64,000 nucleotides of DNA from Erythrobacteraceae bacterium. GTDB taxonomy: Bacteria; Pseudomonadota; Alphaproteobacteria; Sphingomonadales; Sphingomonadaceae. Below the pieces are notes generated by a model that did no database searches, was not told the DNA's origin, and saw only the letters and a list, made by a program, of their open reading frames with translations. A program made the position numbers and the translations under genes. The stretch spans positions 1 through 64,000 of the forward strand of contig CANJYE010000009.1 in assembly GCA_947479055.1 (NCBI GenBank). The letters are read 5' to 3'. Positions 1-64,000 of this stretch are shown here, in pieces. Within the stretch, counting starts at the first letter, position 1, and each line of letters starts with the position of its first letter.

Positions 1-1
1 C

Positions 2-124
2 AACCGGGTCTTCACATCCCACGACAACATCATCGACCACTGCTGCGAGGCGTGGAACAAACTCATCGATCAGCCGTGGCGCATCATGACCATCGGACGC
101 CGCAAATGGGCGCGTGGGTTGTAG
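2..124 (+). CDS. IS630-family transposase, C-terminal end (cut by window edge)
   Basis: The reading frame enters from outside the window and ends at TAG 122-124. The last 40 residues contain HDNIIDHCCEAWN followed by RIMTIGRRKWA, which fits the conserved C-terminal tail of IS630/Tc1-type DDE transposases, where an asparagine/histidine-rich stretch and a CEAWN-like motif precede a final IGxRxWA. Only the tail is visible, so catalytic residues cannot be judged. The right end of the element should lie within a few tens of bases downstream (GGTTGGTATAAGG around 133-145 is a candidate), but no partner terminal repeat is in view. Family call from the tail only. Confidence 0.6.
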   Translation, partial: NRVFTSHDNIIDHCCEAWNKLIDQPWRIMTIGRRKWARGL

Positions 125-375
125 TCAGTGCAGGTTGGTATAAGGTAGAGTTTGCGCTGGATGCTGCATTGACTATCGGTGGCACTCGCTCTCCTCATAT
201 CGCTGCTGTTGGCGCAGCAAAGACCCTTCTCGATGCTTTCTATCCAGGAGAGTCTAAAGGTTTCATGCGCGATTACGTCAAGGCTCAGGCCAGGCCAGTC
301 GCCGGGGGAGGGCATCTTTTGACCATGGACCCGGAAGCGGGTCCAATCTTAATTCCCATTTCAAATGGAAAATAA
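125..375 (+). pseudogene. 3' remnant of an unidentified gene next to the IS end
   Basis: An open frame runs through the IS boundary to TAA 373-375. Its last ~80 residues (from about YKVEFALDAALTIGG to the C-terminal PILIPISNGK) look like genuine protein and not transposase. No RBS or plausible own start is present, so this is most simply the 3' part of a gene cut by the IS630 element. The stop overlaps the ATG of the next gene (TAATG), the usual sign of translational coupling. I do not recognise the family. A toxin/immunity-type pair with the downstream membrane protein is conceivable but unsupported. Confidence 0.35.
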
Positions 376-782
376 TGGGCATGTTAAATATAATTCCAAA
401 AATGTTAATGCGCCATATGGACTATATATTCTATTTTCAGATTTCCTATGGAGTCGATAAGCATTGGAGAAAGTCTATAAAATTCAGTGGGATTTCCACA
501 CTCATATTTATGCTAACATTATACGGTTTTGTCGTAGTCGCATACCCCGTGGTGTATATCACAAATAATAAATTCTTGCTTTTTACCTCTATGTGCATTT
601 GGATTATAGTGTCAATATGCATAGTTTTAAAATTATACGGCCAAGTTGATTCGGTTGGGCGAGTTTTTGCCTCATTGAGGGGCTCTTCAAAATCAATTAA
701 GTTCGCTAATTTTATAATTTCACTTATAATGATATATATATCTTCTTGTGTAATTTCAGGACTGAGAGAAATAGTTGATTAA
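375..782 (+). CDS. Small AT-rich membrane protein of unknown function
   Basis: A 135-residue protein with three hydrophobic segments likely to span the membrane (about residues 38-62, 66-88 and 109-129), separated by short basic loops. It starts on an ATG overlapping the stop of the upstream remnant, so it was probably co-translated with the disrupted gene. Base composition is strikingly AT-rich (long runs such as 540-780) against a GC-rich genome, and codon choice (ATA, AAA, TTA) differs from every neighbour, which points to recent transfer. No family recognised. An immunity or accessory membrane protein is one guess. Confidence 0.5.
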   Translation: MGMLNIIPKMLMRHMDYIFYFQISYGVDKHWRKSIKFSGISTLIFMLTLYGFVVVAYPVVYITNNKFLLFTSMCIWIIVSICIVLKLYGQVDSVGRVFASLRGSSKSIKFANFIISLIMIYISSCVISGLREIVD

Positions 783-812
783 ATTTAGGCAATTATATAC
801 TTGAGTTAGCGA

Positions 813-874
813 GGGTTACGGTGACGGGTTACGGGGTTTACGGGGTTGGGTTACGGGGTTACGCGGGGTTACGG
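813..874 (+). repeat. Imperfect GGGTTACGG tandem repeats
   Basis: Six imperfect copies of a GGGTTACGG-like unit lie head to tail between 813 and 874 (starting near 813, 826, 836, 848, 856 and 866). The first and last are followed by TGAC. They sit just upstream of the REP palindrome and the transposase at 1008. Spacing is irregular and there are no unique spacers, so this is not a CRISPR array. Confidence 0.7.
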
Positions 875-968
875 TGACACTTTACTTAACCCCCATATAC
901 TCCCGCAATCCAATCCGATTCGCCCGTTCCCGCCCTCGCGCATTGTTCCACCCAGCCGCACCGTTGGA

Positions 969-994
969 CGGGGACACGGAATACCGTGTCCCCG
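969..994. repeat. REP-like palindrome (11-bp arms) linked to the transposase
   Basis: CGGGGACACGG (969-979) and its perfect reverse complement (984-994) flank the loop AATA. It sits 14 bases upstream of the start of a REP-associated tyrosine transposase, the arrangement expected for the REP substrate of this enzyme family. It may also act as an mRNA hairpin. Confidence 0.75.
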
Positions 995-1007
995 GGGAAC
1001 GCATAGC

Positions 1008-1679
1008 ATGGCCCGCCTCGCAAGAGTGGTCATCCCCGGCATTCCGCACCATGTCACCCAGCGCGGCAACGGACGGCAGAAGACCTTTTTCGAGGAGGGC
1101 GATTATGCGCTTTACCTCGATCTGCTGGCCAGCGCGGCGGACCGGGCGAGGGTGGAGGTCTGGTCCTATTGCCTGATGCCCAACCACGTCCATATCGTGC
1201 TGACGCCCGAGGATACGGACGGGTTGTGGCGCACTTTCGGAGAGCTGCACCGGCGCTACACCGGCTATGTCAACGCCCGGATGCGCACGACCGGGCATCT
1301 GTGGCAGGGTCGCTATGGCTCGGTGGCGATGGACGAAGCGCATCTGGTGACGGCGCTACGCTATGTCGCACTCAATCCGGTGCGGGCCGGGCTGGTGGCG
1401 CGGGCCGAGGACTGGCGCTGGGCGAGCACGCGGGCGCTGCTGGCGGGCGAGGATGACGGTGTGGTGAGCGTTGCCCCGGCGCTGGAGCGGGTCGGCAATT
1501 TTGCGGCGTTTCTGGGCGAGGAATTCGACGAGGCGATGAGCTATGCCGCGCTGCGCAAGGCCGAGAGCGTGGGAAGGCCGATCGGCACTAAGGAGTGGAT
1601 TGCCGACATGGAGGCGCTGACCGGCATGACGCTTGCCCCGCAGCCGCGTGGGCCTGCGCCCCGGAAGGCCCGGGTTTGA
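1008..1679 (+). CDS. REP-associated tyrosine transposase (Y1/IS200-like)
   Basis: A 223-residue single-strand DNA endonuclease/transposase of the RAYT (TnpA-REP) group. The N-terminus MARLARVVIPGIPHHVTQRG is the classic start of the family. The HUH metal motif is seen in MPNHVHIVL, followed by GHLWQGRYGS and the ALRYVALNPVRAGLV segment. The catalytic tyrosine should lie in the LRYV helix. Start chosen at 1008 because family homology begins there; the frame is open further upstream but through the REP palindrome. It is usually a domesticated, chromosomal single-copy gene moving REP elements. Confidence 0.88.
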   Translation: MARLARVVIPGIPHHVTQRGNGRQKTFFEEGDYALYLDLLASAADRARVEVWSYCLMPNHVHIVLTPEDTDGLWRTFGELHRRYTGYVNARMRTTGHLWQGRYGSVAMDEAHLVTALRYVALNPVRAGLVARAEDWRWASTRALLAGEDDGVVSVAPALERVGNFAAFLGEEFDEAMSYAALRKAESVGRPIGTKEWIADMEALTGMTLAPQPRGPAPRKARV

Positions 1680-1812
1680 GTTTGGGGTTCGTGGAATATG
1701 GCAAGTTTGGCTGATCAACCCACCCCCATTGCACCCAGCGCACAGCCTTTGGGGTTGTGCGGCCGAGCGTCTCGGGCAATCATCCGCGCATAAATGACAA
1801 GCAGAGGATGGG

Positions 1813-4404
1813 ATGATGGCTGAGACTGTCGGCGAGCGTTATTTTCTGGGCGGCATCCGCGTGGTCGAGCTGGCCGACGAGCTTGGCGAATATTGCGGCA
1901 AGCTGCTGGGCGGGCTCGGTGCCGATGTCATCAAGGTGGAGCCGCTGGGCGGTGAAGGGACGCGCGGCTATGGTCCGTTCTACCAGGACCAGCCGCATCC
2001 CGACCGCAGCCTCCATTTCTGGCACTACAACCTCGGCAAACGCTCGGTCGCGCTCGATCTGGACGATGAGGGCGATCGCGATGCCTTCCGCCGGTTGATC
2101 GCCACGGCCGACGTGCTGATCGACACCCGCCCGCGCGGTTATCTCGATGAGCGGGGGCTGGGGTTCGAGGAACTGCGCAAGCTGCGCCCGGAACTGATCC
2201 ATGCCCGGATCAGCCCGTTCGGCGACGATGGCCCGTGGGCGGATTATCGTGGCAGCGATCTGGTCCATCTCGCGCTGGGCGGGATGATGATGAATTCGGG
2301 CTATGATGCGGAGCCGGACGGCACCTATCGCACCGCGCCGATCGCGCCGCAGATGTGGCATGCCTATCACATCGCCGGGGAACTGGCGGCGTTCCAGGTG
2401 ATGGCGGCGCTCCACGCGCGGCTGGAAAGCGGGCGCGGTCAGGCGCTGAGCTTTGCGGTGCATGAAGCGGCGGCCAAGAACACCGAGCTGGACATGCCGG
2501 CCTGGGTCTATGCCCGCCAGCCGGTCTATCGCCAGACCTGCCGCCATGCCGTGCCGCAGGTCACGCCACAGCGGGTCAATCCGGAACTGGGCGGGGCCAA
2601 TATTCCCGGCCCGTCGCGGACCATGGACGGGCGCTGGGTGCTGGCCCACCGCTCGTTCATGCCGGGCTTCTATACGCCGCTGGATTCGATCATCGGCCTG
2701 ATGAATTCCAAGGGCTTCTACCACGATCTCGATGATCTCAGGTACCAGGACCAGCAAGTGCTGCTCCAGCCCGAAGTGGCGCTGCATGTGACCGAGGTGG
2801 TCGACCGGTTCGTCGCCAAGTTCGCCTATGACCGCGATCTGTGGAAGGAAGGGCAGGACGCCGGCCTGCCGTGGGCGCCGCTGCGGCTGCCCGAGGAAAA
2901 CCTCGATGACGAGCACTGGGCCGCGCGGAAGACCTTCGCCACGGTCGAATACCCTGAACTGGGCAAGAGCTTTCGCCAGGTCGGGCCGAAATGGGCCGCA
3001 GACGGCGCGGACTGGAAGATCGGCCCGCGCGCGCCGCTGATCGGGGAACACAGCGCCGAAATCCGGGCCAGCCTGCCGCCGCTGCCGCAGGCCAGGGCGC
3101 TGCCGCAGGTAGCCCAGGCTCCGGCCAGCGCGCTCAAGGGGCTGCGGGTGATCGACCTGTCATGGCTGGTCGCCAGCGGCGGGGCGGGGCGGTTCCTCGC
3201 CGCGCACGGGGCGGAAGTGATCAAGGTCGAACATGCCAGCCGGATGGACGGGATGCGGATGGGCGGGGCGTTCGTCGGCCCGGATGGCCGCGCTGCCCGC
3301 GACGGGGCGAGTGAGCCGCTGATGTTCATGCCCGGTGCCAGCCTCAACCGCAGCGGCGCTTTCATGGAAATCAACGCCGCCAAGCGCAGCTTCACGCTCA
3401 ACCTGCGCGAACAGGCGGCCAAGGACATCCTGACCGACCTCATCAAGGACGCCGACATGGTGATCGAGGGTTTCTCCCCCGGCACGATGGACAAGATGGG
3501 CTTCGGCTGGAAGCGGTTGCAGGAGATCAATCCGCGCATCGTCTATGTCCAGCAATCGGGCATGGGCCAGATCGGCACCTATGGCCGGCTGCGCAGCTTC
3601 GGGCCATCGGCGGCGGCCTTTTCCGGGCTGAGCGAGATGTCCGGCCTGCCCGATCCGTGGCCACCGGCGGGGATCGGCTATTCCTATCTCGACTGGTTCG
3701 GAGCCTATCAGATGGCCACTGCGATGATCGCGGCGGCCTATCGCCAGCGGGTGACCGGCAAGGGCTGCTGGATCGATTCATCGCAGGTCGAATGCGGACT
3801 GTTCCTGACCGGCACGGCGATTCTCGATGCTTCCGCCAACGGGCGGCGCTGGCGGCGCTATGGCAACCGTTCCCCATGGAAGCCGGCCGCGCCGCATGGT
3901 GCCTACCGCGCCGAGGGGACGGACCGCTGGGTGGCGATGGCGGCCTTCACGGAAGGCGAATGGCACGCGCTGGCCCGCACGCTCGGCCATACCGAATGGA
4001 CCTGCGACGCGCGCTTTGCCACGCTGGCGCTACGGATGCAGAACCAGGACGCGCTTGATGTGCTGGTGGGCGAAGCGACGCAAGCGTGGGAGCGATACGC
4101 TTTGATGGAAGCCTTGCAGGCGGCGGGCGTCCCCGCCGGCGTTTGCCAGACCGCGCAGGACCGCTGCGAGATCGATCCGCAGCTGGCCCATCTCGACTGG
4201 ATGGTGGAACTGGAGCAGAGCGAGATCGGCCGCTGGCCGGTGCGCGAAGTTCCGGGCAAGCTGAGCGAGACGCCGTCCTATATCGGCGGCCCGCTCGATC
4301 GTTCCGGCCCCAGCTATGGCGAGGACAACCGCTATGTGCTGGAGGAAATCCTCAAGCTTGGCGGCGAGGAGATCGCCCGACTGGAAGCGGCCGGGGTGTT
4401 CTGA
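1813..4404 (+). CDS. Tandem CaiB/BaiF (family III) CoA-transferase, double domain
   Basis: An 863-residue protein, about twice the length of a normal family III CoA-transferase. The N-terminal copy covers roughly residues 10-400 (GGIRVVELADELGEYCGKLL, then LGADVIKVEPLGGEGTR). The C-terminal copy covers about 438-863 (LKGLRVIDLSWLVASGGAGR, then HGAEVIKVEHASRMDG). In the second copy an Asp at about 627 (SYLDWFGAYQMAT) fits the catalytic aspartate that forms the acyl anhydride/CoA thioester. The first copy has QMWHAYHIAGEL at the matching place (about 178-190) and no Asp, so it is probably structural. Predicted to move CoA between a dicarboxylate or bile/terpenoid-type acid and a donor. Monocistronic, with AGAGG upstream of the start. 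Confidence 0.85.
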   Translation: MMAETVGERYFLGGIRVVELADELGEYCGKLLGGLGADVIKVEPLGGEGTRGYGPFYQDQPHPDRSLHFWHYNLGKRSVALDLDDEGDRDAFRRLIATADVLIDTRPRGYLDERGLGFEELRKLRPELIHARISPFGDDGPWADYRGSDLVHLALGGMMMNSGYDAEPDGTYRTAPIAPQMWHAYHIAGELAAFQVMAALHARLESGRGQALSFAVHEAAAKNTELDMPAWVYARQPVYRQTCRHAVPQVTPQRVNPELGGANIPGPSRTMDGRWVLAHRSFMPGFYTPLDSIIGLMNSKGFYHDLDDLRYQDQQVLLQPEVALHVTEVVDRFVAKFAYDRDLWKEGQDAGLPWAPLRLPEENLDDEHWAARKTFATVEYPELGKSFRQVGPKWAADGADWKIGPRAPLIGEHSAEIRASLPPLPQARALPQVAQAPASALKGLRVIDLSWLVASGGAGRFLAAHGAEVIKVEHASRMDGMRMGGAFVGPDGRAARDGASEPLMFMPGASLNRSGAFMEINAAKRSFTLNLREQAAKDILTDLIKDADMVIEGFSPGTMDKMGFGWKRLQEINPRIVYVQQSGMGQIGTYGRLRSFGPSAAAFSGLSEMSGLPDPWPPAGIGYSYLDWFGAYQMATAMIAAAYRQRVTGKGCWIDSSQVECGLFLTGTAILDASANGRRWRRYGNRSPWKPAAPHGAYRAEGTDRWVAMAAFTEGEWHALARTLGHTEWTCDARFATLALRMQNQDALDVLVGEATQAWERYALMEALQAAGVPAGVCQTAQDRCEIDPQLAHLDWMVELEQSEIGRWPVREVPGKLSETPSYIGGPLDRSGPSYGEDNRYVLEEILKLGGEEIARLEAAGVF

Positions 4405-4408
4405 GGCG

Positions 4409-4432
4409 GCGGCGGGGCATGAACCCCGCCGC
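4409..4432. terminator. Strong hairpin between convergent genes
   Basis: GCGGCGGGG (4409-4417) pairs perfectly with CCCCGCCGC (4424-4432) around the loop CATGAA, directly after the CoA-transferase stop and before the convergent DUF4286 gene. There is no T tract. It probably ends transcription from both sides. Confidence 0.6.
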
Positions 4433-4441
4433 TGGTCCCAA

Positions 4442-4786
4442 CTACTTGGCTTTGACCATGTCGGTGATCGGCTCGTACAGCACTACGTAGAAGCCGGGAT
4501 CGATTGCCGGGCTCATCGGCATCTTGTCGGTGCCGACTACCGCCATCATCGCGTCGATCGAGGCCTGCGGCGTGTCTGTGTCCAGTTCGTAATTGGCGGC
4601 ATAGCGGAACAGCTTGCCTTCGCAGACGACCGGCTCGCCGACGATCTTGAAACGCTGGGCCTGGCTGAAGCCGGGTATTGCCAGCACATCGTCGAGATGC
4701 TGGTTGGTGTACCAATCGTTGTATTCGTCTTCGCTATGGCCGGGGGTCACGTTGGACAGCACCAGCAGGACAGATTTTTTCGCCAT
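4442..4786 (-). CDS. DUF4286/EthD-like dimeric alpha-beta barrel protein
   Basis: A 114-residue cytosolic protein with the ferredoxin-like fold of the dimeric alpha/beta barrel superfamily. The stretch YNDWYTNQHLDDVLAIPGF is typical of DUF4286/EthD-like members, where the WY..NQH motif lines the pocket. Good RBS (AGGAG) just before ATG. It is the last gene of the long minus-strand operon, 30 bases after the ferredoxin. Such proteins accompany degradative oxygenase operons and may bind or rearrange hydrophobic intermediates. The reaction is unknown. Confidence 0.65.
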   Translation of the reverse strand: MAKKSVLLVLSNVTPGHSEDEYNDWYTNQHLDDVLAIPGFSQAQRFKIVGEPVVCEGKLFRYAANYELDTDTPQASIDAMMAVVGTDKMPMSPAIDPGFYVVLYEPITDMVKAK

Positions 4787-4816
4787 AATTATCTCCTTTG
4801 ATCAATACGTTGAATT

Positions 4817-5140
4817 TCATTCGGTGGCAATTTGGGCAGCCAGCCCGTCGAGCTGGGTCGTAAGGGTGATCTGGCAGGCCAGGCGGCTGCGCTCGCGCCG
4901 TGGGCTGCCGAAATAGAGTGTGTTTGCTTCCATCGCGGAAGGCAGGCCGACCCGCTCAAACCATTCCGGCGCGATTTCGACATGGCAGGTCGCGCAGGCG
5001 CAACTTCCACCGCAGGTGCCCAGAATGCCTGGCACATGGTGTTCGACCGCCGCTTCCATCAGGGTCTGGCCGATGGCGGCCTCGACGACATGGTCGGTGC
5101 CGTCGCGGCCGAGGAAAGTCACGCGGATCGTCCGGTCCAC
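4817..5140 (-). CDS. [2Fe-2S] ferredoxin, adrenodoxin type
   Basis: About 107 residues. The cluster motif GTCGGSCACATC has the Cys-x5-Cys-x2-Cys spacing of vertebrate/bacterial adrenodoxin-type ferredoxins, with the fourth cysteine in RLACQIT. It would carry electrons to the Rieske oxygenase of the same operon or to one of the P450s; no ferredoxin reductase is visible in the window. Start set at GTG 5140, 5 bases after the upstream stop, because the fold begins at TIRVTFLGRDG. The frame is open further upstream within the SRPBCC gene. Confidence 0.85.
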   Translation of the reverse strand: MDRTIRVTFLGRDGTDHVVEAAIGQTLMEAAVEHHVPGILGTCGGSCACATCHVEIAPEWFERVGLPSAMEANTLYFGSPRRERSRLACQITLTTQLDGLAAQIATE

Positions 5141-5145
5141 GCGCG

Positions 5146-5649
5146 TCAGCCGACCCTTGCGGCCTTGGCCACCCGCTCCATCCCGCGCACCACCGAGCGT
5201 TCGTAGACCGCTTCGAGGAATTCCTTGATGTAGTCGCTGGTATCTTCGGCCGGCAAGTCGAAGGTGCTGGAACAGGTGACGTGGCATTTGCCCGGCCCGA
5301 TCTCGTCGATGATCGTGGTGGCCATGTAGTTGCGCATGCCGGTGGGTTGCACGCCTTCGACATTGTAATAGATCCGGCGCGATTCCGGATCGGCATGGAG
5401 CAGGGTTTCCTCGAAGGTCGGGGGGAATCCGGTCGAGGTATCGAAGTGGCAGATGCGGGTGCAGGGAAGGACGTTGACGTCATCGCCTTCGCGCAGCGTG
5501 GTGTCGATCAGGGGGGCCGGGGCTGTCTCGGACAGATCGGCCCATTTCATAACGCCGGGCCAGTCACGCAGAACCGCCCAGAATTCGTCCGCCGAAACAT
5601 CGACATCGCTCTCGAAGAACGCGCCGGTGCGCCTGAACTTGCTCATCAT
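5146..5649 (-). CDS. SRPBCC (START/polyketide-cyclase fold) protein
   Basis: 167 residues with the helix-grip fold signature: an opening FFESDVDVSADEFWAVLRDW, a central beta-rich stretch with CHFDTSTGFPPTF, and a long C-terminal helix (YIKEFLEAVYERSVVRGMER). This is a hydrophobic-ligand-binding fold, used by some cyclases, hydratases and transport proteins; no catalytic assignment is possible. Its ATG overlaps the stop of the lipoate ligase gene as ATGA, so it is translationally coupled, and the ferredoxin follows at once. Confidence 0.7.
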   Translation of the reverse strand: MMSKFRRTGAFFESDVDVSADEFWAVLRDWPGVMKWADLSETAPAPLIDTTLREGDDVNVLPCTRICHFDTSTGFPPTFEETLLHADPESRRIYYNVEGVQPTGMRNYMATTIIDEIGPGKCHVTCSSTFDLPAEDTSDYIKEFLEAVYERSVVRGMERVAKAARVG

Positions 5650-6386
5650 CTCTCTCCTGTCAGGGTGGCCCGTTGCGGGATCGACCCGGTTGGCTGGGTA
5701 ATCCGGTCTGCGATTATCTGCGCGACCGAGACATGGGATCGCCGATCATAGTCGGCGCTCTCGCCGAGCGCCTGCTCGAAACGCTCAATGGCGGTCAGGT
5801 CCTCGTCCAGGTCGCCATCGACCGCGAGCGAGGCGTGGAACACGCGCAGGCCCGTGCCGTTGACGCGGGTGACGAAGCCGGCTGTCCCGGCAAGCTTGCG
5901 GCCCTGCCAGACCAGATTGTAGTCGCCATCGCAATGCGCCCGCGCGACCGCGCCATGTCCGGCCGCGATGCCGAACGGTTCGAGCGCGCGGGCGATGATC
6001 TCCAGCAGGGCGAGGTAATATTGCCTGACCGCCGGATTGCCATCCCCGGCGCGCAGGCTGGCGAGGCTGATGTTGAGCACGCCGGACCGGTGGGCCACGG
6101 TGGTCCCGCCCGAGCGGCGCACCGCGACCGGCCAGCCCGTGGCGGCGCTGGCGGCGGCGGCTTCGGCAAAGCGCGGCATCCGGCCCTGGCGGCGCGAGGT
6201 TACGAGGCAACGGCTGTTGCGCCACACTCTCAGCCAGCGGGTGTCCTGCCCGGCGACAACTAGCTGCGGCGTGTCGGCATCGACACCGATTTGCGGCTCG
6301 GCAGGAAAGCCATGCTCGACCCGCACCGGCAATCCGGCGCTGGCATGCAGATTGGCGATGATCGCCTGTTCCAGCGCGTCAGCCAT
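5646..6386 (-). CDS. Lipoate-protein ligase A family protein (BPL/LplA/LipB domain)
   Basis: 246 residues with the LplA-type ligase core: RRSGGTTVAHRSG (adenylate/lipoate-binding loop), then CDGDYNLVWQGRKLAGTAG containing the catalytic Lys of the GRKLxG motif. It lacks the extra C-terminal domain of long LplA enzymes. It would attach lipoate, or a similar acid, to a lipoyl domain. A stand-alone lipoyl domain with a suitable lysine is encoded at 15730-15963, so a dedicated partner is close by. The start overlaps the end of the upstream flavoprotein gene by 8 bases, so it is in the same operon as the Rieske oxygenase. Confidence 0.75.
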   Translation of the reverse strand: MADALEQAIIANLHASAGLPVRVEHGFPAEPQIGVDADTPQLVVAGQDTRWLRVWRNSRCLVTSRRQGRMPRFAEAAAASAATGWPVAVRRSGGTTVAHRSGVLNISLASLRAGDGNPAVRQYYLALLEIIARALEPFGIAAGHGAVARAHCDGDYNLVWQGRKLAGTAGFVTRVNGTGLRVFHASLAVDGDLDEDLTAIERFEQALGESADYDRRSHVSVAQIIADRITQPTGSIPQRATLTGER

Positions 6387-8118
6387 GGCGCTTGCCCCCG
6401 GCGGCGGCGGCGAGGCTCTGCCCGATCAGATAGCCGAAAGTCATCGCCGGGCCGAGCGTGATCCCTCCCGAAGGATAGGTTCCGGCCATGACCGAATTCA
6501 TGTCATTGCCGCAGGCGTAAAGGCCGGGGATCGGTTGATCCTGTGCATCGAGAACTCGCGCCTGCGGATCGGTACGCAGGCCCAGGCTGGTGCCGATATC
6601 GCCGGGAACGATCTTCACTGCATAGAACGGCGGCGTCTTGATCGGGCCGAGGCAGGGATTGGGCACATGATCCGGATCGCCCAGATAGCGGTTGTATCCT
6701 GTGCTGCCCTTGCCGAAATCGCTGTCCACGCCGCTGGCAGCAAAGCGGGTGTGGGCGGCGGCTTCCGCTTCCAGCGCATCGGCCGGAACACCGATCTTGC
6801 GGGCCAGTTCGGCCAGGCTTCCGGCCTTGACCAGATAGCCGGCCTTCAGCAGTGCGCCGTGCGGGAAGGGCCATGGCTTGGCGAGGCCAAGGCCGTATTG
6901 TGCAAGGAAGTGCGCGTCGCACACCAGCCAGGCCGGGATCGTCGGGGTATGCACATGCTCTCGGTGCATCGCCGCGACGAAATCATGATAGGACGCGCCT
7001 TCGTTAACGAAGCGACGCCCCTGCTGGTTCACCGCGATCACCCCGGGTTTTGACCGGTCGATGATCAGATGCGGGCATTTGAGGATCGAGCCATCGGGCC
7101 GGGTCAGCACCGAGACCGGAGTCCAGAAGGCGTTGTCGAGGTTGATATCGTCCAGATGGCCCCCGGCGGCGAGGCCGATGGAAATGCCGTCACCTACATT
7201 GCTTTCGGGCGCCATGCTCTGGTGCTGGTCGGGATAGGGTACATTCTGGCCCATCATTGCCGCATTGGCGGGAAAGCCGCCGGTCGCCAGCACCAGCCCT
7301 TGCCGCGCGCGCAGGGTGACCTGCCTGCCGCGATGCTCGACCGCAAGGCCGGCAACCCTGTCGCCATCCATCACCAGCGCCTTGACGGTGACGCTGTCCC
7401 ACAAATCTACACCGGCATCCAGCGCGGATTTTAGCAGCCGCCCGGCCAGCGCATTGCCCAGCGCCAGCCGGGTGCCGCGCTTGTAGAGGCGCAGCTTGTC
7501 CCAGGCGAAACGGGCAACCAGCTTCGCCCCATGGCGGGCCGAAGCGAAGGAGCGGACGCCCCTGGCCAGCGCGTCGATATCGTATTTGCCGACCATCATC
7601 CCGCCGAACAGCAGGAAGGTCGGGATCGGCGGGCGCAGCCGGTCGAACCACTTGCCCAGCGTTCGCCCGTCGAACGGGGCCGGGTCCATCATCCGGCCGG
7701 CGGGCAGTGCGCCTTCTTCTTCCGAATGATAATCCGGCCCGGCCATCCGGGCGACCAGCTTGACCTCGGTCCGCGTGTTGAAGAACGCTTCCATCTTCGG
7801 GACGTTGTCGAGATAGGTCTGGACCAGTTCCCAGCGCGGGCGATTGCCCAGCACCCGGCGCAGGTAATGCGCGGCGCTGTCGAGGCTGTCCTCGATCCCC
7901 TTGCCGGGCAGGTCGCTGTTGGCCGGAACCCACACCACCCCACCGGATGTGGCCGCGCCGCCGCCGAAAGTGTCGCATTTTTCAAGCACCAGCGCGCTGG
8001 CGCCGTGCATCGCGGCGACCGTGGCGGTCGCCAGCCCGCCCGCGCCGGAGCCGAGGATGAGGACATCGACCTCATGGTCCCACGCGGCGGGCAGCGGAAG
8101 TTTTGGCACGTCCAGCAT
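6379..8118 (-). CDS. KstD-like FAD-dependent dehydrogenase (FRD family)
   Basis: 579 residues. The N-terminal dinucleotide fold shows VLILGSGAGGLATATVAA and then EKCDTFGGGAATSGGVVWVP, the typical start of 3-ketosteroid-delta1-dehydrogenase/fumarate-reductase-like flavoproteins. The C-terminal FAD loop PIPGLYACGNDMNSVMAGTYPSGG holds Tyr548, in the place of the catalytic tyrosine of KstD enzymes (TYxGxG). No signal peptide, so cytosolic. Predicted to introduce a double bond next to a carbonyl in a ring substrate. Transcribed with a Rieske oxygenase upstream and a lipoate ligase overlapping downstream. Substrate unknown. Confidence 0.82.
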   Translation of the reverse strand: MLDVPKLPLPAAWDHEVDVLILGSGAGGLATATVAAMHGASALVLEKCDTFGGGAATSGGVVWVPANSDLPGKGIEDSLDSAAHYLRRVLGNRPRWELVQTYLDNVPKMEAFFNTRTEVKLVARMAGPDYHSEEEGALPAGRMMDPAPFDGRTLGKWFDRLRPPIPTFLLFGGMMVGKYDIDALARGVRSFASARHGAKLVARFAWDKLRLYKRGTRLALGNALAGRLLKSALDAGVDLWDSVTVKALVMDGDRVAGLAVEHRGRQVTLRARQGLVLATGGFPANAAMMGQNVPYPDQHQSMAPESNVGDGISIGLAAGGHLDDINLDNAFWTPVSVLTRPDGSILKCPHLIIDRSKPGVIAVNQQGRRFVNEGASYHDFVAAMHREHVHTPTIPAWLVCDAHFLAQYGLGLAKPWPFPHGALLKAGYLVKAGSLAELARKIGVPADALEAEAAAHTRFAASGVDSDFGKGSTGYNRYLGDPDHVPNPCLGPIKTPPFYAVKIVPGDIGTSLGLRTDPQARVLDAQDQPIPGLYACGNDMNSVMAGTYPSGGITLGPAMTFGYLIGQSLAAAAGGKRHG

Positions 8119-8119
8119 G

Positions 8120-8437
8120 TCAGGGTTTCAGCACGGTCCCCGGGGCAAGCCGCCTGAATTCGAAGAACGACGGGCGCCAGCGCACGACTTCGACCCGTTC
8201 GAACATGCCGGTGGCAGTGAAGGGATCATCGGCGATGAAGGCCTGCGCTTCCTCTGCCGTGTCGACATCGAGCAGGATCAGCCCGCCGATCACCGAATCC
8301 GCCGCATCGGTCAGCAGCCCGCCGCCGCCGATCAGCTTTTCGACATTGGCTTCGAGATATTCGAGGTGCTTGCCGCGGGTTGCATCGCGGACGTGTTCAT
8401 GGCCCGGCTTGTCATAGGTGAGGATCATGTAAGGCAT
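8120..8437 (-). CDS. YciI family protein
   Basis: 105 residues of the YCII-related dimeric alpha/beta barrel fold: MPYMILTYDKPGHEHVRDAT, then GGLLTDAADSVIGGLILLDV and a DDPFTATGMFERVEVVRW tail, where the family has its conserved DPF and W. Function in the family is mostly unknown; some members catalyse dehalogenation or lactone chemistry. It ends 1 base before the flavoprotein start, so tightly coupled in the operon. Confidence 0.8.
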   Translation of the reverse strand: MPYMILTYDKPGHEHVRDATRGKHLEYLEANVEKLIGGGGLLTDAADSVIGGLILLDVDTAEEAQAFIADDPFTATGMFERVEVVRWRPSFFEFRRLAPGTVLKP

Positions 8438-8464
8438 GGGCGGGCTTTCTGGTTCGGGGGGTGG

Positions 8465-8923
8465 TCACATGATCCGGGCAGGTTGCATCGTCCGCTCCAG
8501 CCTCAGCCGGTCCAGCCGCAGCCTGGCGATTTTCCAGCCATCGGCAGTGCGGCGGTATTCCTCGTGATAATGGCCGTAACCAACCAGTGCGCCGATCCCC
8601 AGCGCGGAGGCCGAGCCTTCGGGGAAGAACAGCTGGTCTTCCATCGCCCAGATCACGCTGGCGGTGTCGGCTGAAGTGAATGTGATTTCCGGCACGTGGA
8701 CATGATGGACACTGACCATCGGCGCGACGAGAGCCGAGGCGATGAACGCCATCGAATCGGCAATGCCGCAGGGCTCGGCCTGCGATTCAGGGAAGAACAG
8801 CACGGCGTCGGGCGTGAACAGCGCGGCGAGATCGTCCCACTGCTTGGTGTCGACAAAGCGGCAATAGCGCGCCTTGACGATGCCGATGTCACGCTCGGCC
8901 GCGAGTTGTCCGGCGATGTCCAT
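8465..8923 (-). CDS. SnoaL/NTF2-like protein
   Basis: 152 residues with the cone-shaped NTF2-like fold: an N-terminal helix (RDIGIVKARYCRFVDTKQWDD), LAALFTPDAVLFFPES, a central HHVHVPEITF, and a C-terminal strand pair (HYHEEYRRTADGWKIARLRL). SnoaL_4-type proteins act as small hydratases, isomerases or cyclases on ring compounds, or as beta-subunit-like partners. Located between the Rieske oxygenase and YciI genes. A specific reaction cannot be assigned. Confidence 0.75.
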   Translation of the reverse strand: MDIAGQLAAERDIGIVKARYCRFVDTKQWDDLAALFTPDAVLFFPESQAEPCGIADSMAFIASALVAPMVSVHHVHVPEITFTSADTASVIWAMEDQLFFPEGSASALGIGALVGYGHYHEEYRRTADGWKIARLRLDRLRLERTMQPARIM

Positions 8924-8992
8924 GGTAATGCTCTCCCTTGCGGTTGATGGTTGCCTTGGGGGTCACCCGCAAGGAGGCTGGTCCGACGGTCC

Positions 8993-10381
8993 CTATTCGG
9001 CGGCCTCGGGCATCACTTCGCCACGCCCGCTTCCCGCCTTCGGCCCCTCGTTCATGAATTCGCGCAGGCAGCGGTAGAAATGCGTCACCGACAATTCCTG
9101 GATCGGGTTCATCAGCGATCCCTTGAAAGCACGCGATTTCATGCCCTTGCGCACTGCCAGCATGTTGGCGAAATCCTGGTCGAGGATCCGGCCCCACTTG
9201 GCGGCGGGGTCCTGCCAGTCGGTGTAGAACTCGCGCTTTAGCGGCGGGGCCTGGCCTTCACCGTAGAGTTCCAGCGACCAGACATCCATGATGCAGGTGT
9301 CAGGATCATAGCCGTTGGGCCGGAAGCGATACCAGATCACGCTGTCGATGCTGCCGTGCAGGTAGATCGTGTTGGGGAACACGTGCCAGTCCAGTCGCGA
9401 GGCGAGCATGTATTCCGGGGTCAGTTCCATCGGCCAGGCCGCGCCTTCGGCCAGCGCCTCTTCCACCTGGATACGGGCCCATTCGCCCAGCACTTCCATG
9501 TCGGAAAGATGGGCCGGGATCCCGTCCAGCCGTTCGAGCAGGCGATAGGAACGGCCACTGGCCATGGCGCCGAGGTTGTTGTGGAACTCGGTCACAACCC
9601 CACGGATATGGTCGCGCACATCGAGCTTGGGGGCGGGAGGCAGGCGCGAGGAGCGCTGGAACGGGTAGATGCTATCGTTGTCATACCACATCGCGGTATG
9701 CCGCCCGAAACCGCCGCTGTTGGAATAATCCTCCATATGCTCGATCAGTTGCGGGTGCGATTGCTGCACATGATAGAATTCGTTGAAGAAGCCCATCGCG
9801 GTCTTCCAGTTGCAGGGCATGATCGCGGTCTTGTAGTAGCGGAAGCGCAGGTTTTCGAAATTGAAGCGCCCGCAATAATCATCGACCGGACTGAGGAAAT
9901 CGGCCAGCGGCTCGCACTCCGGGTCCATGTTGATGAACACGAAACCGCCCCAGGTATCGACCTTCACCGGCTTGAGCGCGATATCCTCGTCGGTGAAGAA
10001 GTCGCCGAAATCCTTGCGGTCGATGACCGCCTTGTTGCTGCCGTCGAGATTGAATTCCCAGCCGTGGAAGCGGCATTTGAAGAACCGAGCCTTGCCGCAG
10101 CCTTCAGTCAGCTGGCGGCCGCGATGCGGGCAGACATTGTGGTGGGCGCTGATCTCGTCCGGACCGGTGCGCACGACGATGATCGATTCATCGACCACCT
10201 CGTAGGTGACGAAATCGCCGACATTGGGGATTTCTTCCATCCGACAGGCGATCTGCCAGACGTAGGGCCACAGCCGTTCCGCTTCCAGCTTCGCATATTC
10301 CGGGCTGCACTGATCTTCCCGCGGCAGGAAATTGCGGGTGACATCTTCAGTCGGGAATTTCTGGAACGGTGACTGTGGCAT
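8993..10381 (-). CDS. Rieske [2Fe-2S] aromatic-ring/steroid-type oxygenase, alpha subunit
   Basis: 462 residues. The Rieske motif is complete: Cys84-Pro-His86 and Cys103-x2-His106 (CPHRG ... KCRFHGW). The catalytic domain shows FNEFYHVQQSHPQ, where two histidines would bind the mononuclear iron. No separate beta subunit is next to it, which suits the homo-oligomeric oxygenase group. A ferredoxin lies downstream in the same operon, but the reductase is absent. Start chosen at ATG 10381 because of a well-placed AGGAG; the frame is open a little further up. An AT-rich dyad (10468-10481) lies in the promoter region. Confidence 0.88.
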   Translation of the reverse strand: MPQSPFQKFPTEDVTRNFLPREDQCSPEYAKLEAERLWPYVWQIACRMEEIPNVGDFVTYEVVDESIIVVRTGPDEISAHHNVCPHRGRQLTEGCGKARFFKCRFHGWEFNLDGSNKAVIDRKDFGDFFTDEDIALKPVKVDTWGGFVFINMDPECEPLADFLSPVDDYCGRFNFENLRFRYYKTAIMPCNWKTAMGFFNEFYHVQQSHPQLIEHMEDYSNSGGFGRHTAMWYDNDSIYPFQRSSRLPPAPKLDVRDHIRGVVTEFHNNLGAMASGRSYRLLERLDGIPAHLSDMEVLGEWARIQVEEALAEGAAWPMELTPEYMLASRLDWHVFPNTIYLHGSIDSVIWYRFRPNGYDPDTCIMDVWSLELYGEGQAPPLKREFYTDWQDPAAKWGRILDQDFANMLAVRKGMKSRAFKGSLMNPIQELSVTHFYRCLREFMNEGPKAGSGRGEVMPEAAE

Positions 10382-10467
10382 CTCAACTCCTACGATCGCA
10401 TTCTGCCTTGGGGCAGTTCTTGTGGTGCGCAGGCTACAGCGACGAGGCCCCGTTTGCAACTCTTACG

Positions 10468-10481
10468 TTCTAAAATTTGAG
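10468..10481 (-). promoter_or_regulatory. Candidate operator dyad upstream of the Rieske gene
   Basis: TTCTAAAATTTGAG, partly symmetric (CTAAAATTTGAG), lies about 90 bases upstream of the Rieske start in an AT-rich stretch (10465-10520) of the 233-base gap between the oxygenase and the GntR gene. Close matches occur at 16699-16712 (12 of 14 bases, opposite orientation) and 19356-19369 (11 of 14). Proposed binding site for the adjacent GntR regulator. This is inference from repetition and position. Confidence 0.4.
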
Positions 10482-10614
10482 TTAAATAACCTGTATATAG
10501 AACAACTATTTGCATCTGTAATTCCTTGCCTGGGTGGCTGGCATTGTCACCGCGACCGACGTTGATCGGGGGCGACTCAACCGGTCGATGCAACCATTGC
10601 GCGCGCCCGATCGA

Positions 10615-11325
10615 TCAGAGGATCGCTTCGAGCCGCTTTTCTGTTGCTGAGATATGACGCTTCATGGCCGCGCGTGCTTCGCGCGCATTGCCGACCGCGA
10701 TCGCATCAATGATCTGCTCATGCTCGGCGTGCGCGACATGCAGATTGGGAGTGAAAACCTCGTCCTTGAAACAGGCGATGAAGAAATCGGAGCGATCGCC
10801 CAGACTTTCGACGATTTCGGCGAGGACCTGCGAACGGGCAGCCTTGCGCATCTCGGCGTGAAGCTGCCGGTTGAACTTGCGGTAAAGATCCCCTTTGTTC
10901 CCCGCTTCACCGCCCTGCGTGGCAAGCGCGCCGATCTGTGCTGACACGAGGCGCATGGCGAGCACGGCCTCGGGATCGGCGCGTTTGGCCGCCAGTTCGG
11001 CAATCAGACCTTCTCCTTCGGCAAAGAGGCGGAAAAAGTCGCGAATTTCGTCAAGTTGCGGCCGATGCGGTCGGCAGCCCACTTGCGGCACGATCTCGAC
11101 AAAGCCCTCGATTGACAGGCGGCGCAGTGCATCCATCACCGGCTGGCGACTGGTGCCGAGAGTCTTGGCAATCTCGTCGATCGGGAACCAGTCGTTCTCC
11201 GGCATTTCGCCGGCGACCAGCATCTGCTTGACGTGATCATACGCCCGCTCGGCCAGCCCGCCTCTACGCACATTCTTCAAGGATTTGGCCCCTCGTTCAT
11301 TACACTTGCCACTCCGCAGGCGCAT
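10615..11325 (-). CDS. GntR-family regulator, FCD domain (FadR subfamily)
   Basis: 236 residues. The N-terminal winged helix runs about residues 25-95 (LAERAYDHVKQMLVAGEM, then IAKTLGTSRQPVMDALRRL, the recognition helix). The C-terminal all-helical FCD domain holds the metal-binding histidines of the family (FNRQLHAEM and MKRHISATEK). Such proteins release DNA on binding a small acid or CoA ester. It sits in the middle of the operon it probably controls, 44 bases after the flavoprotein. Candidate operators are annotated at 10468, 13179, 16699 and 19351. Confidence 0.85.
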   Translation of the reverse strand: MRLRSGKCNERGAKSLKNVRRGGLAERAYDHVKQMLVAGEMPENDWFPIDEIAKTLGTSRQPVMDALRRLSIEGFVEIVPQVGCRPHRPQLDEIRDFFRLFAEGEGLIAELAAKRADPEAVLAMRLVSAQIGALATQGGEAGNKGDLYRKFNRQLHAEMRKAARSQVLAEIVESLGDRSDFFIACFKDEVFTPNLHVAHAEHEQIIDAIAVGNAREARAAMKRHISATEKRLEAIL

Positions 11326-11369
11326 AGCCTTCTGCCCTATTTGCCAGCGAGCGTAAATGCGTCAGAAAC

Positions 11370-13037
11370 TCACGCCGGGTTGACCTCGCGAGCAGCAGAC
11401 TTCCCCGCGCGACGGCCCGAGAACAAGCCATCTCCGATCGACATGCCGCTGATATAGCCGTTCGAGCATAGCCCCACAGCAGCACGGCCCGCCGCATAGA
11501 GTCCTGGCACCGGCAAGCCGTTCCCGGTCAGGACGTTGCCGGTGTCTTCATCCACCGTCAGCCCGCCCAGTGTGAACAACTGGCTGAATGCAAAATGATT
11601 TGTGATCGCGAAGTTGATGGCAATGAAACCACCTTTCTCGAGCGGAACGCGATTTGCCTCCGATTTGCCGAAGGGATCGGGGTTTCCCGAAGCGATAGCA
11701 GCATTCAGGTCTTGCCCGGAACGCTCGAGCCCGGCGGGGTCGATGCCGCATTTGCGCGCAAGTTCGCCCAGGCTTCCGGCCCGGCGCGTGCCTCCGAGCA
11801 GGAAATTGAGCAAGGCCGGAGCACCGTAGAATTTCAGGAACAGCGCACCGCTGCACAAGGCTTCCTTGATCGCCGCGCGAAAGCTCCGGGCAGGGAGGAC
11901 CAGCCATGACTTGCCTTCCGGCTGATCGCCGATCGCAAGCCCGAGAAAGCCGGAATAGGCCTCCTCGTTGATGAAACGCTCGCCCCGCTTGTTGACGAGG
12001 ATGCCGTGCAGCAGTGAATTGGGCGGAGCGATAATGCGCGCGGCATAAATCGAATCCATCCGGTCCGTGGCTCCGCCGAGCGACTGGCCCAGTTCGATCC
12101 CGCTTCCATCGCAGCCCAGCGAGGCCAGTCGCATCAGCGACTGGTAATTTTCCGCAAGGAAAGGGCGATGGCGATGCAGCATCTTGAGGTTCATCGCAAA
12201 GCCGCCGGTTGACAGGACAACTCCGCCGCGCGCCCTGATCCGCCGCACCTGCGCAACCCGCGCTTCGAGTTCGCGCGACTTCACAACCGCGCGTTCAGAG
12301 ATTTTCGCCTTGAACGGCAGCATCGGGACGACCTTGGCGTATTCCTTCTGGTGGGCCTTGCGGTGTTCTTCCGGCACCCTTGCGGTCTCTATCCCGATCA
12401 CGCGCCCATTTGCGTCCTGGATCAGGCGTACCGCCCGCTCATGCTGTCGCAGCTTGACGCCGAGGTGTTCGGCCGACCGGGCGAGTGCATCATAATAGGC
12501 ATAACCCGACATGCCGGTTCCGACGGCGCGGTGGCCGCGCGGTACAGGCGGGGTCTTGGCTGCATATTCGGGGACCTTCTCGTTCCCCGAATAATACAGA
12601 AACTTGCCATCTGGGGGATAGATCGTCTTTTCGAGGAACAGATCGGAAGCGTAGGGCACGCCATGGCCGACAAGCCATTCGAGATTGGCTTCGCTTTCAT
12701 CGCAATAGCGGCGCAGCGTTTCGGGCCGGACGATATCGCCAGCTTCCATCGCGAGATAGTCGTACATCGCGTCGGCGCTGTCGTCATAGCCGACCTCGCG
12801 CTGGAAACGCGTATTGCCGGCATATATCACCCCGCCACTAAAGGCGGTTGCACCCCCGCCGGAGAAGCGATCCACCGCGACCACGTCGGCACCCGATTCG
12901 CGGGCTTGCAGGGCTGCGCAGGCACCGGCGCCGCCGAAGCCCACGACCAGAACGTCGGTGGTCTCGTCCCAGTCCACCTCATCGGCGTTGGCGACTGTCA
13001 GCGGCGGAAGAATTGCCCCCTCGTTTGCGCTGCTCAT
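11370..13037 (-). CDS. FAD-dependent oxidoreductase, fumarate-reductase/KstD family
   Basis: 555 residues. FAD-binding start VLVVGFGGAGACAALQARES with FSGGGATAFSGGVIYAG, a middle GGVVLSTGGFAMNLKML, and a C-terminal LPVPGLYAAGRAAVGLCSNG. Unlike the other three related proteins here, it has SNGYISGMSIGDG in place of the TYxGxG loop, so a different substrate or reaction is likely. Start set at ATG 13037 because of the AAGGA/GGAAA RBS; the open frame continues 186 bases further up without a better start. First gene of the minus-strand operon, divergent from the EthD gene. Confidence 0.8.
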   Translation of the reverse strand: MSSANEGAILPPLTVANADEVDWDETTDVLVVGFGGAGACAALQARESGADVVAVDRFSGGGATAFSGGVIYAGNTRFQREVGYDDSADAMYDYLAMEAGDIVRPETLRRYCDESEANLEWLVGHGVPYASDLFLEKTIYPPDGKFLYYSGNEKVPEYAAKTPPVPRGHRAVGTGMSGYAYYDALARSAEHLGVKLRQHERAVRLIQDANGRVIGIETARVPEEHRKAHQKEYAKVVPMLPFKAKISERAVVKSRELEARVAQVRRIRARGGVVLSTGGFAMNLKMLHRHRPFLAENYQSLMRLASLGCDGSGIELGQSLGGATDRMDSIYAARIIAPPNSLLHGILVNKRGERFINEEAYSGFLGLAIGDQPEGKSWLVLPARSFRAAIKEALCSGALFLKFYGAPALLNFLLGGTRRAGSLGELARKCGIDPAGLERSGQDLNAAIASGNPDPFGKSEANRVPLEKGGFIAINFAITNHFAFSQLFTLGGLTVDEDTGNVLTGNGLPVPGLYAAGRAAVGLCSNGYISGMSIGDGLFSGRRAGKSAAREVNPA

Positions 13038-13178
13038 GTCGTTTCCTTTCCCTTCAGATTTGTACCGGCATATTCGAAGCGGGCCTTTGGCCCGCTCTGC
13101 CAGCACTTGCTCCCCGATCCCCGCAGCGCGTCGTGCGCCCGATCGGGAGCGTTGCGAAGCCAGTTTGACCCAGTAACA

Positions 13179-13192
13179 TTCTAGCACTACAA
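13179..13192. promoter_or_regulatory. Weak copy of the candidate GntR operator in a divergent promoter
   Basis: TTCTAGCACTACAA lies in the 236-base gap between the divergent flavoprotein and EthD genes, flanked by GTAAC and GTGAC. It shares only the TTCTA half with the sites at 10468, 16699 and 19351, so it is the weakest member of the set. Confidence 0.22.
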
Positions 13193-13273
13193 CGTGACAC
13201 AAATGCAAGTGGTTCGTCCACAACCAAAATGGACCCGGGGCATTAGCCTGGCGTCGCGGATGGAGAGTGTATC

Positions 13274-13636
13274 ATGCTGAAAGCCGTCGTTCTGCTGCGC
13301 CGCAAGCCCGGACTCACCTTCGAGCAATTCAAGCATCACTATGAAACGAATCATGTGCCGCTGGTGCGCAAGGCGCTGCCCACCATCGGCAAATATGTGC
13401 GCAACTATCTCGATCTCAATTCGGTCTCGGCTGGCCGCCAGGAAGGTGGCACGGACGATGCGCCGACGCCCTATTTCGATGTCATCACCGAGGTGTGGTT
13501 CGATGACGATGCCGCCTACCAGGGCTTTGTCGATGCCTTGTCGGACCCGGCCACCTCGGAAATGCTGCGCGAGGACGAGGAGCGGTTTCTCGACCGTTCG
13601 ATCGTGCAGACCTACGCCGTCGAGGAATGCGAATAA
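13274..13636 (+). CDS. EthD domain protein
   Basis: 120 residues. LRRKPGLTFEQFKHHYETNH is the standard EthD opening (RKpGlt.eeF..hye..H), followed by a FDVITEVWFDDDAAYQGFVDAL half typical of these dimeric alpha/beta barrels. EthD proteins are required beside some P450 and degradative operons, often with no known chemistry. GGAGAGTGT lies before the ATG. First gene of the plus-strand operon leading into the 2-oxoacid dehydrogenase. Confidence 0.8.
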   Translation: MLKAVVLLRRKPGLTFEQFKHHYETNHVPLVRKALPTIGKYVRNYLDLNSVSAGRQEGGTDDAPTPYFDVITEVWFDDDAAYQGFVDALSDPATSEMLREDEERFLDRSIVQTYAVEECE

Positions 13637-13683
13637 CACACCCGGCATCCGCCGTGACTGCCCCCTGAGAGGAAAGGCCTGAC

Positions 13684-14685
13684 ATGCAATCTCCTGCGAA
13701 TGCGAGTGGCAATCTCCACCATCGGCTCTGGATGTACCAGGCGATGCTACGCAGCCGTGAGCTCGAAACCAGGATCAAGGAGATCTATTTCGAAGGCAAG
13801 CTGCCGGTGTTCAACATGGCCAAGGGGCCGATCCCGGGGGAAATGCACCTTTCGGTCGGTCAGGAACCGTGCGCGGTCGGGGTGTGCGCCCATTTGCGCC
13901 CGACCGATGTGGTCACCGCCACCCATCGCCCGCACCATGTCGCCATCGCCAAGGGCGTCGACATGAACGCGATGACGGCGGAAATCTTCGGAAAGAAGAC
14001 CGGCCTGTCGAAGGGGCTGGGCGGGCATATGCACATCTTTGATTCGGCCGTGAACTTCAGTTGCAGCGGCATCATCGGCGAAGGAACCGCGCCTGCCGTC
14101 GGCGCAGCGATGGCGGCCAAATTGCAGGGGCGCGACGATGTCGCCGTCTCCTTCCTCGGCGAAGGCGGGGCCAACCAGGGCCAGTTCCACGAGGCGGCAA
14201 ACCTGGCCGGCCTGTGGAAAGCTCCGGTGATTTTCATCATCGAGGACAATTCCTACGGTATTTCGGTGTCCAAGGCGGAAAGCACGGCGGTGCCGCGCAA
14301 TTCCGATCGCGCGGCGGCCTATGGCATGCCGGGCGTCTATGTTTCCGACAATGATCCCGACGCGATTTACGAGGCGGCGGGCGAAGCGATCCGCCGCGCC
14401 CGTGCCGGGGAAGGTCCGTCGATCATCGAGATCGAGACGCACCGGCTCGAAGGGCATTTCGTCGGCGACACGAACGAATACCGGCCGCAGGCGGAGCGGG
14501 ACCGCCTGCCCAGCCTTGATCCGATCCCGCTCTATCGCGAGCGGCTGCTCGCCGAAGGCTATGAAGGTGCCGAGCTGGAGCGGCTGGAAGCCGAAGCGGC
14601 CAGCGCCGCCGACGCCGCGATCGCCTTCGCCCGTGCATCCGAATTCCCCACATTCCAGGAGGCCCTGAACCATGTCTTCGCCTGA
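13684..14685 (+). CDS. Thiamine-diphosphate 2-oxoacid dehydrogenase E1, alpha subunit
   Basis: 333 residues, acetoin/branched-chain/pyruvate dehydrogenase E1-alpha type. The ThDP/Mg motif begins GEGGANQG at about residue 159 and ends with IIEDNSYGIS about 30 residues on. Earlier segments KGPIPGEMHLSVGQEPCAVG and GLSKGLGGHMHIF are also standard. It decarboxylates a 2-oxo acid with the E1-beta subunit, transferring the acyl group to lipoyl lysine. It overlaps E1-beta by 14 bases. Sequence cannot separate acetoin, pyruvate or another 2-oxo acid; the catabolic context favours a pathway-specific substrate. Confidence 0.87.
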   Translation: MQSPANASGNLHHRLWMYQAMLRSRELETRIKEIYFEGKLPVFNMAKGPIPGEMHLSVGQEPCAVGVCAHLRPTDVVTATHRPHHVAIAKGVDMNAMTAEIFGKKTGLSKGLGGHMHIFDSAVNFSCSGIIGEGTAPAVGAAMAAKLQGRDDVAVSFLGEGGANQGQFHEAANLAGLWKAPVIFIIEDNSYGISVSKAESTAVPRNSDRAAAYGMPGVYVSDNDPDAIYEAAGEAIRRARAGEGPSIIEIETHRLEGHFVGDTNEYRPQAERDRLPSLDPIPLYRERLLAEGYEGAELERLEAEAASAADAAIAFARASEFPTFQEALNHVFA

Positions 14686-15727
14686 CACCGAGACCCTTGA
14701 GGCTCCTGCGGCTTCCCGCCAGCGCCGCCTGACCATCGCCCGCGCCCTCAACGAGGCGCTGCATCAGGAAATGGCGGCCGACAATTCCGTTCTCGTCATG
14801 GGCGAGGACCTGGGCAAGATGGGCGGTGTGTGGGGCACCACCGGCGGCCTGCTTGACGCCTATGGCGCGGAGCGGGTGCGCGATACGCCCATTTCCGAAG
14901 CCGGCTTCATCGGCGCGGCGGTGGGCATGGCCGCTGCCGGCATTCGCCCGGTGGTGGAACTGATGTTCGTCGATTTCTTCGGCGTGTGCATGAACGCCAT
15001 CTCCAGCCTTGCCGCCAAGCAGAGCTTCTTCTCGGGAGGCAAGGTCAAATGCCCGATGGTGCTGATGACCTCGGTCGGCGGCGGCTACAGCGATGCGGGC
15101 CAGCATTCGCAGTGCCTCTATGCCACATTTGGCCATCTGCCGGGCCTCAAGGTGGTGATCCCTACCAATGCCTATGATGCCAAGGGCATGCTGCTTTCCG
15201 CCATTCGCGATGACAATCCGGTGGTCTTCATGTTCCACAAGGGGCTGCAGGGCATGGGCTGGCTCGGCACAGCGCCGGGCTCGGTCGTGCATGTGCCCGA
15301 AGGCGATTACCTCGTCCCGCTCGACAAGGCGGCGGTGGTGCGGGAAGGCAGCGACATCACGTTGGTCGGCCTCGGTCTGACCACGCATCACGCGGTCGAT
15401 GCGGCCAAGGTGCTGGCCAAGGAGGGCATTTCCGCCGAAGTGATCGACCTGCGCTCGATCGCGCCGCTCGACCGGGAAACGATCCTCGCCTCGGTCCGCA
15501 AGACCGGCCGGCTGGTCGTGGCGGACGAGGACTATCTCAGCTACGGCGTCAGCGCCGAAGTGATCGCCACCGCCTGCGAGGACAGCGCTGTAAAGTGGAA
15601 GTCCCGCCCTCGGCGGCTGGCCTATCCCGACATCCCGATCCCTTACAGTGCGGTGCTGGAACAGGAAGCCCTGCCCAATGTCGAGCGGCTGGTTGACCTT
15701 GCCCGCGCGGCGATGACGGAGAAGTAA
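14672..15727 (+). CDS. 2-oxoacid dehydrogenase E1, beta subunit
   Basis: 351 residues. Shows VMGEDLGKMGGVWGTTGGL, DTPISEAGFIGAAVGMAAAG and, in the C-terminal transketolase domain, VIDLRSIAPLDRETILASV, all typical of E1-beta. Forms the alpha2-beta2 E1 with the gene upstream, which it overlaps by 14 bases (translational coupling). Two bases separate it from the lipoyl-domain gene. Cytosolic. Confidence 0.88.
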   Translation: MSSPDTETLEAPAASRQRRLTIARALNEALHQEMAADNSVLVMGEDLGKMGGVWGTTGGLLDAYGAERVRDTPISEAGFIGAAVGMAAAGIRPVVELMFVDFFGVCMNAISSLAAKQSFFSGGKVKCPMVLMTSVGGGYSDAGQHSQCLYATFGHLPGLKVVIPTNAYDAKGMLLSAIRDDNPVVFMFHKGLQGMGWLGTAPGSVVHVPEGDYLVPLDKAAVVREGSDITLVGLGLTTHHAVDAAKVLAKEGISAEVIDLRSIAPLDRETILASVRKTGRLVVADEDYLSYGVSAEVIATACEDSAVKWKSRPRRLAYPDIPIPYSAVLEQEALPNVERLVDLARAAMTEK

Positions 15728-15729
15728 CC

Positions 15730-15963
15730 ATGGCCCTTGTGACGATCCCCGACAGCATGTGGGACGATGACAGCGAGGGGTTCATCTCCTCCTGGTTTTA
15801 TGCCGATGGCGACGATGTGGTGGAAGGCGATCTGCTGGCGGAAGTGATGAACGAAAAGGTTGCGAACGAATTGTACGCGCCCGCCTCGGGCGTGCTGGAA
15901 ATCGTCGTCGCGGCGGAGGAGCCAATCACCAAGGGCCAGCTCGTCGCCCGGATTGGCGGCTGA
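15730..15963 (+). CDS. Stand-alone lipoyl (biotinyl-like) carrier domain
   Basis: A 77-residue protein made only of one lipoyl domain. Lys43 in EVMNEKVANELYAPASG is the lipoylation site, with the usual ASGVLEIVVAAEEPITKGQLVARI second half. In ordinary complexes this domain is the N-terminus of E2; here it is a separate protein two bases after E1-beta and four before E2. The lipoate ligase at 5646-6386 is the likely modifying enzyme. The tag sequence is NEK, not the common TDK. Confidence 0.85.
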   Translation: MALVTIPDSMWDDDSEGFISSWFYADGDDVVEGDLLAEVMNEKVANELYAPASGVLEIVVAAEEPITKGQLVARIGG

Positions 15964-15967
15964 GCCG

Positions 15968-16672
15968 ATGGGCGAAGCCGCGCTCCCTGATGAAACCGGC
16001 GTCCGCCGGGTCCGCATTGGCGGTGTCCGCAAGTTCATCGCCGAGCGGATGCGCGAGAGCCTGGCCCATGCCGCGCAGCTGACCTTTCACGGCGAGGCAG
16101 ACCTGACCCGCCTGCTGGAACTGCGTGCCGGATGGAAGGCAGCCGGGGTGCCGATCGGGATCGAAGATTGTCTGATTGCGGCGCTGGCCCGGGCACTGTC
16201 CGAGCAGCCCGAGATCAACGGCACCTCCGATGACGAGGCCGTGACCATCCACGATGCCATCCACGTCGCCATAGCCATTGCCGCGCCGGACGGGTTGAAG
16301 ACACCGGTGCTGCGCGATGTCAGGGGCAAGAGCCTGCTAACTCTGGCGCAGGAGCGGCGCGATCTGGTCGATCGGGCGCTGGCGAAGAAGTTGCAGGTTT
16401 CGGAGATGAAGGGCGGTACGGTTACGCTGAGCAATCTCGGCAATTCACGGGTGCGCTTTTTTACGCCGATCCTCAACGGCGGGCAGCTGATACTGCTCGG
16501 GGTCGGCTGTCCGCAAGTGCGGCCAGCCTTTGCCGCCGATGGTTCGGTGGTGGCGCGCAGTTACCTCGGCCTGTCGCTGACAGTCGATCACCGGATCGTC
16601 GATGGCGAACCGGCGGCCCGCCTGCTGACCGCAATCTGCCGCCACATCGAGCAATTCAGCGAGGAAGGGTGA
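15968..16672 (+). CDS. Minimal E2 acyltransferase (2-oxoacid dehydrogenase catalytic domain)
   Basis: 234 residues containing only the catalytic core. The opening RRVRIGGVRKFIAERMRESL is the domain's standard first helix, and the active site is VDHRIVDGEPAARLL with His208 and Asp212. It lacks a lipoyl domain (encoded just upstream) and any recognisable peripheral subunit-binding domain, so how it recruits E1 and E3 is unclear. Start chosen at ATG 15968, where homology begins; the open frame starts inside the lipoyl gene. No E3 (dihydrolipoamide dehydrogenase) gene is in the window. Confidence 0.83.
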   Translation: MGEAALPDETGVRRVRIGGVRKFIAERMRESLAHAAQLTFHGEADLTRLLELRAGWKAAGVPIGIEDCLIAALARALSEQPEINGTSDDEAVTIHDAIHVAIAIAAPDGLKTPVLRDVRGKSLLTLAQERRDLVDRALAKKLQVSEMKGGTVTLSNLGNSRVRFFTPILNGGQLILLGVGCPQVRPAFAADGSVVARSYLGLSLTVDHRIVDGEPAARLLTAICRHIEQFSEEG

Positions 16673-16698
16673 ACACTTCCCCTTCGCGACTTGAGATG

Positions 16699-16712
16699 CT
16701 AATATTTTAGAA
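16699..16712 (+). promoter_or_regulatory. Candidate operator dyad before the alpha/beta hydrolase
   Basis: CTAATATTTTAGAA lies in the 67-base gap between E2 and the hydrolase. CTAA and TTAG form the dyad arms. Its reverse complement matches the site at 10468 in 12 of 14 bases. Suggests an internal promoter controlled by the same regulator. Confidence 0.4.
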
Positions 16713-16739
16713 ATCGACGAACAAGCAAGGATACTGGCC

Positions 16740-17624
16740 GTGAGCTTCTGGAATGCCATGAATCGGACAAGCTTTTCGCATCGCTGGATCGATGTGGATG
16801 GCAACAGCACCCGCGTCGTCGAAGCGGGCGATCCTGACAATGCCAGCACGGTCGTGTTTCTCCACGGGATCGGCGGGCATATCGAGACGTTCTGCCACAA
16901 CATCGGTGCCCATGCGCAGAAGCACCGGGTGGTCAGCTTCGACCTGATCGGCCATGGCTATTCGGCCAAGCCGGAAGGCCTGTACGAAATCGACCGCTAT
17001 ATCGACCAGACCATGCGGTTGTTCGATATCATGAAGATCGACAAGCCGGTGCTGGCCGGTACCTCGCTGGGCGGCTGGATCTTTGCCCGGATCGCCGCCC
17101 GCCATCCTGATCGCGTCTCGCGCCTGTCGCTGATCAGCAGCGCCGGCCTGACCGCACACCCCTCGGTGATGAAGAACCTCAAGGAACTAACCGAGCGCGC
17201 CTCGCTGGTGCCGGGCAAGGAAGCGGTCACCATGCGGCTGGACTTCGTCATCAAGAACAAGGCTATGCTGACGCAGGAGCTGATCGACGTCCGCCACGAC
17301 ATCTATGCGGCGGAGGATTACAAGGCCCGGATCAAGGACGTGATGTGCCTCCAGAACATGGAAATCCGCCAGCGCAACCTGTTGCAACTGGATGAGCTTG
17401 CGAAGATCGAGGCACCGACGCTGGTTGTCTGGACCCGCGAGGACCCGACCGCGACGCTCGACGATGGCCTGAAATACGCCAATTCGATCAGGGATTCGCG
17501 CTTCGTACTGTTCGACAATTCATCGCACATGCCCCAGCTTGAGGAGCATCAGCGGTTCAACGAACTGCATTTGCGGTTCATCGACGATCCGAATTCGGTG
17601 AAATCGTCCGAAATCGCGGGGTGA
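16740..17624 (+). CDS. Alpha/beta-fold hydrolase (MhpC-like)
   Basis: 294 residues. Oxyanion segment VVFLHGIGGHIETF, nucleophile elbow GTSLGGW with Ser109, acid Asp235 (WTREDPTA) and His263 (NSSHMPQ) complete the triad. Close in layout to meta-cleavage product and related C-C or ester hydrolases. GTG start at 16740 with AAGGA upstream; ATG at 16758 is the alternative. It sits with a VOC protein and a GST-zeta isomerase, so hydrolysis of a ring-opened or CoA/ester intermediate is plausible. Substrate not assignable. Confidence 0.8.
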   Translation: MSFWNAMNRTSFSHRWIDVDGNSTRVVEAGDPDNASTVVFLHGIGGHIETFCHNIGAHAQKHRVVSFDLIGHGYSAKPEGLYEIDRYIDQTMRLFDIMKIDKPVLAGTSLGGWIFARIAARHPDRVSRLSLISSAGLTAHPSVMKNLKELTERASLVPGKEAVTMRLDFVIKNKAMLTQELIDVRHDIYAAEDYKARIKDVMCLQNMEIRQRNLLQLDELAKIEAPTLVVWTREDPTATLDDGLKYANSIRDSRFVLFDNSSHMPQLEEHQRFNELHLRFIDDPNSVKSSEIAG

Positions 17625-17629
17625 ATGCC

Positions 17630-18163
17630 ATGACAATCAACAAGGTTCATCACGTTGCCTATCGCTGCCGCGATGCCGCGCGCACGGTCGATTTTTACAC
17701 CAAGGCGCTCGGTCTGCCCTTCGTCATGGCCATGTCGGAAGAAAAAGTGCCCACCACCGGCGCGCGCTGCCCCTATATGCACATCTTCTTCAAGCTGGCC
17801 GACGGCAGCCACCTGGCCTTCTTCGACCTGTCGGAAGAGCCGGAGATGCAACTCGATCCCAACACCCCGCCGTGGGTGCAGCATATCGCCCTGGAAGTGG
17901 CGGGGGCGGAAGTGCTCGACGAGCATATCGCGCTGCTGAAGGATTATGGCGTGGAAGTGATCGGGCCGATCGACCATGCGATCTTCAAGTCGGTCTATTT
18001 CCATGATCCCGATGGGCACCGGCTCGAACTGACCTACCGCACCGAAACCGCCGGCGCCCTGCAGAAACTGGGCGACGTCGCCTGGTCGATGCTGGAGGAA
18101 TGGAACCACACGCGCAGTGTCTCGGCGCAGGCGGCCTGGGTCCATGAAGGGCTGCACGATTGA
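17630..18163 (+). CDS. VOC (glyoxalase/extradiol dioxygenase fold) protein
   Basis: 177 residues. Two beta-alpha-beta-beta-beta units: INKVHHVAYRCRDAARTVDFY opens the first and PPWVQHIALEVAGAEVLDEH the second, with YFHDPDGHRLELTYR near the end. His in VHHVAY, His in VQHIAL and Glu in RLELTY fit the 2-His-1-carboxylate metal site, so a metal enzyme (isomerase, lyase or dioxygenase) is possible. Start at ATG 17630 with GGGG 8 bases before; GTG 17621, overlapping the hydrolase stop, is the alternative. Confidence 0.78.
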   Translation: MTINKVHHVAYRCRDAARTVDFYTKALGLPFVMAMSEEKVPTTGARCPYMHIFFKLADGSHLAFFDLSEEPEMQLDPNTPPWVQHIALEVAGAEVLDEHIALLKDYGVEVIGPIDHAIFKSVYFHDPDGHRLELTYRTETAGALQKLGDVAWSMLEEWNHTRSVSAQAAWVHEGLHD

Positions 18164-18804
18164 ACCGGACGCTTTACGGCTACTGGCGCTCGACCGCCGC
18201 TTACCGGGTGCGGATTGCGCTCGGGCTCAAGGGGCTGGAGTGGGACCAGAGCGTGATCGACCTGCGCTTTGGCCACCAGTCCGATCCCGCATTCCTCAAG
18301 CTCAATCCGCAGGGGATGGTGCCGTTCCTGGTCGATGGCGACGCCGGGCTGGCGCAGAGCCTGGCGATCATTGAATATCTGGAGGAAGTCTATCCCGACC
18401 CGCCGCTGATTCCGGGCACGCCAGTGGAACGGGCGCGGATCAGGGCGCTGGCGATGACGGTGGCTTGCGACATCCACCCGATCAACAACCTGCGCGTGCT
18501 GAATTACCTGCGCAAGGAACTCGGCCAGGACGAGGCCGGGGTCAACCAATGGGCGCAACGCTGGATCAATGCCGGCTTTCGCAGTCTTGAACAGGCCGCG
18601 CAGGTTTCCACCGGCCCCTATCTCGCGGGGAACATGGTGACGCTGGCCGATATCTGCCTGGTGCCGCAGCTCTACAACGCTCGCCGGGTCGAAACTGACC
18701 TTGCTCCCTATCCGGGCCTGCTGGCACTGGAGGAACGCCTGTTCCGCCTGCCAGCCTTCGAGGCGGCCCGCCCCGAAAACCAGCCGGAAGCGGTTTTCGT
18801 CTAG
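18160..18804 (+). CDS. maiA: Maleylacetoacetate/maleylpyruvate isomerase, GST zeta class
   Basis: 214 residues. Opens LYGYWRSTAAYRVRIALGLK, the zeta-class form in which the first Ser of SxxxxRVR activates glutathione. NPQGMVPFLVDGD and AIIEYLEEVYPDPPLIP follow, then the helical domain. It isomerises a cis double bond of a maleyl-type ring-cleavage product to the trans form. A TTG start overlapping the VOC stop (ATTGA) is inferred because the fold begins there. A FAH-family hydrolase lies at 29926, but no homogentisate or gentisate dioxygenase is in the window. Confidence 0.8.
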   Translation: MNRTLYGYWRSTAAYRVRIALGLKGLEWDQSVIDLRFGHQSDPAFLKLNPQGMVPFLVDGDAGLAQSLAIIEYLEEVYPDPPLIPGTPVERARIRALAMTVACDIHPINNLRVLNYLRKELGQDEAGVNQWAQRWINAGFRSLEQAAQVSTGPYLAGNMVTLADICLVPQLYNARRVETDLAPYPGLLALEERLFRLPAFEAARPENQPEAVFV

Positions 18805-19274
18805 ATTTCCACCAGTTCCTCGATCGGCTTGAGCATCAGCACAGGGATTAAGCGGTCGGTCGCCTTCTCATAGGCGTGATAGGGATCGTAATGATCCGAG
18901 AGCGCCTTCCACACTGCCGCGCGTTCCTCGCCCGAAATTTCGCGCCAGCTGCCGCGATGGATTTTCCCGGCAACCTTGAACGTAATGTCCGGCTGTGCGG
19001 TCAGGTTGAGGTACCAGGCGGGATGCTCATCGGCTCCGCCCTTGGACGCGGCCAGCGCGTATTCCTCACCATATTTCACATAGATCAGGGGAACATAAAT
19101 CACCTTGCCGCTGCGTCGGCCGAAGGTCTTGAGCAGCAGGGTGGTGGTATCGACCCGCCCACCGATATGGCTGGTGTCATAGTGATGCCCGTCATCGCCA
19201 GGCAGGAGCAGCCGCCGGACATGGTCCGCCATGCGTTCCGCCTCGCGCGCTAGCAATTCGCTTGGATCACCCAT
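18801..19274 (-). CDS. Nitroreductase/DDN-type deazaflavin-dependent oxidoreductase family protein
   Basis: 157 residues matching the DUF385/Ddn fold: TLLLKTFGRRSGKVIYVPLI, EYALAASKGGADEHPAWYLN and AQPDITFKVAGK are the hallmark stretches. Family members in actinobacteria reduce quinones or other substrates with F420H2, though relatives bind FMN, FAD or haem products. Whether this host makes F420 is unknown from the window. Its 3' end overlaps the convergent isomerase gene by 4 bases; its promoter region is shared with the SnoaL gene at 19473. Confidence 0.75.
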   Translation of the reverse strand: MGDPSELLAREAERMADHVRRLLLPGDDGHHYDTSHIGGRVDTTTLLLKTFGRRSGKVIYVPLIYVKYGEEYALAASKGGADEHPAWYLNLTAQPDITFKVAGKIHRGSWREISGEERAAVWKALSDHYDPYHAYEKATDRLIPVLMLKPIEELVEI

Positions 19275-19350
19275 CTTGCTATCTCCCGTGTCTGGTCGCC
19301 CGCTTGCGCGGGCGGGTGTGCTACTGACGGGCTTATCTCACCGTGATTGG

Positions 19351-19368
19351 TAAAATTCTACAATTTTA
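19351..19368. promoter_or_regulatory. Candidate operator palindrome in a divergent promoter
   Basis: TAAAATT and AATTTTA form perfect 7-bp arms around CTAC, in the gap between the divergent Ddn-type and SnoaL genes. The TTCTACAATTTTAT portion (19356-19369) matches the site at 10468 in 11 of 14 bases. The best dyad of the set. Confidence 0.45.
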
Positions 19369-19472
19369 TGCGAGCATTTGCGGCTTGCCTGTGGCGGTTG
19401 CACGCTCGGGACAGGGCTTGCGCTTGTAAATCTCGGCAGGATCGCACAGGAAAAGGACGGAGAGTGATCGAC

Positions 19473-19940
19473 ATGGCACAGGATTCCACCGGACTGACAA
19501 TCGAACAGCGTCTCCAGCGGATGGAGGATTTGGCCGAAATCACCCGGCTCAAGACCCGCTATACCGAACTGGCCGACAGCCATGCCGGCAAGCCCCATTC
19601 GGGTGATGAGATCGTCCATCTGTTCACCGAAGACGCAGTCTGGCACATCGTGCCGACCGGCCCGCCGCTGATCGGCCGCGCGGCGATCCGGGAACGGTTC
19701 GACGATGCGACGCTGTTTCCCTTCTCCTACCATCTGATCGGCAATCCCTGGATCGAGGTCGATGGCGACCGCGCGAAAGGGCGCTGGCACGTGGTGGTGG
19801 CGTTCCGGATGGATGCCACCGGGCCGATGTGGGTGACGGGCTATTATGAAGATGAATTCGTCCGCGAGGACGGTATGTGGAAGATCAGCAGCCTGGTCTG
19901 CACCGCGTCAGGCGCGGCTCCCTTTGGTCAAAGCTGGTAG
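19473..19940 (+). CDS. SnoaL/NTF2-like protein
   Basis: 155 residues. An N-terminal helix (QRLQRMEDLAEITRLKTRY), HLFTEDAVWHIVPTGPPLIG, then FSYHLIGNPWIEVDGDRAKG and a C-terminal EDGMWKISSLVC. This is the SnoaL_4 pattern, with a His and Asp lining the cavity. Role unknown; members act as isomerases or hydratases in ring degradation. Start at ATG 19473 with GGAG upstream; GTG 19464 is an alternative. It leads a short operon with a cytochrome c and a DUF1330 protein. Confidence 0.73.
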   Translation: MAQDSTGLTIEQRLQRMEDLAEITRLKTRYTELADSHAGKPHSGDEIVHLFTEDAVWHIVPTGPPLIGRAAIRERFDDATLFPFSYHLIGNPWIEVDGDRAKGRWHVVVAFRMDATGPMWVTGYYEDEFVREDGMWKISSLVCTASGAAPFGQSW

Positions 19941-19949
19941 AAGATTGGC

Positions 19950-20477
19950 ATGATGCTTGAGTATGTGAAGAATATGCGGGCGATCGCGCTTGGCTGTGCG
20001 CTGGCCGGCGGCCTGCTTGTCACGGCCTGCGGCAAGCCTGCGGACGGCAGGGAAGCGGAGGTGGCCCCCGCCGCCGAAGCGCCTGCCGCGACCGAGGCTG
20101 CGGCAGACAAGGTTGGCGCCGCGACCGAAGCCAGCGCGGCTGCAAGCAGCGACGCCAAGGTGGAACAGGCGGCCACCGCACCGCCCGCCGAAGTCAAGCT
20201 GCCGGCCGAGCCGGTGGAAGCCAAGCCACAAGTTGCCGACAACTCGGAGATAGCCAGCGGTTCGGCCACCTTTGCCAACAATTGCGCCAGCTGCCACGGC
20301 GCAGGCGGGGTGGGCGGGTTTGGCCCGGCGCTGACCAAGCTCGCCAACCGCAAGGACAAGCGGCCGGTGGAGGACATCATTCGCAAGCCGACCCCGCCGA
20401 TGCCGCCGCTCTATCCGGCGATGCTGTCCGAACAGGACGTTGGCGAGATCGCGGCCTATCTCAAGTCCATCCAGTAA
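19950..20477 (+). CDS. Lipid-anchored cytochrome c with a long Ala/Glu/Pro-rich linker
   Basis: 175 residues. A signal peptide ends in the lipobox LVTAC, so Cys27 would be lipidated. Residues about 30-100 are a low-complexity Ala/Glu/Pro tether. A class I cytochrome c domain follows with haem motif CASCH (Cys112, Cys115, His116) and a candidate Met ligand in PPMPPLYPAML (Met151 or Met158). It is exported and membrane tethered, suited to accept electrons from a periplasmic dehydrogenase. The Tat-exported flavoprotein convergent at 20802 is the obvious candidate. ATG 19974 is a possible shorter start. Confidence 0.82.
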   Translation: MMLEYVKNMRAIALGCALAGGLLVTACGKPADGREAEVAPAAEAPAATEAAADKVGAATEASAAASSDAKVEQAATAPPAEVKLPAEPVEAKPQVADNSEIASGSATFANNCASCHGAGGVGGFGPALTKLANRKDKRPVEDIIRKPTPPMPPLYPAMLSEQDVGEIAAYLKSIQ

Positions 20478-20497
20478 GCGCCCGCAAGGAGAGCCCG

Positions 20498-20800
20498 ATG
20501 TCCGTCCTGCTGATTGCCGCCGTGACCATCCACCAGGACCCGGACGCGCAGAAGCGCTATGAAGGCTATGTCCGGGGCGGGATCGTCTCGCTGGAGAAAT
20601 ATGGCGGCGAAGTGCTTGCTTCCGACGAGGCGCCCGAAGGCATCGAAGGCGCGCTGCCGGGCAAGAAGATCGTGGTGATCCGCTTTCGCGACCGCGATCA
20701 TCTGCAGCAATGGTACAACTCGCCCGAATATCAGGAAGCGCTGCCGCACCGGTTGGAGAATGGCGACACCGCCTTCGTGCTGATGGCGAACGAGCTGTAA
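20498..20800 (+). CDS. DUF1330 family protein
   Basis: 100 residues of the dimeric alpha/beta barrel type: IAAVTIHQDPDAQKRYEGYV, then IVVIRFRDRDHLQQWYNSPE, the W-Y-x-S-x-E-Y motif characteristic of DUF1330. Clear AAGGAG 6 bases before the ATG. Related to the protein at 23499. No reaction known. Its stop is 1 base from the convergent flavoprotein gene. Confidence 0.8.
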   Translation: MSVLLIAAVTIHQDPDAQKRYEGYVRGGIVSLEKYGGEVLASDEAPEGIEGALPGKKIVVIRFRDRDHLQQWYNSPEYQEALPHRLENGDTAFVLMANEL

Positions 20801-20801
20801 T

Positions 20802-22556
20802 TTAGCCCGGTTGCTGGCTCCCCGCGTGCAGCGCGGCGAGATAGCCGAAAGTCAGCGCCGGGCCGAGCGTTCCGCCCCCGCCATAATAGGCCTTGGCGGT
20901 TGGCGCGGCGATGCAGTTGCCCGCGCCGTAGAGCCCGGGGATCGGCTGACTGGCGCGGTCCAGTACCTGCCCATGGACGTTGACCCGCGGCCCGCCCTTG
21001 GTGTCGAGCGTTCCGGCAGCGATGATGATCGCGTGATAGGGCCCGGCATCGGCCAGCGGATACATCGTGTCATTGGGCTTGCCGTTGGGCTGGGTGTGTT
21101 CGAAGCAATGATCTACTTCGGTGTCGCCCCGCCCGAAATCGAGGTCCTTGCCGCTCTCGGCGAAGCTGTTGAACCGCTGGCGGGTGTCCTCCAGCTGGCT
21201 GGCGAAGCCATCGCGCAGCCGCACGCTCTGCCCCAGCTTGCCGTCGGCCACCAGTTGCACCAGCCGCGCGTCGATGTTGCGGCCCAGTTCCTCGAAGGTC
21301 GCGCCGCTGATGACATAGGGTGCATTGCGCCCGGCCGGCGGCAGCGGATAGGTATAGCGCCCGGCACCGGGATTCTGCTTCATCCGTTCGTCATAGACGA
21401 GGTAAAGCAGCTGGTTGGGATATTCGCCATGGACCGGGTCCCAGCTGAAATGGGCCTGCGTACGCTCGTTGTAGAGCATCCGTTCGTTCACTACCCGGCG
21501 GCCGTATTTGTTGACGAGGAAGATGCTGCCCGCCGGGTAGAAGAACACGTCGTCGGGCGTGCTGCGCGAAACCAGCGCCTGTTCCAGCACCAGTTGCGCG
21601 TACCAGGCCTTGTTCATGTGATCGAGCACCGCGCCAGCCCTGGTCGCCATCGCCACAAAATCGCCGGTGTTGGTTGGCACGGCGCAGCCGCCGGCGATCG
21701 GGCCGGGCAGATTGCCTTCGGCCATGCGGATGTTGTGGGTGAAGCCGCCGCTGGCGAAGATCACGCCCTTCCTAGCGCGGAAGGCCACTGGCGTGCCGTC
21801 GCGGCTGGCGATCACGCCGGTCACCCGCCCGGTTTCGTCCTGCACCAGATCGGTTGCGCCATGGCCGGTCAGCATCTTCACGCCGAGCCGGTTGGCCCCT
21901 TCGACCAGTTGGCGGATCATTTCCGCGCCGCCCTGCGCCGCCCGTTCCGGCGGGGCATCGGGCCGCAGCCCGCGCCCGCGCGGGGCCTTGTTTTCGGGGA
22001 AGTGGGCGAAATAATCGGGGTATTTGGAGCCATCAAACCCGGCGGAATAGGTGAAGTTGAGCGCGCCGATCGATGCCAGTTCATCCGTCATCAGCGTGGC
22101 GTTGTCGTAATAGGCTTCGAGCAGGGCATAATCGGCCGGATCGAGCCCGAGATTGGGCGCTCCGGCGCGGAACTGGCCGGGCCAGGCGACCTTGGCCATG
22201 TAATCGAGCGCTGCGGGCTTCGGGTCGGCCAGGCCATCGCGGCGCATCAGCGCATTGTTGGGAACCCACCACACTCCGCTCGACTTCGCGGTGGTGCCGC
22301 CGATCATCCCGGCTTTTTCCAGCACCACCACCTTGCTGCCGCGATGGGCCGCGATCACGGCCGCCGTCATGCCCGCGCCGCCGCTGCCGACGACGACGAT
22401 ATCGGCCTCGTCCTGCCAGACGGGTGGCATGGCGGCACTGGCACTGGTCGATGCGGCCAGCATGCCCACGGTCGCCACGCCCGAAGCGCCCGCCGTTGCC
22501 AGAAAGTTCCGGCGCGATAGGCTCCGTTCGGTTTCGGTTTCCTGCTTGATGCTCAC
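20802..22556 (-). CDS. Tat-exported KstD-like FAD dehydrogenase
   Basis: 584 residues. The N-terminus has a twin-arginine signal (LSRRNFLATAG followed by a hydrophobic stretch and ASA), so the folded flavoprotein should be exported to the periplasm. The FAD fold starts DIVVVGSGGAGMTAAVIAA; the C-terminal loop APTAKAYYGGGGTLGPALTF carries Tyr557 at the KstD tyrosine position. Convergent with an operon encoding a lipoprotein cytochrome c, a credible electron acceptor. A periplasmic ring or flavocytochrome-like dehydrogenase is inferred; the substrate is unknown. Confidence 0.82.
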   Translation of the reverse strand: MSIKQETETERSLSRRNFLATAGASGVATVGMLAASTSASAAMPPVWQDEADIVVVGSGGAGMTAAVIAAHRGSKVVVLEKAGMIGGTTAKSSGVWWVPNNALMRRDGLADPKPAALDYMAKVAWPGQFRAGAPNLGLDPADYALLEAYYDNATLMTDELASIGALNFTYSAGFDGSKYPDYFAHFPENKAPRGRGLRPDAPPERAAQGGAEMIRQLVEGANRLGVKMLTGHGATDLVQDETGRVTGVIASRDGTPVAFRARKGVIFASGGFTHNIRMAEGNLPGPIAGGCAVPTNTGDFVAMATRAGAVLDHMNKAWYAQLVLEQALVSRSTPDDVFFYPAGSIFLVNKYGRRVVNERMLYNERTQAHFSWDPVHGEYPNQLLYLVYDERMKQNPGAGRYTYPLPPAGRNAPYVISGATFEELGRNIDARLVQLVADGKLGQSVRLRDGFASQLEDTRQRFNSFAESGKDLDFGRGDTEVDHCFEHTQPNGKPNDTMYPLADAGPYHAIIIAAGTLDTKGGPRVNVHGQVLDRASQPIPGLYGAGNCIAAPTAKAYYGGGGTLGPALTFGYLAALHAGSQQPG

Positions 22557-22724
22557 GGCATTTCCTCCCTCGAGCGATTGTCACGCCCCTTCATCTGGTC
22601 GATAGTAGGTGGCCGGGCCGAAAAGAAAAGCGGGCTGCGCCGACGGGACATTGCCGGTGCACGGAAAAGTATGGCCACCTTGGCGCTGATCGGGTCCAAT
22701 GGCCGAAACGGGGGAGCGAATGCC

Positions 22725-23468
22725 ATGAACACGGTGCCTTTCTATGCCTTGTCGCCAGTGGTGGACCATTGGGCCACGCTGATCTGCCTTGTCCTGCTGG
22801 TGCTGACGGCGGCCAACTGCCTGTGGCGGGCCAAGGCGATGGATTCGCCGCTGCCGGTGATCATCCTCCTGGGCAGCGTCGGCACGATCGCGCTGGAGCC
22901 GATGGTCGATGTGCTGGGCAGCCTCGTTTTTCCCAATGAGGGCGTGCGGATCGGGATCGACCTGATCGGACGGCCAATGCCGCTCTACATCAGCCTGATC
23001 TGGGTGTTCTACTGGGCGGGCGGCGTGCTGTTCGTGGCGGAAATGATTCTCAAGGGCGTGGCCCTGCGCAAATGGATGATTACGGGCGCGGCATTCGTGG
23101 TCAGCGCCCTGCTGATCGAGATGATCCCGCTGCATTACCAGATGTGGACCTATTACAACGTCCAGCCGCTGCGGGTCGGCGGGTTCCCGGCTTTCTGGGG
23201 TTTCGTCAATACCAGCGCAGTGATGGGCACGGGCGCGGCGATCATCCTGCTCGACCGATTGCTGACTGGGCGCGAGAAATGGCTGCTGGTGCCGCTTTTC
23301 CCCTGCATCGCTTTCGGGCTCAACACGGCTGCGGGCCTGCCCGGCTATGCGGCGGTGTCCACCACGCAGGATTACACGCTGGCGCTGTTCTGGACCACGA
23401 TGTCGATCCTTGCCTCCACGCTGTTCGTGTGGATCTGGGGCAAGGCCGTGTGCCGCCCCTCGGTGTGA
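22725..23468 (+). CDS. Multi-spanning membrane protein, AveC-like (spirocyclase family) candidate
   Basis: 247 residues with about seven hydrophobic spans. Segments EPMVDVLGSLVFPNEG, DLIGRPMPLYISLIWVFYWA, YYNVQPLRVGGFPAFW and FVNTSAVMGTG resemble the AveC-like family, named after the avermectin spiroketal cyclase, whose members elsewhere are mostly uncharacterised membrane proteins. GGGGAG precedes the chosen ATG; ATG 22671 would add a non-hydrophobic leader. First gene of a three-gene operon with a DUF1330 protein and an MDR oxidoreductase. Family call from memory, moderate certainty. Confidence 0.6.
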   Translation: MNTVPFYALSPVVDHWATLICLVLLVLTAANCLWRAKAMDSPLPVIILLGSVGTIALEPMVDVLGSLVFPNEGVRIGIDLIGRPMPLYISLIWVFYWAGGVLFVAEMILKGVALRKWMITGAAFVVSALLIEMIPLHYQMWTYYNVQPLRVGGFPAFWGFVNTSAVMGTGAAIILLDRLLTGREKWLLVPLFPCIAFGLNTAAGLPGYAAVSTTQDYTLALFWTTMSILASTLFVWIWGKAVCRPSV

Positions 23469-23498
23469 TCGGATACTTGAAACAACAGGAGAAATGAC

Positions 23499-23786
23499 AT
23501 GGCAGCACTGGTCGTATTCGGCGTGAAAATTCCCGATGCGGAAGCGTTCAAGCCCTATCAGGCCGCTGGCGGCAAATCGCTGGCCGGACGAAATTTCAAG
23601 GTTCTGGCCGGGCCGGTGCCCAATGCGATCCTCGAAGGCGATAATCTGGAAGAGGTGATGATCCTCGAATTCCCGACGCTGGCGGAAGCGCGCGACTGGT
23701 ATGATTCCCCCGAATACCAGCACGCCATTTCGCTGCGCCAGCCGGTGTCGGAGACCTTCTCGTTCATCGTCGAGACGAAGGGCTGA
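23499..23786 (+). CDS. DUF1330 family protein
   Basis: 95 residues: ALVVFGVKIPDAEAFKPYQA, KVLAGPVPNAILEGDN, then MILEFPTLAEARDWYDSPEY with the DUF1330 W-Y-x-S-P-E-Y motif. A paralogue of the protein at 20498. Good RBS (AGGAG) upstream. It lies 30 bases after the membrane protein and 7 before the MDR oxidoreductase. Chemistry unknown. Confidence 0.8.
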   Translation: MAALVVFGVKIPDAEAFKPYQAAGGKSLAGRNFKVLAGPVPNAILEGDNLEEVMILEFPTLAEARDWYDSPEYQHAISLRQPVSETFSFIVETKG

Positions 23787-23793
23787 ACCCGGC

Positions 23794-24777
23794 ATGAAAC
23801 TCTACCAACTCTCCGATGCCGGTTTTCCGGGCCTGACGCTGGCCGAACAGGACGTGCCGCAGCCGGGCAACGGGCAGGTTCTGGTCCGGATGCGGGCAGC
23901 ATCGCTCAATTACCGCGACCTGATGATTGCCAAGGGCACCAGCAATGGCCTCGTTCCGCTGTCCGACGGCGTGGGTGAGGTCGAAAGCGTCGGTGACGGC
24001 GTGACCCGGGTCAAACGGGGCGACCGGGTGGCCGGGATCTTCTACCAGGACTGGATCGACGGCCCGATGAAGGAAGCCGATTTCGCCTCGGGCCTCGGCG
24101 GCGGCGCGGTCAATGGTACGCTGGCCCAGTACCGCCTGTTCGACGCGGAACGGCTGGTCACGATCCCCGATCACCTGAGCTGGGCGGAAGCCGCCACCCT
24201 GCCTTGCGCCGGGGTGACCGCATGGAACGCGCTGCTTGGCCTCCAGCCTGGCCAGACCGTGCTGACACTGGGCACGGGCGGTGTCTCGATCTACGCGCTG
24301 CAATTTGCGGTGGCGATGGGGGCCAGCGTGATCGCCACCTCATCCAGCACGCACAAGGAGGAGCGGCTGATCAAGCTCGGAGCGAAGGCAACGATCAATT
24401 ATCGCGAGCGCGAGGATTGGGGCCAGGTCGTCCGCGAGATGACTGGCGGCGTTGGAGTCGATCGGGTGGTGGAAGTTGGTGGTGGCGGCACGCTGGCCAA
24501 TTCCTTCACCGCCACCCGCCAGTGCGGCGAAGTCGATCTGATCGGCGTGCTGACCGGCGGTCCGGTCAACACCATTCCGGTGCTGATGAAGGCGCTGGTG
24601 CTGCGCGGCATCCAGGTCGGATCGCGTGCGATGTTCGAAGCGATGAACGCCTTCATTGCCGCGCACAGGCTGCATCCGGTGGTGGATCGGGTCTTCGCCT
24701 TTGCCGACGCGACGGAGGCCTATGAATACCAGATGTCGGGCCAGCACTTCGGCAAGGTGGTGATCGATATCGCCTGA
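23794..24777 (+). CDS. Zinc-independent MDR oxidoreductase (quinone oxidoreductase-like)
   Basis: 327 residues. N-terminal GroES-like domain (NGQVLVRMRAASLNYRDLMI, GVGEVESVGDGVTRVKRGDR) and Rossmann domain (QTVLTLGTGGVSIYALQFAV). The Cys/His zinc ligands of alcohol dehydrogenases are not seen at their positions; NYRDLM is typical of the NADPH:quinone/enoyl reductase branch. It probably reduces an activated C=C or quinone with NAD(P)H. Last gene of the operon, followed by a hairpin at 24798. Confidence 0.8.
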   Translation: MKLYQLSDAGFPGLTLAEQDVPQPGNGQVLVRMRAASLNYRDLMIAKGTSNGLVPLSDGVGEVESVGDGVTRVKRGDRVAGIFYQDWIDGPMKEADFASGLGGGAVNGTLAQYRLFDAERLVTIPDHLSWAEAATLPCAGVTAWNALLGLQPGQTVLTLGTGGVSIYALQFAVAMGASVIATSSSTHKEERLIKLGAKATINYREREDWGQVVREMTGGVGVDRVVEVGGGGTLANSFTATRQCGEVDLIGVLTGGPVNTIPVLMKALVLRGIQVGSRAMFEAMNAFIAAHRLHPVVDRVFAFADATEAYEYQMSGQHFGKVVIDIA

Positions 24778-24797
24778 CAGGTTTGGCCTTGGGACGC

Positions 24798-24827
24798 GGC
24801 CCGTGTCCGGTTTTCCGGTCACGGGCC
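24798..24827. terminator. Hairpin between convergent MDR and Rieske genes
   Basis: GGCCCGTG (24798-24805) pairs with CACGGGCC (24820-24827). Inside, CCGG/CCGG closes a TTTT loop, with one T-T mismatch. No long T tract, but the position between two convergent stops makes a bidirectional terminator likely. Confidence 0.6.
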
Positions 24828-24850
24828 TGCCCCCTCAAAACTCTGTTTTG

Positions 24851-26275
24851 TTAAAGCCCCAGCAGCTTGTTGTAGACCCGGTGGAAGTGCTGGATGTTGG
24901 ATTCTTGGTACTGCGCCAGGGTCATGTAGCGGTTCTTCTTCGCGGCCGACTTGAGCCCCTTTTGAATCGCGACGAGGTTGGAGATATCCTGATCGACCAG
25001 CTTTCCGGCGGTGCCAAGCGCGGGGAAGTCGGCGCAGCGCTCGTCAAAGTCGATATCGAGCGGCGCGGCTGAAGGTGGCGTTGGCCCATTGAGCGGGGTG
25101 GGCAGCAGAATCCGCACTTCCATGATGCAGAGCCCCGGATCATCCTCGTAGGGGGTGAACCTGTACCACCAGGGCAACCCTTCACCCCACCACGGATGGT
25201 GGTTGGGGAACATGAAGGCCTTGATGTAATCGATGAGATAGGCGGTCGTCTTGTCCGAAAAATCGCGCCCGGTCGACAGCCTGATCATTTCAGCCCGGCA
25301 TTTGGCGATATATTTTCTGGCATCGGTGAAGTTGTGGATCGTTCCCTTTTCCGGGAAGGGGAAGCCGAACGCCGTGCAGAAATGGTTGATCGAATCATCG
25401 GGTGAAATCTTGTCGAACACCCAGTGATCGGGGACCATTGATGCGGTGGTCAGCCAGTTGAGGTGTGATTCGCCATCGTCATATTCGCCGTACTGGCCGT
25501 AGGACGTGCCGAAGAACGGCATGTGATCCCAATGCGTTTCCAGCGTGTGATAGGCCTCCATGAAGGCTTCCTGCGCCAGCTTCCAGTTGCAGCGGATTTT
25601 CTTGCGAAGGCGCTGCGCGGTGTAGCGCTCGTCCAGCGGGCAATCGGCAAAGACATCGGGCAGGATGCCCAGCGCTTCGGACAGCGGCTTGGCCTTGGGA
25701 TCAGGATTGATGAAGACATTACCACCCCAGCGATCGACCTGGACCTGTTCCAGCCCGTAGGCGCGCTTCTTCACATGGGGAAAATCCTCCTCCGAGGGCA
25801 CCCATTCCAGCGATCCGTCGAGGTTCCAGGTCCAGGCATGGAACGGGCAGCGGATATGCGTGCCCGATCCCTTGCTATCGCACAGCCGCCGGCCGCGATG
25901 GCGGCAGGTGTTGTAGAATGCCTTGAATTCTTCCGGCCCGGAGCGAACGATGACATAGGACTGGTCGACGATGTCATAGGACACCCGGTCGCCGATGTTG
26001 GGAATGTCTTCTTCCCGGCAGGCGATCTGCCAGTGCTTGTTCCAGATATGCTCGACTTCCAGATCGACGAAACGCTTGTCGAGATAGCGATCGAACGTGA
26101 TCGGGACCTGAGGCGGAAACGGCTCCGTCTGCGGCTGGAGGATCGGGTTGAGCGGTTCGTTGTCCTTGGCAACGATCTGCGCATAAGTCATGCGCCCGCG
26201 CGAGGATTGACCCACCGCTACCTTGGGTGCGGGCAGGCCGTATATGCCAATGTCGAGGCTTTCGGTCTTGGACAT
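24851..26275 (-). CDS. Second Rieske [2Fe-2S] oxygenase, alpha subunit
   Basis: 474 residues. Rieske ligands Cys124-x-His126 and Cys143-x2-His146 (CRHRG ... CPFHAW). The catalytic region EAFMEAYHTLETHWDHM supplies the iron-binding histidines. It has a long N-terminal extension (about 60 residues) before the Rieske domain, and no small subunit beside it. It differs clearly from the oxygenase at 8993. Electron partners are not adjacent; the ferredoxin at 4817 might serve both. Probably hydroxylates a ring of the same substrate series. Confidence 0.87.
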   Translation of the reverse strand: MSKTESLDIGIYGLPAPKVAVGQSSRGRMTYAQIVAKDNEPLNPILQPQTEPFPPQVPITFDRYLDKRFVDLEVEHIWNKHWQIACREEDIPNIGDRVSYDIVDQSYVIVRSGPEEFKAFYNTCRHRGRRLCDSKGSGTHIRCPFHAWTWNLDGSLEWVPSEEDFPHVKKRAYGLEQVQVDRWGGNVFINPDPKAKPLSEALGILPDVFADCPLDERYTAQRLRKKIRCNWKLAQEAFMEAYHTLETHWDHMPFFGTSYGQYGEYDDGESHLNWLTTASMVPDHWVFDKISPDDSINHFCTAFGFPFPEKGTIHNFTDARKYIAKCRAEMIRLSTGRDFSDKTTAYLIDYIKAFMFPNHHPWWGEGLPWWYRFTPYEDDPGLCIMEVRILLPTPLNGPTPPSAAPLDIDFDERCADFPALGTAGKLVDQDISNLVAIQKGLKSAAKKNRYMTLAQYQESNIQHFHRVYNKLLGL

Positions 26276-26406
26276 CCTGATCTCCCATTGATCCGGCTTG
26301 TTGCCGATTATCGAATCCCACCCGGACGCGCCCGAAGACGCGGCCTGCTGGTCGGGATTAAGAAGAACAGATTAATCAGATTACAGCAAGGGGCAAGCGT
26401 TTCGCT

Positions 26407-27168
26407 TCAGGCCAGTTGCAGCCCGCCCGCCACAGGGATGGTCGTACCGGTGACGTAACCTGCCCGGTCGGACAGCAGAAAGGCAGCGACTTCGGCCACT
26501 TCGGCCGCTTCGCCGGTGCGCTTCATCGGGATCGCCTTGATCATCCGTTCGGCAAAGCCGGCGTCATGTTCGCCGATCATCGAGGTGCCGATACCATCGA
26601 GGATATAGCCCGGCGAGACGCAATTGGCGCGGATGCCGTTGCGGCCTTCCTCCAGCGCCACGGAACGGAACAGCATCTGGATTGCCGCCTTGGGCGCGGC
26701 GGACAGGATGTCGCGCGGCGGACTGCGATCGACCGCGGCGGTCAGCACCGCCAGCAGCGAGCCGCGCTTCTGTTCGCGCAGATGCGGCAATACGGCAGCG
26801 ACGAGGTTGAAGGCTGCACAGGCATCGCCATTGATGACGCGCGACCATTCAGCCGGGTCGATTGCGTTGATCAGCGCGAACTTGATCGAAGGTCCGGAGG
26901 CATAGACCACCTGGCTGATCGGGCCATGACGTTCGACCACGCCATCGACCGCGCTGCGCACGGCAGCGGCATCTTCAAGGTCGAGCTGGACCAGATCGAC
27001 TGTCCGGCCCAGGGCGCGCAGTTCTGCGGCGAGCGCTTCCGCCTTGGCTGCGCTGGAGCGATAGGTCAGCGCCACATCGATGCCATCGGCGGCCAGCCTG
27101 CGCGCAATGGCCGAACCGATCACTCCGCTGCCCCCGGCGATGAACGCCATACCCGTGCCCGCCATCAT
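26407..27168 (-). CDS. SDR-family protein lacking the catalytic tyrosine
   Basis: 253 residues. The Rossmann glycine motif is present (FIAGGSGVIGSAIARRL), as is the C-terminal RAGYVTGTTIPVAGG. Where classical SDRs have YxxxK, the sequence reads DILSAAPKAAI: the lysine is kept but Ser sits at the Tyr position and no Tyr is close by. It may be a non-catalytic or unusual reductase. Start at ATG 27168 with AAGGA. It lies upstream of the second Rieske gene on the same strand, 131 bases away. Confidence 0.8.
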   Translation of the reverse strand: MMAGTGMAFIAGGSGVIGSAIARRLAADGIDVALTYRSSAAKAEALAAELRALGRTVDLVQLDLEDAAAVRSAVDGVVERHGPISQVVYASGPSIKFALINAIDPAEWSRVINGDACAAFNLVAAVLPHLREQKRGSLLAVLTAAVDRSPPRDILSAAPKAAIQMLFRSVALEEGRNGIRANCVSPGYILDGIGTSMIGEHDAGFAERMIKAIPMKRTGEAAEVAEVAAFLLSDRAGYVTGTTIPVAGGLQLA

Positions 27169-27266
27169 GCTTTCCTTCCAACGTCCATAATTCACGCCTG
27201 CGCTAACCGCATTTGCCGGGCTGGGCAACCGTGGCTAAGGTTGGCGGGAAAAAGGGAGAGAGAGTG

Positions 27267-27797
27267 ATGTTCCTGCCGACACAATTCATGCAGTCCGCCT
27301 GGGTCGTTCCCGATCTGGAGGAAGCGATGCAGCGCTGGATCGATGTCTACCGGGTCGGTCCGTTCTTTATCAATCACGACGTCAAAGTCGACAATGCCCG
27401 CCATCGTGGCAGGCCGACCGCACCGCCGATCCGGATCGCGCTGGCGCAGGCGGGGCCATTGCAGATCGAACTGATCGAGCAGGGCGATGACCAGCCTTCG
27501 ATCTATCGCGACAGCGTACCCTTCGGCACGGAGGGTTTTCATCACATGGCGGCCTTCGTCGACGATGTTCCGGGCGAGATCGCCCGCTATCGCGCCATGG
27601 GCGTGGAACTTGCCTATGAGGGCTTCTTTGGCGAGGTTCATGTCGCCTATCTCGATACCCGCGCGCAGATGGGCATCATGATCGAACTGTTCAATCACAG
27701 GCCGGTGATGGACGACATGTTTGCCAGAATCGCCGAGGCCTCGGTCGGCTGGGATGGCAGCCGACCGGTCCGGGACGTGAGCGAGGCCTTCGGGTAA
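27267..27797 (+). CDS. VOC family protein (Glyoxalase_4 type)
   Basis: 176 residues. QSAWVVPDLEEAMQRWIDVY begins the fold, GPLQIELIEQ and EGFHHMAAFVDD follow, and it ends AQMGIMIELFNH. The histidine in FHHMA and glutamate in IELFNH match metal ligands of methylmalonyl-CoA epimerase-like VOC proteins. A recognisable paralogue lies at 36556. GGGAGAGA before the ATG. Function unassigned; an epimerase or isomerase role is possible. Confidence 0.75.
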   Translation: MFLPTQFMQSAWVVPDLEEAMQRWIDVYRVGPFFINHDVKVDNARHRGRPTAPPIRIALAQAGPLQIELIEQGDDQPSIYRDSVPFGTEGFHHMAAFVDDVPGEIARYRAMGVELAYEGFFGEVHVAYLDTRAQMGIMIELFNHRPVMDDMFARIAEASVGWDGSRPVRDVSEAFG

Positions 27798-27803
27798 ACC
27801 GCC

Positions 27804-28718
27804 TCAGGCGTAATGCGCCAGCTTCAGCCCCGGGGTGGGCCAGCGCACCTTGGCGAGGCGGCCGGTGGTGGAAAGCGTTACCCAGGCATCGCGCATGTCG
27901 TCCCCGCCAAAGCAGATGTTGGTCGTCAGGATGTCGGGGAAGGGGTAGTTGGTGATCTTGCCCGTTTCCGGATCGGCCGAACCGATGCCTGCGCCGTTCA
28001 GCACCGTTGCCACGCAGACATGACCATTGGCGCTGACCGCCAGACTGTCGAGCAACTGGCGCGGGCCGAACTGGGCGACCGCGCGGCCCGAGACCAGTCC
28101 CATCTGCGGTTCGAGCTGACCGGGGCCGACGATGTCGAACGCGGCCAGGATCGATTCAAACGACATGGCACCATAGATCGTCTTGCCATCGGGCGAGATG
28201 CCGATGCCGTTGACATGCGGCCCGTCGACCGCGCGGACCAGCAGCGAACCATCGGGCCTGGCGAAGTAGATTCCGCCGTTCATGCTGGCCTGGCCGACAT
28301 GCTTGCCCAGATCGCTGAACCAGATGTTGCCTTCATAATCGAACACGATGTCGTTCGGCGCGGAGAGATAGCGGCCGTCGAGTTCTTCGTAGAGCCGCTG
28401 GGTCTCGCCGGTGTCTGGATGGATGCGGTCGATCCAGCCATGGGTATAGCCGGGGATCGGCTCGCCCGTGGTCATGAACAGCCCATTCTCCTTCGTAACC
28501 ACCATGCCGCCGTTGTTGCAGACATAGAGCCAGCCATCGGGTCCAACCGCGATGCCGTTCGGCCCGCCGCCGCATTCGGCGACGACCTTCTTGCTGCCAT
28601 CGGGCAGGACCCGGGTAATCCGGCCCGCGCCGGTCTCAACCAGGATGATGCTCCCGTCGAGCATCCACACCGGGCCTTCCGGGAAAAACAGATCTTCGGC
28701 GACGATTTCGATGTCCAT
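27804..28718 (-). CDS. SMP-30/gluconolactonase-like beta-propeller lactonase
   Basis: 304 residues. FFPEGPVWMLDGSIILVETG contains the metal-binding Glu of the SMP-30 family. GGPNGIAVGPDGWLYVCNNGG supplies the Asn, and YLSAPNDIVFDYEGNIWFSD the later Asn/Asp residues. Predicted calcium- or zinc-dependent lactone hydrolase, cytosolic (no signal peptide). Downstream of and probably co-transcribed with the amidohydrolase at 28762. Fits opening of a lactone formed in ring degradation. Confidence 0.82.
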   Translation of the reverse strand: MDIEIVAEDLFFPEGPVWMLDGSIILVETGAGRITRVLPDGSKKVVAECGGGPNGIAVGPDGWLYVCNNGGMVVTKENGLFMTTGEPIPGYTHGWIDRIHPDTGETQRLYEELDGRYLSAPNDIVFDYEGNIWFSDLGKHVGQASMNGGIYFARPDGSLLVRAVDGPHVNGIGISPDGKTIYGAMSFESILAAFDIVGPGQLEPQMGLVSGRAVAQFGPRQLLDSLAVSANGHVCVATVLNGAGIGSADPETGKITNYPFPDILTTNICFGGDDMRDAWVTLSTTGRLAKVRWPTPGLKLAHYA

Positions 28719-28761
28719 GGTCCTGCTCCCATTGTCCGCACTTTGGCGGATCGGTTGTTCG

Positions 28762-29790
28762 TTAGCCGAGTTCGGGCCGGTAGACCCGCGTGGCGGTGCC
28801 GGAAAACAGCGCGGTGCGGTCCGCCTCGTAGAGATCTGCGGTCATGCGCTTGAAGGCGTTCCACACTACTGTGTAGGAAATCATCCGCATGTCGACCGGG
28901 AAATTGCTCTCGAACATGCAGCGGTTCGGGCCGAACAGGTCGATCGTGGTCAGCACATGTTTGCGTTGGGCATCGGCCACCTGTTGCGAGTACCAGGGCG
29001 GAGCCTCTTCCGAGGCGGGGCACATCCCCGTCTGCATCATGTTGAGCGCGCCGAGCTTGACCGCAACATTGGGGAACTGCGCGACCACCGCCATGTCCGC
29101 CTTCCACTGGGCGAAGGCGGCGGTGGGATCGGCGGCGAACCGGCCGAGGCCGATCGGGCCGCCGACATGATCGAGTACGACGGTGGCTTCGGGAAACTGC
29201 TTCAGCAGGTCGATCAGTTCGCCCAGCTGCGACTGGAACAGCCATGCATCGAAGCTCATACCGCGCTTCGCCAGTTCGGCAAAGCCGGCGCGGAATTCGG
29301 GGCGCATCATCAGGCCATATTCGGTCGCGCCATAGACCGGCGGCAGGTCCTGATCGATCGCGGTCATGTAGCGGATGCCGCGATAGCGCGAGGATGCGGC
29401 GGCCTGCGCGTCCAGCACTTCACCCACCGCGCTACCCAGCAGCAGGTCGGCGCTGCTGACGATCGCCGCGCAAACCCCCGCCGCGCGGCCACCGCGCTTG
29501 CGGCCCTGTTCGCCAACCGCATGGGCGAATTCCACTTCGCCGACCACTTTGAAGGCATCGGGGCCTTCGCTGTAATAATTGGCGTGCGAATCGGTGTAGA
29601 CCGTGGCGAACACATTGTGGCCGCGCTGCTCCATGTCATCCATCATCGCATCGGCGGGATAGGCTTCCCACGGCTCGACCGGGGCGGAAACCCACAGATG
29701 GTGGTGGGCATCGATGATCGGCAGGTCCGGTTCGAGCGCATCCTCTTGCACCTGGTTGCGCCATTCTTCCCGAGTCATTGGCTGCGTCAT
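28762..29790 (-). CDS. Amidohydrolase-2 family metal-dependent hydrolase
   Basis: 342 residues. The N-terminal IIDAHHHLWVS motif is the HxH of amidohydrolase-2/PDC-hydrolase-type TIM barrels. Later, VVLDHVGGPIG supplies a His and FESNFPVD the final Asp of the metal site. Relatives hydrolyse lactones (2-pyrone-4,6-dicarboxylate) or decarboxylate aromatic acids. It forms a minus-strand pair with the SMP-30 protein; its promoter region faces the FAH gene. Confidence 0.82.
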   Translation of the reverse strand: MTQPMTREEWRNQVQEDALEPDLPIIDAHHHLWVSAPVEPWEAYPADAMMDDMEQRGHNVFATVYTDSHANYYSEGPDAFKVVGEVEFAHAVGEQGRKRGGRAAGVCAAIVSSADLLLGSAVGEVLDAQAAASSRYRGIRYMTAIDQDLPPVYGATEYGLMMRPEFRAGFAELAKRGMSFDAWLFQSQLGELIDLLKQFPEATVVLDHVGGPIGLGRFAADPTAAFAQWKADMAVVAQFPNVAVKLGALNMMQTGMCPASEEAPPWYSQQVADAQRKHVLTTIDLFGPNRCMFESNFPVDMRMISYTVVWNAFKRMTADLYEADRTALFSGTATRVYRPELG

Positions 29791-29810
29791 CGATCCGTCT
29801 CCCGTTATTC

Positions 29811-29847
29811 TGCCGCCAGTCCATATGGAGCGAACCCGCTGGCGGCA
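29811..29847. promoter_or_regulatory. Nested palindromes in a divergent promoter
   Basis: TGCCGCCAG (29811-29819) is inverted at 29839-29847 (CTGGCGGCA). Between them lies the perfect palindrome TCCATATGGA (29820-29829). They occupy the 135-base gap between the divergent amidohydrolase and FAH genes, a natural place for an operator. Confidence 0.35.
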
Positions 29848-29925
29848 AGCCCATCATGGCGTTGACAGCAGTGGCCAACGCCGGACATGGGGCAGGCCTG
29901 TGCCGAACCCGGGAAGGAACCACCC

Positions 29926-30801
29926 ATGCGCCTCGCCACCCTGCTGCTCGATGGACATGAAACGGTCTGCTGCGTCTCGTCCGATGGGCAGCGCTGCTGG
30001 CCCGCCACCGACGCTGAAGGCGCGCCCTATGCCAGCATGGCCGAACTGATCCGTCGGGTCAGTGCCGTGCCGCAGGACATGCCTGCGGGCGAGACTTTCC
30101 CGCTCGATCCGGCGATGCTGCGCGCGCCATTGGTGCCAGCACGCAACATCATGTGCGTCGGCAAGAACTATGGCGACCATGTGCGCGAGTTCGCCCAGAG
30201 CGGCTTCGACAGTTCCGGCGGCAAGGGTGCTGAAACGGTCCCAGAGGCCCCGATCATCTTCACCAAGACCCCCGAGACGGTGATCGGCCCGGGCGAACCG
30301 ATCCGCATCCCGCATGGTCTGTCTCGACAGGTCGATTACGAGGCGGAACTGGCGGTTGTGATCGGCCAGGGCGGGCGCGGGATCGCGCGCGCGGCGGCGA
30401 TGGAGCATGTTTTCGGTTTTACCATTGTCAACGATGTCACCGCGCGCGATCTGCAACTGAAGCACGGTCAGTGGTTCCTCGGCAAGTCGATCGACGGGTT
30501 TTGCCCGATGGGCCCGTGGATCGTCACGGCTGACGAACTGGACGCGGCGAACATCGCCATCCAGTGCCGGGTCAACGGCGAATTGCGGCAGGATGCGACG
30601 ACTGCCGACCTGATTTTCGACATTCCCGCGCTGATCGAAGCAATTTCGGCCGGAATCACGCTCAAGCCCGGCGACGTCATCGCCACTGGCACGCCCGCCG
30701 GGGTCGGGGCGGGCTTCACCCCGCCGCGCTTCCTTGCGCCGGGCGATGTGGTGACGATCGACGTGGCCGGGATCGGTCGGCTGGAGAACGGGGTAGTCTG
30801 A
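29926..30801 (+). CDS. Fumarylacetoacetate hydrolase (FAH) family protein
   Basis: 291 residues. After an N-terminal domain, the FAH core shows IMCVGKNYGDHVREF, IIFTKTPETVIGPGEPI, VDYEAELAVVIG (the two metal-binding Glu) and FTIVNDVTARDLQ (Asp), ending PGDVIATGTPAGVGAG. Hydrolyses C-C bonds of 2,4-dioxo acids, or hydrates/decarboxylates related products. AAGGA precedes ATG 29926. Leads an operon with an SDR and an amidohydrolase. It could follow the GST-zeta isomerase at 18160. Confidence 0.85.
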   Translation: MRLATLLLDGHETVCCVSSDGQRCWPATDAEGAPYASMAELIRRVSAVPQDMPAGETFPLDPAMLRAPLVPARNIMCVGKNYGDHVREFAQSGFDSSGGKGAETVPEAPIIFTKTPETVIGPGEPIRIPHGLSRQVDYEAELAVVIGQGGRGIARAAAMEHVFGFTIVNDVTARDLQLKHGQWFLGKSIDGFCPMGPWIVTADELDAANIAIQCRVNGELRQDATTADLIFDIPALIEAISAGITLKPGDVIATGTPAGVGAGFTPPRFLAPGDVVTIDVAGIGRLENGVV

Positions 30802-30869
30802 CCGATTGCCCCTCGACGTGACGGACCGGCAGCGCCAAGGCGCAACTCGAATTTGAAGGAGCAAGAGAC

Positions 30870-31682
30870 ATGGCTGGCAGGCTCGAAGGCAAGGTTGCGG
30901 TAATCCTCGGCGCGTCGCAGCGCGGGGGATCGGGCTGGACCATTGCCGAAGTTCTGGCGGACGAAGGGGCGCATGTGTTCGTCGCCGCGCGGCGGCTGGA
31001 GAAGGTCGAGGAACTGGCCAGCGAGATCGGCGGCACGGCGCTGCGCTGCGATGCCGCGAACGAGGCCGAAGTCGCCGCCTTTGTCGAAGCTGCCGCCGCC
31101 CGAACCGGGCAGATCGATATCGCGGTGGCGGCGGTCGGGGTCGGCTCGCTCGGCTCGATCGACGATACCTCGATGGCCAAGCTGGAAGAGGCGATGCGGG
31201 TCAATTTCTTCGGCCCGTTCCAGTTCGCCCGCTATTGCGCGCGCCATATGGGGCAGGGCGGGCTGATCACGCTGTTTTCCTCCATCGTCTCGACCGATGT
31301 CCTGCAAGGCAGCGTGGCCTATGCCACCGCCAAGGCCGCGATCAACACTTTCACCCGCTATGCCGCGCTGGAATATGCCGGGCGGGGCATCCGGGTGAAC
31401 GCGATCAAGGCCGGGATGCTGGAAGGACCGCAGGCGCGCCGCTGGCGCCGGGCCGGGATGTATGACCGCTTCCTGCGGGAAATTCCGCTCAAGGTTGCGG
31501 TGGAAACGACCGAGCTGGCGAAGATGATCGTGTGGATGGCCACCGATGCCGTTTCCATGACCGGCGAGGTGATCCATATCGACGGCGGCAGCCACCTGCT
31601 GCGCCAGTTGCTGCCCGAGGAAATGTCCGACGACGGGCTGGAATCGATGGGTCGCCGCCGCGATGGGGACGCGCCGGGCTGA
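30870..31682 (+). CDS. SDR-family oxidoreductase
   Basis: 270 residues. VAVILGASQRGGSGWTIAEV is a slightly extended glycine motif; the active site is complete with Ser in LFSSIVS and YATAK. A C-terminal IHIDGGSHLL closes the fold. NAD(P)-dependent oxidation or reduction of a hydroxyl/ketone intermediate. GGAG lies about 8 bases before ATG. 68 bases after FAH and 130 before the amidohydrolase. Confidence 0.83.
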   Translation: MAGRLEGKVAVILGASQRGGSGWTIAEVLADEGAHVFVAARRLEKVEELASEIGGTALRCDAANEAEVAAFVEAAAARTGQIDIAVAAVGVGSLGSIDDTSMAKLEEAMRVNFFGPFQFARYCARHMGQGGLITLFSSIVSTDVLQGSVAYATAKAAINTFTRYAALEYAGRGIRVNAIKAGMLEGPQARRWRRAGMYDRFLREIPLKVAVETTELAKMIVWMATDAVSMTGEVIHIDGGSHLLRQLLPEEMSDDGLESMGRRRDGDAPG

Positions 31683-31692
31683 ATTGTGCAAT

Positions 31693-31708
31693 TTTGACGG
31701 CGGTCAAA
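31693..31708. promoter_or_regulatory. Small inverted repeat before the amidohydrolase
   Basis: TTTGAC (31693-31698) and GTCAAA (31703-31708) flank GGCG, in the 130-base gap upstream of the amidohydrolase. Could be an operator or part of a promoter (TTGACG is a good -35), but no clear -10 follows. Confidence 0.25.
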
Positions 31709-31812
31709 TACCTTCCCCCCGCGCTTGCCTAGGATGCAGGCTGAGCGTGGACCGAGCCCGGCATGAATCGTGGCCCTTCCCGCCAGCAACGGGACAGAGG
31801 AAGGATTTGGCC

Positions 31813-33132
31813 ATGGCACAGCGGATGATTTTCACCAACGCAACGCTCTATGACGGCGAGAACGACCGGCAGGAGGGCATGAGCATCCTGGTCGAGGGCG
31901 ACCGGATCGTGGCGGTCGGCCGGGATATCCCTGCTGGCGCGGATGACCGGCAGATCGACCTTGGCGGCAAATGCGTCATGCCCGGCATGACCGCGGGGCA
32001 CTGGCACGGCGATTACGGCGGGCTCCGGCTGGCCGAAGTCGGCAAGGCCTATCTCGGCACGCAAAGCCCGCCGGCCTATCTGGCGGCGGTGGCGATCGAG
32101 AACCTGGGCTATGCGCTGGGATCCGGCATCACCAACGCGGTGGGTGCGGGGTGCAGCTTCGATGTCGATGCGGCGCTCAAGATGGCGATGAACGACGGCC
32201 GGATCAGCGGCCCGCGCCTGCGCGCCGGGGGCCTTCATATCAACACCACCGCCAGCGAGAACGAGCCTACTTCCTGGTGGCTGCCCGCGCCAGAGCGCGA
32301 GGACGGTTTGCAGGTTGTGGGGGCCGAACTGTTCGCCGACGGGGTGGATGGCATGCGCAAGGCGATCCGCCACCAATTGCGGCGCGGCGTGGAAGTGATC
32401 AAGACCTTCCCCAGCGGCGGGCATGGCATCGATGTCGATCCCACCTTGCGGGCATTTACCCGCGAGGAACTGGCGACCATCGTCAACACCGCGCATGATC
32501 GCGGAGCAGTGGTGCGCGGCCATGCCATCACCAAGAAGTCGATTCTGGAATCGATCGAACTGGGCATGGACATCATCGACCACGGAGACGAAATCGACGA
32601 GGAAGTGATCGAGGCGATGGTCAAGGCCGGCACATTCTATGTGCCGTCCATGCTGTTCCTCAGGAAACTGATGCCGACCGGCGTGATGGAGCTGGCCCGC
32701 GCGGCCCAGCTTGCCCCGGTCAAACGTTCGTTCGAACATATGTGCAAGGTCATGCCGCTGGTCGCCAAAGCGGGGGTCAAGGTCGTCCCCGGTGACGATT
32801 TCGGGCTTGAATTCATGATGCACGGCCTCGGCAATTATGCCGAGGAACTTGAAATCTATGTCGATGATTGCGGCATCGCCGCGAAGGAGGTGCTGACCTG
32901 GGCCACCCGCAATGGTGGCTTGATGATGGGTCGCAGCGATCTGGGCATGGTCCGTGCGGGCTATGTGGCCGATCTCGTCGTGGTCAACGGCGATCCGGGC
33001 AAGGATATCAGCCTTCTGCGCAATACCGATAATCTGGAAATGATCGTCAAGGATGGCAAGGTTCACAAGGACACCCTGACCGCTCCGGCGCGGGGCCAGT
33101 CGGTATCTGCGCGGGAACTTGCTCCGGCCTGA
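31813..33132 (+). CDS. Amidohydrolase (imidazolonepropionase/Xaa-Pro dipeptidase-like)
   Basis: 439 residues. IFTNATLYDGENDRQEGMSI and VMPGMTAGHWHGDYGG give the typical N-terminus, with His63 and His65 as the HxH metal motif. EVIKTFPSGGHG has the lysine that may be carbamylated, VVRGHAITKKSI and MDIIDHGDEID supply further His, and VVPGDDFG the Asp. No signal peptide. Substrate of this subgroup is unpredictable (cyclic amides, lactones, dipeptides). AGGAAGGA lies before ATG. Confidence 0.8.
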   Translation: MAQRMIFTNATLYDGENDRQEGMSILVEGDRIVAVGRDIPAGADDRQIDLGGKCVMPGMTAGHWHGDYGGLRLAEVGKAYLGTQSPPAYLAAVAIENLGYALGSGITNAVGAGCSFDVDAALKMAMNDGRISGPRLRAGGLHINTTASENEPTSWWLPAPEREDGLQVVGAELFADGVDGMRKAIRHQLRRGVEVIKTFPSGGHGIDVDPTLRAFTREELATIVNTAHDRGAVVRGHAITKKSILESIELGMDIIDHGDEIDEEVIEAMVKAGTFYVPSMLFLRKLMPTGVMELARAAQLAPVKRSFEHMCKVMPLVAKAGVKVVPGDDFGLEFMMHGLGNYAEELEIYVDDCGIAAKEVLTWATRNGGLMMGRSDLGMVRAGYVADLVVVNGDPGKDISLLRNTDNLEMIVKDGKVHKDTLTAPARGQSVSARELAPA

Positions 33133-33159
33133 ACCGGTCCGGGAATGCAGATTATGAGA

Positions 33160-33186
33160 CCCCGGGCGGTCGAAATCTGCCCGGGG
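33160..33186. terminator. Hairpin between convergent amidohydrolase and LysR genes
   Basis: CCCCGGGC (33160-33167) pairs with GCCCGGGG (33179-33186) around an 11-base loop, in the 82-base gap between convergent stops. Confidence 0.55.
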
Positions 33187-33214
33187 ATCGAAGATTCCTC
33201 GTCGGTGCCACCTG

Positions 33215-34129
33215 CTAAGGCCCGATTTCGGTCAGCTGCCGGTCAACCTCCTCGTCAAGCCCGGCGAATGCCTCCTTCAGCCAGGTGATCAGCGCATCGA
33301 GGCTGGCGGAAGGCAGCCGGTCGGCACGCCAGGCGGCGCTGATCGACCAGTAGTGGTCGCTTTCATATTCCGGCAGGATGCGGACCAGCCGCCCCGAACG
33401 CAATTCGTCGATCATCGCCCAGACCGGCCGCAGCGCGATGCCCATGCCGGCGGTGGCAAAGGCACCGGGCAGTTCGCCGGAATTAGTGATGAATAAGGTC
33501 TTGCCGTGATAGCTGCAGGTGCCGTCCGGCCCTTTCAGTTGCCACGGAAACGATACCGGGGAGGCAAGGATATCATGCTGGTCGAGCTCGTCTGGATGCG
33601 ACGGAACACCGCGGCGGGCGATATATTCGGGCGAAGCGCAAAGAATCCGCCGGTCTGAAGCCAATCGTTCCACCACCACCCCCTGCCACGATGGCGGGGC
33701 GAAAGTGACCTCCACGTCGATCCGGCTAGTCAGCAGGTCGAGCGGCTTGTCCTCGACGATGATATTGACGCGCAGATCCGGGTAGCGCTGAATGAACGGC
33801 CCCAGCATCCTGGCCAGCAGGACGCGGCCCAGGGAATTGATCGTGCCGATCCGCAATTCGCCAGTCAGCTTGCCTGTGCGCGAGGTGAAGCGCGATTCTG
33901 CCTCCTTCGCGGCGGCTATGACCGGGGCGATTTCCTCGTAGAACGACTGGCCTTCCTTGGTGGTGAAAAGCTTGCGGGTGGTGCGGTGGAGCAGCCTGGC
34001 CCCCAGCCGTTCTTCCAGCCGGGCAAGCCGCTTGGACACTGCCGGGCGCGACAGGTTCATCCGCCGGGCAACCGCCGACATGGAGCCTTCCTCGACGATC
34101 GAGACGAACAGTTCGTAATCGGGGTTCAT
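33215..34129 (-). CDS. LysR-family transcriptional regulator
   Basis: 304 residues. Winged helix at the N-terminus (YELFVSIVEEGSMSAVARRM, then LSRPAVSKRLARLEERLGAR), followed by a periplasmic-binding-protein-like effector domain (GELRIGTINSLGRVLLARML). Start at ATG 34129, where the family begins. Divergent from the secreted beta-propeller at 34283 with a 153-base gap, so that gene is the likely target; neighbouring catabolic operons may also respond. Confidence 0.87.
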   Translation of the reverse strand: MNPDYELFVSIVEEGSMSAVARRMNLSRPAVSKRLARLEERLGARLLHRTTRKLFTTKEGQSFYEEIAPVIAAAKEAESRFTSRTGKLTGELRIGTINSLGRVLLARMLGPFIQRYPDLRVNIIVEDKPLDLLTSRIDVEVTFAPPSWQGVVVERLASDRRILCASPEYIARRGVPSHPDELDQHDILASPVSFPWQLKGPDGTCSYHGKTLFITNSGELPGAFATAGMGIALRPVWAMIDELRSGRLVRILPEYESDHYWSISAAWRADRLPSASLDALITWLKEAFAGLDEEVDRQLTEIGP

Positions 34130-34282
34130 GATGCAAAGTCTCTCGCTGGACGGTTGCAAGCCTAGACAATTGGTAACGTCAGGGAAACACTGCGGGAAGA
34201 AATTTGCATCTAGCGTCAGCTGATTGCGCCCGATAGTCTGCCTGGCGACAGGGCGGGGAACGCCAGTGGGAGAGATATCGGC

Positions 34283-35410
34283 ATGAACAGGCAGGCAGCA
34301 CGCGCAATTTTTGCATCGATGGCGACACTGGCCGCCATGGCGTTGGCGCAGCCGGCCCACGCGGCAGCAAAGGACATCACGGTCGATGAAATCCCGCTTG
34401 GCGTCAGGGCCGACGGGGTGTGCAACGTCCATACCACCGATCCCGCGCTGGATCCGGAACATGGCAAGGACAAGGTGCTGTGGTTTATCGAGGCGGGGGC
34501 AAAGCGGATCGGGCGGATCGATCTGGTCACCGGTGAAGTCACCAGGTTCGACATGCCCAAGGTCACCCCGGTCGGCTACACCACCGACAGTCTGGATTCG
34601 CTTCCCGGCAATGACTCGGTCCATGGCCCCTGCGACCTGATTGTCACCAAGGACGGCACGCTGTGGTTCAACTACCAGGCGGCCAATGCCATCGGCACCA
34701 TGGAAACCAAAGCGCCCTACACCATCAAGCTGCTGGATATCCCGACGCCCAAATCGCTGCCAATGGCGATGCAACTGGGCGCGGATGGCAATATCTATGT
34801 CGAGCTGACGGCGGTCGACAAGATCGCCCGGATCAACCCCGTAACCCGCCAGATTGATGAATTCGCCCTGCCCGGCACCGGCAATTCGCCGATTGGCGGA
34901 ACGGGCTCAGCCAAGGATGGCGCGCACTGGATCATCAACATGCGCAGTAACCAGCTGGTCCGGTTCGATTACAAGACCCAGGCGATGGAAACCTACGCCA
35001 TCCCCACCGCCAATGCGCAGCCCTTCGTCATCCGGGCCTATGACGACGGGCTGTGGTTCACCATGTACGGGGCAAATGCCATCGGCCATTTCGACACGGT
35101 AACGAAGACCTTCACCGAGATCCCTGTGCCGACCCCCAATTCCGCGCCTGTCGGGATCATCATGGGGCCGGATGGCGATCTCTATTCCGACCTTGGCGGC
35201 ACCGACAAGATCGCCCGGATCGATCGCAAGACCCGCCGGATCGTGGCAGAATACCCGCTGCCGACGAAAAAGGTCTGGCCGGACGAGATCAAGCAGGGGC
35301 CGGACGGGGCGATCTGGGTGCCGCAATATTTCGGCGGCACCATCGCCCGGCTGTGGCTGTCCTCCTTCGGCAAGGACCCCGGTTACCCGCAGAAGCCGAA
35401 GAAGAAGTGA
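34283..35410 (+). CDS. Exported virginiamycin-B-lyase-like beta-propeller
   Basis: 375 residues with an N-terminal signal peptide (basic start, ATLAAMALAQPAHA, cleavage after AHA). The mature part has repeated propeller blades such as RIGRIDLVTGEVTRFDMPK and KIARINPVTRQIDEFALPG, and GPDGAIWVPQYFGGTIAR. Similar to Vgb and other streptogramin-lyase-like or lactonase propellers; the lyase active residues cannot be confirmed by eye. Periplasmic. Divergent from a LysR gene that may regulate it. Confidence 0.75.
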   Translation: MNRQAARAIFASMATLAAMALAQPAHAAAKDITVDEIPLGVRADGVCNVHTTDPALDPEHGKDKVLWFIEAGAKRIGRIDLVTGEVTRFDMPKVTPVGYTTDSLDSLPGNDSVHGPCDLIVTKDGTLWFNYQAANAIGTMETKAPYTIKLLDIPTPKSLPMAMQLGADGNIYVELTAVDKIARINPVTRQIDEFALPGTGNSPIGGTGSAKDGAHWIINMRSNQLVRFDYKTQAMETYAIPTANAQPFVIRAYDDGLWFTMYGANAIGHFDTVTKTFTEIPVPTPNSAPVGIIMGPDGDLYSDLGGTDKIARIDRKTRRIVAEYPLPTKKVWPDEIKQGPDGAIWVPQYFGGTIARLWLSSFGKDPGYPQKPKKK

Positions 35411-35411
35411 G

Positions 35412-36521
35412 CTAAAGCACCGCGATCCTGTTCGCGTTGACGAAGTCCCAGTCGATGGCGAGGCCATGGCCCGGCCCCTCGGGGGCGTGGACATAGCCTT
35501 CGCTGTCGATGTGGAGCCATTCGGTGGTGGCATAGCGAACATTGGCTTCGGGCACGAACTGTTCCCAATATTCGGTGTTCTTCAGGCTCAGCGCCACTTG
35601 CAGATTGGCCGCGTCCAGCATCGGGTTGGGGTTGGTGTGCACTTCGCAGTTGAGCCCGAAGGCTTCGGCCAGTGTCGCGATCTTCTTGGTCTGCATCACG
35701 CCGTATTTCAGGCTGACATCCGCGCGCACCACCTGCACCGCGCCGCACTTGATGAATTCGGCGCTGGAATAGAGCCCGCCCTCGTTGTTCTCCAGCCCGC
35801 AGATCGGGATATCGAGCTTGGCGGACAGCGTGCGGTAATTTTCGAGCAGATATTCGCGCATCGGCTCCTCGAACCAGCGGAAGCCCATTTCCTGCAAGGC
35901 GCGGCCGACGGTCAGCGCCTGGTGCAGGTCATAGGCGGAAACGGCATCGAACATCAGGGTGAAATCATCGCCCACCGCCTTGCGCACTGCCGCGCAGGCG
36001 GCGATGTCGGCTTTGGGATTACCCTTGGAAAACAGCTTGTAGCCGTGGAAATTGCGCTCCTTGTAGCGGATCGCATCCTCGGCATATTCCTCCGGGGTCG
36101 GCTTGGCGAAGGAACTGGCATAGACCGGCAGCTTGCTGCGATAGCGGCCGAGGATGGTGGCAATCGGCTTGCCCAGGATCTTGCCGAACAGGTCCCACAG
36201 CGCCACGTCGATCGTGCCGATGGCGAATTGCGGGGCGAACCACAGCCGTTGCAGTTCCCACATGTCCTGCCACAGCGCTTCCATGGATTCGGGATCGCGC
36301 CCGATCAGCGCCGGCTTGATATTGTTGGCGAGGTAATGGGCCATGCCCATCCCCCCGCCAAGCGAGATGCTTTCCCCGACAAAGCCCTCGTCGGTGAAAA
36401 TCTGCACCGCGACGCTTTCCGACAGCAGTGACTGCACGGAAAAGCCCTTCACCATCACCGATTTGGCATCGGGCGGGGAGGGGCGGCGGAAGGCGGTCAG
36501 CCTGACATCGGTGATCTTCAT
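35412..36521 (-). CDS. Mandelate racemase/muconate lactonizing (enolase superfamily) enzyme
   Basis: 369 residues. The capping domain is followed by the barrel with metal ligands Asp (LMFDAVSAYD), Glu (RWFEEPM) and Glu (ICGLENNEGG), and a His in CEVHTNPNP. Lysine on strand two appears in FHGYKLFSKG. Predicted dehydratase, racemase or cycloisomerase of a carboxylate; the set of acid/base residues does not settle which. It precedes nothing further downstream and follows a VOC gene on the minus strand, 34 bases apart. Confidence 0.83.
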   Translation of the reverse strand: MKITDVRLTAFRRPSPPDAKSVMVKGFSVQSLLSESVAVQIFTDEGFVGESISLGGGMGMAHYLANNIKPALIGRDPESMEALWQDMWELQRLWFAPQFAIGTIDVALWDLFGKILGKPIATILGRYRSKLPVYASSFAKPTPEEYAEDAIRYKERNFHGYKLFSKGNPKADIAACAAVRKAVGDDFTLMFDAVSAYDLHQALTVGRALQEMGFRWFEEPMREYLLENYRTLSAKLDIPICGLENNEGGLYSSAEFIKCGAVQVVRADVSLKYGVMQTKKIATLAEAFGLNCEVHTNPNPMLDAANLQVALSLKNTEYWEQFVPEANVRYATTEWLHIDSEGYVHAPEGPGHGLAIDWDFVNANRIAVL

Positions 36522-36555
36522 CGGGTCGCTCCGGAAATGCAGGGTGGGCGGCGGC

Positions 36556-37071
36556 TCAGACCTTGCGGACCGGATCGCTCCCGTCCCAGTCGATCGCGGC
36601 CACCCGGATCTGCTCGAACAGCGCCTTCACGTCCTCGTTGTGCTCCAGCACCTCGGTCATGCAGCCGATCCGGGCGCGGGTGTCGAAATAGCCGAGCCGC
36701 ATCGCCCCATAGCTGGCTTCGGACACCACTGCGGCATCGATCGCCGCAAAGTGGCGCAGTTCGGCATCGTAATCGTCCGACCAGTAGGCCACGTGGTGAA
36801 ACGCGGTCGCGCCGGCCGGCACGCTGTCGCGATAGACGTTGGGTTCGGCGCTGAGCGGCTGGATCAGCTCGATCTGGAGATCGCCGGCCTGGGCCATGGC
36901 CGCGTGCATCTTGAGGAACGCGGGCGCGCCGCGATAGCGCGGATTTTGCGGCTCCACCCCTTCCATCATGTAGAACGGGCCGCAGCCCATGGACTTCTGC
37001 CACTCCGGCATCGCGGCGGTGATATCGGGAACGACGAAGCAGATCTGGAAGACATTCTTGTATCCGAACAT
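36556..37071 (-). CDS. VOC family protein (Glyoxalase_4 type), paralogue of 27267
   Basis: 171 residues: FQICFVVPDITAAMPEWQKS, GDLQIELIQPLS, YRDSVPAGATAFHHVAYWSD and GYFDTRARIGCMTEVLEHNE. Lines up segment for segment with the protein at 27267, including AQAGxLQIELI, YRDSVP and FHHxA, so the two share ancestry. Start at ATG 37071; the open frame continues without a better start. It leads the minus-strand pair with the enolase-superfamily enzyme. Confidence 0.77.
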   Translation of the reverse strand: MFGYKNVFQICFVVPDITAAMPEWQKSMGCGPFYMMEGVEPQNPRYRGAPAFLKMHAAMAQAGDLQIELIQPLSAEPNVYRDSVPAGATAFHHVAYWSDDYDAELRHFAAIDAAVVSEASYGAMRLGYFDTRARIGCMTEVLEHNEDVKALFEQIRVAAIDWDGSDPVRKV

Positions 37072-37445
37072 GGCGTGCGACCCTCTGATGGCGGCTGGAA
37101 GGAGAATTGTCGGGCTGGGGCCGTGATGGAGCCGACCGGGAGGGGCCTCTGCTCTGGTCTGTTCCTCTCGATCCGCAAGCTGTGTCTTATGGTGCACTTT
37201 TCAGTTCCGGACTTACAAGTGAATTGAGGCAACTGGAAAGTGGGAAATTGTCGATCAAGAGGTGCTGGCCTGGCAATGTCCTTTGCGAGGTGGAGGATTG
37301 CCCCGGTTGCCGCAATTGTTTCCGTGAGGGAACCACTGTGGTACCGATTGACTGTCTTCCGGAACGAGTCAGACCACGTTAGACAGCCAGGCAATGTCGG
37401 CCCGGCAAGGCGATGGCCACGGGCAGGTAAAACATCTGGAGTGAG
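37072..37445. promoter_or_regulatory. 374-base divergent regulatory region with a long dyad
   Basis: No gene is seen between the divergent VOC and P450 genes. The main structure is an inverted repeat, CACTTTTCAGTT (37195-37206) against AACTGGAAAGTG (37231-37242), 11 of 12 bases complementary. Between the arms lies the smaller dyad ACTTACAAGT (37211-37220). Probably contains promoters in both directions and a regulator site; no convincing -35/-10 pair could be picked. Confidence 0.4.
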
Positions 37446-38705
37446 ATGATGTCCTCGGAAATCAATGGCACGCTTGTCGATCCGGAACTGCGCCGGAACC
37501 CCTATGCCTTCTACCAGGACCTGCGCGACAACCACCCTGTGTGCATCATGCCGCAGACCGATTTCTACATGGTCGCGCGTTACGACCTTGGCGTCGAAGT
37601 GATGAAAAACTTCGAGGATTTCGCCAATTCCTTCCCCGAAGGGCAGACCTCCTTCGTCAATTTCGACCCCGAGGCCGACGCGCTGCTGGCGGAAGTGGGC
37701 TATGGCCGCCGCGTGCCGACGGTAGTGTTCAGCGATCCCCCGCTCCACACCAAATGGCGCAAGGTCGTCAGCCATCTGCTGAAGCCTTCGGTCGTCAAGG
37801 GGATGGAAGGCAAGGTCATCGAGATCGTCAATCTCCTGCTCTCCCAGATCAAGGGCGACGGGGTGCACGATCTGGTCCAGGCGGTGTTCGTGCCGTTGCC
37901 GATGTATATGCTGGCCGACTGGATCGGGATCGATCGCGATGATTACCCCCGGTTCAAGCGCTGGTCACTGGCCGCCAACTACACGCTCCAGCCGCCGCTC
38001 TCCAAGGAGACGCGGTTGGAATATGCCCGCACCATCGCCGAGATGCAGCACTATCTGGTGGGGATGATGGAGGACCGCCGCAAGAACCCGCGCGAGGACA
38101 TGATCAGCTACCTGCTGGAAGTGAAGCTGGGCGACGAGCGGCCACTGACCGACAAGGAAATCCTCTCGCTGCTGGAAACGCTGCTGGTGGCGGGCAACGA
38201 GACGACGACCAACGCCATGGGCAACGCGCTGCTGCTGCTGACCCAGGACAAGGCGCTGGAAGCGCGGCTGCGGGCCGATCCCGAACTGATCCATCCCTTC
38301 GTGGAAGAAGCGCTGCGGCTCGAAACCTCGGTCACCGGCGTGTTCCGCCGCGCGGTGCGCGATGTACAGGTGGGCGACGTGCTGATCCCGGAAGGCTCCA
38401 AGGTGTTCGTCAGCCTCGCCGCCGGCGATCGCGACGAGCGGCACTTCGAGGATGCCGACAAGGTCAGGCTCGACCGGCCCCGGATGCGCGATCACATCGC
38501 TTTCGGCCACGGCTATCACAATTGCATCGGCAAGGATCTGGCGCGGCTGGAGATGGTCAATTTCTTCAAGGTGTTCTTCGAGACGTTCGAGAGCTTCGAA
38601 CTGACCGTCCCACTCAGCGAAGTGAAGTATCACCCCCTGATGGGCCTGAAGGGTCTGTCCGAAATGCCACTGCGGCTGGTTCACGCGAAGGAGAAGGCGG
38701 CATGA
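37446..38705 (+). CDS. Cytochrome P450
   Basis: 419 residues, soluble bacterial class I type. I-helix oxygen-binding motif LLVAGNETTTNA, ExxR in VEEALRLET, and haem-ligand loop FGHGYHNCIGKDLAR with Cys360. No membrane anchor. Needs a ferredoxin and reductase; an adrenodoxin-type ferredoxin is at 4817. First gene of an operon with overlapping junctions: EthD-like protein, acyl-CoA synthetase and KstD-like dehydrogenase, which suggests hydroxylation then CoA activation and desaturation of a ring acid. ATG at 37449 is an alternative start. Confidence 0.88.
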   Translation: MMSSEINGTLVDPELRRNPYAFYQDLRDNHPVCIMPQTDFYMVARYDLGVEVMKNFEDFANSFPEGQTSFVNFDPEADALLAEVGYGRRVPTVVFSDPPLHTKWRKVVSHLLKPSVVKGMEGKVIEIVNLLLSQIKGDGVHDLVQAVFVPLPMYMLADWIGIDRDDYPRFKRWSLAANYTLQPPLSKETRLEYARTIAEMQHYLVGMMEDRRKNPREDMISYLLEVKLGDERPLTDKEILSLLETLLVAGNETTTNAMGNALLLLTQDKALEARLRADPELIHPFVEEALRLETSVTGVFRRAVRDVQVGDVLIPEGSKVFVSLAAGDRDERHFEDADKVRLDRPRMRDHIAFGHGYHNCIGKDLARLEMVNFFKVFFETFESFELTVPLSEVKYHPLMGLKGLSEMPLRLVHAKEKAA

Positions 38706-38992
38706 TATTTCATGTGACCGTCAAGCTCAAGACCGGGGCGTCCTTCGGCAAGTACAAGGCCACGGTGCGCGACTGCAAGGCGATCTTCGGCAAGCATGGC
38801 TGGAAGTTGCTCGCCAGCTACGCCACGGTGGTCGGGCGGACCAACACCTATGTGAATGTGTGGGACGTGCCCTCGCAGGAAGCGGTGCAGGCCGGAATGT
38901 TCGATCCGGGGCTGGCCGATGTCGTGCCCCGGGTGCGCGAACTGGTGGAAGAGGAAGTGACCAGCCTGATGATGGCCTACACGGTCGACTGA
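38702..38992 (+). CDS. Small NIPSNAP/EthD-like alpha-beta barrel protein
   Basis: 96 residues: a first strand IFHVTVKLKTGASFGKYKAT, then KLLASYATVVGRTNTYVNVW, and a helix VPRVRELVEEEVTSLMMAYT. Pattern of the dimeric alpha/beta barrel superfamily (NIPSNAP or EthD relatives). Starts on an ATGA overlap with the P450 stop, and its own stop overlaps the CoA synthetase start, so its synthesis is tied to both. Role unknown; perhaps an accessory to the P450, as EthD is in ether degradation. Confidence 0.6.
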   Translation: MIFHVTVKLKTGASFGKYKATVRDCKAIFGKHGWKLLASYATVVGRTNTYVNVWDVPSQEAVQAGMFDPGLADVVPRVRELVEEEVTSLMMAYTVD

Positions 38993-40653
38993 TGGCACGC
39001 GACAACTCCGAACTCGCCGGCAAGGTCCCCTCCACCCGCTATGCGGGGCCGGAACGCGACACCGTGCTGGCGGCGCTCGCCCGCGCAGTCGCCTCCGCGC
39101 CAGACCAGTGCTTCCTCGATTTCGAGGGCGACAGGCACGGCTACGCGCAATTCGATGCGATGGCCCGCTCGCTCGCCGCCGCCTTCCGCGCCTTCGGCAT
39201 CGGCAGCGAGGAGGGCGATGCCGTTTCGGCGATGATCGACAACAATGCCGATGCCCTGCACGTCTGGTTTGCCGCCAACATGGCCGGAGCGATGTGGGCG
39301 CCGGTCAACACCGCGCTGCGCCGCGATTTCCTCGCTTCGCAGCTGGCCGACACCGGCAGCCGGCTGGTGGTGGTGGAACAGCACCTGTTCGAACGGATCG
39401 CCGAAGTCGCTGCCGATCTGCCCCGGCTGGAAGTGGTGCTGGTGCGCGGAAGCGCTCCGGTAACGGCCATCGGCAAGGTCCGGGTCGAAAGCCTCGACGC
39501 CCATCGCGCCACCGCGCCGCTGGCGCTGGTGGCCAGCCCCGATCCGGCCGACATCGCCTGCATCCTCTATACCTCCGGCACCACCGGCCCGTCCAAGGGT
39601 TGCCTGATCAGCCACAATTACATCCTCCACATGGCCCGGCAGGTGATCCAGACCACGCCGGTTTATGAAGGCGATGTCACCTGGACGCCGATGCCGCTGT
39701 TCCACATCGGCGCGCTGACCGGCGCGATCCTGCCTGCACTGCTGTTGCAGGAAACGGCGGCGGTGGCCCCGCGCTTTTCCGTTTCCGGCTTCTGGGGCGA
39801 GATCGAGCGTTCCGGCGCGCGGGTGGCCTATGTGCTGGCCAGCATGATCCCGTTGATCGCCAGCGCGCCCGACAGCGAAGAGATGAAGCGCTGCTTTGGC
39901 CAGATCCATTCGGTCTGGGGCCTGCCATTCTCACCCGAACTCAAGCGGGCGTGGCAGGAACGCTTCGGGGTGAAGTGGATCAATTGCTACGGCTTCGGCC
40001 AGACCGAGGGCGGCAAGATCTGCACCGTCATTCCGGGCGAGCCGCTGCCGCCCGAAACCTCGCAGGGGCGCGTGGCGGACGAGTTCGAATGCATCATCGC
40101 CGACGATCTCGGCAACGAACTGCCGCGCGGGACGGTGGGCGAAGTGCTTTATCGCCCGAAGAAGCCCGACATCATGTTCAGCGGCTACTGGCACAGGCCT
40201 GAAGCCACCGCCGAAGTCTGGCGCAATCTGTGGATGCACAGCGGCGATCTGGGCAGACTGGAAGAGGCAGGCTGGTTCAGCTTCGTCGGGCGCAAGAAGG
40301 ATTCGATCCGCCGCCGGGGCGAGAATATCTCCACTTTCGAGTGTGAAATGGTGCTGTCCCGGCATACCGCACTCAAGGAAGCGGTGGTCCATGCCGTGCC
40401 TTCGCCGCTGGGTGAGGACGATGTGAAGGTCACCGCGATCCTGCGCGAGGACGTGACGCTTTCGGAACGCGAATTGTGCGACTGGTGCATCGAGAATTTC
40501 CCCTGGTTCGCGGTGCCGCGCTATTACGAATTCCGTGACGATCTGCCCCGCACCACCACCGGCAAACCGCTGAAATATGTGTTGCGCGATGAAGGCTGCA
40601 CGCCTGATACATGGGACATGGAAGCAGCGGGCGTGAAGGTGCCGAGACGATGA
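38992..40653 (+). CDS. Acyl-CoA synthetase (AMP-binding, CaiC-like)
   Basis: 553 residues. ATP/AMP signature LYTSGTTGPSKGCLIS (about 193-203), a second motif YGFGQTEGGK, WMHSGDLGRLEEAGWFSFVG, and the C-terminal hinge RKKDSIRRRGENIS with catalytic lysine in TTTGKPLKYVLR. Activates a carboxylic acid to its CoA thioester. Close to crotonobetaine/carnitine-CoA ligase-type enzymes in layout. Start overlaps the previous stop (TGATG) and its stop overlaps the next start (ATGA). Confidence 0.86.
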   Translation: MARDNSELAGKVPSTRYAGPERDTVLAALARAVASAPDQCFLDFEGDRHGYAQFDAMARSLAAAFRAFGIGSEEGDAVSAMIDNNADALHVWFAANMAGAMWAPVNTALRRDFLASQLADTGSRLVVVEQHLFERIAEVAADLPRLEVVLVRGSAPVTAIGKVRVESLDAHRATAPLALVASPDPADIACILYTSGTTGPSKGCLISHNYILHMARQVIQTTPVYEGDVTWTPMPLFHIGALTGAILPALLLQETAAVAPRFSVSGFWGEIERSGARVAYVLASMIPLIASAPDSEEMKRCFGQIHSVWGLPFSPELKRAWQERFGVKWINCYGFGQTEGGKICTVIPGEPLPPETSQGRVADEFECIIADDLGNELPRGTVGEVLYRPKKPDIMFSGYWHRPEATAEVWRNLWMHSGDLGRLEEAGWFSFVGRKKDSIRRRGENISTFECEMVLSRHTALKEAVVHAVPSPLGEDDVKVTAILREDVTLSERELCDWCIENFPWFAVPRYYEFRDDLPRTTTGKPLKYVLRDEGCTPDTWDMEAAGVKVPRR

Positions 40654-42299
40654 CCGACCGGAATTTCATGATTGTCGGCAGCGGCGTGGCCGGGCTGGTC
40701 GGCGCGGTCACTGCCGCCGCTGCCGGATTGCGTCCGGTCATCATCGAGAAGAGCGACCTGTGGGGCGGGACCACGGCCTTGTCGGGCGGGGTGGTGTGGG
40801 CCCCTGGCAACGATCTGATGGCGCGCGATGGTCAGTCGGATTCGCCGGAAACCGCGCGCGACTATGTGCTCAATCTCCTCGGCAACGATCCTTCCGCCCG
40901 CCGCCGCGCCAAGGTGGACCGCTTCCTGGAAGCGGTGCCGCAGATGGTGCGCGATCTGGCCGGGCAGGGGATCGACTGGATCCGCAACCCCGACCACCCG
41001 GACTACTACCCGCTGGTGCCCGGATCGGACGTTGGCCGGACGATCGAGCCGGCCGTGATCGATGGCAACCGGCTGGGGCCGGACATGGCCACCATGCGCG
41101 GCATGTCGGCGGGCTTCCCGCAGATGCCGACCAGCCAGATGGGCGTGTTCTCGCGGATGAAGACCGGGCCGAAGCCGTTGTTCGGCGCGCTCTCGATCCT
41201 GGCCCGCAACAAGCTGTGGCGGATGACCGGGCGCGAACCGCTGTCGCGCGGGCGGGCGCTCCTGGCCTGGCTGATGCTGGCGGCGCGGAGGAAAGGCATC
41301 CCGCTGTTGCTGCAAGCGCGGCTGGTCGATCTGGAGCTGGTGGATAGCCGGGTGGCGCGCGCGGTGATCGAAACGCCGCAGGGCCGCGAGGTACTGGAGG
41401 TTCCGGCGGGCGTGCTGCTGGCCGCGGGCGGCTTCGGCCACAATCCCGAACTGCGCCGCAAATATCACGGCGATCTCGACGGCAGCTGGAGCAGCGCCCC
41501 ACCTTCGGACGAGGGCGACGGGTTGCTGATCGCCACAAGGCTGGGCGCGGCGGTGGAGTTCATCGAACATGCCTGGTGGCAGCCCACTCTGATGATCGCG
41601 CCGGGCCAGCCCAGCCTGACCCTGGCGGAACGGGCGATGCCCGGCAGCATCATCGTCGACAGCAAGGGCCAGCGCTTCATGAACGAGGCGCAGTCCTACA
41701 TGGCGGCAGGGGAGGCCCTGCGCGAACATGGCCGGAAGAACGGGGGCGGGGCCAACTGGCTGCTGTTCGACCAGCGCTTTCTCGATCGCTATGTCTTCCG
41801 GGTGCTGTCCTACAAGGCCACCCGCGCTTCGATGATGCGCCACGGCTATCTCAAATCCGCGCCCAGCCTGGCGGCGCTGGCGGGCGAATGCGGGATTGAC
41901 CCGGCAACGCTGCGCCAGACGGTCGATCGCTTCAACGCATTCGCGCGCGAGGGGCACGACTCAGATTTCCAGCGGGGCGAGACCAATTACGATCGCTACT
42001 GGGCCGATCCCGCCAACCGCCCCAACCCCTGCCTGGGCGAAATCGCACGCGGCCCGTTCTACGCCGCGCGGGTGTTCGATGGCGATATCGGCACCAATGG
42101 CGGGGTGATGACCGACCGGCATTCGCGCGTGCTGAAGGACGACGAAACCCCGATCCCCGGCCTCTACGCCGCCGGCAATTGCAGCGGTTCACCCTTCGGC
42201 GGCACTTATCCGGGCGGCGGCGCCACTATCGGCGCGGCGGCGGTGTTCGGCTATCTGGCGGCGCGGCACGCAGCGGGGATCGACGCTCCTACAGCATGA
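40650..42299 (+). CDS. KstD-like FAD-dependent dehydrogenase
   Basis: 549 residues. FAD-binding FMIVGSGVAGLVGAVTAAAA and EKSDLWGGTTALSGGVVWAP, middle VLLAAGGFGHNPELRR, and C-terminal GGTYPGGGATIGAAAVFGYL with Tyr520 in the KstD catalytic position. No signal peptide. Start set at ATG 40650 (ATGA overlap with the synthetase). Last gene of the P450 operon; the order suggests desaturation of a ring CoA thioester or ketone. Its 3' end overlaps the convergent RTX gene by 11 bases. Confidence 0.83.
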   Translation: MTDRNFMIVGSGVAGLVGAVTAAAAGLRPVIIEKSDLWGGTTALSGGVVWAPGNDLMARDGQSDSPETARDYVLNLLGNDPSARRRAKVDRFLEAVPQMVRDLAGQGIDWIRNPDHPDYYPLVPGSDVGRTIEPAVIDGNRLGPDMATMRGMSAGFPQMPTSQMGVFSRMKTGPKPLFGALSILARNKLWRMTGREPLSRGRALLAWLMLAARRKGIPLLLQARLVDLELVDSRVARAVIETPQGREVLEVPAGVLLAAGGFGHNPELRRKYHGDLDGSWSSAPPSDEGDGLLIATRLGAAVEFIEHAWWQPTLMIAPGQPSLTLAERAMPGSIIVDSKGQRFMNEAQSYMAAGEALREHGRKNGGGANWLLFDQRFLDRYVFRVLSYKATRASMMRHGYLKSAPSLAALAGECGIDPATLRQTVDRFNAFAREGHDSDFQRGETNYDRYWADPANRPNPCLGEIARGPFYAARVFDGDIGTNGGVMTDRHSRVLKDDETPIPGLYAAGNCSGSPFGGTYPGGGATIGAAAVFGYLAARHAAGIDAPTA

Positions 42300-45210
42300 A
42301 GTCGGCGGCCTGGACGCTGGCGACATTCACCAGCTGGAATTCGAAATCGGCAGTGGTGTCTCCGCTGACATCGCCCCGGACAACCAGATGTGCGCCGGTA
42401 TCCACCACCCAGATCGAGTTGGCGGCCGGGCCGGTGATGGAGAAGGCAAAGGCCTGGTTGTTGGCGGCACCTATATTGGCATCAATCCCGCGCAGGTCGA
42501 TCCGGTCGGTACCGCTGAGAAAATCGCTGACGATATCGCGCTGCGCCCCCGGCGCGCTTTCGGCGGCATCGGCGAAGACGATGATATCGACGGCAGCATC
42601 GACCCCGGCATAGATCACATCCCGGCCTGCGCCGCCGATCAGCCGATCGGCGCCGAGGCCGCCGAGAAGCGTGTCGTTGCCGCCTCCACCTCTGAGGATA
42701 TCGTCGCCGAGTCCACCCCGCAGGATATCATTGTCGCCTCCGCCGGTGATGCCGTCATTCCCCGCACCGCCATGGATATTGTCGCTGCCCATGCCTCCGA
42801 GCAGCGTGTCATTCCCGTCGTCGCCGTAGATAGTGTCTCTACCAAGAAAGCCAGACACTGTGTCATGCCCCCCTCTGCCATGCAGAAGGTCATCCCATTG
42901 GGTGCCGCTGACCAGATCGTCGCCCGAGGTGCCTGTGTCAGGATCGGCGCGGGTAAAAGTGATCTCGATTATCGCGGTGCTCACGTCTCCGTTTACGCCA
43001 ACAGCGCGGTATGTGACTGAATCAGTAACGGACGAACCTATAGACATGCCTGCAAGGACATTTTTTGCGTCTACGGTGTAACTGCCGTCGGCATTCAGCT
43101 GGAACATTGCCCCCGATGACAAGGAAAATGGCGTACCGATCATTGCCGAAGACCCATTTACGCGATCAATGGTCGGAGTACTAAAAATCTGATAAACGTC
43201 GTTATCCAAAACATTTTCGTTGGCTACAGTGGCGTTGACAACGGGCAACGTATCATCGAAAGTGGTAATCGAAATTGGTATATCATTAATAATATCGATT
43301 TTCTGTATAAAAGTTACATTGTTTGTAGGTATCTCCTCGTCAACGATATCATAGTAATCTACGACGACCGCTAAAAAATAGGTTCCTGAAGAAATATCGC
43401 TAGGCAGTCTCACAGTCGCTGAACTGGTAGTGGTCCTGAATTCCCCAGGCGCAATCGTGCCGAATTCGTCAAGATGAATTACGCGGTCATCTGCAGAAAT
43501 AATTGCATCATCGGAGATGATTAATGCATTCTGAAATACGGTCACTCCGTCAGAAAGACGAACGTCAGGAACCGCGTCGTCAGGCGAGAAATTTCCAAAG
43601 TCAGTCGCATATTTGAATAATTTCCCAGCATAAATCGTTGACATTGGTTCACGCGTGTCAGCGTTTAGGATGTGCACCCGTTGAGCGAAGAGATCGGGAA
43701 GAATGTCAGCATCAGGACTGTCGGGAGAAATCAAAAATGATCTCGACCGGATATTATTATCTTCACGTTGTTCGGCCATATCGTTGTTAGGATCGGCCTG
43801 CACAAAGAAGTAGCCAGCCCCGTTCGCAGCTGTATCAGGAACCTGAAGGTCAAGCGCATAGTAGTGCGTGCCCATATAGCCGAGCCCGCGTGCCGTTGTT
43901 GCTTCGTAGAGCACGGTGTCATTTGCGCCCAGAGTCTCGTCCGACGAATAATAGACCCGATACGTATAGGGAACCGATCCATCTGCATCTGCTGAAATCG
44001 TAAAATTCAAAGTGACCGTGCCGCCGATCTTGCTGACGAAACCATCGGGAAATGACGTAATCCCAACCCTCAGGTCCGGGTCGCCTGAGAGGCCTCCGCC
44101 TACCGCAAGGGCGGATGACGAGGCGAGGTTATTGGATTCATTTGCTTCACTGATTGCGTTTGTGGTATCGACGCGAACCCCGACATAGTAGTTCGTACGC
44201 CCAAGATCGACCGGTAGTGTCAGGGTTTCGGTGTAGTGACTCGATGAAAAAGCGCCGCCGGATGCATCCAGCGACGCGATGCTGAAGGTGTCAATCACGC
44301 GAACTGAACCGCTGAAATCCGGCGAACTCGACAGGATAATTTCACCACGTGCCGCCGCAGTGGACTGGTTGCCGATGTTGGCAATATCAAAGCTTACCAC
44401 AATGTCCGAACCGGGCGAGGCTCCTGATGAGCCAAGCCCAACCGAGCCAACTGTCAAATCCGGACCGCTTATGCCACCCAGCAGATCACTTACCGCGTAA
44501 GTGCCGTTGGAGAACTCCACCCTTTCAACATCGGTGATCTTGATCGTGTAGGTGCCGGAATCCGATGAAGCGGCAGCGGAAGTCCGCAATCCGGAGGTCG
44601 GCGGTGTTGAATTTGACGTCAACCAGTAGCCAGGACCAGCGACATCGACCACCTGCCAGTCGGACCGAACGCCCCATACCACGACGGTATCCTGCCCGCC
44701 GCCACCGTCAATCTCCACATTTCGGTATGCCTGTGAGGGAACCACATAGCGCGTGGCGGCGCTGGACGAGCCGACGAAAAGGGTCTGCATGTCGGCAGTC
44801 GTAATGTCAATGACATTGCGCGCGCCATTATCGGCGAGACGCTCCACGTTATAAAGAATGTCCGCTTTGATCGGACCGACCGCACTTGTCGCGATCGAAA
44901 TTGCTGTCGTGGTATCGACACGGTAGAACCAAATCCTGTCGATGCTTTCTTGGTATTCAACGGTATCTATTCCAGTTCGTCCGTTAATTATGTCGTCTCC
45001 GGCAATTGGTAGGATCCAGTCGTTCGACGGCCCACGCAGGTCGCCGTAAATCGTCCCCGGATTGATGATATTTCCATAATATGGCGGTGATCCGGGCTCG
45101 TAGGTTGGTGTTCCCGCATCGGTGCCGAAGGTTCCGATCTGGAGGGCGTAAGTGCGAACAATATCATTGATGTTCATGGTGGGAGAAAGCGTCCCATCCG
45201 TTCGAACCAA
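42289..45210 (-). pseudogene. RTX exoprotein, downstream part of a frameshifted M23-CARDB-RTX gene
   Basis: A 973-residue frame with three CARDB-like beta-sandwich domains (about 250-370, 378-495, 505-640), a VCBS/cadherin-like repeat (ending around 750), about ten calcium-binding RTX nonapeptides (about 757-865; GGxGxDxLxGG such as GGAGNDGITGG) and a serralysin-type C-terminal domain. RTX proteins leave by type I secretion through the C-terminus, so no signal peptide is expected. No RBS precedes ATG 45177 or TTG 45210. Upstream in the same frame lies DYENHLHLTVL, the missing end of the M23 domain. Adding one base restores a single protein of about 1,103 residues from 45599. Confidence 0.75.
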
Positions 45211-45230
45211 TCCGGCCGCCTGAAGTCCAC

Positions 45231-45599
45231 CTAATACCGTGAGGTGAAGGTGGTTTTCGTAGTCCCCCCCGTCGCGCCAACATCGCCGATATGTTGGCCC
45301 GCTGTTACAGGAGCGCCCGCGGTCAAAAGTGGAGGGCCCTGCAAGTGTGCAAATAGCGAAAACCTGTCGATCAAGTTTCCGACATTGTCCTTATGCTGAA
45401 TGATGATCGCGTAGCCATACCCGTTCCCCGTCGATTGAGACGAAGTTGAGGCAAAGACAACCTTCCCGTTCGCAATTGAGGAAACGTCAGTTCCGGCCGA
45501 TGCTGAAATGTCGATCCCGTAGTGGAATGGTGCGCTTGCCACATCTCCATAATGCCCAAAATTCTCAACAAGGGTTCCGTTCACCGGCAATCTGAGCAT
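45231..45599 (-). pseudogene. M23 metallopeptidase domain, upstream part of the frameshifted gene
   Basis: Frame from ATG 45599 (AGAAGG upstream) to a stop at 45231-45233. VNGTLVENFGHYGD opens, and FHYGIDISASAGTDV supplies the HxxxD zinc ligands (His26, Asp30), with LFAHLQGPP a further His. The frame then runs into GDVGATGGTTKTTF and stops. In the frame one base over, the same DNA reads GGDYENHLHLTV, the HxH end of M23/LytM domains. So the peptidase lost its last zinc ligand through a one-base deletion in the G/C run at 45264. Alternatively a sequencing error or phase-variable state. Confidence 0.72.
45264..45270 (-). repeat. Homopolymer (7 C on +, 7 G on coding strand) at the frameshift
   Basis: Seven G in the coding strand exactly where the M23 and RTX frames part. 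Eight G would join them. Such runs are prone to slippage during replication and to base-calling error. Confidence 0.8.
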
Positions 45600-45910
45600 T
45601 GTCGCCTTCTCTTTCGCTGAACCACAATGAATTAGCCGGTGCTCAGGAGATGTCAAGGACGATTTATCAAGTACTTAGTGCATGAATTCTGGTGGCGGTG
45701 CCATTAGCTCCCACAGATCAAGCTGTCCTACACGCCGCGCGCCCGCTATCGCCATCCCATGGCCAGCCAGTTCACTTGTCTTTCCCGCCCAGCGACATCG
45801 GCTCGGCGGGGCCGCGCGGTTTTCCCAATGGACTGTGTCAACCCTGTCAACCTCTGTCACCTTCGTCAGGAAAACCGGGCGCAGGCTGAACGGGGCGGGG
45901 TGGATTGGGG
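45600..45910. other. 311-base gap upstream of the M23/RTX gene
   Basis: No gene is seen. The right part (45600-45690) holds the RTX-gene promoter; the rest (45690-45910) is mixed-composition sequence beyond the sulfotransferase stop, with short CTGTCAACC-type direct repeats near 45835-45870 and no convincing terminator. Confidence 0.4.
45629..45656 (-). promoter_or_regulatory. Candidate sigma-70-like promoter for the M23/RTX gene
   Basis: On the minus strand TTGACA (45651-45656) is followed after 16 bases by TAATTC (45629-45634), about 30 bases upstream of ATG 45599. The -35 is perfect, the -10 weak. Confidence 0.35.
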
Positions 45911-47176
45911 TTACAGCACCTCGCCCCTTGCCGGTTCCTTCTTTACCGGGAACTTGTCGTAGTAGAACTGGAACCGCTCGCGCAGTTCGCCCACGTTTAC
46001 GCCGAATTTGGGCAGATCATACTGCACCGCGCCATGGCGGCCGCGCTGGTTGGCTTCGAGGTAGGCGGTGATGCGGGCTTCGGCTTCGGGGGTCAGTTCG
46101 AGGTCGGCGGTGCGGTAGATCCGTTCCACCAGCCCGCGCTGGTCGGCCATGTATTCGTGGAAGATCACGTCGACGATCTGGTTCTGCGGCAGCCTGTCAT
46201 GATCTCGCACGGCGGCGCGGAGCATTTCCTCGATCCGCCAGGTCCACAGCTTCGCAAGGCCGGGCAGGTCCTGCTCGGTGCGGCGGATGCGGTCCCAATA
46301 GGCCAGCAGGGTCAGCGCGGACTGCATCACCGCGATCGGATCGCGATGGGTGATGATGACGGTGGCATCGGGGAAGACATTGTGCAGCGGCACCAGGTTC
46401 TCCATGTGCGGCGGCGATTTGGAAACCCAGCGGTTGGGCCCGCGCATCCAGGTCAAGGCCTGCAGCGCCTTCTTCTCGTAGCGGTAGTGCGGGGTCTGGT
46501 CATGCTGCTGGTAATAGCGCGCCCAGTTCGGCATGCGGGCGCGCCATTCGATCGCGTAGGAGCTGAAGTCGATGCTCTGGAACTCGATGTTCTCATGGAC
46601 ATGATCGGGGTCCATCTCGTGGATCGCGTTCATGTGCGGCAGGACCTGCCTGAACATCGACCACATCTCCTTGGTCATGGTGTAGCGCGGGCTCTGCTCG
46701 ATCGGCCCTGGCTCCTCGCCGGGGAGCGGGAAAGGCATCATCGTTTCCCACAACTGGGCGGAACGCAGGCGCGGGTCGGCGGCGAGCATGTTGACGAGGT
46801 GCGTGGTGCCCGAACGCGGCAGGCCCGCGATCATCAGCGGCCGGTCGATCTTCACGTCGAGGATTTCGGGGTGGAGCGTGACCGCGTTTTCGAGGTTGAG
46901 GCGGTTGATGGCATAGACCATCATCTGTTCCCACGCCTGCTGGCGGCCGATGGTGTGGAGGCCGCGATCGGCGTTGATATCATCGACCCACAGCTGGATC
47001 CGTTCCATGAAGTCCAGCGATCCGAAGTCGCTGAGGCCGGTGGCGGCTCTGGCCGCGCCAAGGATGGCCTCGACGCTCATGTCCACCGGATTGCCGGAAT
47101 CGTAGAACGCCTGTTCCGCTTCGTTGCGGATCGGCTTGTCGAGATCGTCGAGGTAGATCTTCTGCACTTCGCTCAT
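45911..47176 (-). CDS. Sulfotransferase family protein (Sulfotransfer_3)
   Basis: 421 residues. The 5'-phosphosulfate-binding loop appears as MIAGLPRSGTTHLVNMLA and the 3'-phosphate-binding helix as TVIITHRDPIAVMQSALTLL; WVSKSPPHMENL lies between. The N-terminal 100 residues precede the kinase-like fold, as in other long members common in actinobacteria and sphingomonads. Predicted PAPS-dependent transfer of sulfate to a hydroxylated small molecule or lipid; the acceptor is unknown. Co-transcribed with the SDR upstream, 14 bases apart. Confidence 0.82.
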   Translation of the reverse strand: MSEVQKIYLDDLDKPIRNEAEQAFYDSGNPVDMSVEAILGAARAATGLSDFGSLDFMERIQLWVDDINADRGLHTIGRQQAWEQMMVYAINRLNLENAVTLHPEILDVKIDRPLMIAGLPRSGTTHLVNMLAADPRLRSAQLWETMMPFPLPGEEPGPIEQSPRYTMTKEMWSMFRQVLPHMNAIHEMDPDHVHENIEFQSIDFSSYAIEWRARMPNWARYYQQHDQTPHYRYEKKALQALTWMRGPNRWVSKSPPHMENLVPLHNVFPDATVIITHRDPIAVMQSALTLLAYWDRIRRTEQDLPGLAKLWTWRIEEMLRAAVRDHDRLPQNQIVDVIFHEYMADQRGLVERIYRTADLELTPEAEARITAYLEANQRGRHGAVQYDLPKFGVNVGELRERFQFYYDKFPVKKEPARGEVL

Positions 47177-47190
47177 TCCAACTTCTCCCC

Positions 47191-47955
47191 TCAGCCCATG
47201 ATCGTATAGCCGCCATCGACGGCGATCGCCTGGCCGGTCAGCCAGGCCGCCGCGCCGCTGGTGACAAACAGCACTACGCCGTTGACCTCGTCCGGCACGC
47301 CGTGGCGGCCTAGCGGGGTGCGGGCGAGGTGAGGCACCGAAAATTCCGGATCGGACAGCACCGGGCCGGTCATCCGGGTCCAGGTTGTGCCGGCCGAGAC
47401 AACGTTGACGCGGATGTTGTGCTTGCCCCAGGCCACCGCCAGCGTGCGGGTGAGGCCGAGCAGTCCGGTCTTGGCCGGGCCGTAGCCGGGGATGATCTCC
47501 AGCCCGAAATAGGAGCCGAGCGAGCCCATGCCCACCACCGAAGCCCCGCCCGGCAGCTTGCTCTGCGCCAGCTTGTCGCGGCAGCGCACGGCCATGCGCT
47601 GGCCGCTGAACAGGTGGATGGCGAGCGCGCGCTCGAAATTATCGGGCTCCATCTCGTCCAGCCCCTGCGCGCCCAGCATGCCGCCGGCGTTGTTGATCAG
47701 GATGTCGAGCTTCGGGATCGCGGCGGCGATGGAGTCAATCTGGGCGCGGTTTTCGACATCGAGCTGGAAGTAGCGATAGCCAGATAAATCATCGTCATAT
47801 TCGGATGGGGAGCCGCGCGTGCCGGTGATGATCACATCGGCCCCGGCCTCGCGATAGGCTTCGGCAATCGCCTTGCCGAGCCCGGCGGTCGCGCCGGTGA
47901 CGAGCACCGAGGCGCCCGAATAATCATATGCCACATTGGACCAGCGTCCTGCCAT
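47191..47955 (-). CDS. SDR-family oxidoreductase
   Basis: 254 residues. SVLVTGATAGLGKAIAEAY, LDILINNAGG, Ser in VVGMGSLGS and YGPAK give a complete classical SDR active site; WLTGQAIAVDGGYTIMG ends the fold. NAD(P)-dependent alcohol/ketone interconversion. First gene of the pair with the sulfotransferase, so a hydroxyl made or consumed here may be the sulfation site (inference). A perfect palindrome lies 60 bases upstream (48014). Confidence 0.83.
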   Translation of the reverse strand: MAGRWSNVAYDYSGASVLVTGATAGLGKAIAEAYREAGADVIITGTRGSPSEYDDDLSGYRYFQLDVENRAQIDSIAAAIPKLDILINNAGGMLGAQGLDEMEPDNFERALAIHLFSGQRMAVRCRDKLAQSKLPGGASVVGMGSLGSYFGLEIIPGYGPAKTGLLGLTRTLAVAWGKHNIRVNVVSAGTTWTRMTGPVLSDPEFSVPHLARTPLGRHGVPDEVNGVVLFVTSGAAAWLTGQAIAVDGGYTIMG

Positions 47956-48013
47956 CGTGCCTCTCCCATTCGATCGGTCCCGGTTCGAACCCTAGACGCC
48001 AGATTCGCAGATC

Positions 48014-48031
48014 GTCTTGACCCGTCAAGAC
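48014..48031. promoter_or_regulatory. Perfect 8-bp palindrome upstream of the SDR-sulfotransferase pair
   Basis: GTCTTGAC (48014-48021) and GTCAAGAC (48024-48031) separated by CC, in the 86-base gap between the glycerate kinase stop and the SDR start. No T tract follows on the coding strand, so an operator (TetR-like spacing) is preferred over a terminator. Confidence 0.4.
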
Positions 48032-48041
48032 ACGGCCCGGA

Positions 48042-48866
48042 TTATTTGAATGTTGCCGGATCGCAATCCAGCCTGCGCTGCCGGTCGAGCCTCAGGACGA
48101 GATCGGCCCGGCCTGGCATTTCGGCGAGGATGTGGCGGGTCAGCCGTTCGTAATGGGCGATGAAGCGCGCGATCCGGGTACTGTCCATTGTCCTTGCGCC
48201 TGCCGGAAGCGTTGCACGCAGGGCATCCTCCTGTTCCTGCCGCCAGCTGGCGACCACTTCGAAGCCGGGCGCGGCCAGCAGGATCAGCGTGTCGATCCGA
48301 CCGAACAATTGCTGGTAAGGTCCGGCCAGTGCATCGTTGGCATAGCGCCGCCAGATGCCTTCGGGATCCTCCAGCCGTTCCAGATCATTGACCGGCTCCA
48401 CCAGTTCCTGCTTTGCCTGCGGCAGTGCGCCGACGCACCAGCCCTCGAACAGCACGATATCGACCGGGGTCGCGATCGCTGGCCACGAGGTGGGAGGAGT
48501 GCGGTCGTCCTGTGCCTTGTCGAAGCGGGGGAGGGCGAGCGTGCCGCTGCGCCCGGCTGCATCGAGAAGGGCGAGGCCGAGCGCGACATCATGGGTGCCC
48601 GGCACGCCGCGCGTGGCCAGCAGCGTATGGACCCGCTCTGCCAGCGCCTGCCGTTCCGTACGCGACAGGTAGAGATCGTCCAGCCCCAGCAGCAGGACCG
48701 ACAAGCCGCGCGATTTCAGTTGTGCGGCCACTGAGCGGGCGAGAGTGGACTTGCCGATCCCCTGCGCGCCGCACAGCCCGACAACGAGTGGGCAATCACG
48801 GCCCGATTCCCCCCGGGCTGCCAGAATATGGCGCAGGACGCAGTCGGCTGGCGTGTCAGGCGACAC
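48042..48866 (-). CDS. P-loop kinase, D-glycerate 3-kinase-like
   Basis: 274 residues. Walker A in VVGLCGAQGIGKSTLARSV, then SVLLLGLDDLYLSRTERQAL (the DD region of phosphoribulokinase/uridine-kinase-like enzymes), PVDIVLFEGWCVGALPQ, and a C-terminal MPGRADLVLRLDRQR. Layout matches plant/fungal/cyanobacterial-type glycerate 3-kinase. The GTG start at 48866 overlaps the end of the upstream dehydrogenase by 11 bases; ATG 48899 is an alternative further inside it. Together with that enzyme it would turn hydroxypyruvate/glyoxylate-derived glycerate into phosphoglycerate. Confidence 0.75.
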   Translation of the reverse strand: MSPDTPADCVLRHILAARGESGRDCPLVVGLCGAQGIGKSTLARSVAAQLKSRGLSVLLLGLDDLYLSRTERQALAERVHTLLATRGVPGTHDVALGLALLDAAGRSGTLALPRFDKAQDDRTPPTSWPAIATPVDIVLFEGWCVGALPQAKQELVEPVNDLERLEDPEGIWRRYANDALAGPYQQLFGRIDTLILLAAPGFEVVASWRQEQEDALRATLPAGARTMDSTRIARFIAHYERLTRHILAEMPGRADLVLRLDRQRRLDCDPATFK

Positions 48867-49821
48867 GGTCGGGCGGTTCCTGCCCCGCAAGGAAGGCATC
48901 GAGATTGGCCAGAACGCGAAAGCCCATCGCCTCGCGCGTTTCCACTGTCGCGCTGCCGAGATGCGGCAGCAGCACGACATTCTCCAGCCCAAACAGCGCG
49001 GCTTCGACCTTCGGCTCGCGCTCATAGACGTCGAGCCCGGCCCCGGCGATCCGCCCGGCAGCCAGCGCATCGGCCAGAGCGCGCTCGTCCACCACCGTGC
49101 CGCGCGCTGTGTTGATCAGGAAAGCGGTGGGCTTCATCCGGGCGATCATGTCCACGTCGATCAGATGGTGCGTGGCCGCGCCGCCCGGGCACTGGATCGA
49201 GACGACGTCCGATTGCTCCACCAGCTCCGCCAGGCTGGCGCAGAACTCCGCCCCGGGCAGGCCGGGTGCCGGTTCAACCCGGTGGCGGGCGTGATAGGCG
49301 ATCTTCATGTCCCACAGGTTCGCCGCCATCCGCGCGACCTCGCGCGCGATCCGGCCATAGCCGACGAGCCCCAGCCGCTTGCCCGCAAGACTGGTGCCCA
49401 TCAGATGGGTTGGGTGCCAGCCGGGCCATTGGCCACCGCGCAATTGCCGCTCGCCTTCACCGGCGCGGCGGGCGGTCATCAGCATCAGCAGGATGCAGAG
49501 CTCTGCGGTCGCCTGGGTCAGGACATTGGGCGTGTTGGTCACGACCACCCCGGCCCGGCGCGCGGCGGCAATGTCGATATGCTCGAAACCGGCACCGAAA
49601 TTGCCGATGATCCGCACGCGCCGCCCCGGTTGCTCGATCATGCCCGCGTCGATCCGGTCGGTGATAGTCGGGCAGAGGATGTCATGGCACAGCATCGCCT
49701 CGCGCAGGGCCTCGGGCGAGAGCGGTCGATCAATGTCGTTGGTGGTGACCTCGTATCGCTCGCGCAGGGCGGCGATCACCGCGTCCGGCCAGCGCCGGGT
49801 TACCAGGACTGTTGGACGCAT
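48856..49821 (-). CDS. D-2-hydroxyacid dehydrogenase (glyoxylate/hydroxypyruvate reductase-like)
   Basis: 321 residues. RIIGNFGAGFEHIDIAAARR, nucleotide fold KRLGLVGYGRIAREVARMA, then FLINTARGTVVDERALADAL (catalytic Arg region), GAGLDVYEREP (Glu) and VVLLPHLGSATVET (His). The usual Arg/Glu/His triad is present. NAD(P)H-dependent reduction of glyoxylate or hydroxypyruvate is the likely role, given the glycerate kinase next to it. ATG 49821 has GAGGAT upstream. Confidence 0.84.
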   Translation of the reverse strand: MRPTVLVTRRWPDAVIAALRERYEVTTNDIDRPLSPEALREAMLCHDILCPTITDRIDAGMIEQPGRRVRIIGNFGAGFEHIDIAAARRAGVVVTNTPNVLTQATAELCILLMLMTARRAGEGERQLRGGQWPGWHPTHLMGTSLAGKRLGLVGYGRIAREVARMAANLWDMKIAYHARHRVEPAPGLPGAEFCASLAELVEQSDVVSIQCPGGAATHHLIDVDMIARMKPTAFLINTARGTVVDERALADALAAGRIAGAGLDVYEREPKVEAALFGLENVVLLPHLGSATVETREAMGFRVLANLDAFLAGQEPPDRVA

Positions 49822-50109
49822 CTTATCCTCGTCAACTGGGGCAATGAGCAAAAATTCTGCGGGATCGCATGGGCGGCTCCGTCTCATCGGGGTGCCACAC
49901 CGACTTGCCCCGCTGCCGACACTATCCGACGCGCCGACCAGCGCAAGGGGAAGGCGCGTGCCGACTGCGAACAGGCTGATGCGGAGGGCCGGGTCTTGAA
50001 GTTCGAACCGGATGCGACCGCTTCCATTACCCGGGAGAAGAGCCCCGATGGTCCCGACCAGCGCATGCATGGCTTGGCAAGGCGGGCGGGGAGTGCTTTC
50101 ACTCGCGCG

Positions 50110-50625
50110 ATGAATCAGCAGGAACCCATCGACGGCTTGCAGCGCGTGCTGCTGAACGAGCGTCACCGGCTGCTTCGCTTTCTCGCCGCGCGCGGCGCGG
50201 GTGACGATGCGGAGGACTTGCTGCACGATCTGTGGCAGCGGATCGCGGCGCATTCCGGCCAGCCGGTCGGCGAGCCGGTGTCCTATCTGTTTCGCGCCGC
50301 CGAAAATCTTCTGCGCGATCGCAGACGCTCCACTGTCAGCCGGGATCGGCGCCAGTTCGAGTGGCAGGAAGTAAGCATTTCAGCGGAGGAAGAGCCGCTG
50401 GGTGAACGCGTGCTGATCGCGCGGGCGCATCTGCGCGAAGTGGAATCGACGCTTGATGCACTGGGGCCGCGCGTCGGCCAGGTGTTCCGGCTCTTTCGTC
50501 TCGAGGGCATCGGCCAGGCCGCGATCGCGCGCGAACTTGGCATTAGCCTGAGCTCGGTCGAGAAGGACCTTCAGAAGGCCTATCAAGCCATTGCAAGATT
50601 AAAGGCGCGGTTCGATGCGGAATAG
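50110..50625 (+). CDS. FecI-like ECF sigma factor
   Basis: 171 residues. Sigma region 2 (about 8-75) includes DDAEDLLHDLWQRIA and YLFRAAENLLRDRRR; region 4 (about 110-165) includes VFRLFRLEGIGQAAIARELG and SLSSVEKDLQKAYQAI. The three-gene order sigma - FecR - receptor is the classical cell-surface signalling arrangement. RBS is weak; ATG 50065 is a possible earlier start. Would direct transcription of the receptor gene and perhaps the amidohydrolase behind it. Confidence 0.83.
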   Translation: MNQQEPIDGLQRVLLNERHRLLRFLAARGAGDDAEDLLHDLWQRIAAHSGQPVGEPVSYLFRAAENLLRDRRRSTVSRDRRQFEWQEVSISAEEEPLGERVLIARAHLREVESTLDALGPRVGQVFRLFRLEGIGQAAIARELGISLSSVEKDLQKAYQAIARLKARFDAE

Positions 50626-50652
50626 GCCTGACGACTTCGTCATGACAGAGAT

Positions 50653-51606
50653 ATGGACATGAGCTCACACCCATCCGAGTTTGGTGAGACGGCGCGCCTC
50701 TGGGCAATTCGCGTCCAGGACCCCTCGTTTGGCGAGTGGGATCGCTTCACCGAATGGCTCGAAGGCAACCCCGCCCATCTGGCGGCATATGAAGCGGCGC
50801 TGGATGACGCAGCCTGGGCGGCGACGCTCTATGCTGCCGCCCCCCGCACGCCGGGGATGCCGGCCCGGGAAGCCCCGCTGGCCCCCGTGCGCAGGCGTTG
50901 GCTGCCGATGGCCGCCGCTGCGGCGGTAGCGCTGGCTGGTGGCTGGCTGATGCTCGACCGTTCCGGCGGGGAGGAAATCGTCACTGCTGCGGGTGAACAC
51001 CGCACTATCGCTCTGGCCGATGGTTCGCGCATCATTCTTAACGGAGGAACTCGGATCAGTTTCGATCCGGATTCGCCCCGCCAGGTCGAACTGGCGGCTG
51101 GCGAGGCGCTGTTCGAGGTCCGCCACGATGCCAGCGATCCCTTTGTCGTGACCGCAGGCGATACCAGGCTGGTCGATGTCGGCACCGTGTTCAACGTGGT
51201 GCGCGAAGATGGCGTGCTCGATCTCGCGGTTTCGCATGGCGCGGTGGATTATCAGCCGGGACGCAGCGCAATCCGGGTTAGTGCCGGCGAAGCCTTGTCC
51301 CGCTCGGGGCTGAAGGCCGAACCGGTGCTGCGCAAGGTCGATCCGAATTCGGTTGGCGGCTGGCGCTCGCACCAGTTGCAGTTCGCCAATGCCCCACTCA
51401 GCCGGGTAGCGCATGATCTAGGCCGGAACATCGGGGTGAGCATCCAGGCGGGCGGCGGATCTGAGGATTTGCATTTTACCGGAACGCTGGCGATAGAAGG
51501 CACGCCAGAGCAGGTGTTCGCGCGGGCAGGGCCGTTGCTGGGCGTGCGTTTCGCCTCAATGGGCGGCGCTTGGAGAATGATCCCGGATCATGGTCCGACT
51601 CCCTAG
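50653..51606 (+). CDS. FecR-like anti-sigma/sigma regulator
   Basis: 317 residues. N-terminal cytoplasmic DUF4880-like part (ETARLWAIRVQDPSFGEWDR ... WLEGNPAHLAAYEAAL), one membrane segment (WLPMAAAAAVALAGGWLML, about 94-112), then the periplasmic FecR domain (HRTIALADGSRIILNGGTRI, EALFEVRHDASDPFVVTAGD) and a C-terminal STN-like segment (RVAHDLGRNIGVSI). Passes the receptor signal to the sigma factor. Overlaps the receptor gene by 17 bases. Confidence 0.86.
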   Translation: MDMSSHPSEFGETARLWAIRVQDPSFGEWDRFTEWLEGNPAHLAAYEAALDDAAWAATLYAAAPRTPGMPAREAPLAPVRRRWLPMAAAAAVALAGGWLMLDRSGGEEIVTAAGEHRTIALADGSRIILNGGTRISFDPDSPRQVELAAGEALFEVRHDASDPFVVTAGDTRLVDVGTVFNVVREDGVLDLAVSHGAVDYQPGRSAIRVSAGEALSRSGLKAEPVLRKVDPNSVGGWRSHQLQFANAPLSRVAHDLGRNIGVSIQAGGGSEDLHFTGTLAIEGTPEQVFARAGPLLGVRFASMGGAWRMIPDHGPTP

Positions 51607-54094
51607 TATTCTGCCGCTTGCGGCTCTTGTCATTGCGACTCCCGCTTTCGCTCAGGACCGGGCGATGGAGGTCGATGTCTCAGCGACGCGGCTGGACGAT
51701 GCCGTGAGAGTGCTCGGCCGCCAGAGCGGCGCAAGCATCGGCTTCCATGACGCGCGCCTGGCCGGGCTGCAGGTCCAGCCGGTGCGAGGTCGGCTGACCA
51801 CCGAAAAGGCGCTGAAGCGCATGTTGCGCGACACCCCGTTGCAAGTTCGACGAGTGGCCCCGGCGACCTGGCTGATCGAGCCAAAGCCGAAGCGGGCGCG
51901 GCCCGTCACCATTGCCGCCGCGCCCGAACCGGTTGCGCGTGTCCCGTCAAGCTATGCCGAGACTGCTCCTCCCCGGCAGATCGTGGTGACCGGCACCAAG
52001 CGCGACGTCCCGCTGGGCGCCTATCCCGGCGGGGTGCAGATCATCGACGGGGACAGCCTGTCAACCGCGGAGGCAAGGCACGGCTCCGATGCGATCGAGA
52101 CGCGAGTGGCGAGCGTGGTCTCGACCCATCTTGGCCAGGGCCGCAACAAGCTGTTCATTCGCGGCATCGCGGATTCGAGCTTTGTCGGCCCAACGCAGGC
52201 CACGGTCGGCCAATATTGGGGCAACAGCCGCATCACCTACAGCGCGCCCGACCCGAGCCTGCGGCTCTATGACGTTGGCACGATCGAAGTGCTGGAAGGG
52301 CCGCAAGGCACGCTTTACGGCGCGGGATCGCTGGGTGGCGTGGTGCGGGTCGTGCCGCGCGCGCCCGACCTCGATGAGACCGGTGGCGGTGCCTGGGGCG
52401 GGGTGCAGGCGGTGCAGCACGGCAAACCGGGGGTCGATGGCGGCGGGGTTCTCAACCTGCCATTGGTGGAGGACCAACTTGGCATCAGGGCAGTGGCGTT
52501 CGGCTCGATCGAGGGCGGCTACATCGACGATCGCGGGCGCAAGCTGAACAATGTCAACGATGTCCGCACTATCGGCGGCCGCATGGCCCTGCGCTTCCAG
52601 TCTGACAGCGAACTGACCATCGACGCCAATATGCTTGGCCAGCGGATCGACGGTGACGATAGCCAGTATGCCGACCGCACCGACGGCAAGCTCAGCCGGT
52701 CCAGCTCGATCGCGCAGCCCTATCGCAATGATTTCTGGCTGGCCGATCTGGTCATCCGCAAGGAATGGGACGAGCTCGAACTGACATCCTCGCTGGGTTA
52801 CGCCCGGCAATATGTGTTCGAGCGGTTCGAAGGCCCGGTGCTGACCAATCCGCAGGATTCGGTGCAGGCTCCGTTGATGGATGCGCCTTCGGCCGCGTTC
52901 AGTCAGGCCAATCACATCGAGATGATCACGGCCGAAACGCGCCTCGCGCGCCGGGGCAGGAACGGGACCGGCTGGCTGATCGGGGTCAGCCTGCTGCGCA
53001 ACGAGGCGCGGGTCAATCGCCTGATGGAGACCACCCCGGCCGGTATTCCGCTGGTCGGCATGCGCAACCGGGTGGAGGAGGCGACCTTGTATGGCGAGGC
53101 TTCGTTCGAGCCGCTCGACCATTTCGTCGTCACTTTCGGCGGGCGGCTGACCCATTCGCGCCTCACTGGCAATTCGGAAGATGCGGTGGCGACCATTGCC
53201 TACAGCCGCGATCCCGGCGCGCGCGCGGCCCGCTCGGAGACGCGCCTGCTGCCCTCGGCAGCATTGGCCTGGCGCCCGGATGACAGCGTGACGCTCTACG
53301 CCCGTTACCAGCAGGGCTTTCGGCCCGGCGGGATTGCCGTCAGCCGCGAATATATACGCCGTTTCAAGGGCGACCGGGTCGAGACGGTCGAGGTCGGCGG
53401 GCGCTATCGTTCGCCCGATTTCGATATCGAGGCGACGGCTTCGTGGACCCGCTGGCAGGATATCCAGGCAGACCTGATCGACAGTTTCGGCTTTCCCACC
53501 ACCGCGAATATCGGCGATGGCCGCATCCTGTCGGTCGGCGTTTCCGCCCGCTGGCGCCCGCTCGAAGGGCTGGAATTCGACGCTGCGCTCTATGCCAACA
53601 AGAGCAAGGTGACCCAGCCATCCCCGCTCGCGGTCAGCATTGCGAAGGCGCTCGATCCGGGCACCCAGGTTGGCTACGAGGCCGTGGTTGCAGGTGTTCC
53701 GGGCACCGGACTTGATCTTGGCGCGGGTGCCGCTCCGGCCGATTGGAAGCGCCTGCCCAATATCGCCGACCTGACGGGCCGCGTGGGCTTTTCCTACAAC
53801 GCGCCGCTGACCCAGCGCTATGACATCGATGTGAAGGGCTTTGCCCGCTACATCGGCAAGTCGACGCTGGGTATCGGCCCGATCCTGGGCCAGTTGCAGG
53901 GCGATTATGTCGATACCGGGCTCGAAGTCAGGGTCGGCAACAAGGGGCAGGGCGTCACACTTTCGCTCACCAACCTGTTCGATACCCGTGGCAACCGCTT
54001 CGCGCTCGGTTCGCCCTTCCTCGTGCGCGATCGCGACCAGATCACCCCGCTCCAGCCGCGCACCATCCGGCTCGGGTTCGACGCCGCGTTCTAG
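51590..54094 (+). CDS. TonB-dependent outer-membrane receptor with STN signalling domain
   Basis: 834 residues. Signal peptide (about 1-21, ATPAFA), STN domain (about 27-95; SATRLDDAVRVLGRQSGASI), a proline/alanine linker, plug (about 128-240; QIVVTGTKRDVPLGAYPGGV, LFIRGIADSSF, VLEGPQGTLYGAGSLGG), and a beta barrel ending in Phe. The STN domain and the FecI/FecR genes show it signals across the envelope when ligand binds. Ligand unknown: a siderophore, or, given the neighbours, a catabolic substrate. Confidence 0.88.
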   Translation: MVRLPSILPLAALVIATPAFAQDRAMEVDVSATRLDDAVRVLGRQSGASIGFHDARLAGLQVQPVRGRLTTEKALKRMLRDTPLQVRRVAPATWLIEPKPKRARPVTIAAAPEPVARVPSSYAETAPPRQIVVTGTKRDVPLGAYPGGVQIIDGDSLSTAEARHGSDAIETRVASVVSTHLGQGRNKLFIRGIADSSFVGPTQATVGQYWGNSRITYSAPDPSLRLYDVGTIEVLEGPQGTLYGAGSLGGVVRVVPRAPDLDETGGGAWGGVQAVQHGKPGVDGGGVLNLPLVEDQLGIRAVAFGSIEGGYIDDRGRKLNNVNDVRTIGGRMALRFQSDSELTIDANMLGQRIDGDDSQYADRTDGKLSRSSSIAQPYRNDFWLADLVIRKEWDELELTSSLGYARQYVFERFEGPVLTNPQDSVQAPLMDAPSAAFSQANHIEMITAETRLARRGRNGTGWLIGVSLLRNEARVNRLMETTPAGIPLVGMRNRVEEATLYGEASFEPLDHFVVTFGGRLTHSRLTGNSEDAVATIAYSRDPGARAARSETRLLPSAALAWRPDDSVTLYARYQQGFRPGGIAVSREYIRRFKGDRVETVEVGGRYRSPDFDIEATASWTRWQDIQADLIDSFGFPTTANIGDGRILSVGVSARWRPLEGLEFDAALYANKSKVTQPSPLAVSIAKALDPGTQVGYEAVVAGVPGTGLDLGAGAAPADWKRLPNIADLTGRVGFSYNAPLTQRYDIDVKGFARYIGKSTLGIGPILGQLQGDYVDTGLEVRVGNKGQGVTLSLTNLFDTRGNRFALGSPFLVRDRDQITPLQPRTIRLGFDAAF

Positions 54095-54108
54095 CTGCGT
54101 ATTGTTGC

Positions 54109-54126
54109 ACCTTGCATTGGCAAGGT
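54109..54126. terminator. Short hairpin after the receptor gene
   Basis: ACCTTGC (54109-54115) pairs with GCAAGGT (54120-54126) around ATTG, 15 bases after the receptor stop. No strong T run. A weak or attenuating terminator before the amidohydrolase. Confidence 0.35.
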
Positions 54127-54184
54127 TCGAGTGGCAACCTGTCCATTCTTTGGACCATAAGCATACGAGACGAGGAGACCCCCG

Positions 54185-55432
54185 ATGGCTACCGCCCCCC
54201 AGATCGCCGTAAACCCCGAAAACGAATGGCGCACCCGGACACCCGGGGCCGAAGGTTGGGAGCGCTCGGCCCGCCCGGATGCGGCGAACAAATACCTGAT
54301 GATTTCGTGCGACGCGCATCTTGGCCCGCCGCCGGCGCTGTTCGCGCAGCGCATGGACGAGAAGTACCGTGCCCGTGTGCCCCGGATGGAAAAGGATGCC
54401 GATGGCGTGCGCTGGCTGGTGATCGACGGCGCCCGTCCGACCCGCATTCTCGAGGAACCACTCCATGGCGAGGACGATTATCGTTCCAAGGCCGGGAGCT
54501 CGGGTGCGCTCGACGATCTTACCTCGCATCTCGACAAGCGCATGGCCGACAACCGGCTCGATGGGATCGATGGCGAATTGGTGTTCCCCAACGGGGTCGC
54601 GCTGTTCGCCTACTGGACGCATGACGCCGATTTCTCCGCCGCGCAGCTGCGCTGCTACAACGACTGGGCGGCCGAGGCGACGCGCGACTATCGCGACACG
54701 ATGAATGTCGCGGCCGGCATCGCCACAGCCAATGTCGATGTGGCCGTGGCCGAAGTGCAGCGGGTGGCCAAGTTGGGCTACCGCACGGTGCTGCTGCCTA
54801 ACAAGCCGGTGTTCGGTTCCAAGGACGTGGCCGACAACAATTACAATCTGCCGGTGTTCGATCCGCTGTGGGCGGCGATCCAGGAAGCGGACCTTGCGGT
54901 TACCTTCCACGTTTCCACCGGCAACGATCCGCGCGGCGCGCGCGGCAATGGCGGGGCGATCATCAACTACGTCGTCCATTCCCTCTCGCCCACGATCGAA
55001 CCGATCGTCAGCGTCTGCGCTTCGGGCGTGTTCGACCGCTTCCCCGGCCTGCGCTTCGCCACGATCGAGGCCGGCGCGGGCTTCGTGCCGTGGATGCTCG
55101 ATTGCATGGACGAAGCCTATCGCAAGCATCACATGTGGGTCCGCCCCAAACTGAAGCATGGGTTGCCGAGCGATTATTTCCGCGAGCATTGCGCCGCCGA
55201 ATTTGCCGAGGACCGTTCGGCGATGTGGGCGATTGAGGAATTCGGGCTGCAGAACAACATGATGTGGGGCAATGATTACCCCCATCATGAAGGTACCTTC
55301 CCGCATTCCGCCGAAGCGATCGAGCGGCAGATGGGCGGCCTCAAGGAAGAAACCCGCGCCAAGGTGCTGGGGTTGAACGCCGCCAAGATGTTCCGCTTCG
55401 ATATCCCGGATCGCTACAAGGACGCCGTCTAA
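54185..55432 (+). CDS. Amidohydrolase-2 family hydrolase/decarboxylase
   Basis: 415 residues. LMISCDAHLGPPPALFAQRM replaces the usual DxHxH start (Asp-Ala-His only). LAVTFHVSTGNDPR supplies a His, and MMWGNDYPHHEGTFPHS the Asp of the metal site with an HHE cluster. Members of this group include aromatic acid decarboxylases and hydrolases. GAGGAG before ATG. Downstream of the receptor by 90 bases, possibly co-regulated by the FecI-like sigma factor. Converges on the SDR at 55429 with a 4-base overlap. Confidence 0.8.
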   Translation: MATAPQIAVNPENEWRTRTPGAEGWERSARPDAANKYLMISCDAHLGPPPALFAQRMDEKYRARVPRMEKDADGVRWLVIDGARPTRILEEPLHGEDDYRSKAGSSGALDDLTSHLDKRMADNRLDGIDGELVFPNGVALFAYWTHDADFSAAQLRCYNDWAAEATRDYRDTMNVAAGIATANVDVAVAEVQRVAKLGYRTVLLPNKPVFGSKDVADNNYNLPVFDPLWAAIQEADLAVTFHVSTGNDPRGARGNGGAIINYVVHSLSPTIEPIVSVCASGVFDRFPGLRFATIEAGAGFVPWMLDCMDEAYRKHHMWVRPKLKHGLPSDYFREHCAAEFAEDRSAMWAIEEFGLQNNMMWGNDYPHHEGTFPHSAEAIERQMGGLKEETRAKVLGLNAAKMFRFDIPDRYKDAV

Positions 55433-56211
55433 AGCCGCAGTCCGCCCGACGCCGCGATCCACTGACCTGTGATCCAGCGGCCGTCGGGCGAGACCAGCAG
55501 CGCGACCGCGTCGGCAATATCCTCAGGCTGGCCCAAACGGCCCAGTGCGGTCAGCGCGCGCAGCGCGTCGAGCTGGCCTTCGTTGCCGGCCAGCGGGGCG
55601 CTCATGTCGGTTTCGACCAGCCCAGGCATGATCGTGTTGACGGTGATCCCGCGTGGCCCGAGGTGCTGGGCAAGAGCCAGCGTCAGGCTGTTGAGCGCGC
55701 CCTTGGTGGCGGTGTAGAGCAAGTGCGCCGGATTGGCACGGGTGGCCGACAGCGAAGTGATGGTGACGATCCGGCCTCCGTCGCGCATCCGCGCCGCCCC
55801 CGCCTGCGTGATGTAGAAAGTGCCCTTGATATTGGCATCGACAATGCGGTCCACATCGTCCGCTTGCAGCGTTTCAAGCAAACCCAATCCGGGCACGGCG
55901 GCATTGTTGACCAGGATGTCGAGCCCGTTGCTGCCCGTCCGCTCGGCCAGCAGGTGGTCGATACCTTCGAACATCGCGGCGATACCATGCGGATCGGCCA
56001 GGTCGCAGCGGACCGGGATGGCATTGCCGCCCTGCGCCGCGATTTCCGCTACCAGCGTTTCAGCCCTGCCGCGGCTGGTGGCATAATGGACAAGCACCCG
56101 CGCGCCGTCTCCGGCGAGCCGCCGGGCAATCGCCGCGCCGATCCCGCGCGAGGCACCGGTGACCAGCGCGACCTTGCCAGCAAGCGGGCGCGACGGGGTG
56201 GTGCTGGTCAT
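55429..56211 (-). CDS. SDR-family oxidoreductase (FabG-like)
   Basis: 260 residues. KVALVTGASRGIGAAIARRL, LDILVNNAAV, Ser in TITSLSATR and YTATK form the complete site; DGRWITGQWIAASGG closes. A 3-oxoacyl reductase-like enzyme. GTG 56217 is closer to a GAGGAG sequence and may be the true start; ATG 56211 is used here. Divergent from the MarR gene. Confidence 0.82.
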   Translation of the reverse strand: MTSTTPSRPLAGKVALVTGASRGIGAAIARRLAGDGARVLVHYATSRGRAETLVAEIAAQGGNAIPVRCDLADPHGIAAMFEGIDHLLAERTGSNGLDILVNNAAVPGLGLLETLQADDVDRIVDANIKGTFYITQAGAARMRDGGRIVTITSLSATRANPAHLLYTATKGALNSLTLALAQHLGPRGITVNTIMPGLVETDMSAPLAGNEGQLDALRALTALGRLGQPEDIADAVALLVSPDGRWITGQWIAASGGLRL

Positions 56212-56327
56212 GGCCACATGAACTCCTCGCCTGTCGCGCTTTGCGGATTGGGGAACCTGTTGGAGCGGCGTAGTCTTTGCGCGCGGAGTAGGCTAGAGCT
56301 TGCCGGTCACGAAAGTCGGGAGGGGGC

Positions 56328-56834
56328 ATGACCAGCAAAGGCGAAGAGATTGATCATGCCCAGCGCAGGGTGGAGCGGGAAGGCCCGTTCCTGCTCGGCT
56401 ACCTGATTCATGATGTGTCGCGACTGCGCTTCCGCTTTTTCGACCGGATCTACCGCAACCGGGGCTTCACCCGTTCGCAGTGGTGGACGCTGGGCAATAT
56501 CAGCCTTCAGGGCAAGGATGGCGTCTCGCAAGGGGAGCTCGCCCGGACGATGGACGTCAAGAAGGCCATGATGGGGGCGATGATCGACCAGCTGGAAGAA
56601 GCCGGGCTGGTCCGCCGGGTCGCTGGCGAGGAAGATCGCCGCGTCAAGAAGATCAGGATAACCGAAGAAGGCCAGGCGCTGTCGCAGCAGATGTTCGAAC
56701 ACGTCAAGGACGCCACGCCCCGTTTTCACGACCAGATCAGCGAGGAGGATCTGGCGATCACCCTCAGAACGCTGAAGAAGATCCGCGCCAATATCCGCGC
56801 GGTGTTGCGCGACGATGGGGATTGTCCAGGCTGA
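56328..56834 (+). CDS. MarR-family transcriptional regulator
   Basis: 168 residues. Winged helix-turn-helix of MarR type: FTRSQWWTLGNISLQGKDGV, SQGELARTMDVKKAMMGAMI, DQLEEAGLVRRVAGEEDRRV (the DRR wing) and KKIRITEEGQAL. Dimerisation helices at both ends. Usually a repressor released by a phenolic or aromatic acid. Divergent from the SDR at 55429, a likely target; it could also control the DUF1214/P450 genes that converge on it. Confidence 0.86.
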   Translation: MTSKGEEIDHAQRRVEREGPFLLGYLIHDVSRLRFRFFDRIYRNRGFTRSQWWTLGNISLQGKDGVSQGELARTMDVKKAMMGAMIDQLEEAGLVRRVAGEEDRRVKKIRITEEGQALSQQMFEHVKDATPRFHDQISEEDLAITLRTLKKIRANIRAVLRDDGDCPG

Positions 56835-56845
56835 AGGCGTGATCT

Positions 56846-58081
56846 TCAGTCCGGCGCCCGCCCTCCACTGACAATCGCGTCTTCCGGTTTCAGCCCGGCA
56901 AGGCCGCTGCGCTTCAGTTCATCCAGCTTGACGCGATGGATTTTGATCACCGGCGGATCGCCCTCGGTATGGATCAGCCGCGAGCTCCACACGCCGCGCT
57001 GGTGGCCGTAGCTGTCGACCCAGCGAGCGCCGATGCCGGGGTCTGCGTCTGCCAGCACAAACAGCACCGAACCGTCCGGTTCCAGCATCGTTCCGCCATC
57101 GTTGAGATAGCCCTGCCGCTCGGCATAATTGTCGAGGTTTTCCTGCCAGATGTTGCAGACCTGCCAGGTCCAGAAGCGGCAGGGCGGGGGGGTGAAGCGC
57201 ACCACCAGCGCTTCGTCGCGGTCCTTGAACCAGCTGCCGAAGCCGTGGTGCCGCCGGTCGGGCACGCCGCCGTTGGAAAGATAGGTCGCCTGGCTGTAGG
57301 TGATGGCGTTGGGCCGGCGGGATAGGTTGTCCTGCCACCAGCTGCGGATCAGTTCGGCATAGCCCAGCACTGCCTGCGCTGATTTAGCCAGCATGCGGCT
57401 GAGGTCGGCCGGATCGACCGGCTGCGGCGGGCCGCCATCGATCCGCTCGATCTGCATGGTCGCGCGTTCGACCCCGTCCCAGCTGTGATAATGCGTCCGC
57501 ACCAGCAGTCCAACGCATTCCGGGCTGGTCGGCAGCCAGTCCCGAGCACCCTCCGGGCCATCGGCGGGCTTGTTCCGGCTGACGATGATTTCGAAATTGC
57601 CGTCGGCGTCGAAATGCATGTCATCGGACAGCAGCGTGCCCACGGCAGGCAGCCAGGCGGGATCGAATTCCTTTAGCCCCGCCACCCCGGCATCGGCCCA
57701 GTTGCGCGCGCCGTAATCTGCGGGCTGGCTGTGCTTCCACGCCATGAAGACGATGTAGGGGCAATCCTTGCGGTTGCCGGTCAGGCGGTAATCATGGGCC
57801 GGATCGAATTCGGCGAAGATCTGGTCCTGCATCGGCGAAGTGCAGTTGATGGTGTGGCGCCAGGCCATGTCGACCAGCGCCAGCCGGCTCGGATCGCCCG
57901 CCTCGACATAGCGTTCCAGCATCCCGCGCAGGTAGCGCGACAGGCAGCGATACCATTCGGTCTTGTCGAGATCGTCCACATCGGGGAACTGTTCGATGAT
58001 CTGCCCGGTGGTTTTCAGGACCTCGCAGAAATCATTCCAGGCTTGCCCGCTGAGCAGGCGCTCTGCTGCCGGATCGGTCAT
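56846..58081 (-). CDS. DUF1214-like protein of unknown function
   Basis: 411 residues, soluble and without signal peptide. The N-terminal half is helical (WNDFCEVLKTTGQIIEQFPD, YRCLSRYLRGMLERYVEAGD); the C-terminal half (FWTWQVCNIWQENLDNYAER, EPDGSVLFVLADADPGIGAR, WVDSYGHQRGVWSSRLIHTE) resembles DUF1214, a domain with no assigned chemistry. Such genes are frequent in sphingomonad degradative clusters. Same strand as and 74 bases after the P450 at 58156. I would not assign a reaction. Confidence 0.6.
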   Translation of the reverse strand: MTDPAAERLLSGQAWNDFCEVLKTTGQIIEQFPDVDDLDKTEWYRCLSRYLRGMLERYVEAGDPSRLALVDMAWRHTINCTSPMQDQIFAEFDPAHDYRLTGNRKDCPYIVFMAWKHSQPADYGARNWADAGVAGLKEFDPAWLPAVGTLLSDDMHFDADGNFEIIVSRNKPADGPEGARDWLPTSPECVGLLVRTHYHSWDGVERATMQIERIDGGPPQPVDPADLSRMLAKSAQAVLGYAELIRSWWQDNLSRRPNAITYSQATYLSNGGVPDRRHHGFGSWFKDRDEALVVRFTPPPCRFWTWQVCNIWQENLDNYAERQGYLNDGGTMLEPDGSVLFVLADADPGIGARWVDSYGHQRGVWSSRLIHTEGDPPVIKIHRVKLDELKRSGLAGLKPEDAIVSGGRAPD

Positions 58082-58155
58082 CGCATTCTCCCGTCAATTC
58101 TCTTGCCTGAGGAGACTAACCTCTGTCCCCGGCCGCGTCCATTGGCGGTCTATGC

Positions 58156-59421
58156 TCAGGATATGCGCTGACCGGGCCGAAACTTGATCGTGACTGCACG
58201 CAGCGAATGGGCGAGGATGTGGAAGTCGCGGCGGAAGTCGGAATGGACTTCGTCAATCACGGGATCGTCCAGCCGCGCGCTCATCTTGGCGACCGCGATG
58301 ATTGTCTCGCGCCGGGCCAGCAGATTGCCGATGCAGTGATGGACGCCCGAACCGAACGTCAGGTTCTGCCGCGCCTTGCGCCGGGTGATGTCAAAGCGGT
58401 CCGCATCCTCGAACACGGCCTCGTCGCGATTGGCCGAATCGAAGCGGACATTGATCACCGCGCCCTTGGGTATCGCTGTCCCGCCGATCTGTGTGTCTTG
58501 CGCGGCAATCCGCCAGATCGAGGTCGCGGTCGAATGATGGCGCAGCGCCTCTTCCACCGCGTCGGTGGCGAGCGAGGGATCGGCCCGGACCATCGCCAGC
58601 TGTTCCGGATGGCGGATCAGCAGCGCCATGGTGGCGACAATATTGGCGCGGGTGGTCTCGTTGCCTGCAAACATCATCTCGTGGAGGAAGGAGACCGCTT
58701 CCTGATCGGTCAGCGCCCGGCCATCGACCCTGGACATCAGCACGCGCGACATCAGGTCGTCGCCCGGCTGGGCGCGCAGCTTCTGCACCAGTTCCTGAAG
58801 GAAGCGGATCATCCCGGCCAGTTCGCGCGCGTCGGCCACTTCCTGCTCCGGCGTCAGCATGTGGGAGATGCGCCGCGCGCCTGCCGAGGTCCAGCGATAG
58901 GCCTGCGGCCACAGGGCTTCGTCCAGCCCCATCACTCCCAGGATCGCGCCCAGCGTGAAGGGAATGGCGAAATCGCCATAGAGATCGCAAGTGCCGCTTT
59001 GGATGAAACAGTCGATCAGCCGGTCGGCCGCGGCCTCCAGCCGCTGCACCTGGCGGTTGACAGCGCTGACAGTGAAGGCCGGTGCCACCAGTTCGCGCAG
59101 CCGGGCATGTTCGGGATCGTCACGCGTCAGCAGGAACGAGCCGTGCAGGGCATAGTCGAAGCCCGTTTCGGCAATGATCGCGGCGGCTTCGGCGTTGCCG
59201 GTGGCTGGCCGCAGGATGTTGGCATAATCGTTGGAAAAATCGGTTGGCCGGTCGAGCACATCCTTGATCAGGGCGTAGGTCGTGACAACGTAGATTTCCA
59301 TCCCGGCCTGGTTGCGGGTGAGGAACACCGGAGAGGTGGCGCGGGCATCGCGCAATTCGGTGAGCGGGTTGAGCACCGTCTCGTCGTCATAGAAATGCGC
59401 TCTGGTCGCGGTGCCTGTCAT
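58156..59421 (-). CDS. Cytochrome P450
   Basis: 421 residues. I-helix EMMFAGNETTRANI, ExxR in VEEALRHHS, and haem loop FGSGVHHCIGNLLARRET with Cys363. Soluble bacterial type, distinct from the P450 at 37446. GAGGGG precedes ATG 59421. No redox partner is adjacent. It precedes the DUF1214-like gene on the same strand and may be controlled by the MarR protein. Confidence 0.88.
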   Translation of the reverse strand: MTGTATRAHFYDDETVLNPLTELRDARATSPVFLTRNQAGMEIYVVTTYALIKDVLDRPTDFSNDYANILRPATGNAEAAAIIAETGFDYALHGSFLLTRDDPEHARLRELVAPAFTVSAVNRQVQRLEAAADRLIDCFIQSGTCDLYGDFAIPFTLGAILGVMGLDEALWPQAYRWTSAGARRISHMLTPEQEVADARELAGMIRFLQELVQKLRAQPGDDLMSRVLMSRVDGRALTDQEAVSFLHEMMFAGNETTRANIVATMALLIRHPEQLAMVRADPSLATDAVEEALRHHSTATSIWRIAAQDTQIGGTAIPKGAVINVRFDSANRDEAVFEDADRFDITRRKARQNLTFGSGVHHCIGNLLARRETIIAVAKMSARLDDPVIDEVHSDFRRDFHILAHSLRAVTIKFRPGQRIS

Positions 59422-59508
59422 CGATGATCCCCTCGTTGTCCTGTTCGCCCGGGAATATCGCACGAAACCGGGCCTGTCTTGATGGCAGCGGACAAATCTC
59501 GCGCTGAA

Positions 59509-60000
59509 TCAGTCCGCCGCCATCCAGTTCGCCGCCAGGGTCTGCCCGGCCGGGCCGCGATTGTCCCACAGCAGCTTGATCCTGCGTTCGCGGATGCGCC
59601 AGCCGGCGGGGGTGCGAACCATCGCATCGGCATAGGTCCCGCCGATCACCACATCGGTGACGGCATCGGTCTTCCCGAAGATCGCGTCGCAGGCTTCGCT
59701 GTTGGGTCCTGCCGGCACGCGGTGGAAGCCAATGAAATAGGACTGCGCCTGCGCGCTGTCGCCGTCCACGCTGACGAGCGTGTTCAGCAGGAAATGTTGG
59801 GTACGGATTTCCTGCATGATCGCTTCGACAAAAGCGCAATAGCCCTCTACCCCGAGCGGTTCCAGCAGGGTGATATCGGCATTCGCCGCGAACACCCGCT
59901 GGCGCAGTGCCGCCGTATCGGCCGCATCGATTGCGTGCATATAGGCATTGAGGGTCTGGATCACTTCGAGCTTGTCGAGCGATGGGTCTGGCGTGCTCAT
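59509..60000 (-). CDS. SnoaL/NTF2-like protein
   Basis: 163 residues: DKLEVIQTLNAYMHAIDAAD, FAANADITLLEPLGVEGYCA, then VDGDSAQAQSYFIGFHRVP and a C-terminal RTPAGWRIRERRIKLLW. NTF2-like cone fold. Upstream of the P450 by 88 bases on the same strand. Function unknown. Confidence 0.72.
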   Translation of the reverse strand: MSTPDPSLDKLEVIQTLNAYMHAIDAADTAALRQRVFAANADITLLEPLGVEGYCAFVEAIMQEIRTQHFLLNTLVSVDGDSAQAQSYFIGFHRVPAGPNSEACDAIFGKTDAVTDVVIGGTYADAMVRTPAGWRIRERRIKLLWDNRGPAGQTLAANWMAAD

Positions 60001-60125
60001 CCGGTGTCTCCCGCTGTTGTTGCGGTCAACCTAGGCGCGAGCGGCCCGGCGCGAAAGAGGCTGCGCGCTGCCGACAGCGACGATGCGCGGGGGTGGCGGT
60101 TTCGGGGTGGCTGCGAACAGGCAAA

Positions 60126-60201
60126 TGGTGCCCGGGGACGGAATCGAACCGCCGACACCATGATTTTCAGTCATGTGCTCTACCAACTGAGCTACCCGGG
60201 C
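60126..60201 (-). tRNA. tRNA-Phe (GAA)
   Basis: 76 bases on the minus strand. The acceptor stem GCCCGGG pairs with CCCGGGC; the D arm is GCTCAGTTGGTAGAGC, the anticodon arm CATGACTGAAAATCATG with anticodon GAA, the T arm GGCGGTTCGATTCCGTC, and CCA is encoded. Its 3' end faces the catabolic region, its 5' end the housekeeping block. Confidence 0.95.
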
Positions 60202-60306
60202 ATCGCTGCGGCGTCGGCCTCGTGACATGGTGCGTCAAAGGTCGGCGAGCGACAGGAGAGCGCGCCTATGGCGTGGCTGCGCCGGGTTGACAAGGGGGAA
60301 TTGAAA

Positions 60307-60474
60307 TCAATCCTCGCGCACTTCATCCTCTGGCGAGGCCGGGGGGCCGGGCAGCGCGTAGCCATCGGTGAACCAGTTGGCGAGATCGCGGTCGCGGCAG
60401 CGGGCAGAGCAGAACGGCGCAAATTCTTCTGCGCGTGGCTTCTTGCAGATCGGGCAGGGCCGGTTTCGGGTCAT
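60307..60474 (-). CDS. yacG: YacG zinc-binding protein (DNA gyrase inhibitor)
   Basis: 55 residues. Four zinc cysteines in CPICKKP and CSARC, then [17 protein letters not shown], the YacG signature. In E. coli the protein binds and inhibits GyrB. Start at ATG 60474 overlaps the end of the RNase gene as ATGA. The yacG-maf neighbourhood is conserved in alphaproteobacteria. Confidence 0.9.
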
Positions 60475-61445
60475 AGCGGCACTGCCTGCGCGAAGGCGGC
60501 TTCCAGCGCAAGCGCCGGGTCGGATCGCCAGCGGATTTCGCGGCCGGTGCGGCGGGAAAGCTCGGCTTTCCATTCGGGCCGCAGTCGGGCCTTGAGCGCG
60601 GGATGGGCGGTGAGCAGGATCGCACCAGGTCCCGCCACGCCTTCCGCCCGGCGCAGCAGCAGCCGAAGCGCTGCTTCCGCCGGGTTGCGGGTGAGCAGAT
60701 GGAGGATCGAGGGCCGTTCCAGCCGGGCGACGATCTGGACAAAGCCGAAGCCGTTCATCGCCGTGCGCTCATGCGGCCAGTCTGCCAGCGCGGCGTCCAG
60801 CGCTTCGTCCACCGCGCGCCGGTCGGCCTTGGCCGGCAGGCCTGGAAAGTCGATCCCGATCGCGCCGCCGATGTCGAGCCGACGCAGCGCGGCGGCAATG
60901 GCGGGCACGGCGGAAAGCGACAACGCGGCGGGATCGCGCGCGCCATCGATGTCGATCAGCGTCATCGCCGGGGTGGGGGACAGCAGCAGGCCGCCGCCAT
61001 CAAAAGCGATCTCGCCAGCAAAGGCATCGGCCAGCAATTCGTCCCACCCTTGCCCGGGGAAGCGATGAACCTTGCGGACGGGTTGGCCTTCAGTCTGCAG
61101 GCGCTCGGCGAGAGTGGGGGCGGGGCAGGGTGCCTGATCGCTCGGTCGGGCCTGCGCGCGTTTCAATCGGCCCGCTTCGGCGATGGCGGCGCGGGTGACC
61201 TTGAGGCGGAGCGGAGCGCCTTCGCTGGCCGAAGGCGGGAGATGATCGACCAGCGCCTCTTCACCATTGCCAAATCGGGCGGTGCCCCGCGTCGCTCCGG
61301 CGGTTCGGGCGATCAGCCGGGCTTCCTCCACCTGACCTGCCGCCAGCGTGCCGGGCCAGTCGATCCGCGCGGCGAGGATGTCGTCGCCTTCCAGCAGGAT
61401 CGCGCGATGTTCGCCGATCCCTTCCTCGACCAGCCAGTCAGCCAA
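60471..61445 (-). CDS. Short RNase E/G-like ribonuclease
   Basis: 324 residues, much shorter than RNase E or G. The N-terminal third is a degraded S1-like region; the rest matches the RNase E/G core, with acidic motifs [11 protein letters not shown] and IGIDFPGLP at the magnesium-site positions and [17 protein letters not shown]. There is no zinc-link CPxCxG. Alphaproteobacteria often carry such a protein between maf and yacG. Endonuclease activity is plausible but not certain. Overlaps maf by 8 bases. Confidence 0.78.
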
Positions 61446-62025
61446 TTGGGAACCCTGCCGCCTTGAGCAGCGCGCGCGTCTCGAACAGCGGCAGGCCGAC
61501 CACGCCCGAATGGCTGCCTGCGATCCATGCGATCAGCCCTTCGGCGCTGCCCTGGATGGCATAGCCACCCGCCTTGCCGTCCCATTCGCCACCAGCGAGA
61601 TAGGCGCCGATCTCCGCCTCGGAGAGGTTCTTGAAGCGGACTTCCGTCACGCTCAGCCGCTCGCGCAGGGTGCCGTCGGGGGCGAGCAGGGCGATAGCCG
61701 AAAGCACGCGATGGCGGCGGCCCGAAAGCAGGGCGAGGCAGTTGCGCGCAGTCGCCTCATCTTCCGCCTTGGGCAGGATCCTGCGGCCGAGCGCGACCAC
61801 GGTATCGCCTGCAAGGACGTGAGCGGAAGGATCAGCGGCGGCGAGCGCCTTCTCCCTCGCCATGCGGTTGGCATAGCCGCGCGGGATTTCGCCCTTGCGC
61901 GGGGTCTCGTCGATATGGGCGGGTGCGATCCTGGCGGGAACGATGCCGAGCCGGGCGAGCAGTTCGCTGCGCCTGGGGCTGGCCGATGCCAGAATCAGCG
62001 AGGGCGGGGCAGGTTGCGCGGTCAA
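61438..62025 (-). CDS. maf: Maf-family nucleoside triphosphate pyrophosphatase
   Basis: 195 residues. [19 protein letters not shown] is the Maf substrate-binding motif; [20 protein letters not shown] includes the catalytic Asp; [20 protein letters not shown] the second conserved stretch. Hydrolyses non-canonical or modified NTPs (dTTP/UTP or m7GTP type). 9 bases after infA on the same strand. Confidence 0.92.
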
Positions 62026-62034
62026 GCGCCGGCC

Positions 62035-62280
62035 TTATTGCGGGCCAGGGCCGCCCCGGCCGGGCATGAAGCGATAGGTTATGCGGGCCTTGGTCAGGTC
62101 ATAGGGGGTGAGTTCGCACAGAACCTCGTCACCCACCAGCACGCGAATCCGGTTTTTGCGCATCTTGCCCGCCGTGTGGCCGAGCACCTCATGGCCGTTT
62201 TCGAGCTCAACCCGGAACATCGCGTTAGGCAGCAATTCCACTACCTTGCCACGCATTTCGAGGAGTTCTTCTTTCGCCAT
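62035..62280 (-). CDS. infA: Translation initiation factor IF-1
   Basis: 81 residues, one OB fold: [40 protein letters not shown] and [12 protein letters not shown] are nearly invariant in IF-1. It has a short GRGGPGPQ tail typical of alphaproteobacteria. First gene of the infA-maf-RNase-yacG operon. Confidence 0.97.
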
Positions 62281-62471
62281 AGACTGTCAGTTTCCGTTTT
62301 TCTTGTTTGTCATGGCGGCGCGCATAGCCCCGAGACGCGCAAAAGGGAAGGGCTGGCGCGACAAGTGCCGCGCAATAGACGGGAATTGATCTGCGGGCCC
62401 TTGCGATACATCTGCGGGAAAGCCATTTTGCGGCAAGAGCTTTCCTCCCATCCACGGACCGGCCTTTTCCG

Positions 62472-64000
62472 ATGCGCCTTGCGGCCACCTCCAGCCTTGC
62501 CCTGATCGCTGCCCTTGCTGCGGCGCCCGCGCGGGCGCAGGAGAATCAGGCGGATGTGCCCGAAGCCGATGCCAACCAGATTGTGGTGATTGCCGGGCGG
62601 TTTTTCGGCGGAGTCGATGCGCCGCAACTGCCGATCGTGACGCTGGATGAGGCCGAGATCGCCAGCTATGGCGCGGGTTCTTTGGCCGATCTGGTCAGCG
62701 CGCTGGGATCGCGTACCGGCTCGGGCCGGGGGCGCGGGGCGGGGTTTCCGGTCGTTCTGGTCAACGGTCAGCGCATTTCAGGCTTTCGCGAATTGCGCAA
62801 TTACCCGCCGGAATCGGTCAAGCGGGTGGAAGTGCTGCCCGAGGAAGTGGCCCAGCGCTATGGCTTTGCCCCCGATCAGCGGGTGGTCAATTTCATCCTC
62901 AAGGACAATTTCCTCAGCCGGGAAATCGAAGTGGAATATGGCCTGCCCACCAGCGGCGGCTATCACACCACCGATACCGACCTTACCCTGCTGCGGATCA
63001 AGGGGCCGAACCGGCTGAATCTCGATTTCCAGATGAAGGACAGCAGCATGCTGACCGAGGTGGAGCGCGGGGTGATCCAGCGCGATGCACCCGATATGGC
63101 GGGCGATCCCGACCCGGCGCGCTTCCGCAGCCTGGTGGATGACAGCAAGGAGATCGCCTTCAACGGCACCTGGACGCGCTCGCTGGGCGACAGCGGTGGC
63201 ACGCTCAGCCTCAATGCCACCGCCAGCCGCAAGGACAGCCTTGCGTTGCGCGGGCTCGACAGCGTGCTGCTTGTCGCGCCCGACGGGGCCAGCGCGCTGC
63301 GCACGCTCGGTTCTGCCGATCCGCTGGCGAGCGACCGCCGCACCAGCACCTATGCGCTGGCCAGCACCTTCGATCATCCGCTCGGCGACTGGCGGTTGAC
63401 CGCAACGATGGACGCCAGCCACACCCGCACCCGTACTTTCACCGACCGCCGCGCCGACGTTAGCGCACTGGAGGATCTGGCGGCGGCAGGCGCGCTGGCG
63501 ATCGACGGGGCGCTGCCGACGCTGGCGCGCGATGGCGGGCGCGACCGGGCACTGACCCGGCAGGACAGCCTGACCTCGCTGATCACGCTGGTCGGCACGC
63601 CAGTGGAACTGCCGGCGGGCGAGGTCTCGACCACGATCAAGCTCGGCTACGACTGGGACCGGATCGCCAGCGATGATACCCGCAACGCGGGCGCGGGTGC
63701 ACGGCTGCGGCGCGGCGATGTCAGCGGTGGGGTGGATTTCTCGATTCCGCTGACCAGCAAGCGCGAGGACGTGCTGGGCGCGCTGGGAGACATCACCCTG
63801 AGCCTCGGCGGCGGGATTGATCGCTATACCGACTTTGGCACGCTGAAGGACTGGAGCACCGGGCTGACCTGGCAGCTGGCGCCGGGCCTGTCGCTGCAGG
63901 CCAGCTACATCTGGCGGCAGAACCCGCCGCTGCTGACCGACCTCGGCAGTCCGGAGATCCTGCTGCTGAACGAGCCATTGTTCGACTTCACCACCGGCCA
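62472..64000 (+). CDS. TonB-dependent receptor, 5' part (runs off the window)
   Basis: At least 509 residues and open to the right edge. Signal peptide about 1-22 (LALIAALAAAPARA). Plug: QIVVIAGRFFGG, LADLVSALGSRTGSGRGRG, FPVVLVNGQRISGFRELRNY, VKRVEVLPEEVAQRYGFAPD; then barrel strands. Lacks an STN domain, so not of the signalling type. The VNGQRISGFRELRNYP plug form is common in sphingomonad receptors for non-iron substrates. Divergent from infA across 191 bases. Confidence 0.85.
   Translation, partial: MRLAATSSLALIAALAAAPARAQENQADVPEADANQIVVIAGRFFGGVDAPQLPIVTLDEAEIASYGAGSLADLVSALGSRTGSGRGRGAGFPVVLVNGQRISGFRELRNYPPESVKRVEVLPEEVAQRYGFAPDQRVVNFILKDNFLSREIEVEYGLPTSGGYHTTDTDLTLLRIKGPNRLNLDFQMKDSSMLTEVERGVIQRDAPDMAGDPDPARFRSLVDDSKEIAFNGTWTRSLGDSGGTLSLNATASRKDSLALRGLDSVLLVAPDGASALRTLGSADPLASDRRTSTYALASTFDHPLGDWRLTATMDASHTRTRTFTDRRADVSALEDLAAAGALAIDGALPTLARDGGRDRALTRQDSLTSLITLVGTPVELPAGEVSTTIKLGYDWDRIASDDTRNAGAGARLRRGDVSGGVDFSIPLTSKREDVLGALGDITLSLGGGIDRYTDFGTLKDWSTGLTWQLAPGLSLQASYIWRQNPPLLTDLGSPEILLLNEPLFDFTTG

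Follow-up and report, generated by a model that had tools for sequence, protein, structure and literature searches.

A conserved 2-oxoacid dehydrogenase operon with a free lipoyl carrier and a bare E2 acyltransferase

Genes and chains of the operon

The window, the whole stretch of 64,000 nucleotides that was analyzed, carries at 13684-16672 four genes, whose products are the two E1 subunits (E1-alpha and E1-beta), a lipoyl protein of 77 aa and a catalytic E2 of 234 aa. E1-alpha, the alpha subunit of a ThDP-dependent 2-oxoacid dehydrogenase E1, is encoded at 13684..14685 (+; 333 aa; PF00676, 2.3e-67) and E1-beta at 14672..15727 (+; 351 aa; PF02779/PF02780). These Pfam domains fill each chain, and the E1 with its ThDP domains is present. 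The cofactor motif of E1-alpha reads GEG...EDN, where GDG...ENN is usual, and the top NCBIfam scores of both chains are to PDH E1 models, all under the curated cut-offs. The free lipoyl carrier follows at 15730..15963 (+) and the bare E2 acyltransferase at 15968..16672 (+). Between the lipoyl ORF and the ATG of the E2 at 15968 lie a TGA stop and 4 nt, and the two frames differ.

In the carrier, a Biotin_lipoyl domain (PF00364, 1.4e-11) covers residues 15-75 of 77, with no other Pfam match above cut-off; GCV_H (PF01597) is absent from the chain, and a GcvH gene lies elsewhere in the genome, on contig C11. Lys43 is located in MNEKV (codon 15856-15858). The AlphaFold2 model is a lipoyl domain with Lys43 at the hairpin tip between two strands (pLDDT 93, with confidence across the five models ranging from 93 to 46). 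Carriers of the window type have an M/L-x-E/A-K site (M/L-x-E/A-K-V) instead of the usual E-T-D-K, and their W-x-x-D-x-E stretch is a clade-specific change.

The E2 ORF consists of a 2-oxoacid_dh domain (PF00198, 1.7e-58) over residues 12-231 of 234, and nothing further rises above the Pfam cut-off. The catalytic His208 lies in DHRIVDG (codon 16589-16591), Ser155 in SNLG, and Arg161 is encoded at 16448-16450. The AlphaFold2 model is an E2 core (pLDDT 86), and every one of its top PDB hits is likewise an E2 core (E about 1e-23). The chain has no lipoyl domain, peripheral subunit-binding domain (PSBD) or hydrophobic C-terminal tail. The original prediction of separate E1-alpha, E1-beta, a 77-residue lipoyl protein with Lys43 and a 234-residue catalytic E2 with a DHRxxDG site is therefore borne out: the ORF coordinates are exact, the Pfam domains agree, the carrier model has the lipoyl fold, and the E2 has both the motif and the fold.

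Considering all domains above the Pfam cut-off, no PSBD was found in E1-alpha, E1-beta, the carrier or the E2. A whole-genome search with PF02817 gave three matches, on contigs C33, C26 and C54, and none on the contig of the window (C9) or at a second split locus on C17. A PSBD hidden in E1 or elsewhere on the contig is thus ruled out, in line with the prediction that the subunit-binding domain is lacking. The two E3 genes of the genome (TIGR01350, above cut-off) occur only on C33 and C26, adjoining conventional PDH- and OGDH-type E2s, so that the predicted lack of an E3 in the window also stands. The claim that the usual single-chain E2 is missing is right for the window locus but not for the genome, which has conventional E2s elsewhere. 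Contig C54 carries a 320-aa E2-like frame (L009:7257-8216, +) with a lipoyl domain, a PSBD and a shortened catalytic domain without DHRxxDG. Its operon partners are E1-alpha, E1-beta, an enoyl-CoA hydratase and an acyl-CoA dehydrogenase, and the protein looks like a catalytically dead E2 of the E3-binding-protein kind.

A gene for a lipoyl/octanoyl attachment enzyme of the LplA/LipB/LipM/LipL superfamily is located at 5646..6386 (-; 246 aa; PF21948, 6.5e-17), 9 kb from the carrier. It was found with a profile of operon-associated attachment proteins, and the genome encodes one other PF21948 protein. Its closest curated families transfer octanoyl or lipoyl groups in dependence on GcvH; the nearest NCBIfam model is octanoyl-[GcvH] transferase (8.7e-15), far under equivalog cut-offs. 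The Cys in HCDGDYNL aligns with the Cys of 2p5i/2p0l, which is the catalytic residue in LipL/LipM, and both this Cys and the Lys of GRKLAG are present in 29/29 relatives. Conservation of the LipL/LipM cysteine led us to reject an identity as LplA ligase. Of the 11 complete bare-E2 genome loci, 10 include an attachment gene, compared with 3 of the 68 fused-E2 loci, and the synteny recurs on a Sphingomonas paeninsulae plasmid. In three loci (L026-L028) no attachment gene lies within 16 kb, so part of the family has no adjacent loader. The protein is probably a LipL/LipM-type enzyme and the dedicated loader of the carrier; it would be specific for this carrier, and GcvH (C11) is a possible donor.

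Conservation of the split and exchange of the E2

We define a window-type split system by E1-alpha with GEG..EDN, a carrier with M/L-x-E/A-K and a bare E2 with Arg161, and the window operon has all three. Separate lipoyl and E2 genes occur in many Sphingomonadales, Rhodobacterales and Hyphomicrobiales and in some Gammaproteobacteria, and are often plasmid-borne; plasmids with adjoining lipoyl, bare E2 and E1 genes are found in Sphingomonas, Phaeobacter, Roseibium, Paracoccus, Gemmobacter, Mameliella and Aminobacter. The order E1-alpha, E1-beta, lipoyl, E2 is present in about 30 loci of Alpha- and Gammaproteobacteria. In related genomes, every one of the nearest homologues of the window E2 is a bare chain, encoded by an open frame of 239-271 codons in an operon of matching layout. 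The 80 top-ranking E2 relatives from a scan of 84,980 species genomes fall into two clear groups: bare chains make up the ten nearest, and the remainder are fused lipoyl-PSBD-E2 proteins, except for a further bare operon (L055) and a sequence truncated by its contig end. One locus that starts at a contig end (L097) was left out of the bare-E2 counts. In an even sample of the family of the window, 25 of 301 genomes and 12 of 96 genera have a free lipoyl protein; in a phylum sample, the window E2 type was found in 3 of 399 genomes, including the genome studied here.

The lipoyl and E2 genes adjoin in the usual domain order, as would be expected if they were pieces of one conventional E2 broken by a frameshift or by gene calling. 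Across about 45 split loci, however, all three values of the relative reading frame occur, which excludes a conserved frameshift, and in none of these loci are the two genes joined. Moreover, a joined product would still have neither a PSBD nor a linker, and the clade holds no fused gene. These observations refute an artefact, whose probability we regard as negligible, and the split is genuine.

Window-type bare E2s form a single clade in the tree (34 sequences, SH-aLRT 93). At the position of Arg161 (SNLGxxR[VI]xxFTP), 35 of 35 bare E2s have Arg, whereas Arg is replaced, mostly by Gly, Asp, Glu or Ala, in the fused E2s with a recognizable motif. When hydrophobic residues among the last five were counted, 4 of 34 window-type bare E2s had a hydrophobic C-terminal tail compared with 72 of 81 fused E2s; this loss, a correlate of oligomeric state, is confined to one clade and so is effectively one evolutionary event. 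In cubic and dodecahedral E2 cores, trimers are joined through C-terminal residues. Because the tail is lost, the bare E2 is probably a trimer rather than a 24- or 60-mer.

All 43 window-type E1-betas beside free carriers, Rhodococcus opacus included, fall into one clade (SH-aLRT 99), and for 11 of the 43 no E2 was found nearby. The R. opacus E2 groups with actinobacterial SucB (TIGR02927, 6e-92), and its operon has a lipoyl synthase gene in place of the attachment gene. In 12 genomes picked mostly for a carrier gene without an E2 gene beside it, a bare E2 was absent genome-wide in 10, which have E1 and the free carrier or the carrier alone. E1 and the free carrier are the stable core in these sequences, and the E2 is the exchangeable part.

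The genome has a second split locus, with canonical motifs, on C17, where genes for E1-alpha and E1-beta are accompanied by one for a lipoyl protein of 78 aa and one for a bare E2 of 250 aa. It adjoins thiolase and acyl-CoA dehydrogenase genes, and relatives are found in Paraburkholderia, Diaphorobacter and Azospirillum; no attachment gene was found within the 14 kb examined. The C17 E2 groups with a fused E2, apart from the window type, and a single origin for both split E2s of the genome is rejected (AU p=7e-6). The trees point to at least two independent splits, and to about three origins of the layout if the R. opacus E2 is counted.

Several loci show other combinations. On R. opacus pR1CP1 (L175:2939-7023), a window-type E1 and a free carrier lie with the bare E2 of SucB lineage. 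E1-alpha, E1-beta and a free lipoyl gene, often with an attachment gene, are found without an E2 at L126-L128, L140-L143, L147 and L026:2480-4754. A lipoyl gene without neighbouring E1 or E2 is present in two genomes (L169, G560; L170, G499). The one at L170 adjoins a superoxide dismutase-like gene, and at the corresponding place in a related genome (L028) the operon is complete; L170 is perhaps a decayed operon. Near a Sphingobium bare E2 without adjacent carrier (L037), a 78-aa ORF was considered as the lipoyl gene and rejected, as it is not a lipoyl domain.

A probable free-carrier dehydrogenase and its alternatives

Our data make it likely that the window encodes a catabolic 2-oxoacid (or acyloin) dehydrogenase organized like the glycine cleavage system, with a free carrier, a bare E2, E3 in trans and its own loader. 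E1 (alpha2beta2) would decarboxylate or cleave the substrate and place the acyl group onto the lipoyl-Lys43 of the free carrier. The acyl-carrier would then meet the bare, probably trimeric E2, yielding acyl-CoA, and an E3 encoded in the PDH or OGDH operon of the genome would re-oxidize the dihydrolipoyl carrier. The carrier, loaded by the LipL/LipM-like enzyme encoded in the same cluster, would shuttle between E1, E2 and the shared E3 like H-protein in glycine cleavage. Free diffusion, the trimeric state, E3 in trans and loader specificity are what we infer from the sequences. The diffusing carrier of the original prediction gains support from the persistence of the E1-carrier pair with different E2s or none and from its association with an attachment enzyme of its own, although the carrier may instead be held in a loose complex.

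The genes may be separate and their products nevertheless held in a stable non-covalent complex by new interfaces, for example with the carrier clamped on E1 or E2, leaving no free diffusion. Coupling between the genes is tight, with 4 nt of overlap or gap, they are conserved together, and Arg161 of the E2 and the W-x-x-D-x-E stretch of the carrier could be docking sites. We nevertheless consider such a complex unlikely: E1 and the carrier stay paired whether the E2 comes from one lineage, from another or is missing, which speaks against an E1-E2 assembly that is tight and obligate. The same loci bear on another possibility, that the cores and E3 of conventional PDH/OGDH complexes serve the carrier and the bare E2 is an optional extra. 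At least 10 related genomes have E1 and the carrier, or the carrier alone, and no bare E2 anywhere; E3 must come from the conventional complexes anyway, and Corynebacterium OdhA shows lipoyl exchange between complexes (PMC10415282). A dedicated E2 with intact catalytic residues, however, has been kept in the window and in the operons of most relatives, and we judge this possibility quite improbable.

For the free-carrier dehydrogenase that we prefer, the E2-less operons (in at least 10 genomes) show that a dedicated E2 does not always perform the acyl-CoA step; the simple shuttle scheme leaves them unexplained. We tentatively put forward a modular class with diffusible carriers, in which E1 and its own carrier would form an exchangeable acyl-generating unit, paired with unrelated bare E2s or with none. 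In such a class, the rule of the tethered megacomplex would fail, and the acyl group may reach other acceptors.

Like canonical PDH, OGDH and BCKDH, the window system has E1-alpha/beta, a lipoyl domain, the E2 fold, the Ser of SNLG and DHRxxDG. In contrast to them, it has a separate lipoyl chain, no PSBD, linkers or hydrophobic E2 C-terminal tail, its own attachment enzyme and no E3 in the operon. It shares an E1 heterotetramer, a lipoyl chain and an alpha/beta hydrolase in the operon with acetoin dehydrogenase (AcoABCL). In AcoC, however, the lipoyl domain is fused to the hydrolase, whereas in the window the two are encoded separately and a genuine E2 catalytic domain is present. The small free lipoyl carrier, the separate enzymes and the shared E3 would resemble glycine cleavage by analogy; the chemistry differs, and the window carrier is an E2-type lipoyl domain, not GcvH. 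In Hdr-type sulfur oxidation, the free lipoyl proteins LbpA have their own ligases, and E3 has been suggested to be shared (PMC6067878). That system is alike in its free single-domain lipoyl protein and cluster-encoded LplA-like attachment enzyme (PMC6067878), but it combines a GcvH-like carrier with a ligase and sulfur chemistry, in contrast to the Cys-bearing LipL/LipM-type enzyme and acyl chemistry of the window. Actinobacterial OdhA receives its lipoyl groups in trans from full-length AceF, which is a trimer owing to a C-terminal insertion (PMC10415282). OdhA/AceF shares with the window system an E2 domain without its own lipoyl domain, and the AceF trimer, due to C-terminal change, would have a counterpart in the probable trimer of the window E2. 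The E2 of OdhA is fused to E1, unlike that of the window.

In the open-access papers searched, we found no description of a split, free-standing or separate lipoyl E2, and the tomato-Sphingobium paper makes no mention of these genes. A separate lipoyl-domain gene has reportedly been described in split 2-oxoacid dehydrogenase operons of Haloferax volcanii. The operon represents a real, conserved and overlooked variant, in which the chemical parts are familiar and the architecture is not. Textbooks explain 2-oxoacid dehydrogenases by giant complexes around an E2 core, in which arms swing and substrates are channelled. A conserved and repeatedly evolved version that has no covalent tether left, a probable loader for its carrier and an E2 without the hydrophobic tail makes the purpose of the megacomplex testable with a few small proteins. 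In addition, many operons whose genes are at present annotated just as 'lipoyl domain-containing protein' and '2-oxo acid dehydrogenase subunit E2' can be read as a single coherent system, which catabolic plasmids often carry.

Neighbouring genes and the substrate

The next gene downstream of the E2 encodes an alpha/beta hydrolase of the C-C hydrolase/AcoC-hydrolase-like kind (16740..17624, +; PF00561, 2.6e-25; HsaD-like, 4.3e-35), and its gene order matches that on the Sphingomonas paeninsulae plasmid. A VOC-family protein follows with a 4-nt overlap (17621..18163, +; PF00903, 6e-16), and then a maleylacetoacetate/maleylpyruvate isomerase-like GST, maiA (18160..18804, +; TIGR01262 above cut-off), both also placed by synteny. 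The cluster also holds ring-hydroxylating Rieske oxygenases and FAD dehydrogenases. Together with the C-C hydrolase and maiA, this neighbourhood suggests that the substrate is a 2-oxo acid from ring cleavage.

Alternatively, E1 may be akin to acetoin dehydrogenase and cleave acyloins or diketones instead of decarboxylating 2-oxo acids, a difference that concerns the substrate only and is compatible with the split. The top NCBIfam model of the carrier is the lipoyl part of AcoC (1.3e-10), the hydrolase matches the hydrolase part of AcoC (1.5e-34), and sigma-54-type regulators and alcohol oxidoreductases lie beside several rhodobacterial operons. An AcoC-type lipoyl-hydrolase fusion is absent: the two are separate genes, and both fall far short of the 307 bits set as cut-off for the AcoC model. 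Moreover, the hydrolase scores equally against HsaD, PDH E1 models give the top scores for E1-alpha and E1-beta, if below the cut-offs, and the operon has the E2 catalytic domain that AcoC lacks. We regard an acyloin or diketone substrate as the less likely case.

For the 2-oxo acid substrate suggested by the neighbourhood, a parallel exists in estrogen degradation by Novosphingobium tardaugens, where EdcC is thought to turn a ring-cleavage 2-oxo acid into its CoA ester (PMC7793797). EdcC is an oxidoreductase of another family, and a comparable step in the window cluster is a reasonable guess.

Four FAD_binding_2 / 3-ketosteroid-dehydrogenase-like flavoproteins are encoded at 6379-8118, 11370-13223, 20802-22556 and 40611-42299 of the window, the last judged from the start of its sequence; with two Rieske oxygenases they make up a large catabolic cluster. 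An 863-aa protein at 1813-4404 carries two family III CoA-transferase stretches on one chain, and at 18801-19274 this catabolic cluster of a proteobacterium encodes a member of the F420H2-dependent quinone reductase family (PF04075).

What the first reader, a model, noticed from the sequence alone, without database searches (positions are those of the whole stretch)
42289..45599. M23-CARDB-RTX secreted protein broken by one base in a 7-base homopolymer
The M23 frame (45599 to 45231) carries the HxxxD zinc motif but stops before the HxH. The RTX frame (42289-45210) has no RBS at its starts, and in its upstream extension reads DYENHLHLTV. The two frames meet exactly at the 7-C run 45264-45270; one added base gives GATGGDYENHLHL and a single protein of about 1,103 residues. 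An RTX exoprotein that begins with a cell-wall/murein-type peptidase is an uncommon architecture, and the run could act as an on/off switch.
Basis: partly seen in the sequence, partly recalled or inferred. Interest (0 to 1): 0.7.

Follow-up and report, generated by a model that had tools for sequence, protein, structure and literature searches.

The report
Secreted peptidase gene split at G-tract
In an environmental bacterium, one gene for a secreted protein that pairs a cell-wall-cutting enzyme with a calcium-binding export tail reads out of frame at a run of seven Gs; this is probably a real one-base slip at an error-prone tract, but nothing here shows that the cell uses it as a switch.

Summary
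On the minus strand an M23 peptidase frame (ATG 45599, good Shine-Dalgarno) loses its domain at a 7-G tract (45264-45270) before the HxH motif, and the RTX frame, open upstream to 45390, supplies DYENHLHL at the matching place. Read through, the Pfam M23 score rises from 60.3 to 67.4 bits. Both pieces share a composition (GC 53-54%, GC3 0.58) unlike 26 neighbouring genes (GC3 0.71-0.87). I conclude there is one gene of about 1,103 codons.

Two corrections. The RTX frame does have a ribosome-site-like AGGCGG before TTG 45210, so a separate RTX product is possible. And as written the tract is an in-frame G_GGG_GGG heptamer, so -1 recoding is a rival, though a poor one.

New evidence: of G/C runs of 7 or more in this genome, 34 lie in-frame inside Pfam-recognised genes. 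Only three break a frame: this gene, a second RTX gene and a polysaccharide flippase. That argues against random miscounts and for real indels in dispensable surface genes, but does not separate switching from decay. No relative was found in 401 family and 385 class genomes, so conservation could not be tested.

The parts
45231..45599 (-). M23 peptidase frame as written: 122 residues, HxxxD present, HxH absent, ends at TAG 45233-45231
   Evidence: Pfam PF01551 positions 2-80 of 96, 60.3 bits
45600..45612 (-). Shine-Dalgarno-like AGAGAAGG just before ATG 45599
   Evidence: Direct reading; 5 of 6 to AGGAGG
45264..45270 (-). 7-G tract where the two frames meet; 0-frame codons ACG GGG GGG, i.e. 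heptamer G_GGG_GGG
45234..45390 (-). Stretch open in both frames; the RTX frame here holds DYENHLHLTV right after the tract
   Evidence: Pfam M23 extends to 2-87 of 96, 67.4 bits on read-through
42289..45210 (-). RTX frame from TTG 45210: 973 residues with a CARDB domain, RTX nonapeptide repeats and a serralysin-type (M10_C) C-terminus
45211..45222 (-). AGGCGG-containing ribosome-site-like sequence before TTG 45210

Best explanation
This is one gene for a type-I-secreted exoprotein: an N-terminal M23 (murein-endopeptidase-type) domain, then CARDB adhesin-like domains, then RTX repeats and a C-terminal export signal. In the sequenced genome it is out of frame by one base at a 7-G tract, most likely through a real slipped-strand indel there. 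The out-of-frame allele should make a 122-residue M23 stub that lacks the HxH residues and export tail, plus at most a weakly initiated RTX-only protein. Such a slip is reversible in principle, so the locus could act as a switch; whether it does is inferred, not shown. Shown: the sequence, the domains, the shared composition and the genome-wide control. Inferred: the indel's origin, secretion, and murein as substrate.
For: M23 profile match stops at the tract and continues in the other frame (60.3 to 67.4 bits, positions 2-80 to 2-87). On read-through, HxxxD and HLH align with solved M23 enzymes such as zoocin A. Both pieces share GC 53-54% and GC3 0.58; 26 neighbours have GC3 0.71-0.87, other RTX genes of the genome 0.65-0.77. 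About 970 downstream codons are still open, so the break is recent or tolerated. Of the G/C runs of 7 or more, 34 lie in-frame in Pfam-recognised genes (FtsZ, trigger factor, MraY, peptidyl-tRNA hydrolase and others), while the 3 breaks are two RTX genes and a polysaccharide flippase. A PrtD-type exporter is over its cut-off at C1:98527-100155. 7-bp poly-G tracts are known reversible indel sites, e.g. glpK of M. tuberculosis (PMC11898584).
Against: No orthologue was found, so intact length and conservation are untested. No reads were available. The sequencing method is unknown, so a miscount at this one run stays possible. mutS is present, which lowers the expected slip rate. The surface-gene enrichment is a post hoc classification of three cases.
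Confidence: 0.6

Rival explanations
1. Sequencing or assembly miscount: the real genome carries an intact gene and the tract length is wrong in this assembly.
For: Draft of 94 contigs; homopolymers are the classic error site; singleton frameshifts in known families are often errors (PMC3711429).
Against: 34 other genes with G/C runs of 7-8 keep their frame, including core genes; all three breaks fall in dispensable surface genes.
Confidence: 0.22
2. Selected phase variation (a special case of the best explanation): tract length changes reversibly and switches the exoprotein, or only its peptidase part, on and off in the population.
For: Tract lies in the first ninth of the gene; a second RTX gene (C79:4895-4901) and a flippase (C49:2829-2836) break at G tracts too; phase-variable genes are mostly surface-exposed (PMC3711429).
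Against: Only seven bases; runs of 7-8 G are common in this genome and mostly silent; mutS present; no population data.
Confidence: 0.2
3. Pseudogene (the other special case of the best explanation): a foreign or dispensable gene that has just begun to decay.
For: Atypical composition, no relatives in the family.
Against: No other stop or frame break in about 970 codons.
Confidence: 0.25
4. Recoding: ribosomes (-1 slip on G_GGG_GGG) or RNA polymerase (slippage) make full-length protein from the sequence as written.
For: The tract is in exact X_XXZ_ZZN register; a stem (CCACCU/AGGUGG) starts 10 nt downstream.
Against: GGN codons are poor slippers in E. coli and G_GG.G_GG.U was the lowest tested motif without stimulator, 0.018% (PMC4066793). 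The downstream fold is no stronger than shuffles (z -0.10 and -1.14). No SD-like stimulator upstream by eye. The unshifted product would be a dead stub.
Confidence: 0.07
5. Two products by design: an M23 stub and an RTX protein reinitiated at TTG 45210.
For: AGGCGG before TTG 45210, about 20 nt after the M23 stop.
Against: The stub lacks a zinc ligand and catalytic histidine, and the missing piece lies in the RTX frame.
Confidence: 0.05

Closest known systems
Serralysin-type RTX exoproteins exported by PrtD-type type I secretion
   Same: RTX nonapeptides and M10_C C-terminus; a PrtD exporter in the genome
   Different: The peptidase is M23 at the N-terminus, not a metzincin M10 domain; CARDB domains in between
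Secreted M23 endopeptidases (zoocin A, lysostaphin)
   Same: N-terminal M23 domain with HxxxD and HxH on read-through
   Different: These come from Gram-positive bacteria and, from general knowledge, carry cell-wall-binding tails; here a CARDB/RTX tail in a Gram-negative
Homopolymer contingency loci such as M. tuberculosis glpK (7-bp poly-G)
   Same: Seven-base G tract inside a reading frame with a frame-breaking length (PMC11898584)
   Different: Reversibility and selection are not shown here
RTX bacteriocins of rhizobia and relatives
   Same: RTX-family proteins of Gram-negative bacteria that act on other bacteria (PMC3034196)
   Different: The review text mentions no M23, murein or peptidoglycan

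Membership tests
Peptidase family M23 (PF01551) | Profile match over cut-off | tested here: met
   60.3 bits alone, 67.4 on read-through, cut-off 28.7
Peptidase family M23 (PF01551) | HxxxD and HxH metal/catalytic motifs in one polypeptide | tested here: not met
   HxxxD in the M23 frame, HLH only in the RTX frame as the DNA stands; both present on read-through
RTX / type I secreted proteins | Nonapeptide repeats over cut-off | tested here: met
   PF00353 73.4 bits, cut-off 23
RTX / type I secreted proteins | C-terminal export region shared with other substrates | tested here: met
   PF08548 29.7 bits, cut-off 20.7; 51-56% identity to C-terminal ends at C79, C54, C42, C84
RTX / type I secreted proteins | Secretion by the exporter | not testable with these tools
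   Needs a secretome; only the presence of a PrtD exporter was tested
RTX toxins / haemolysins | Match to toxin family models over cut-off | tested here: not met
   Only the repeat region matches, 67.1 bits against a cut-off of 1000
Phase-variable (contingency) locus | Homopolymer inside the frame with a frame-breaking length | tested here: met
   7-G tract at the frame break
Phase-variable (contingency) locus | Length variation in the population and reversibility | not testable with these tools
   No reads or strains available
Programmed -1 frameshift | Slippery heptamer in register | tested here: met
   G_GGG_GGG
Programmed -1 frameshift | Downstream stimulator stronger than chance | tested here: not met
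   z -0.10 and -1.14
Programmed -1 frameshift | Conservation of the frame transition in relatives | tested here: inconclusive
   No relatives found

The most novel reading that the evidence does not exclude
A free-living sphingomonad-like bacterium uses short G tracts as contingency switches for several secreted or surface components (two RTX exoproteins and a polysaccharide flippase), one of them a type-I-secreted M23 murein peptidase of a new layout.
Probability: 0.15. Interest if true: 0.6.

Novelty: new variant of a known kind. Interest (0 to 1): 0.34.

Why it matters
If the layout is real, it is a murein-type peptidase sent out of a Gram-negative cell by type I secretion with a calcium-dependent tail, a plausible weapon or wall-remodelling enzyme. 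If the tract varies, it would extend poly-G contingency loci to an environmental alphaproteobacterium. If it is only an indel or an error, it is a routine annotation correction: two reported genes are one.

Tried and rejected
Direct homologue comparison: none found in 401 family genomes (M23 at E 1e-10; RTX-frame N-terminal part at 1e-6), 385 class genomes, phages or viral contigs; plasmid hits cover only generic M23, RTX, M10_C or CARDB parts.

Class-level M23 hits in long open frames (up to 3,528 codons) looked like the same layout. Twelve such loci were read: none shows an N-terminal M23 followed by RTX repeats; in most the M23 domain lies towards the C-terminal end of a longer protein.

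Genome-contig M23 relatives are distant, many from actinobacteria and Defluviitaleaceae; they were not examined for layout.

Candidate frame breaks at other G runs that turned out to be gene starts, gene ends or non-coding on reading the translations: L112, L134, L146, L160, L162, and probably L093, L172, L182.

Defence-system membership: no PADLOC match. RNA families near the gene: none. Searches were input errors.

Full report
What is there. On the minus strand, ATG 45599 follows AGAGAAGG and opens a frame of 122 residues that ends at the TAG at 45233-45231. It matches Peptidase_M23 at 60.3 bits, profile positions 2-80 of 96, with HxxxD but no HxH. At 45264-45270 lies a run of seven G. The RTX frame is open upstream to 45390; its TTG 45210 product is 973 residues with CARDB, RTX repeats and an M10_C C-terminus. 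Just after the run this frame reads DYENHLHLTVLGG.

One gene. Read through as a protein for searching only, the M23 match extends to position 87 and 67.4 bits. The HLH falls opposite the conserved HLH of solved M23 proteins such as zoocin A. The 7-G run is the only homopolymer longer than four in the 160-base overlap of the open frames. Both pieces have GC 53-54% and GC3 0.58, whereas 26 neighbouring genes have GC3 0.71-0.87 and other RTX genes of this genome 0.65-0.77. I take this as one gene of about 1,103 codons, of atypical and possibly foreign origin.

Correction. TTG 45210 is preceded by AGGCGG-CCGGA. It may be chance, but an RTX-only protein could still be made and exported in the out-of-frame state. 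If so, tract length would change the peptidase more than the tail.

Is the run length trustworthy? The genome has 64 runs of exactly seven G/C and about twenty of eight or more. I took about 3 kb around each and scored coding frames on both sides with a codon model trained on 26 window genes. In 39 cases one open frame spans the run, and 34 of these match a Pfam family, among them FtsZ, MraY, trigger factor, peptidyl-tRNA hydrolase and a CoaBC-type flavoprotein. Three runs break a frame: this one; C79:4895-4901 in an RTX gene with repeats on both sides; and the 8-G run at C49:2829-2836 in a polysaccharide flippase. Random miscounts should hit core genes too. If four to eight of the 37 genes are counted as surface or envelope genes, the chance that all three breaks fall among them is 0.0005 to 0.007. 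This is a post hoc grouping of three cases, and dispensable genes also decay first, so it favours real indels over miscounts but does not show switching. The remaining runs lie between genes, at gene edges or in stretches the codon model could not call, so a few further breaks could be hidden there.

Mechanism. The most likely event is a slipped-strand indel at the tract. Seven-base poly-G tracts are known reversible indel sites, e.g. glpK of M. tuberculosis (PMC11898584), and phase-variable genes are mostly surface-exposed (PMC3711429). Against a strong switch: the tract is short, similar runs are common and silent here, and mutS is present. Recoding is possible in register, since the 0-frame reads ACG GGG GGG, but G-only heptamers are poor in E. 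coli (PMC4066793) and the downstream fold is no stronger than shuffles.

Function (inferred). The C-terminal end is 51-56% identical to those at C79, C54, C42 and C84, and a PrtD-type exporter is present. I infer type I secretion of an M23 enzyme that cuts murein or peptide cross-links, with CARDB and calcium-folded repeats as carrier and adhesive parts. Matches to RTX toxin models are confined to the repeats and far below cut-off.

Comparison. No relative with this layout was found in the family, class, phage or viral searches; the genome-contig M23 hits were not examined for layout. Only one genome of the genus is held. A review of RTX proteins does not mention M23 or peptidoglycan. Absence from these samples is not proof of novelty.

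Verdict. The one-gene reading is strong. A real indel is more likely than a miscount. The switch is a testable idea, not a result.

Noticed in passing
L184 (G000:C79:3394-6402), run at record 4895-4901: A second RTX gene of this genome breaks frame at a 7-G run, with RTX repeats on both sides of the break.
   Followed up: partly
L148 (G000:C49, run at 2829-2836): A polysaccharide flippase (PF13440) breaks frame at an 8-G run, near an ABC exporter at C49:3536-5155.
   Followed up: partly
window 45912-47966 and G000:C71:166-2220: The sulfotransferase and adjacent SDR gene are duplicated at 93% DNA identity on contig C71; the copy ends at the sulfotransferase stop, so the M23-RTX gene lies just outside.
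   Followed up: partly
whole genome: Many RTX-type genes (52 matches to the query), several sharing a similar C-terminal end.
   Followed up: no
G000:C1:78462-78475: A run of 14 G, the longest seen, with no clear coding frame around it.
   Followed up: no
G000:C7:70610-71320: An ABC transporter match with an internal TGA, possibly another broken gene.
   Followed up: no
window 43001-44000: GC falls to 44-49% inside the RTX frame, the lowest of the 38-50 kb stretch profiled.
   Followed up: no
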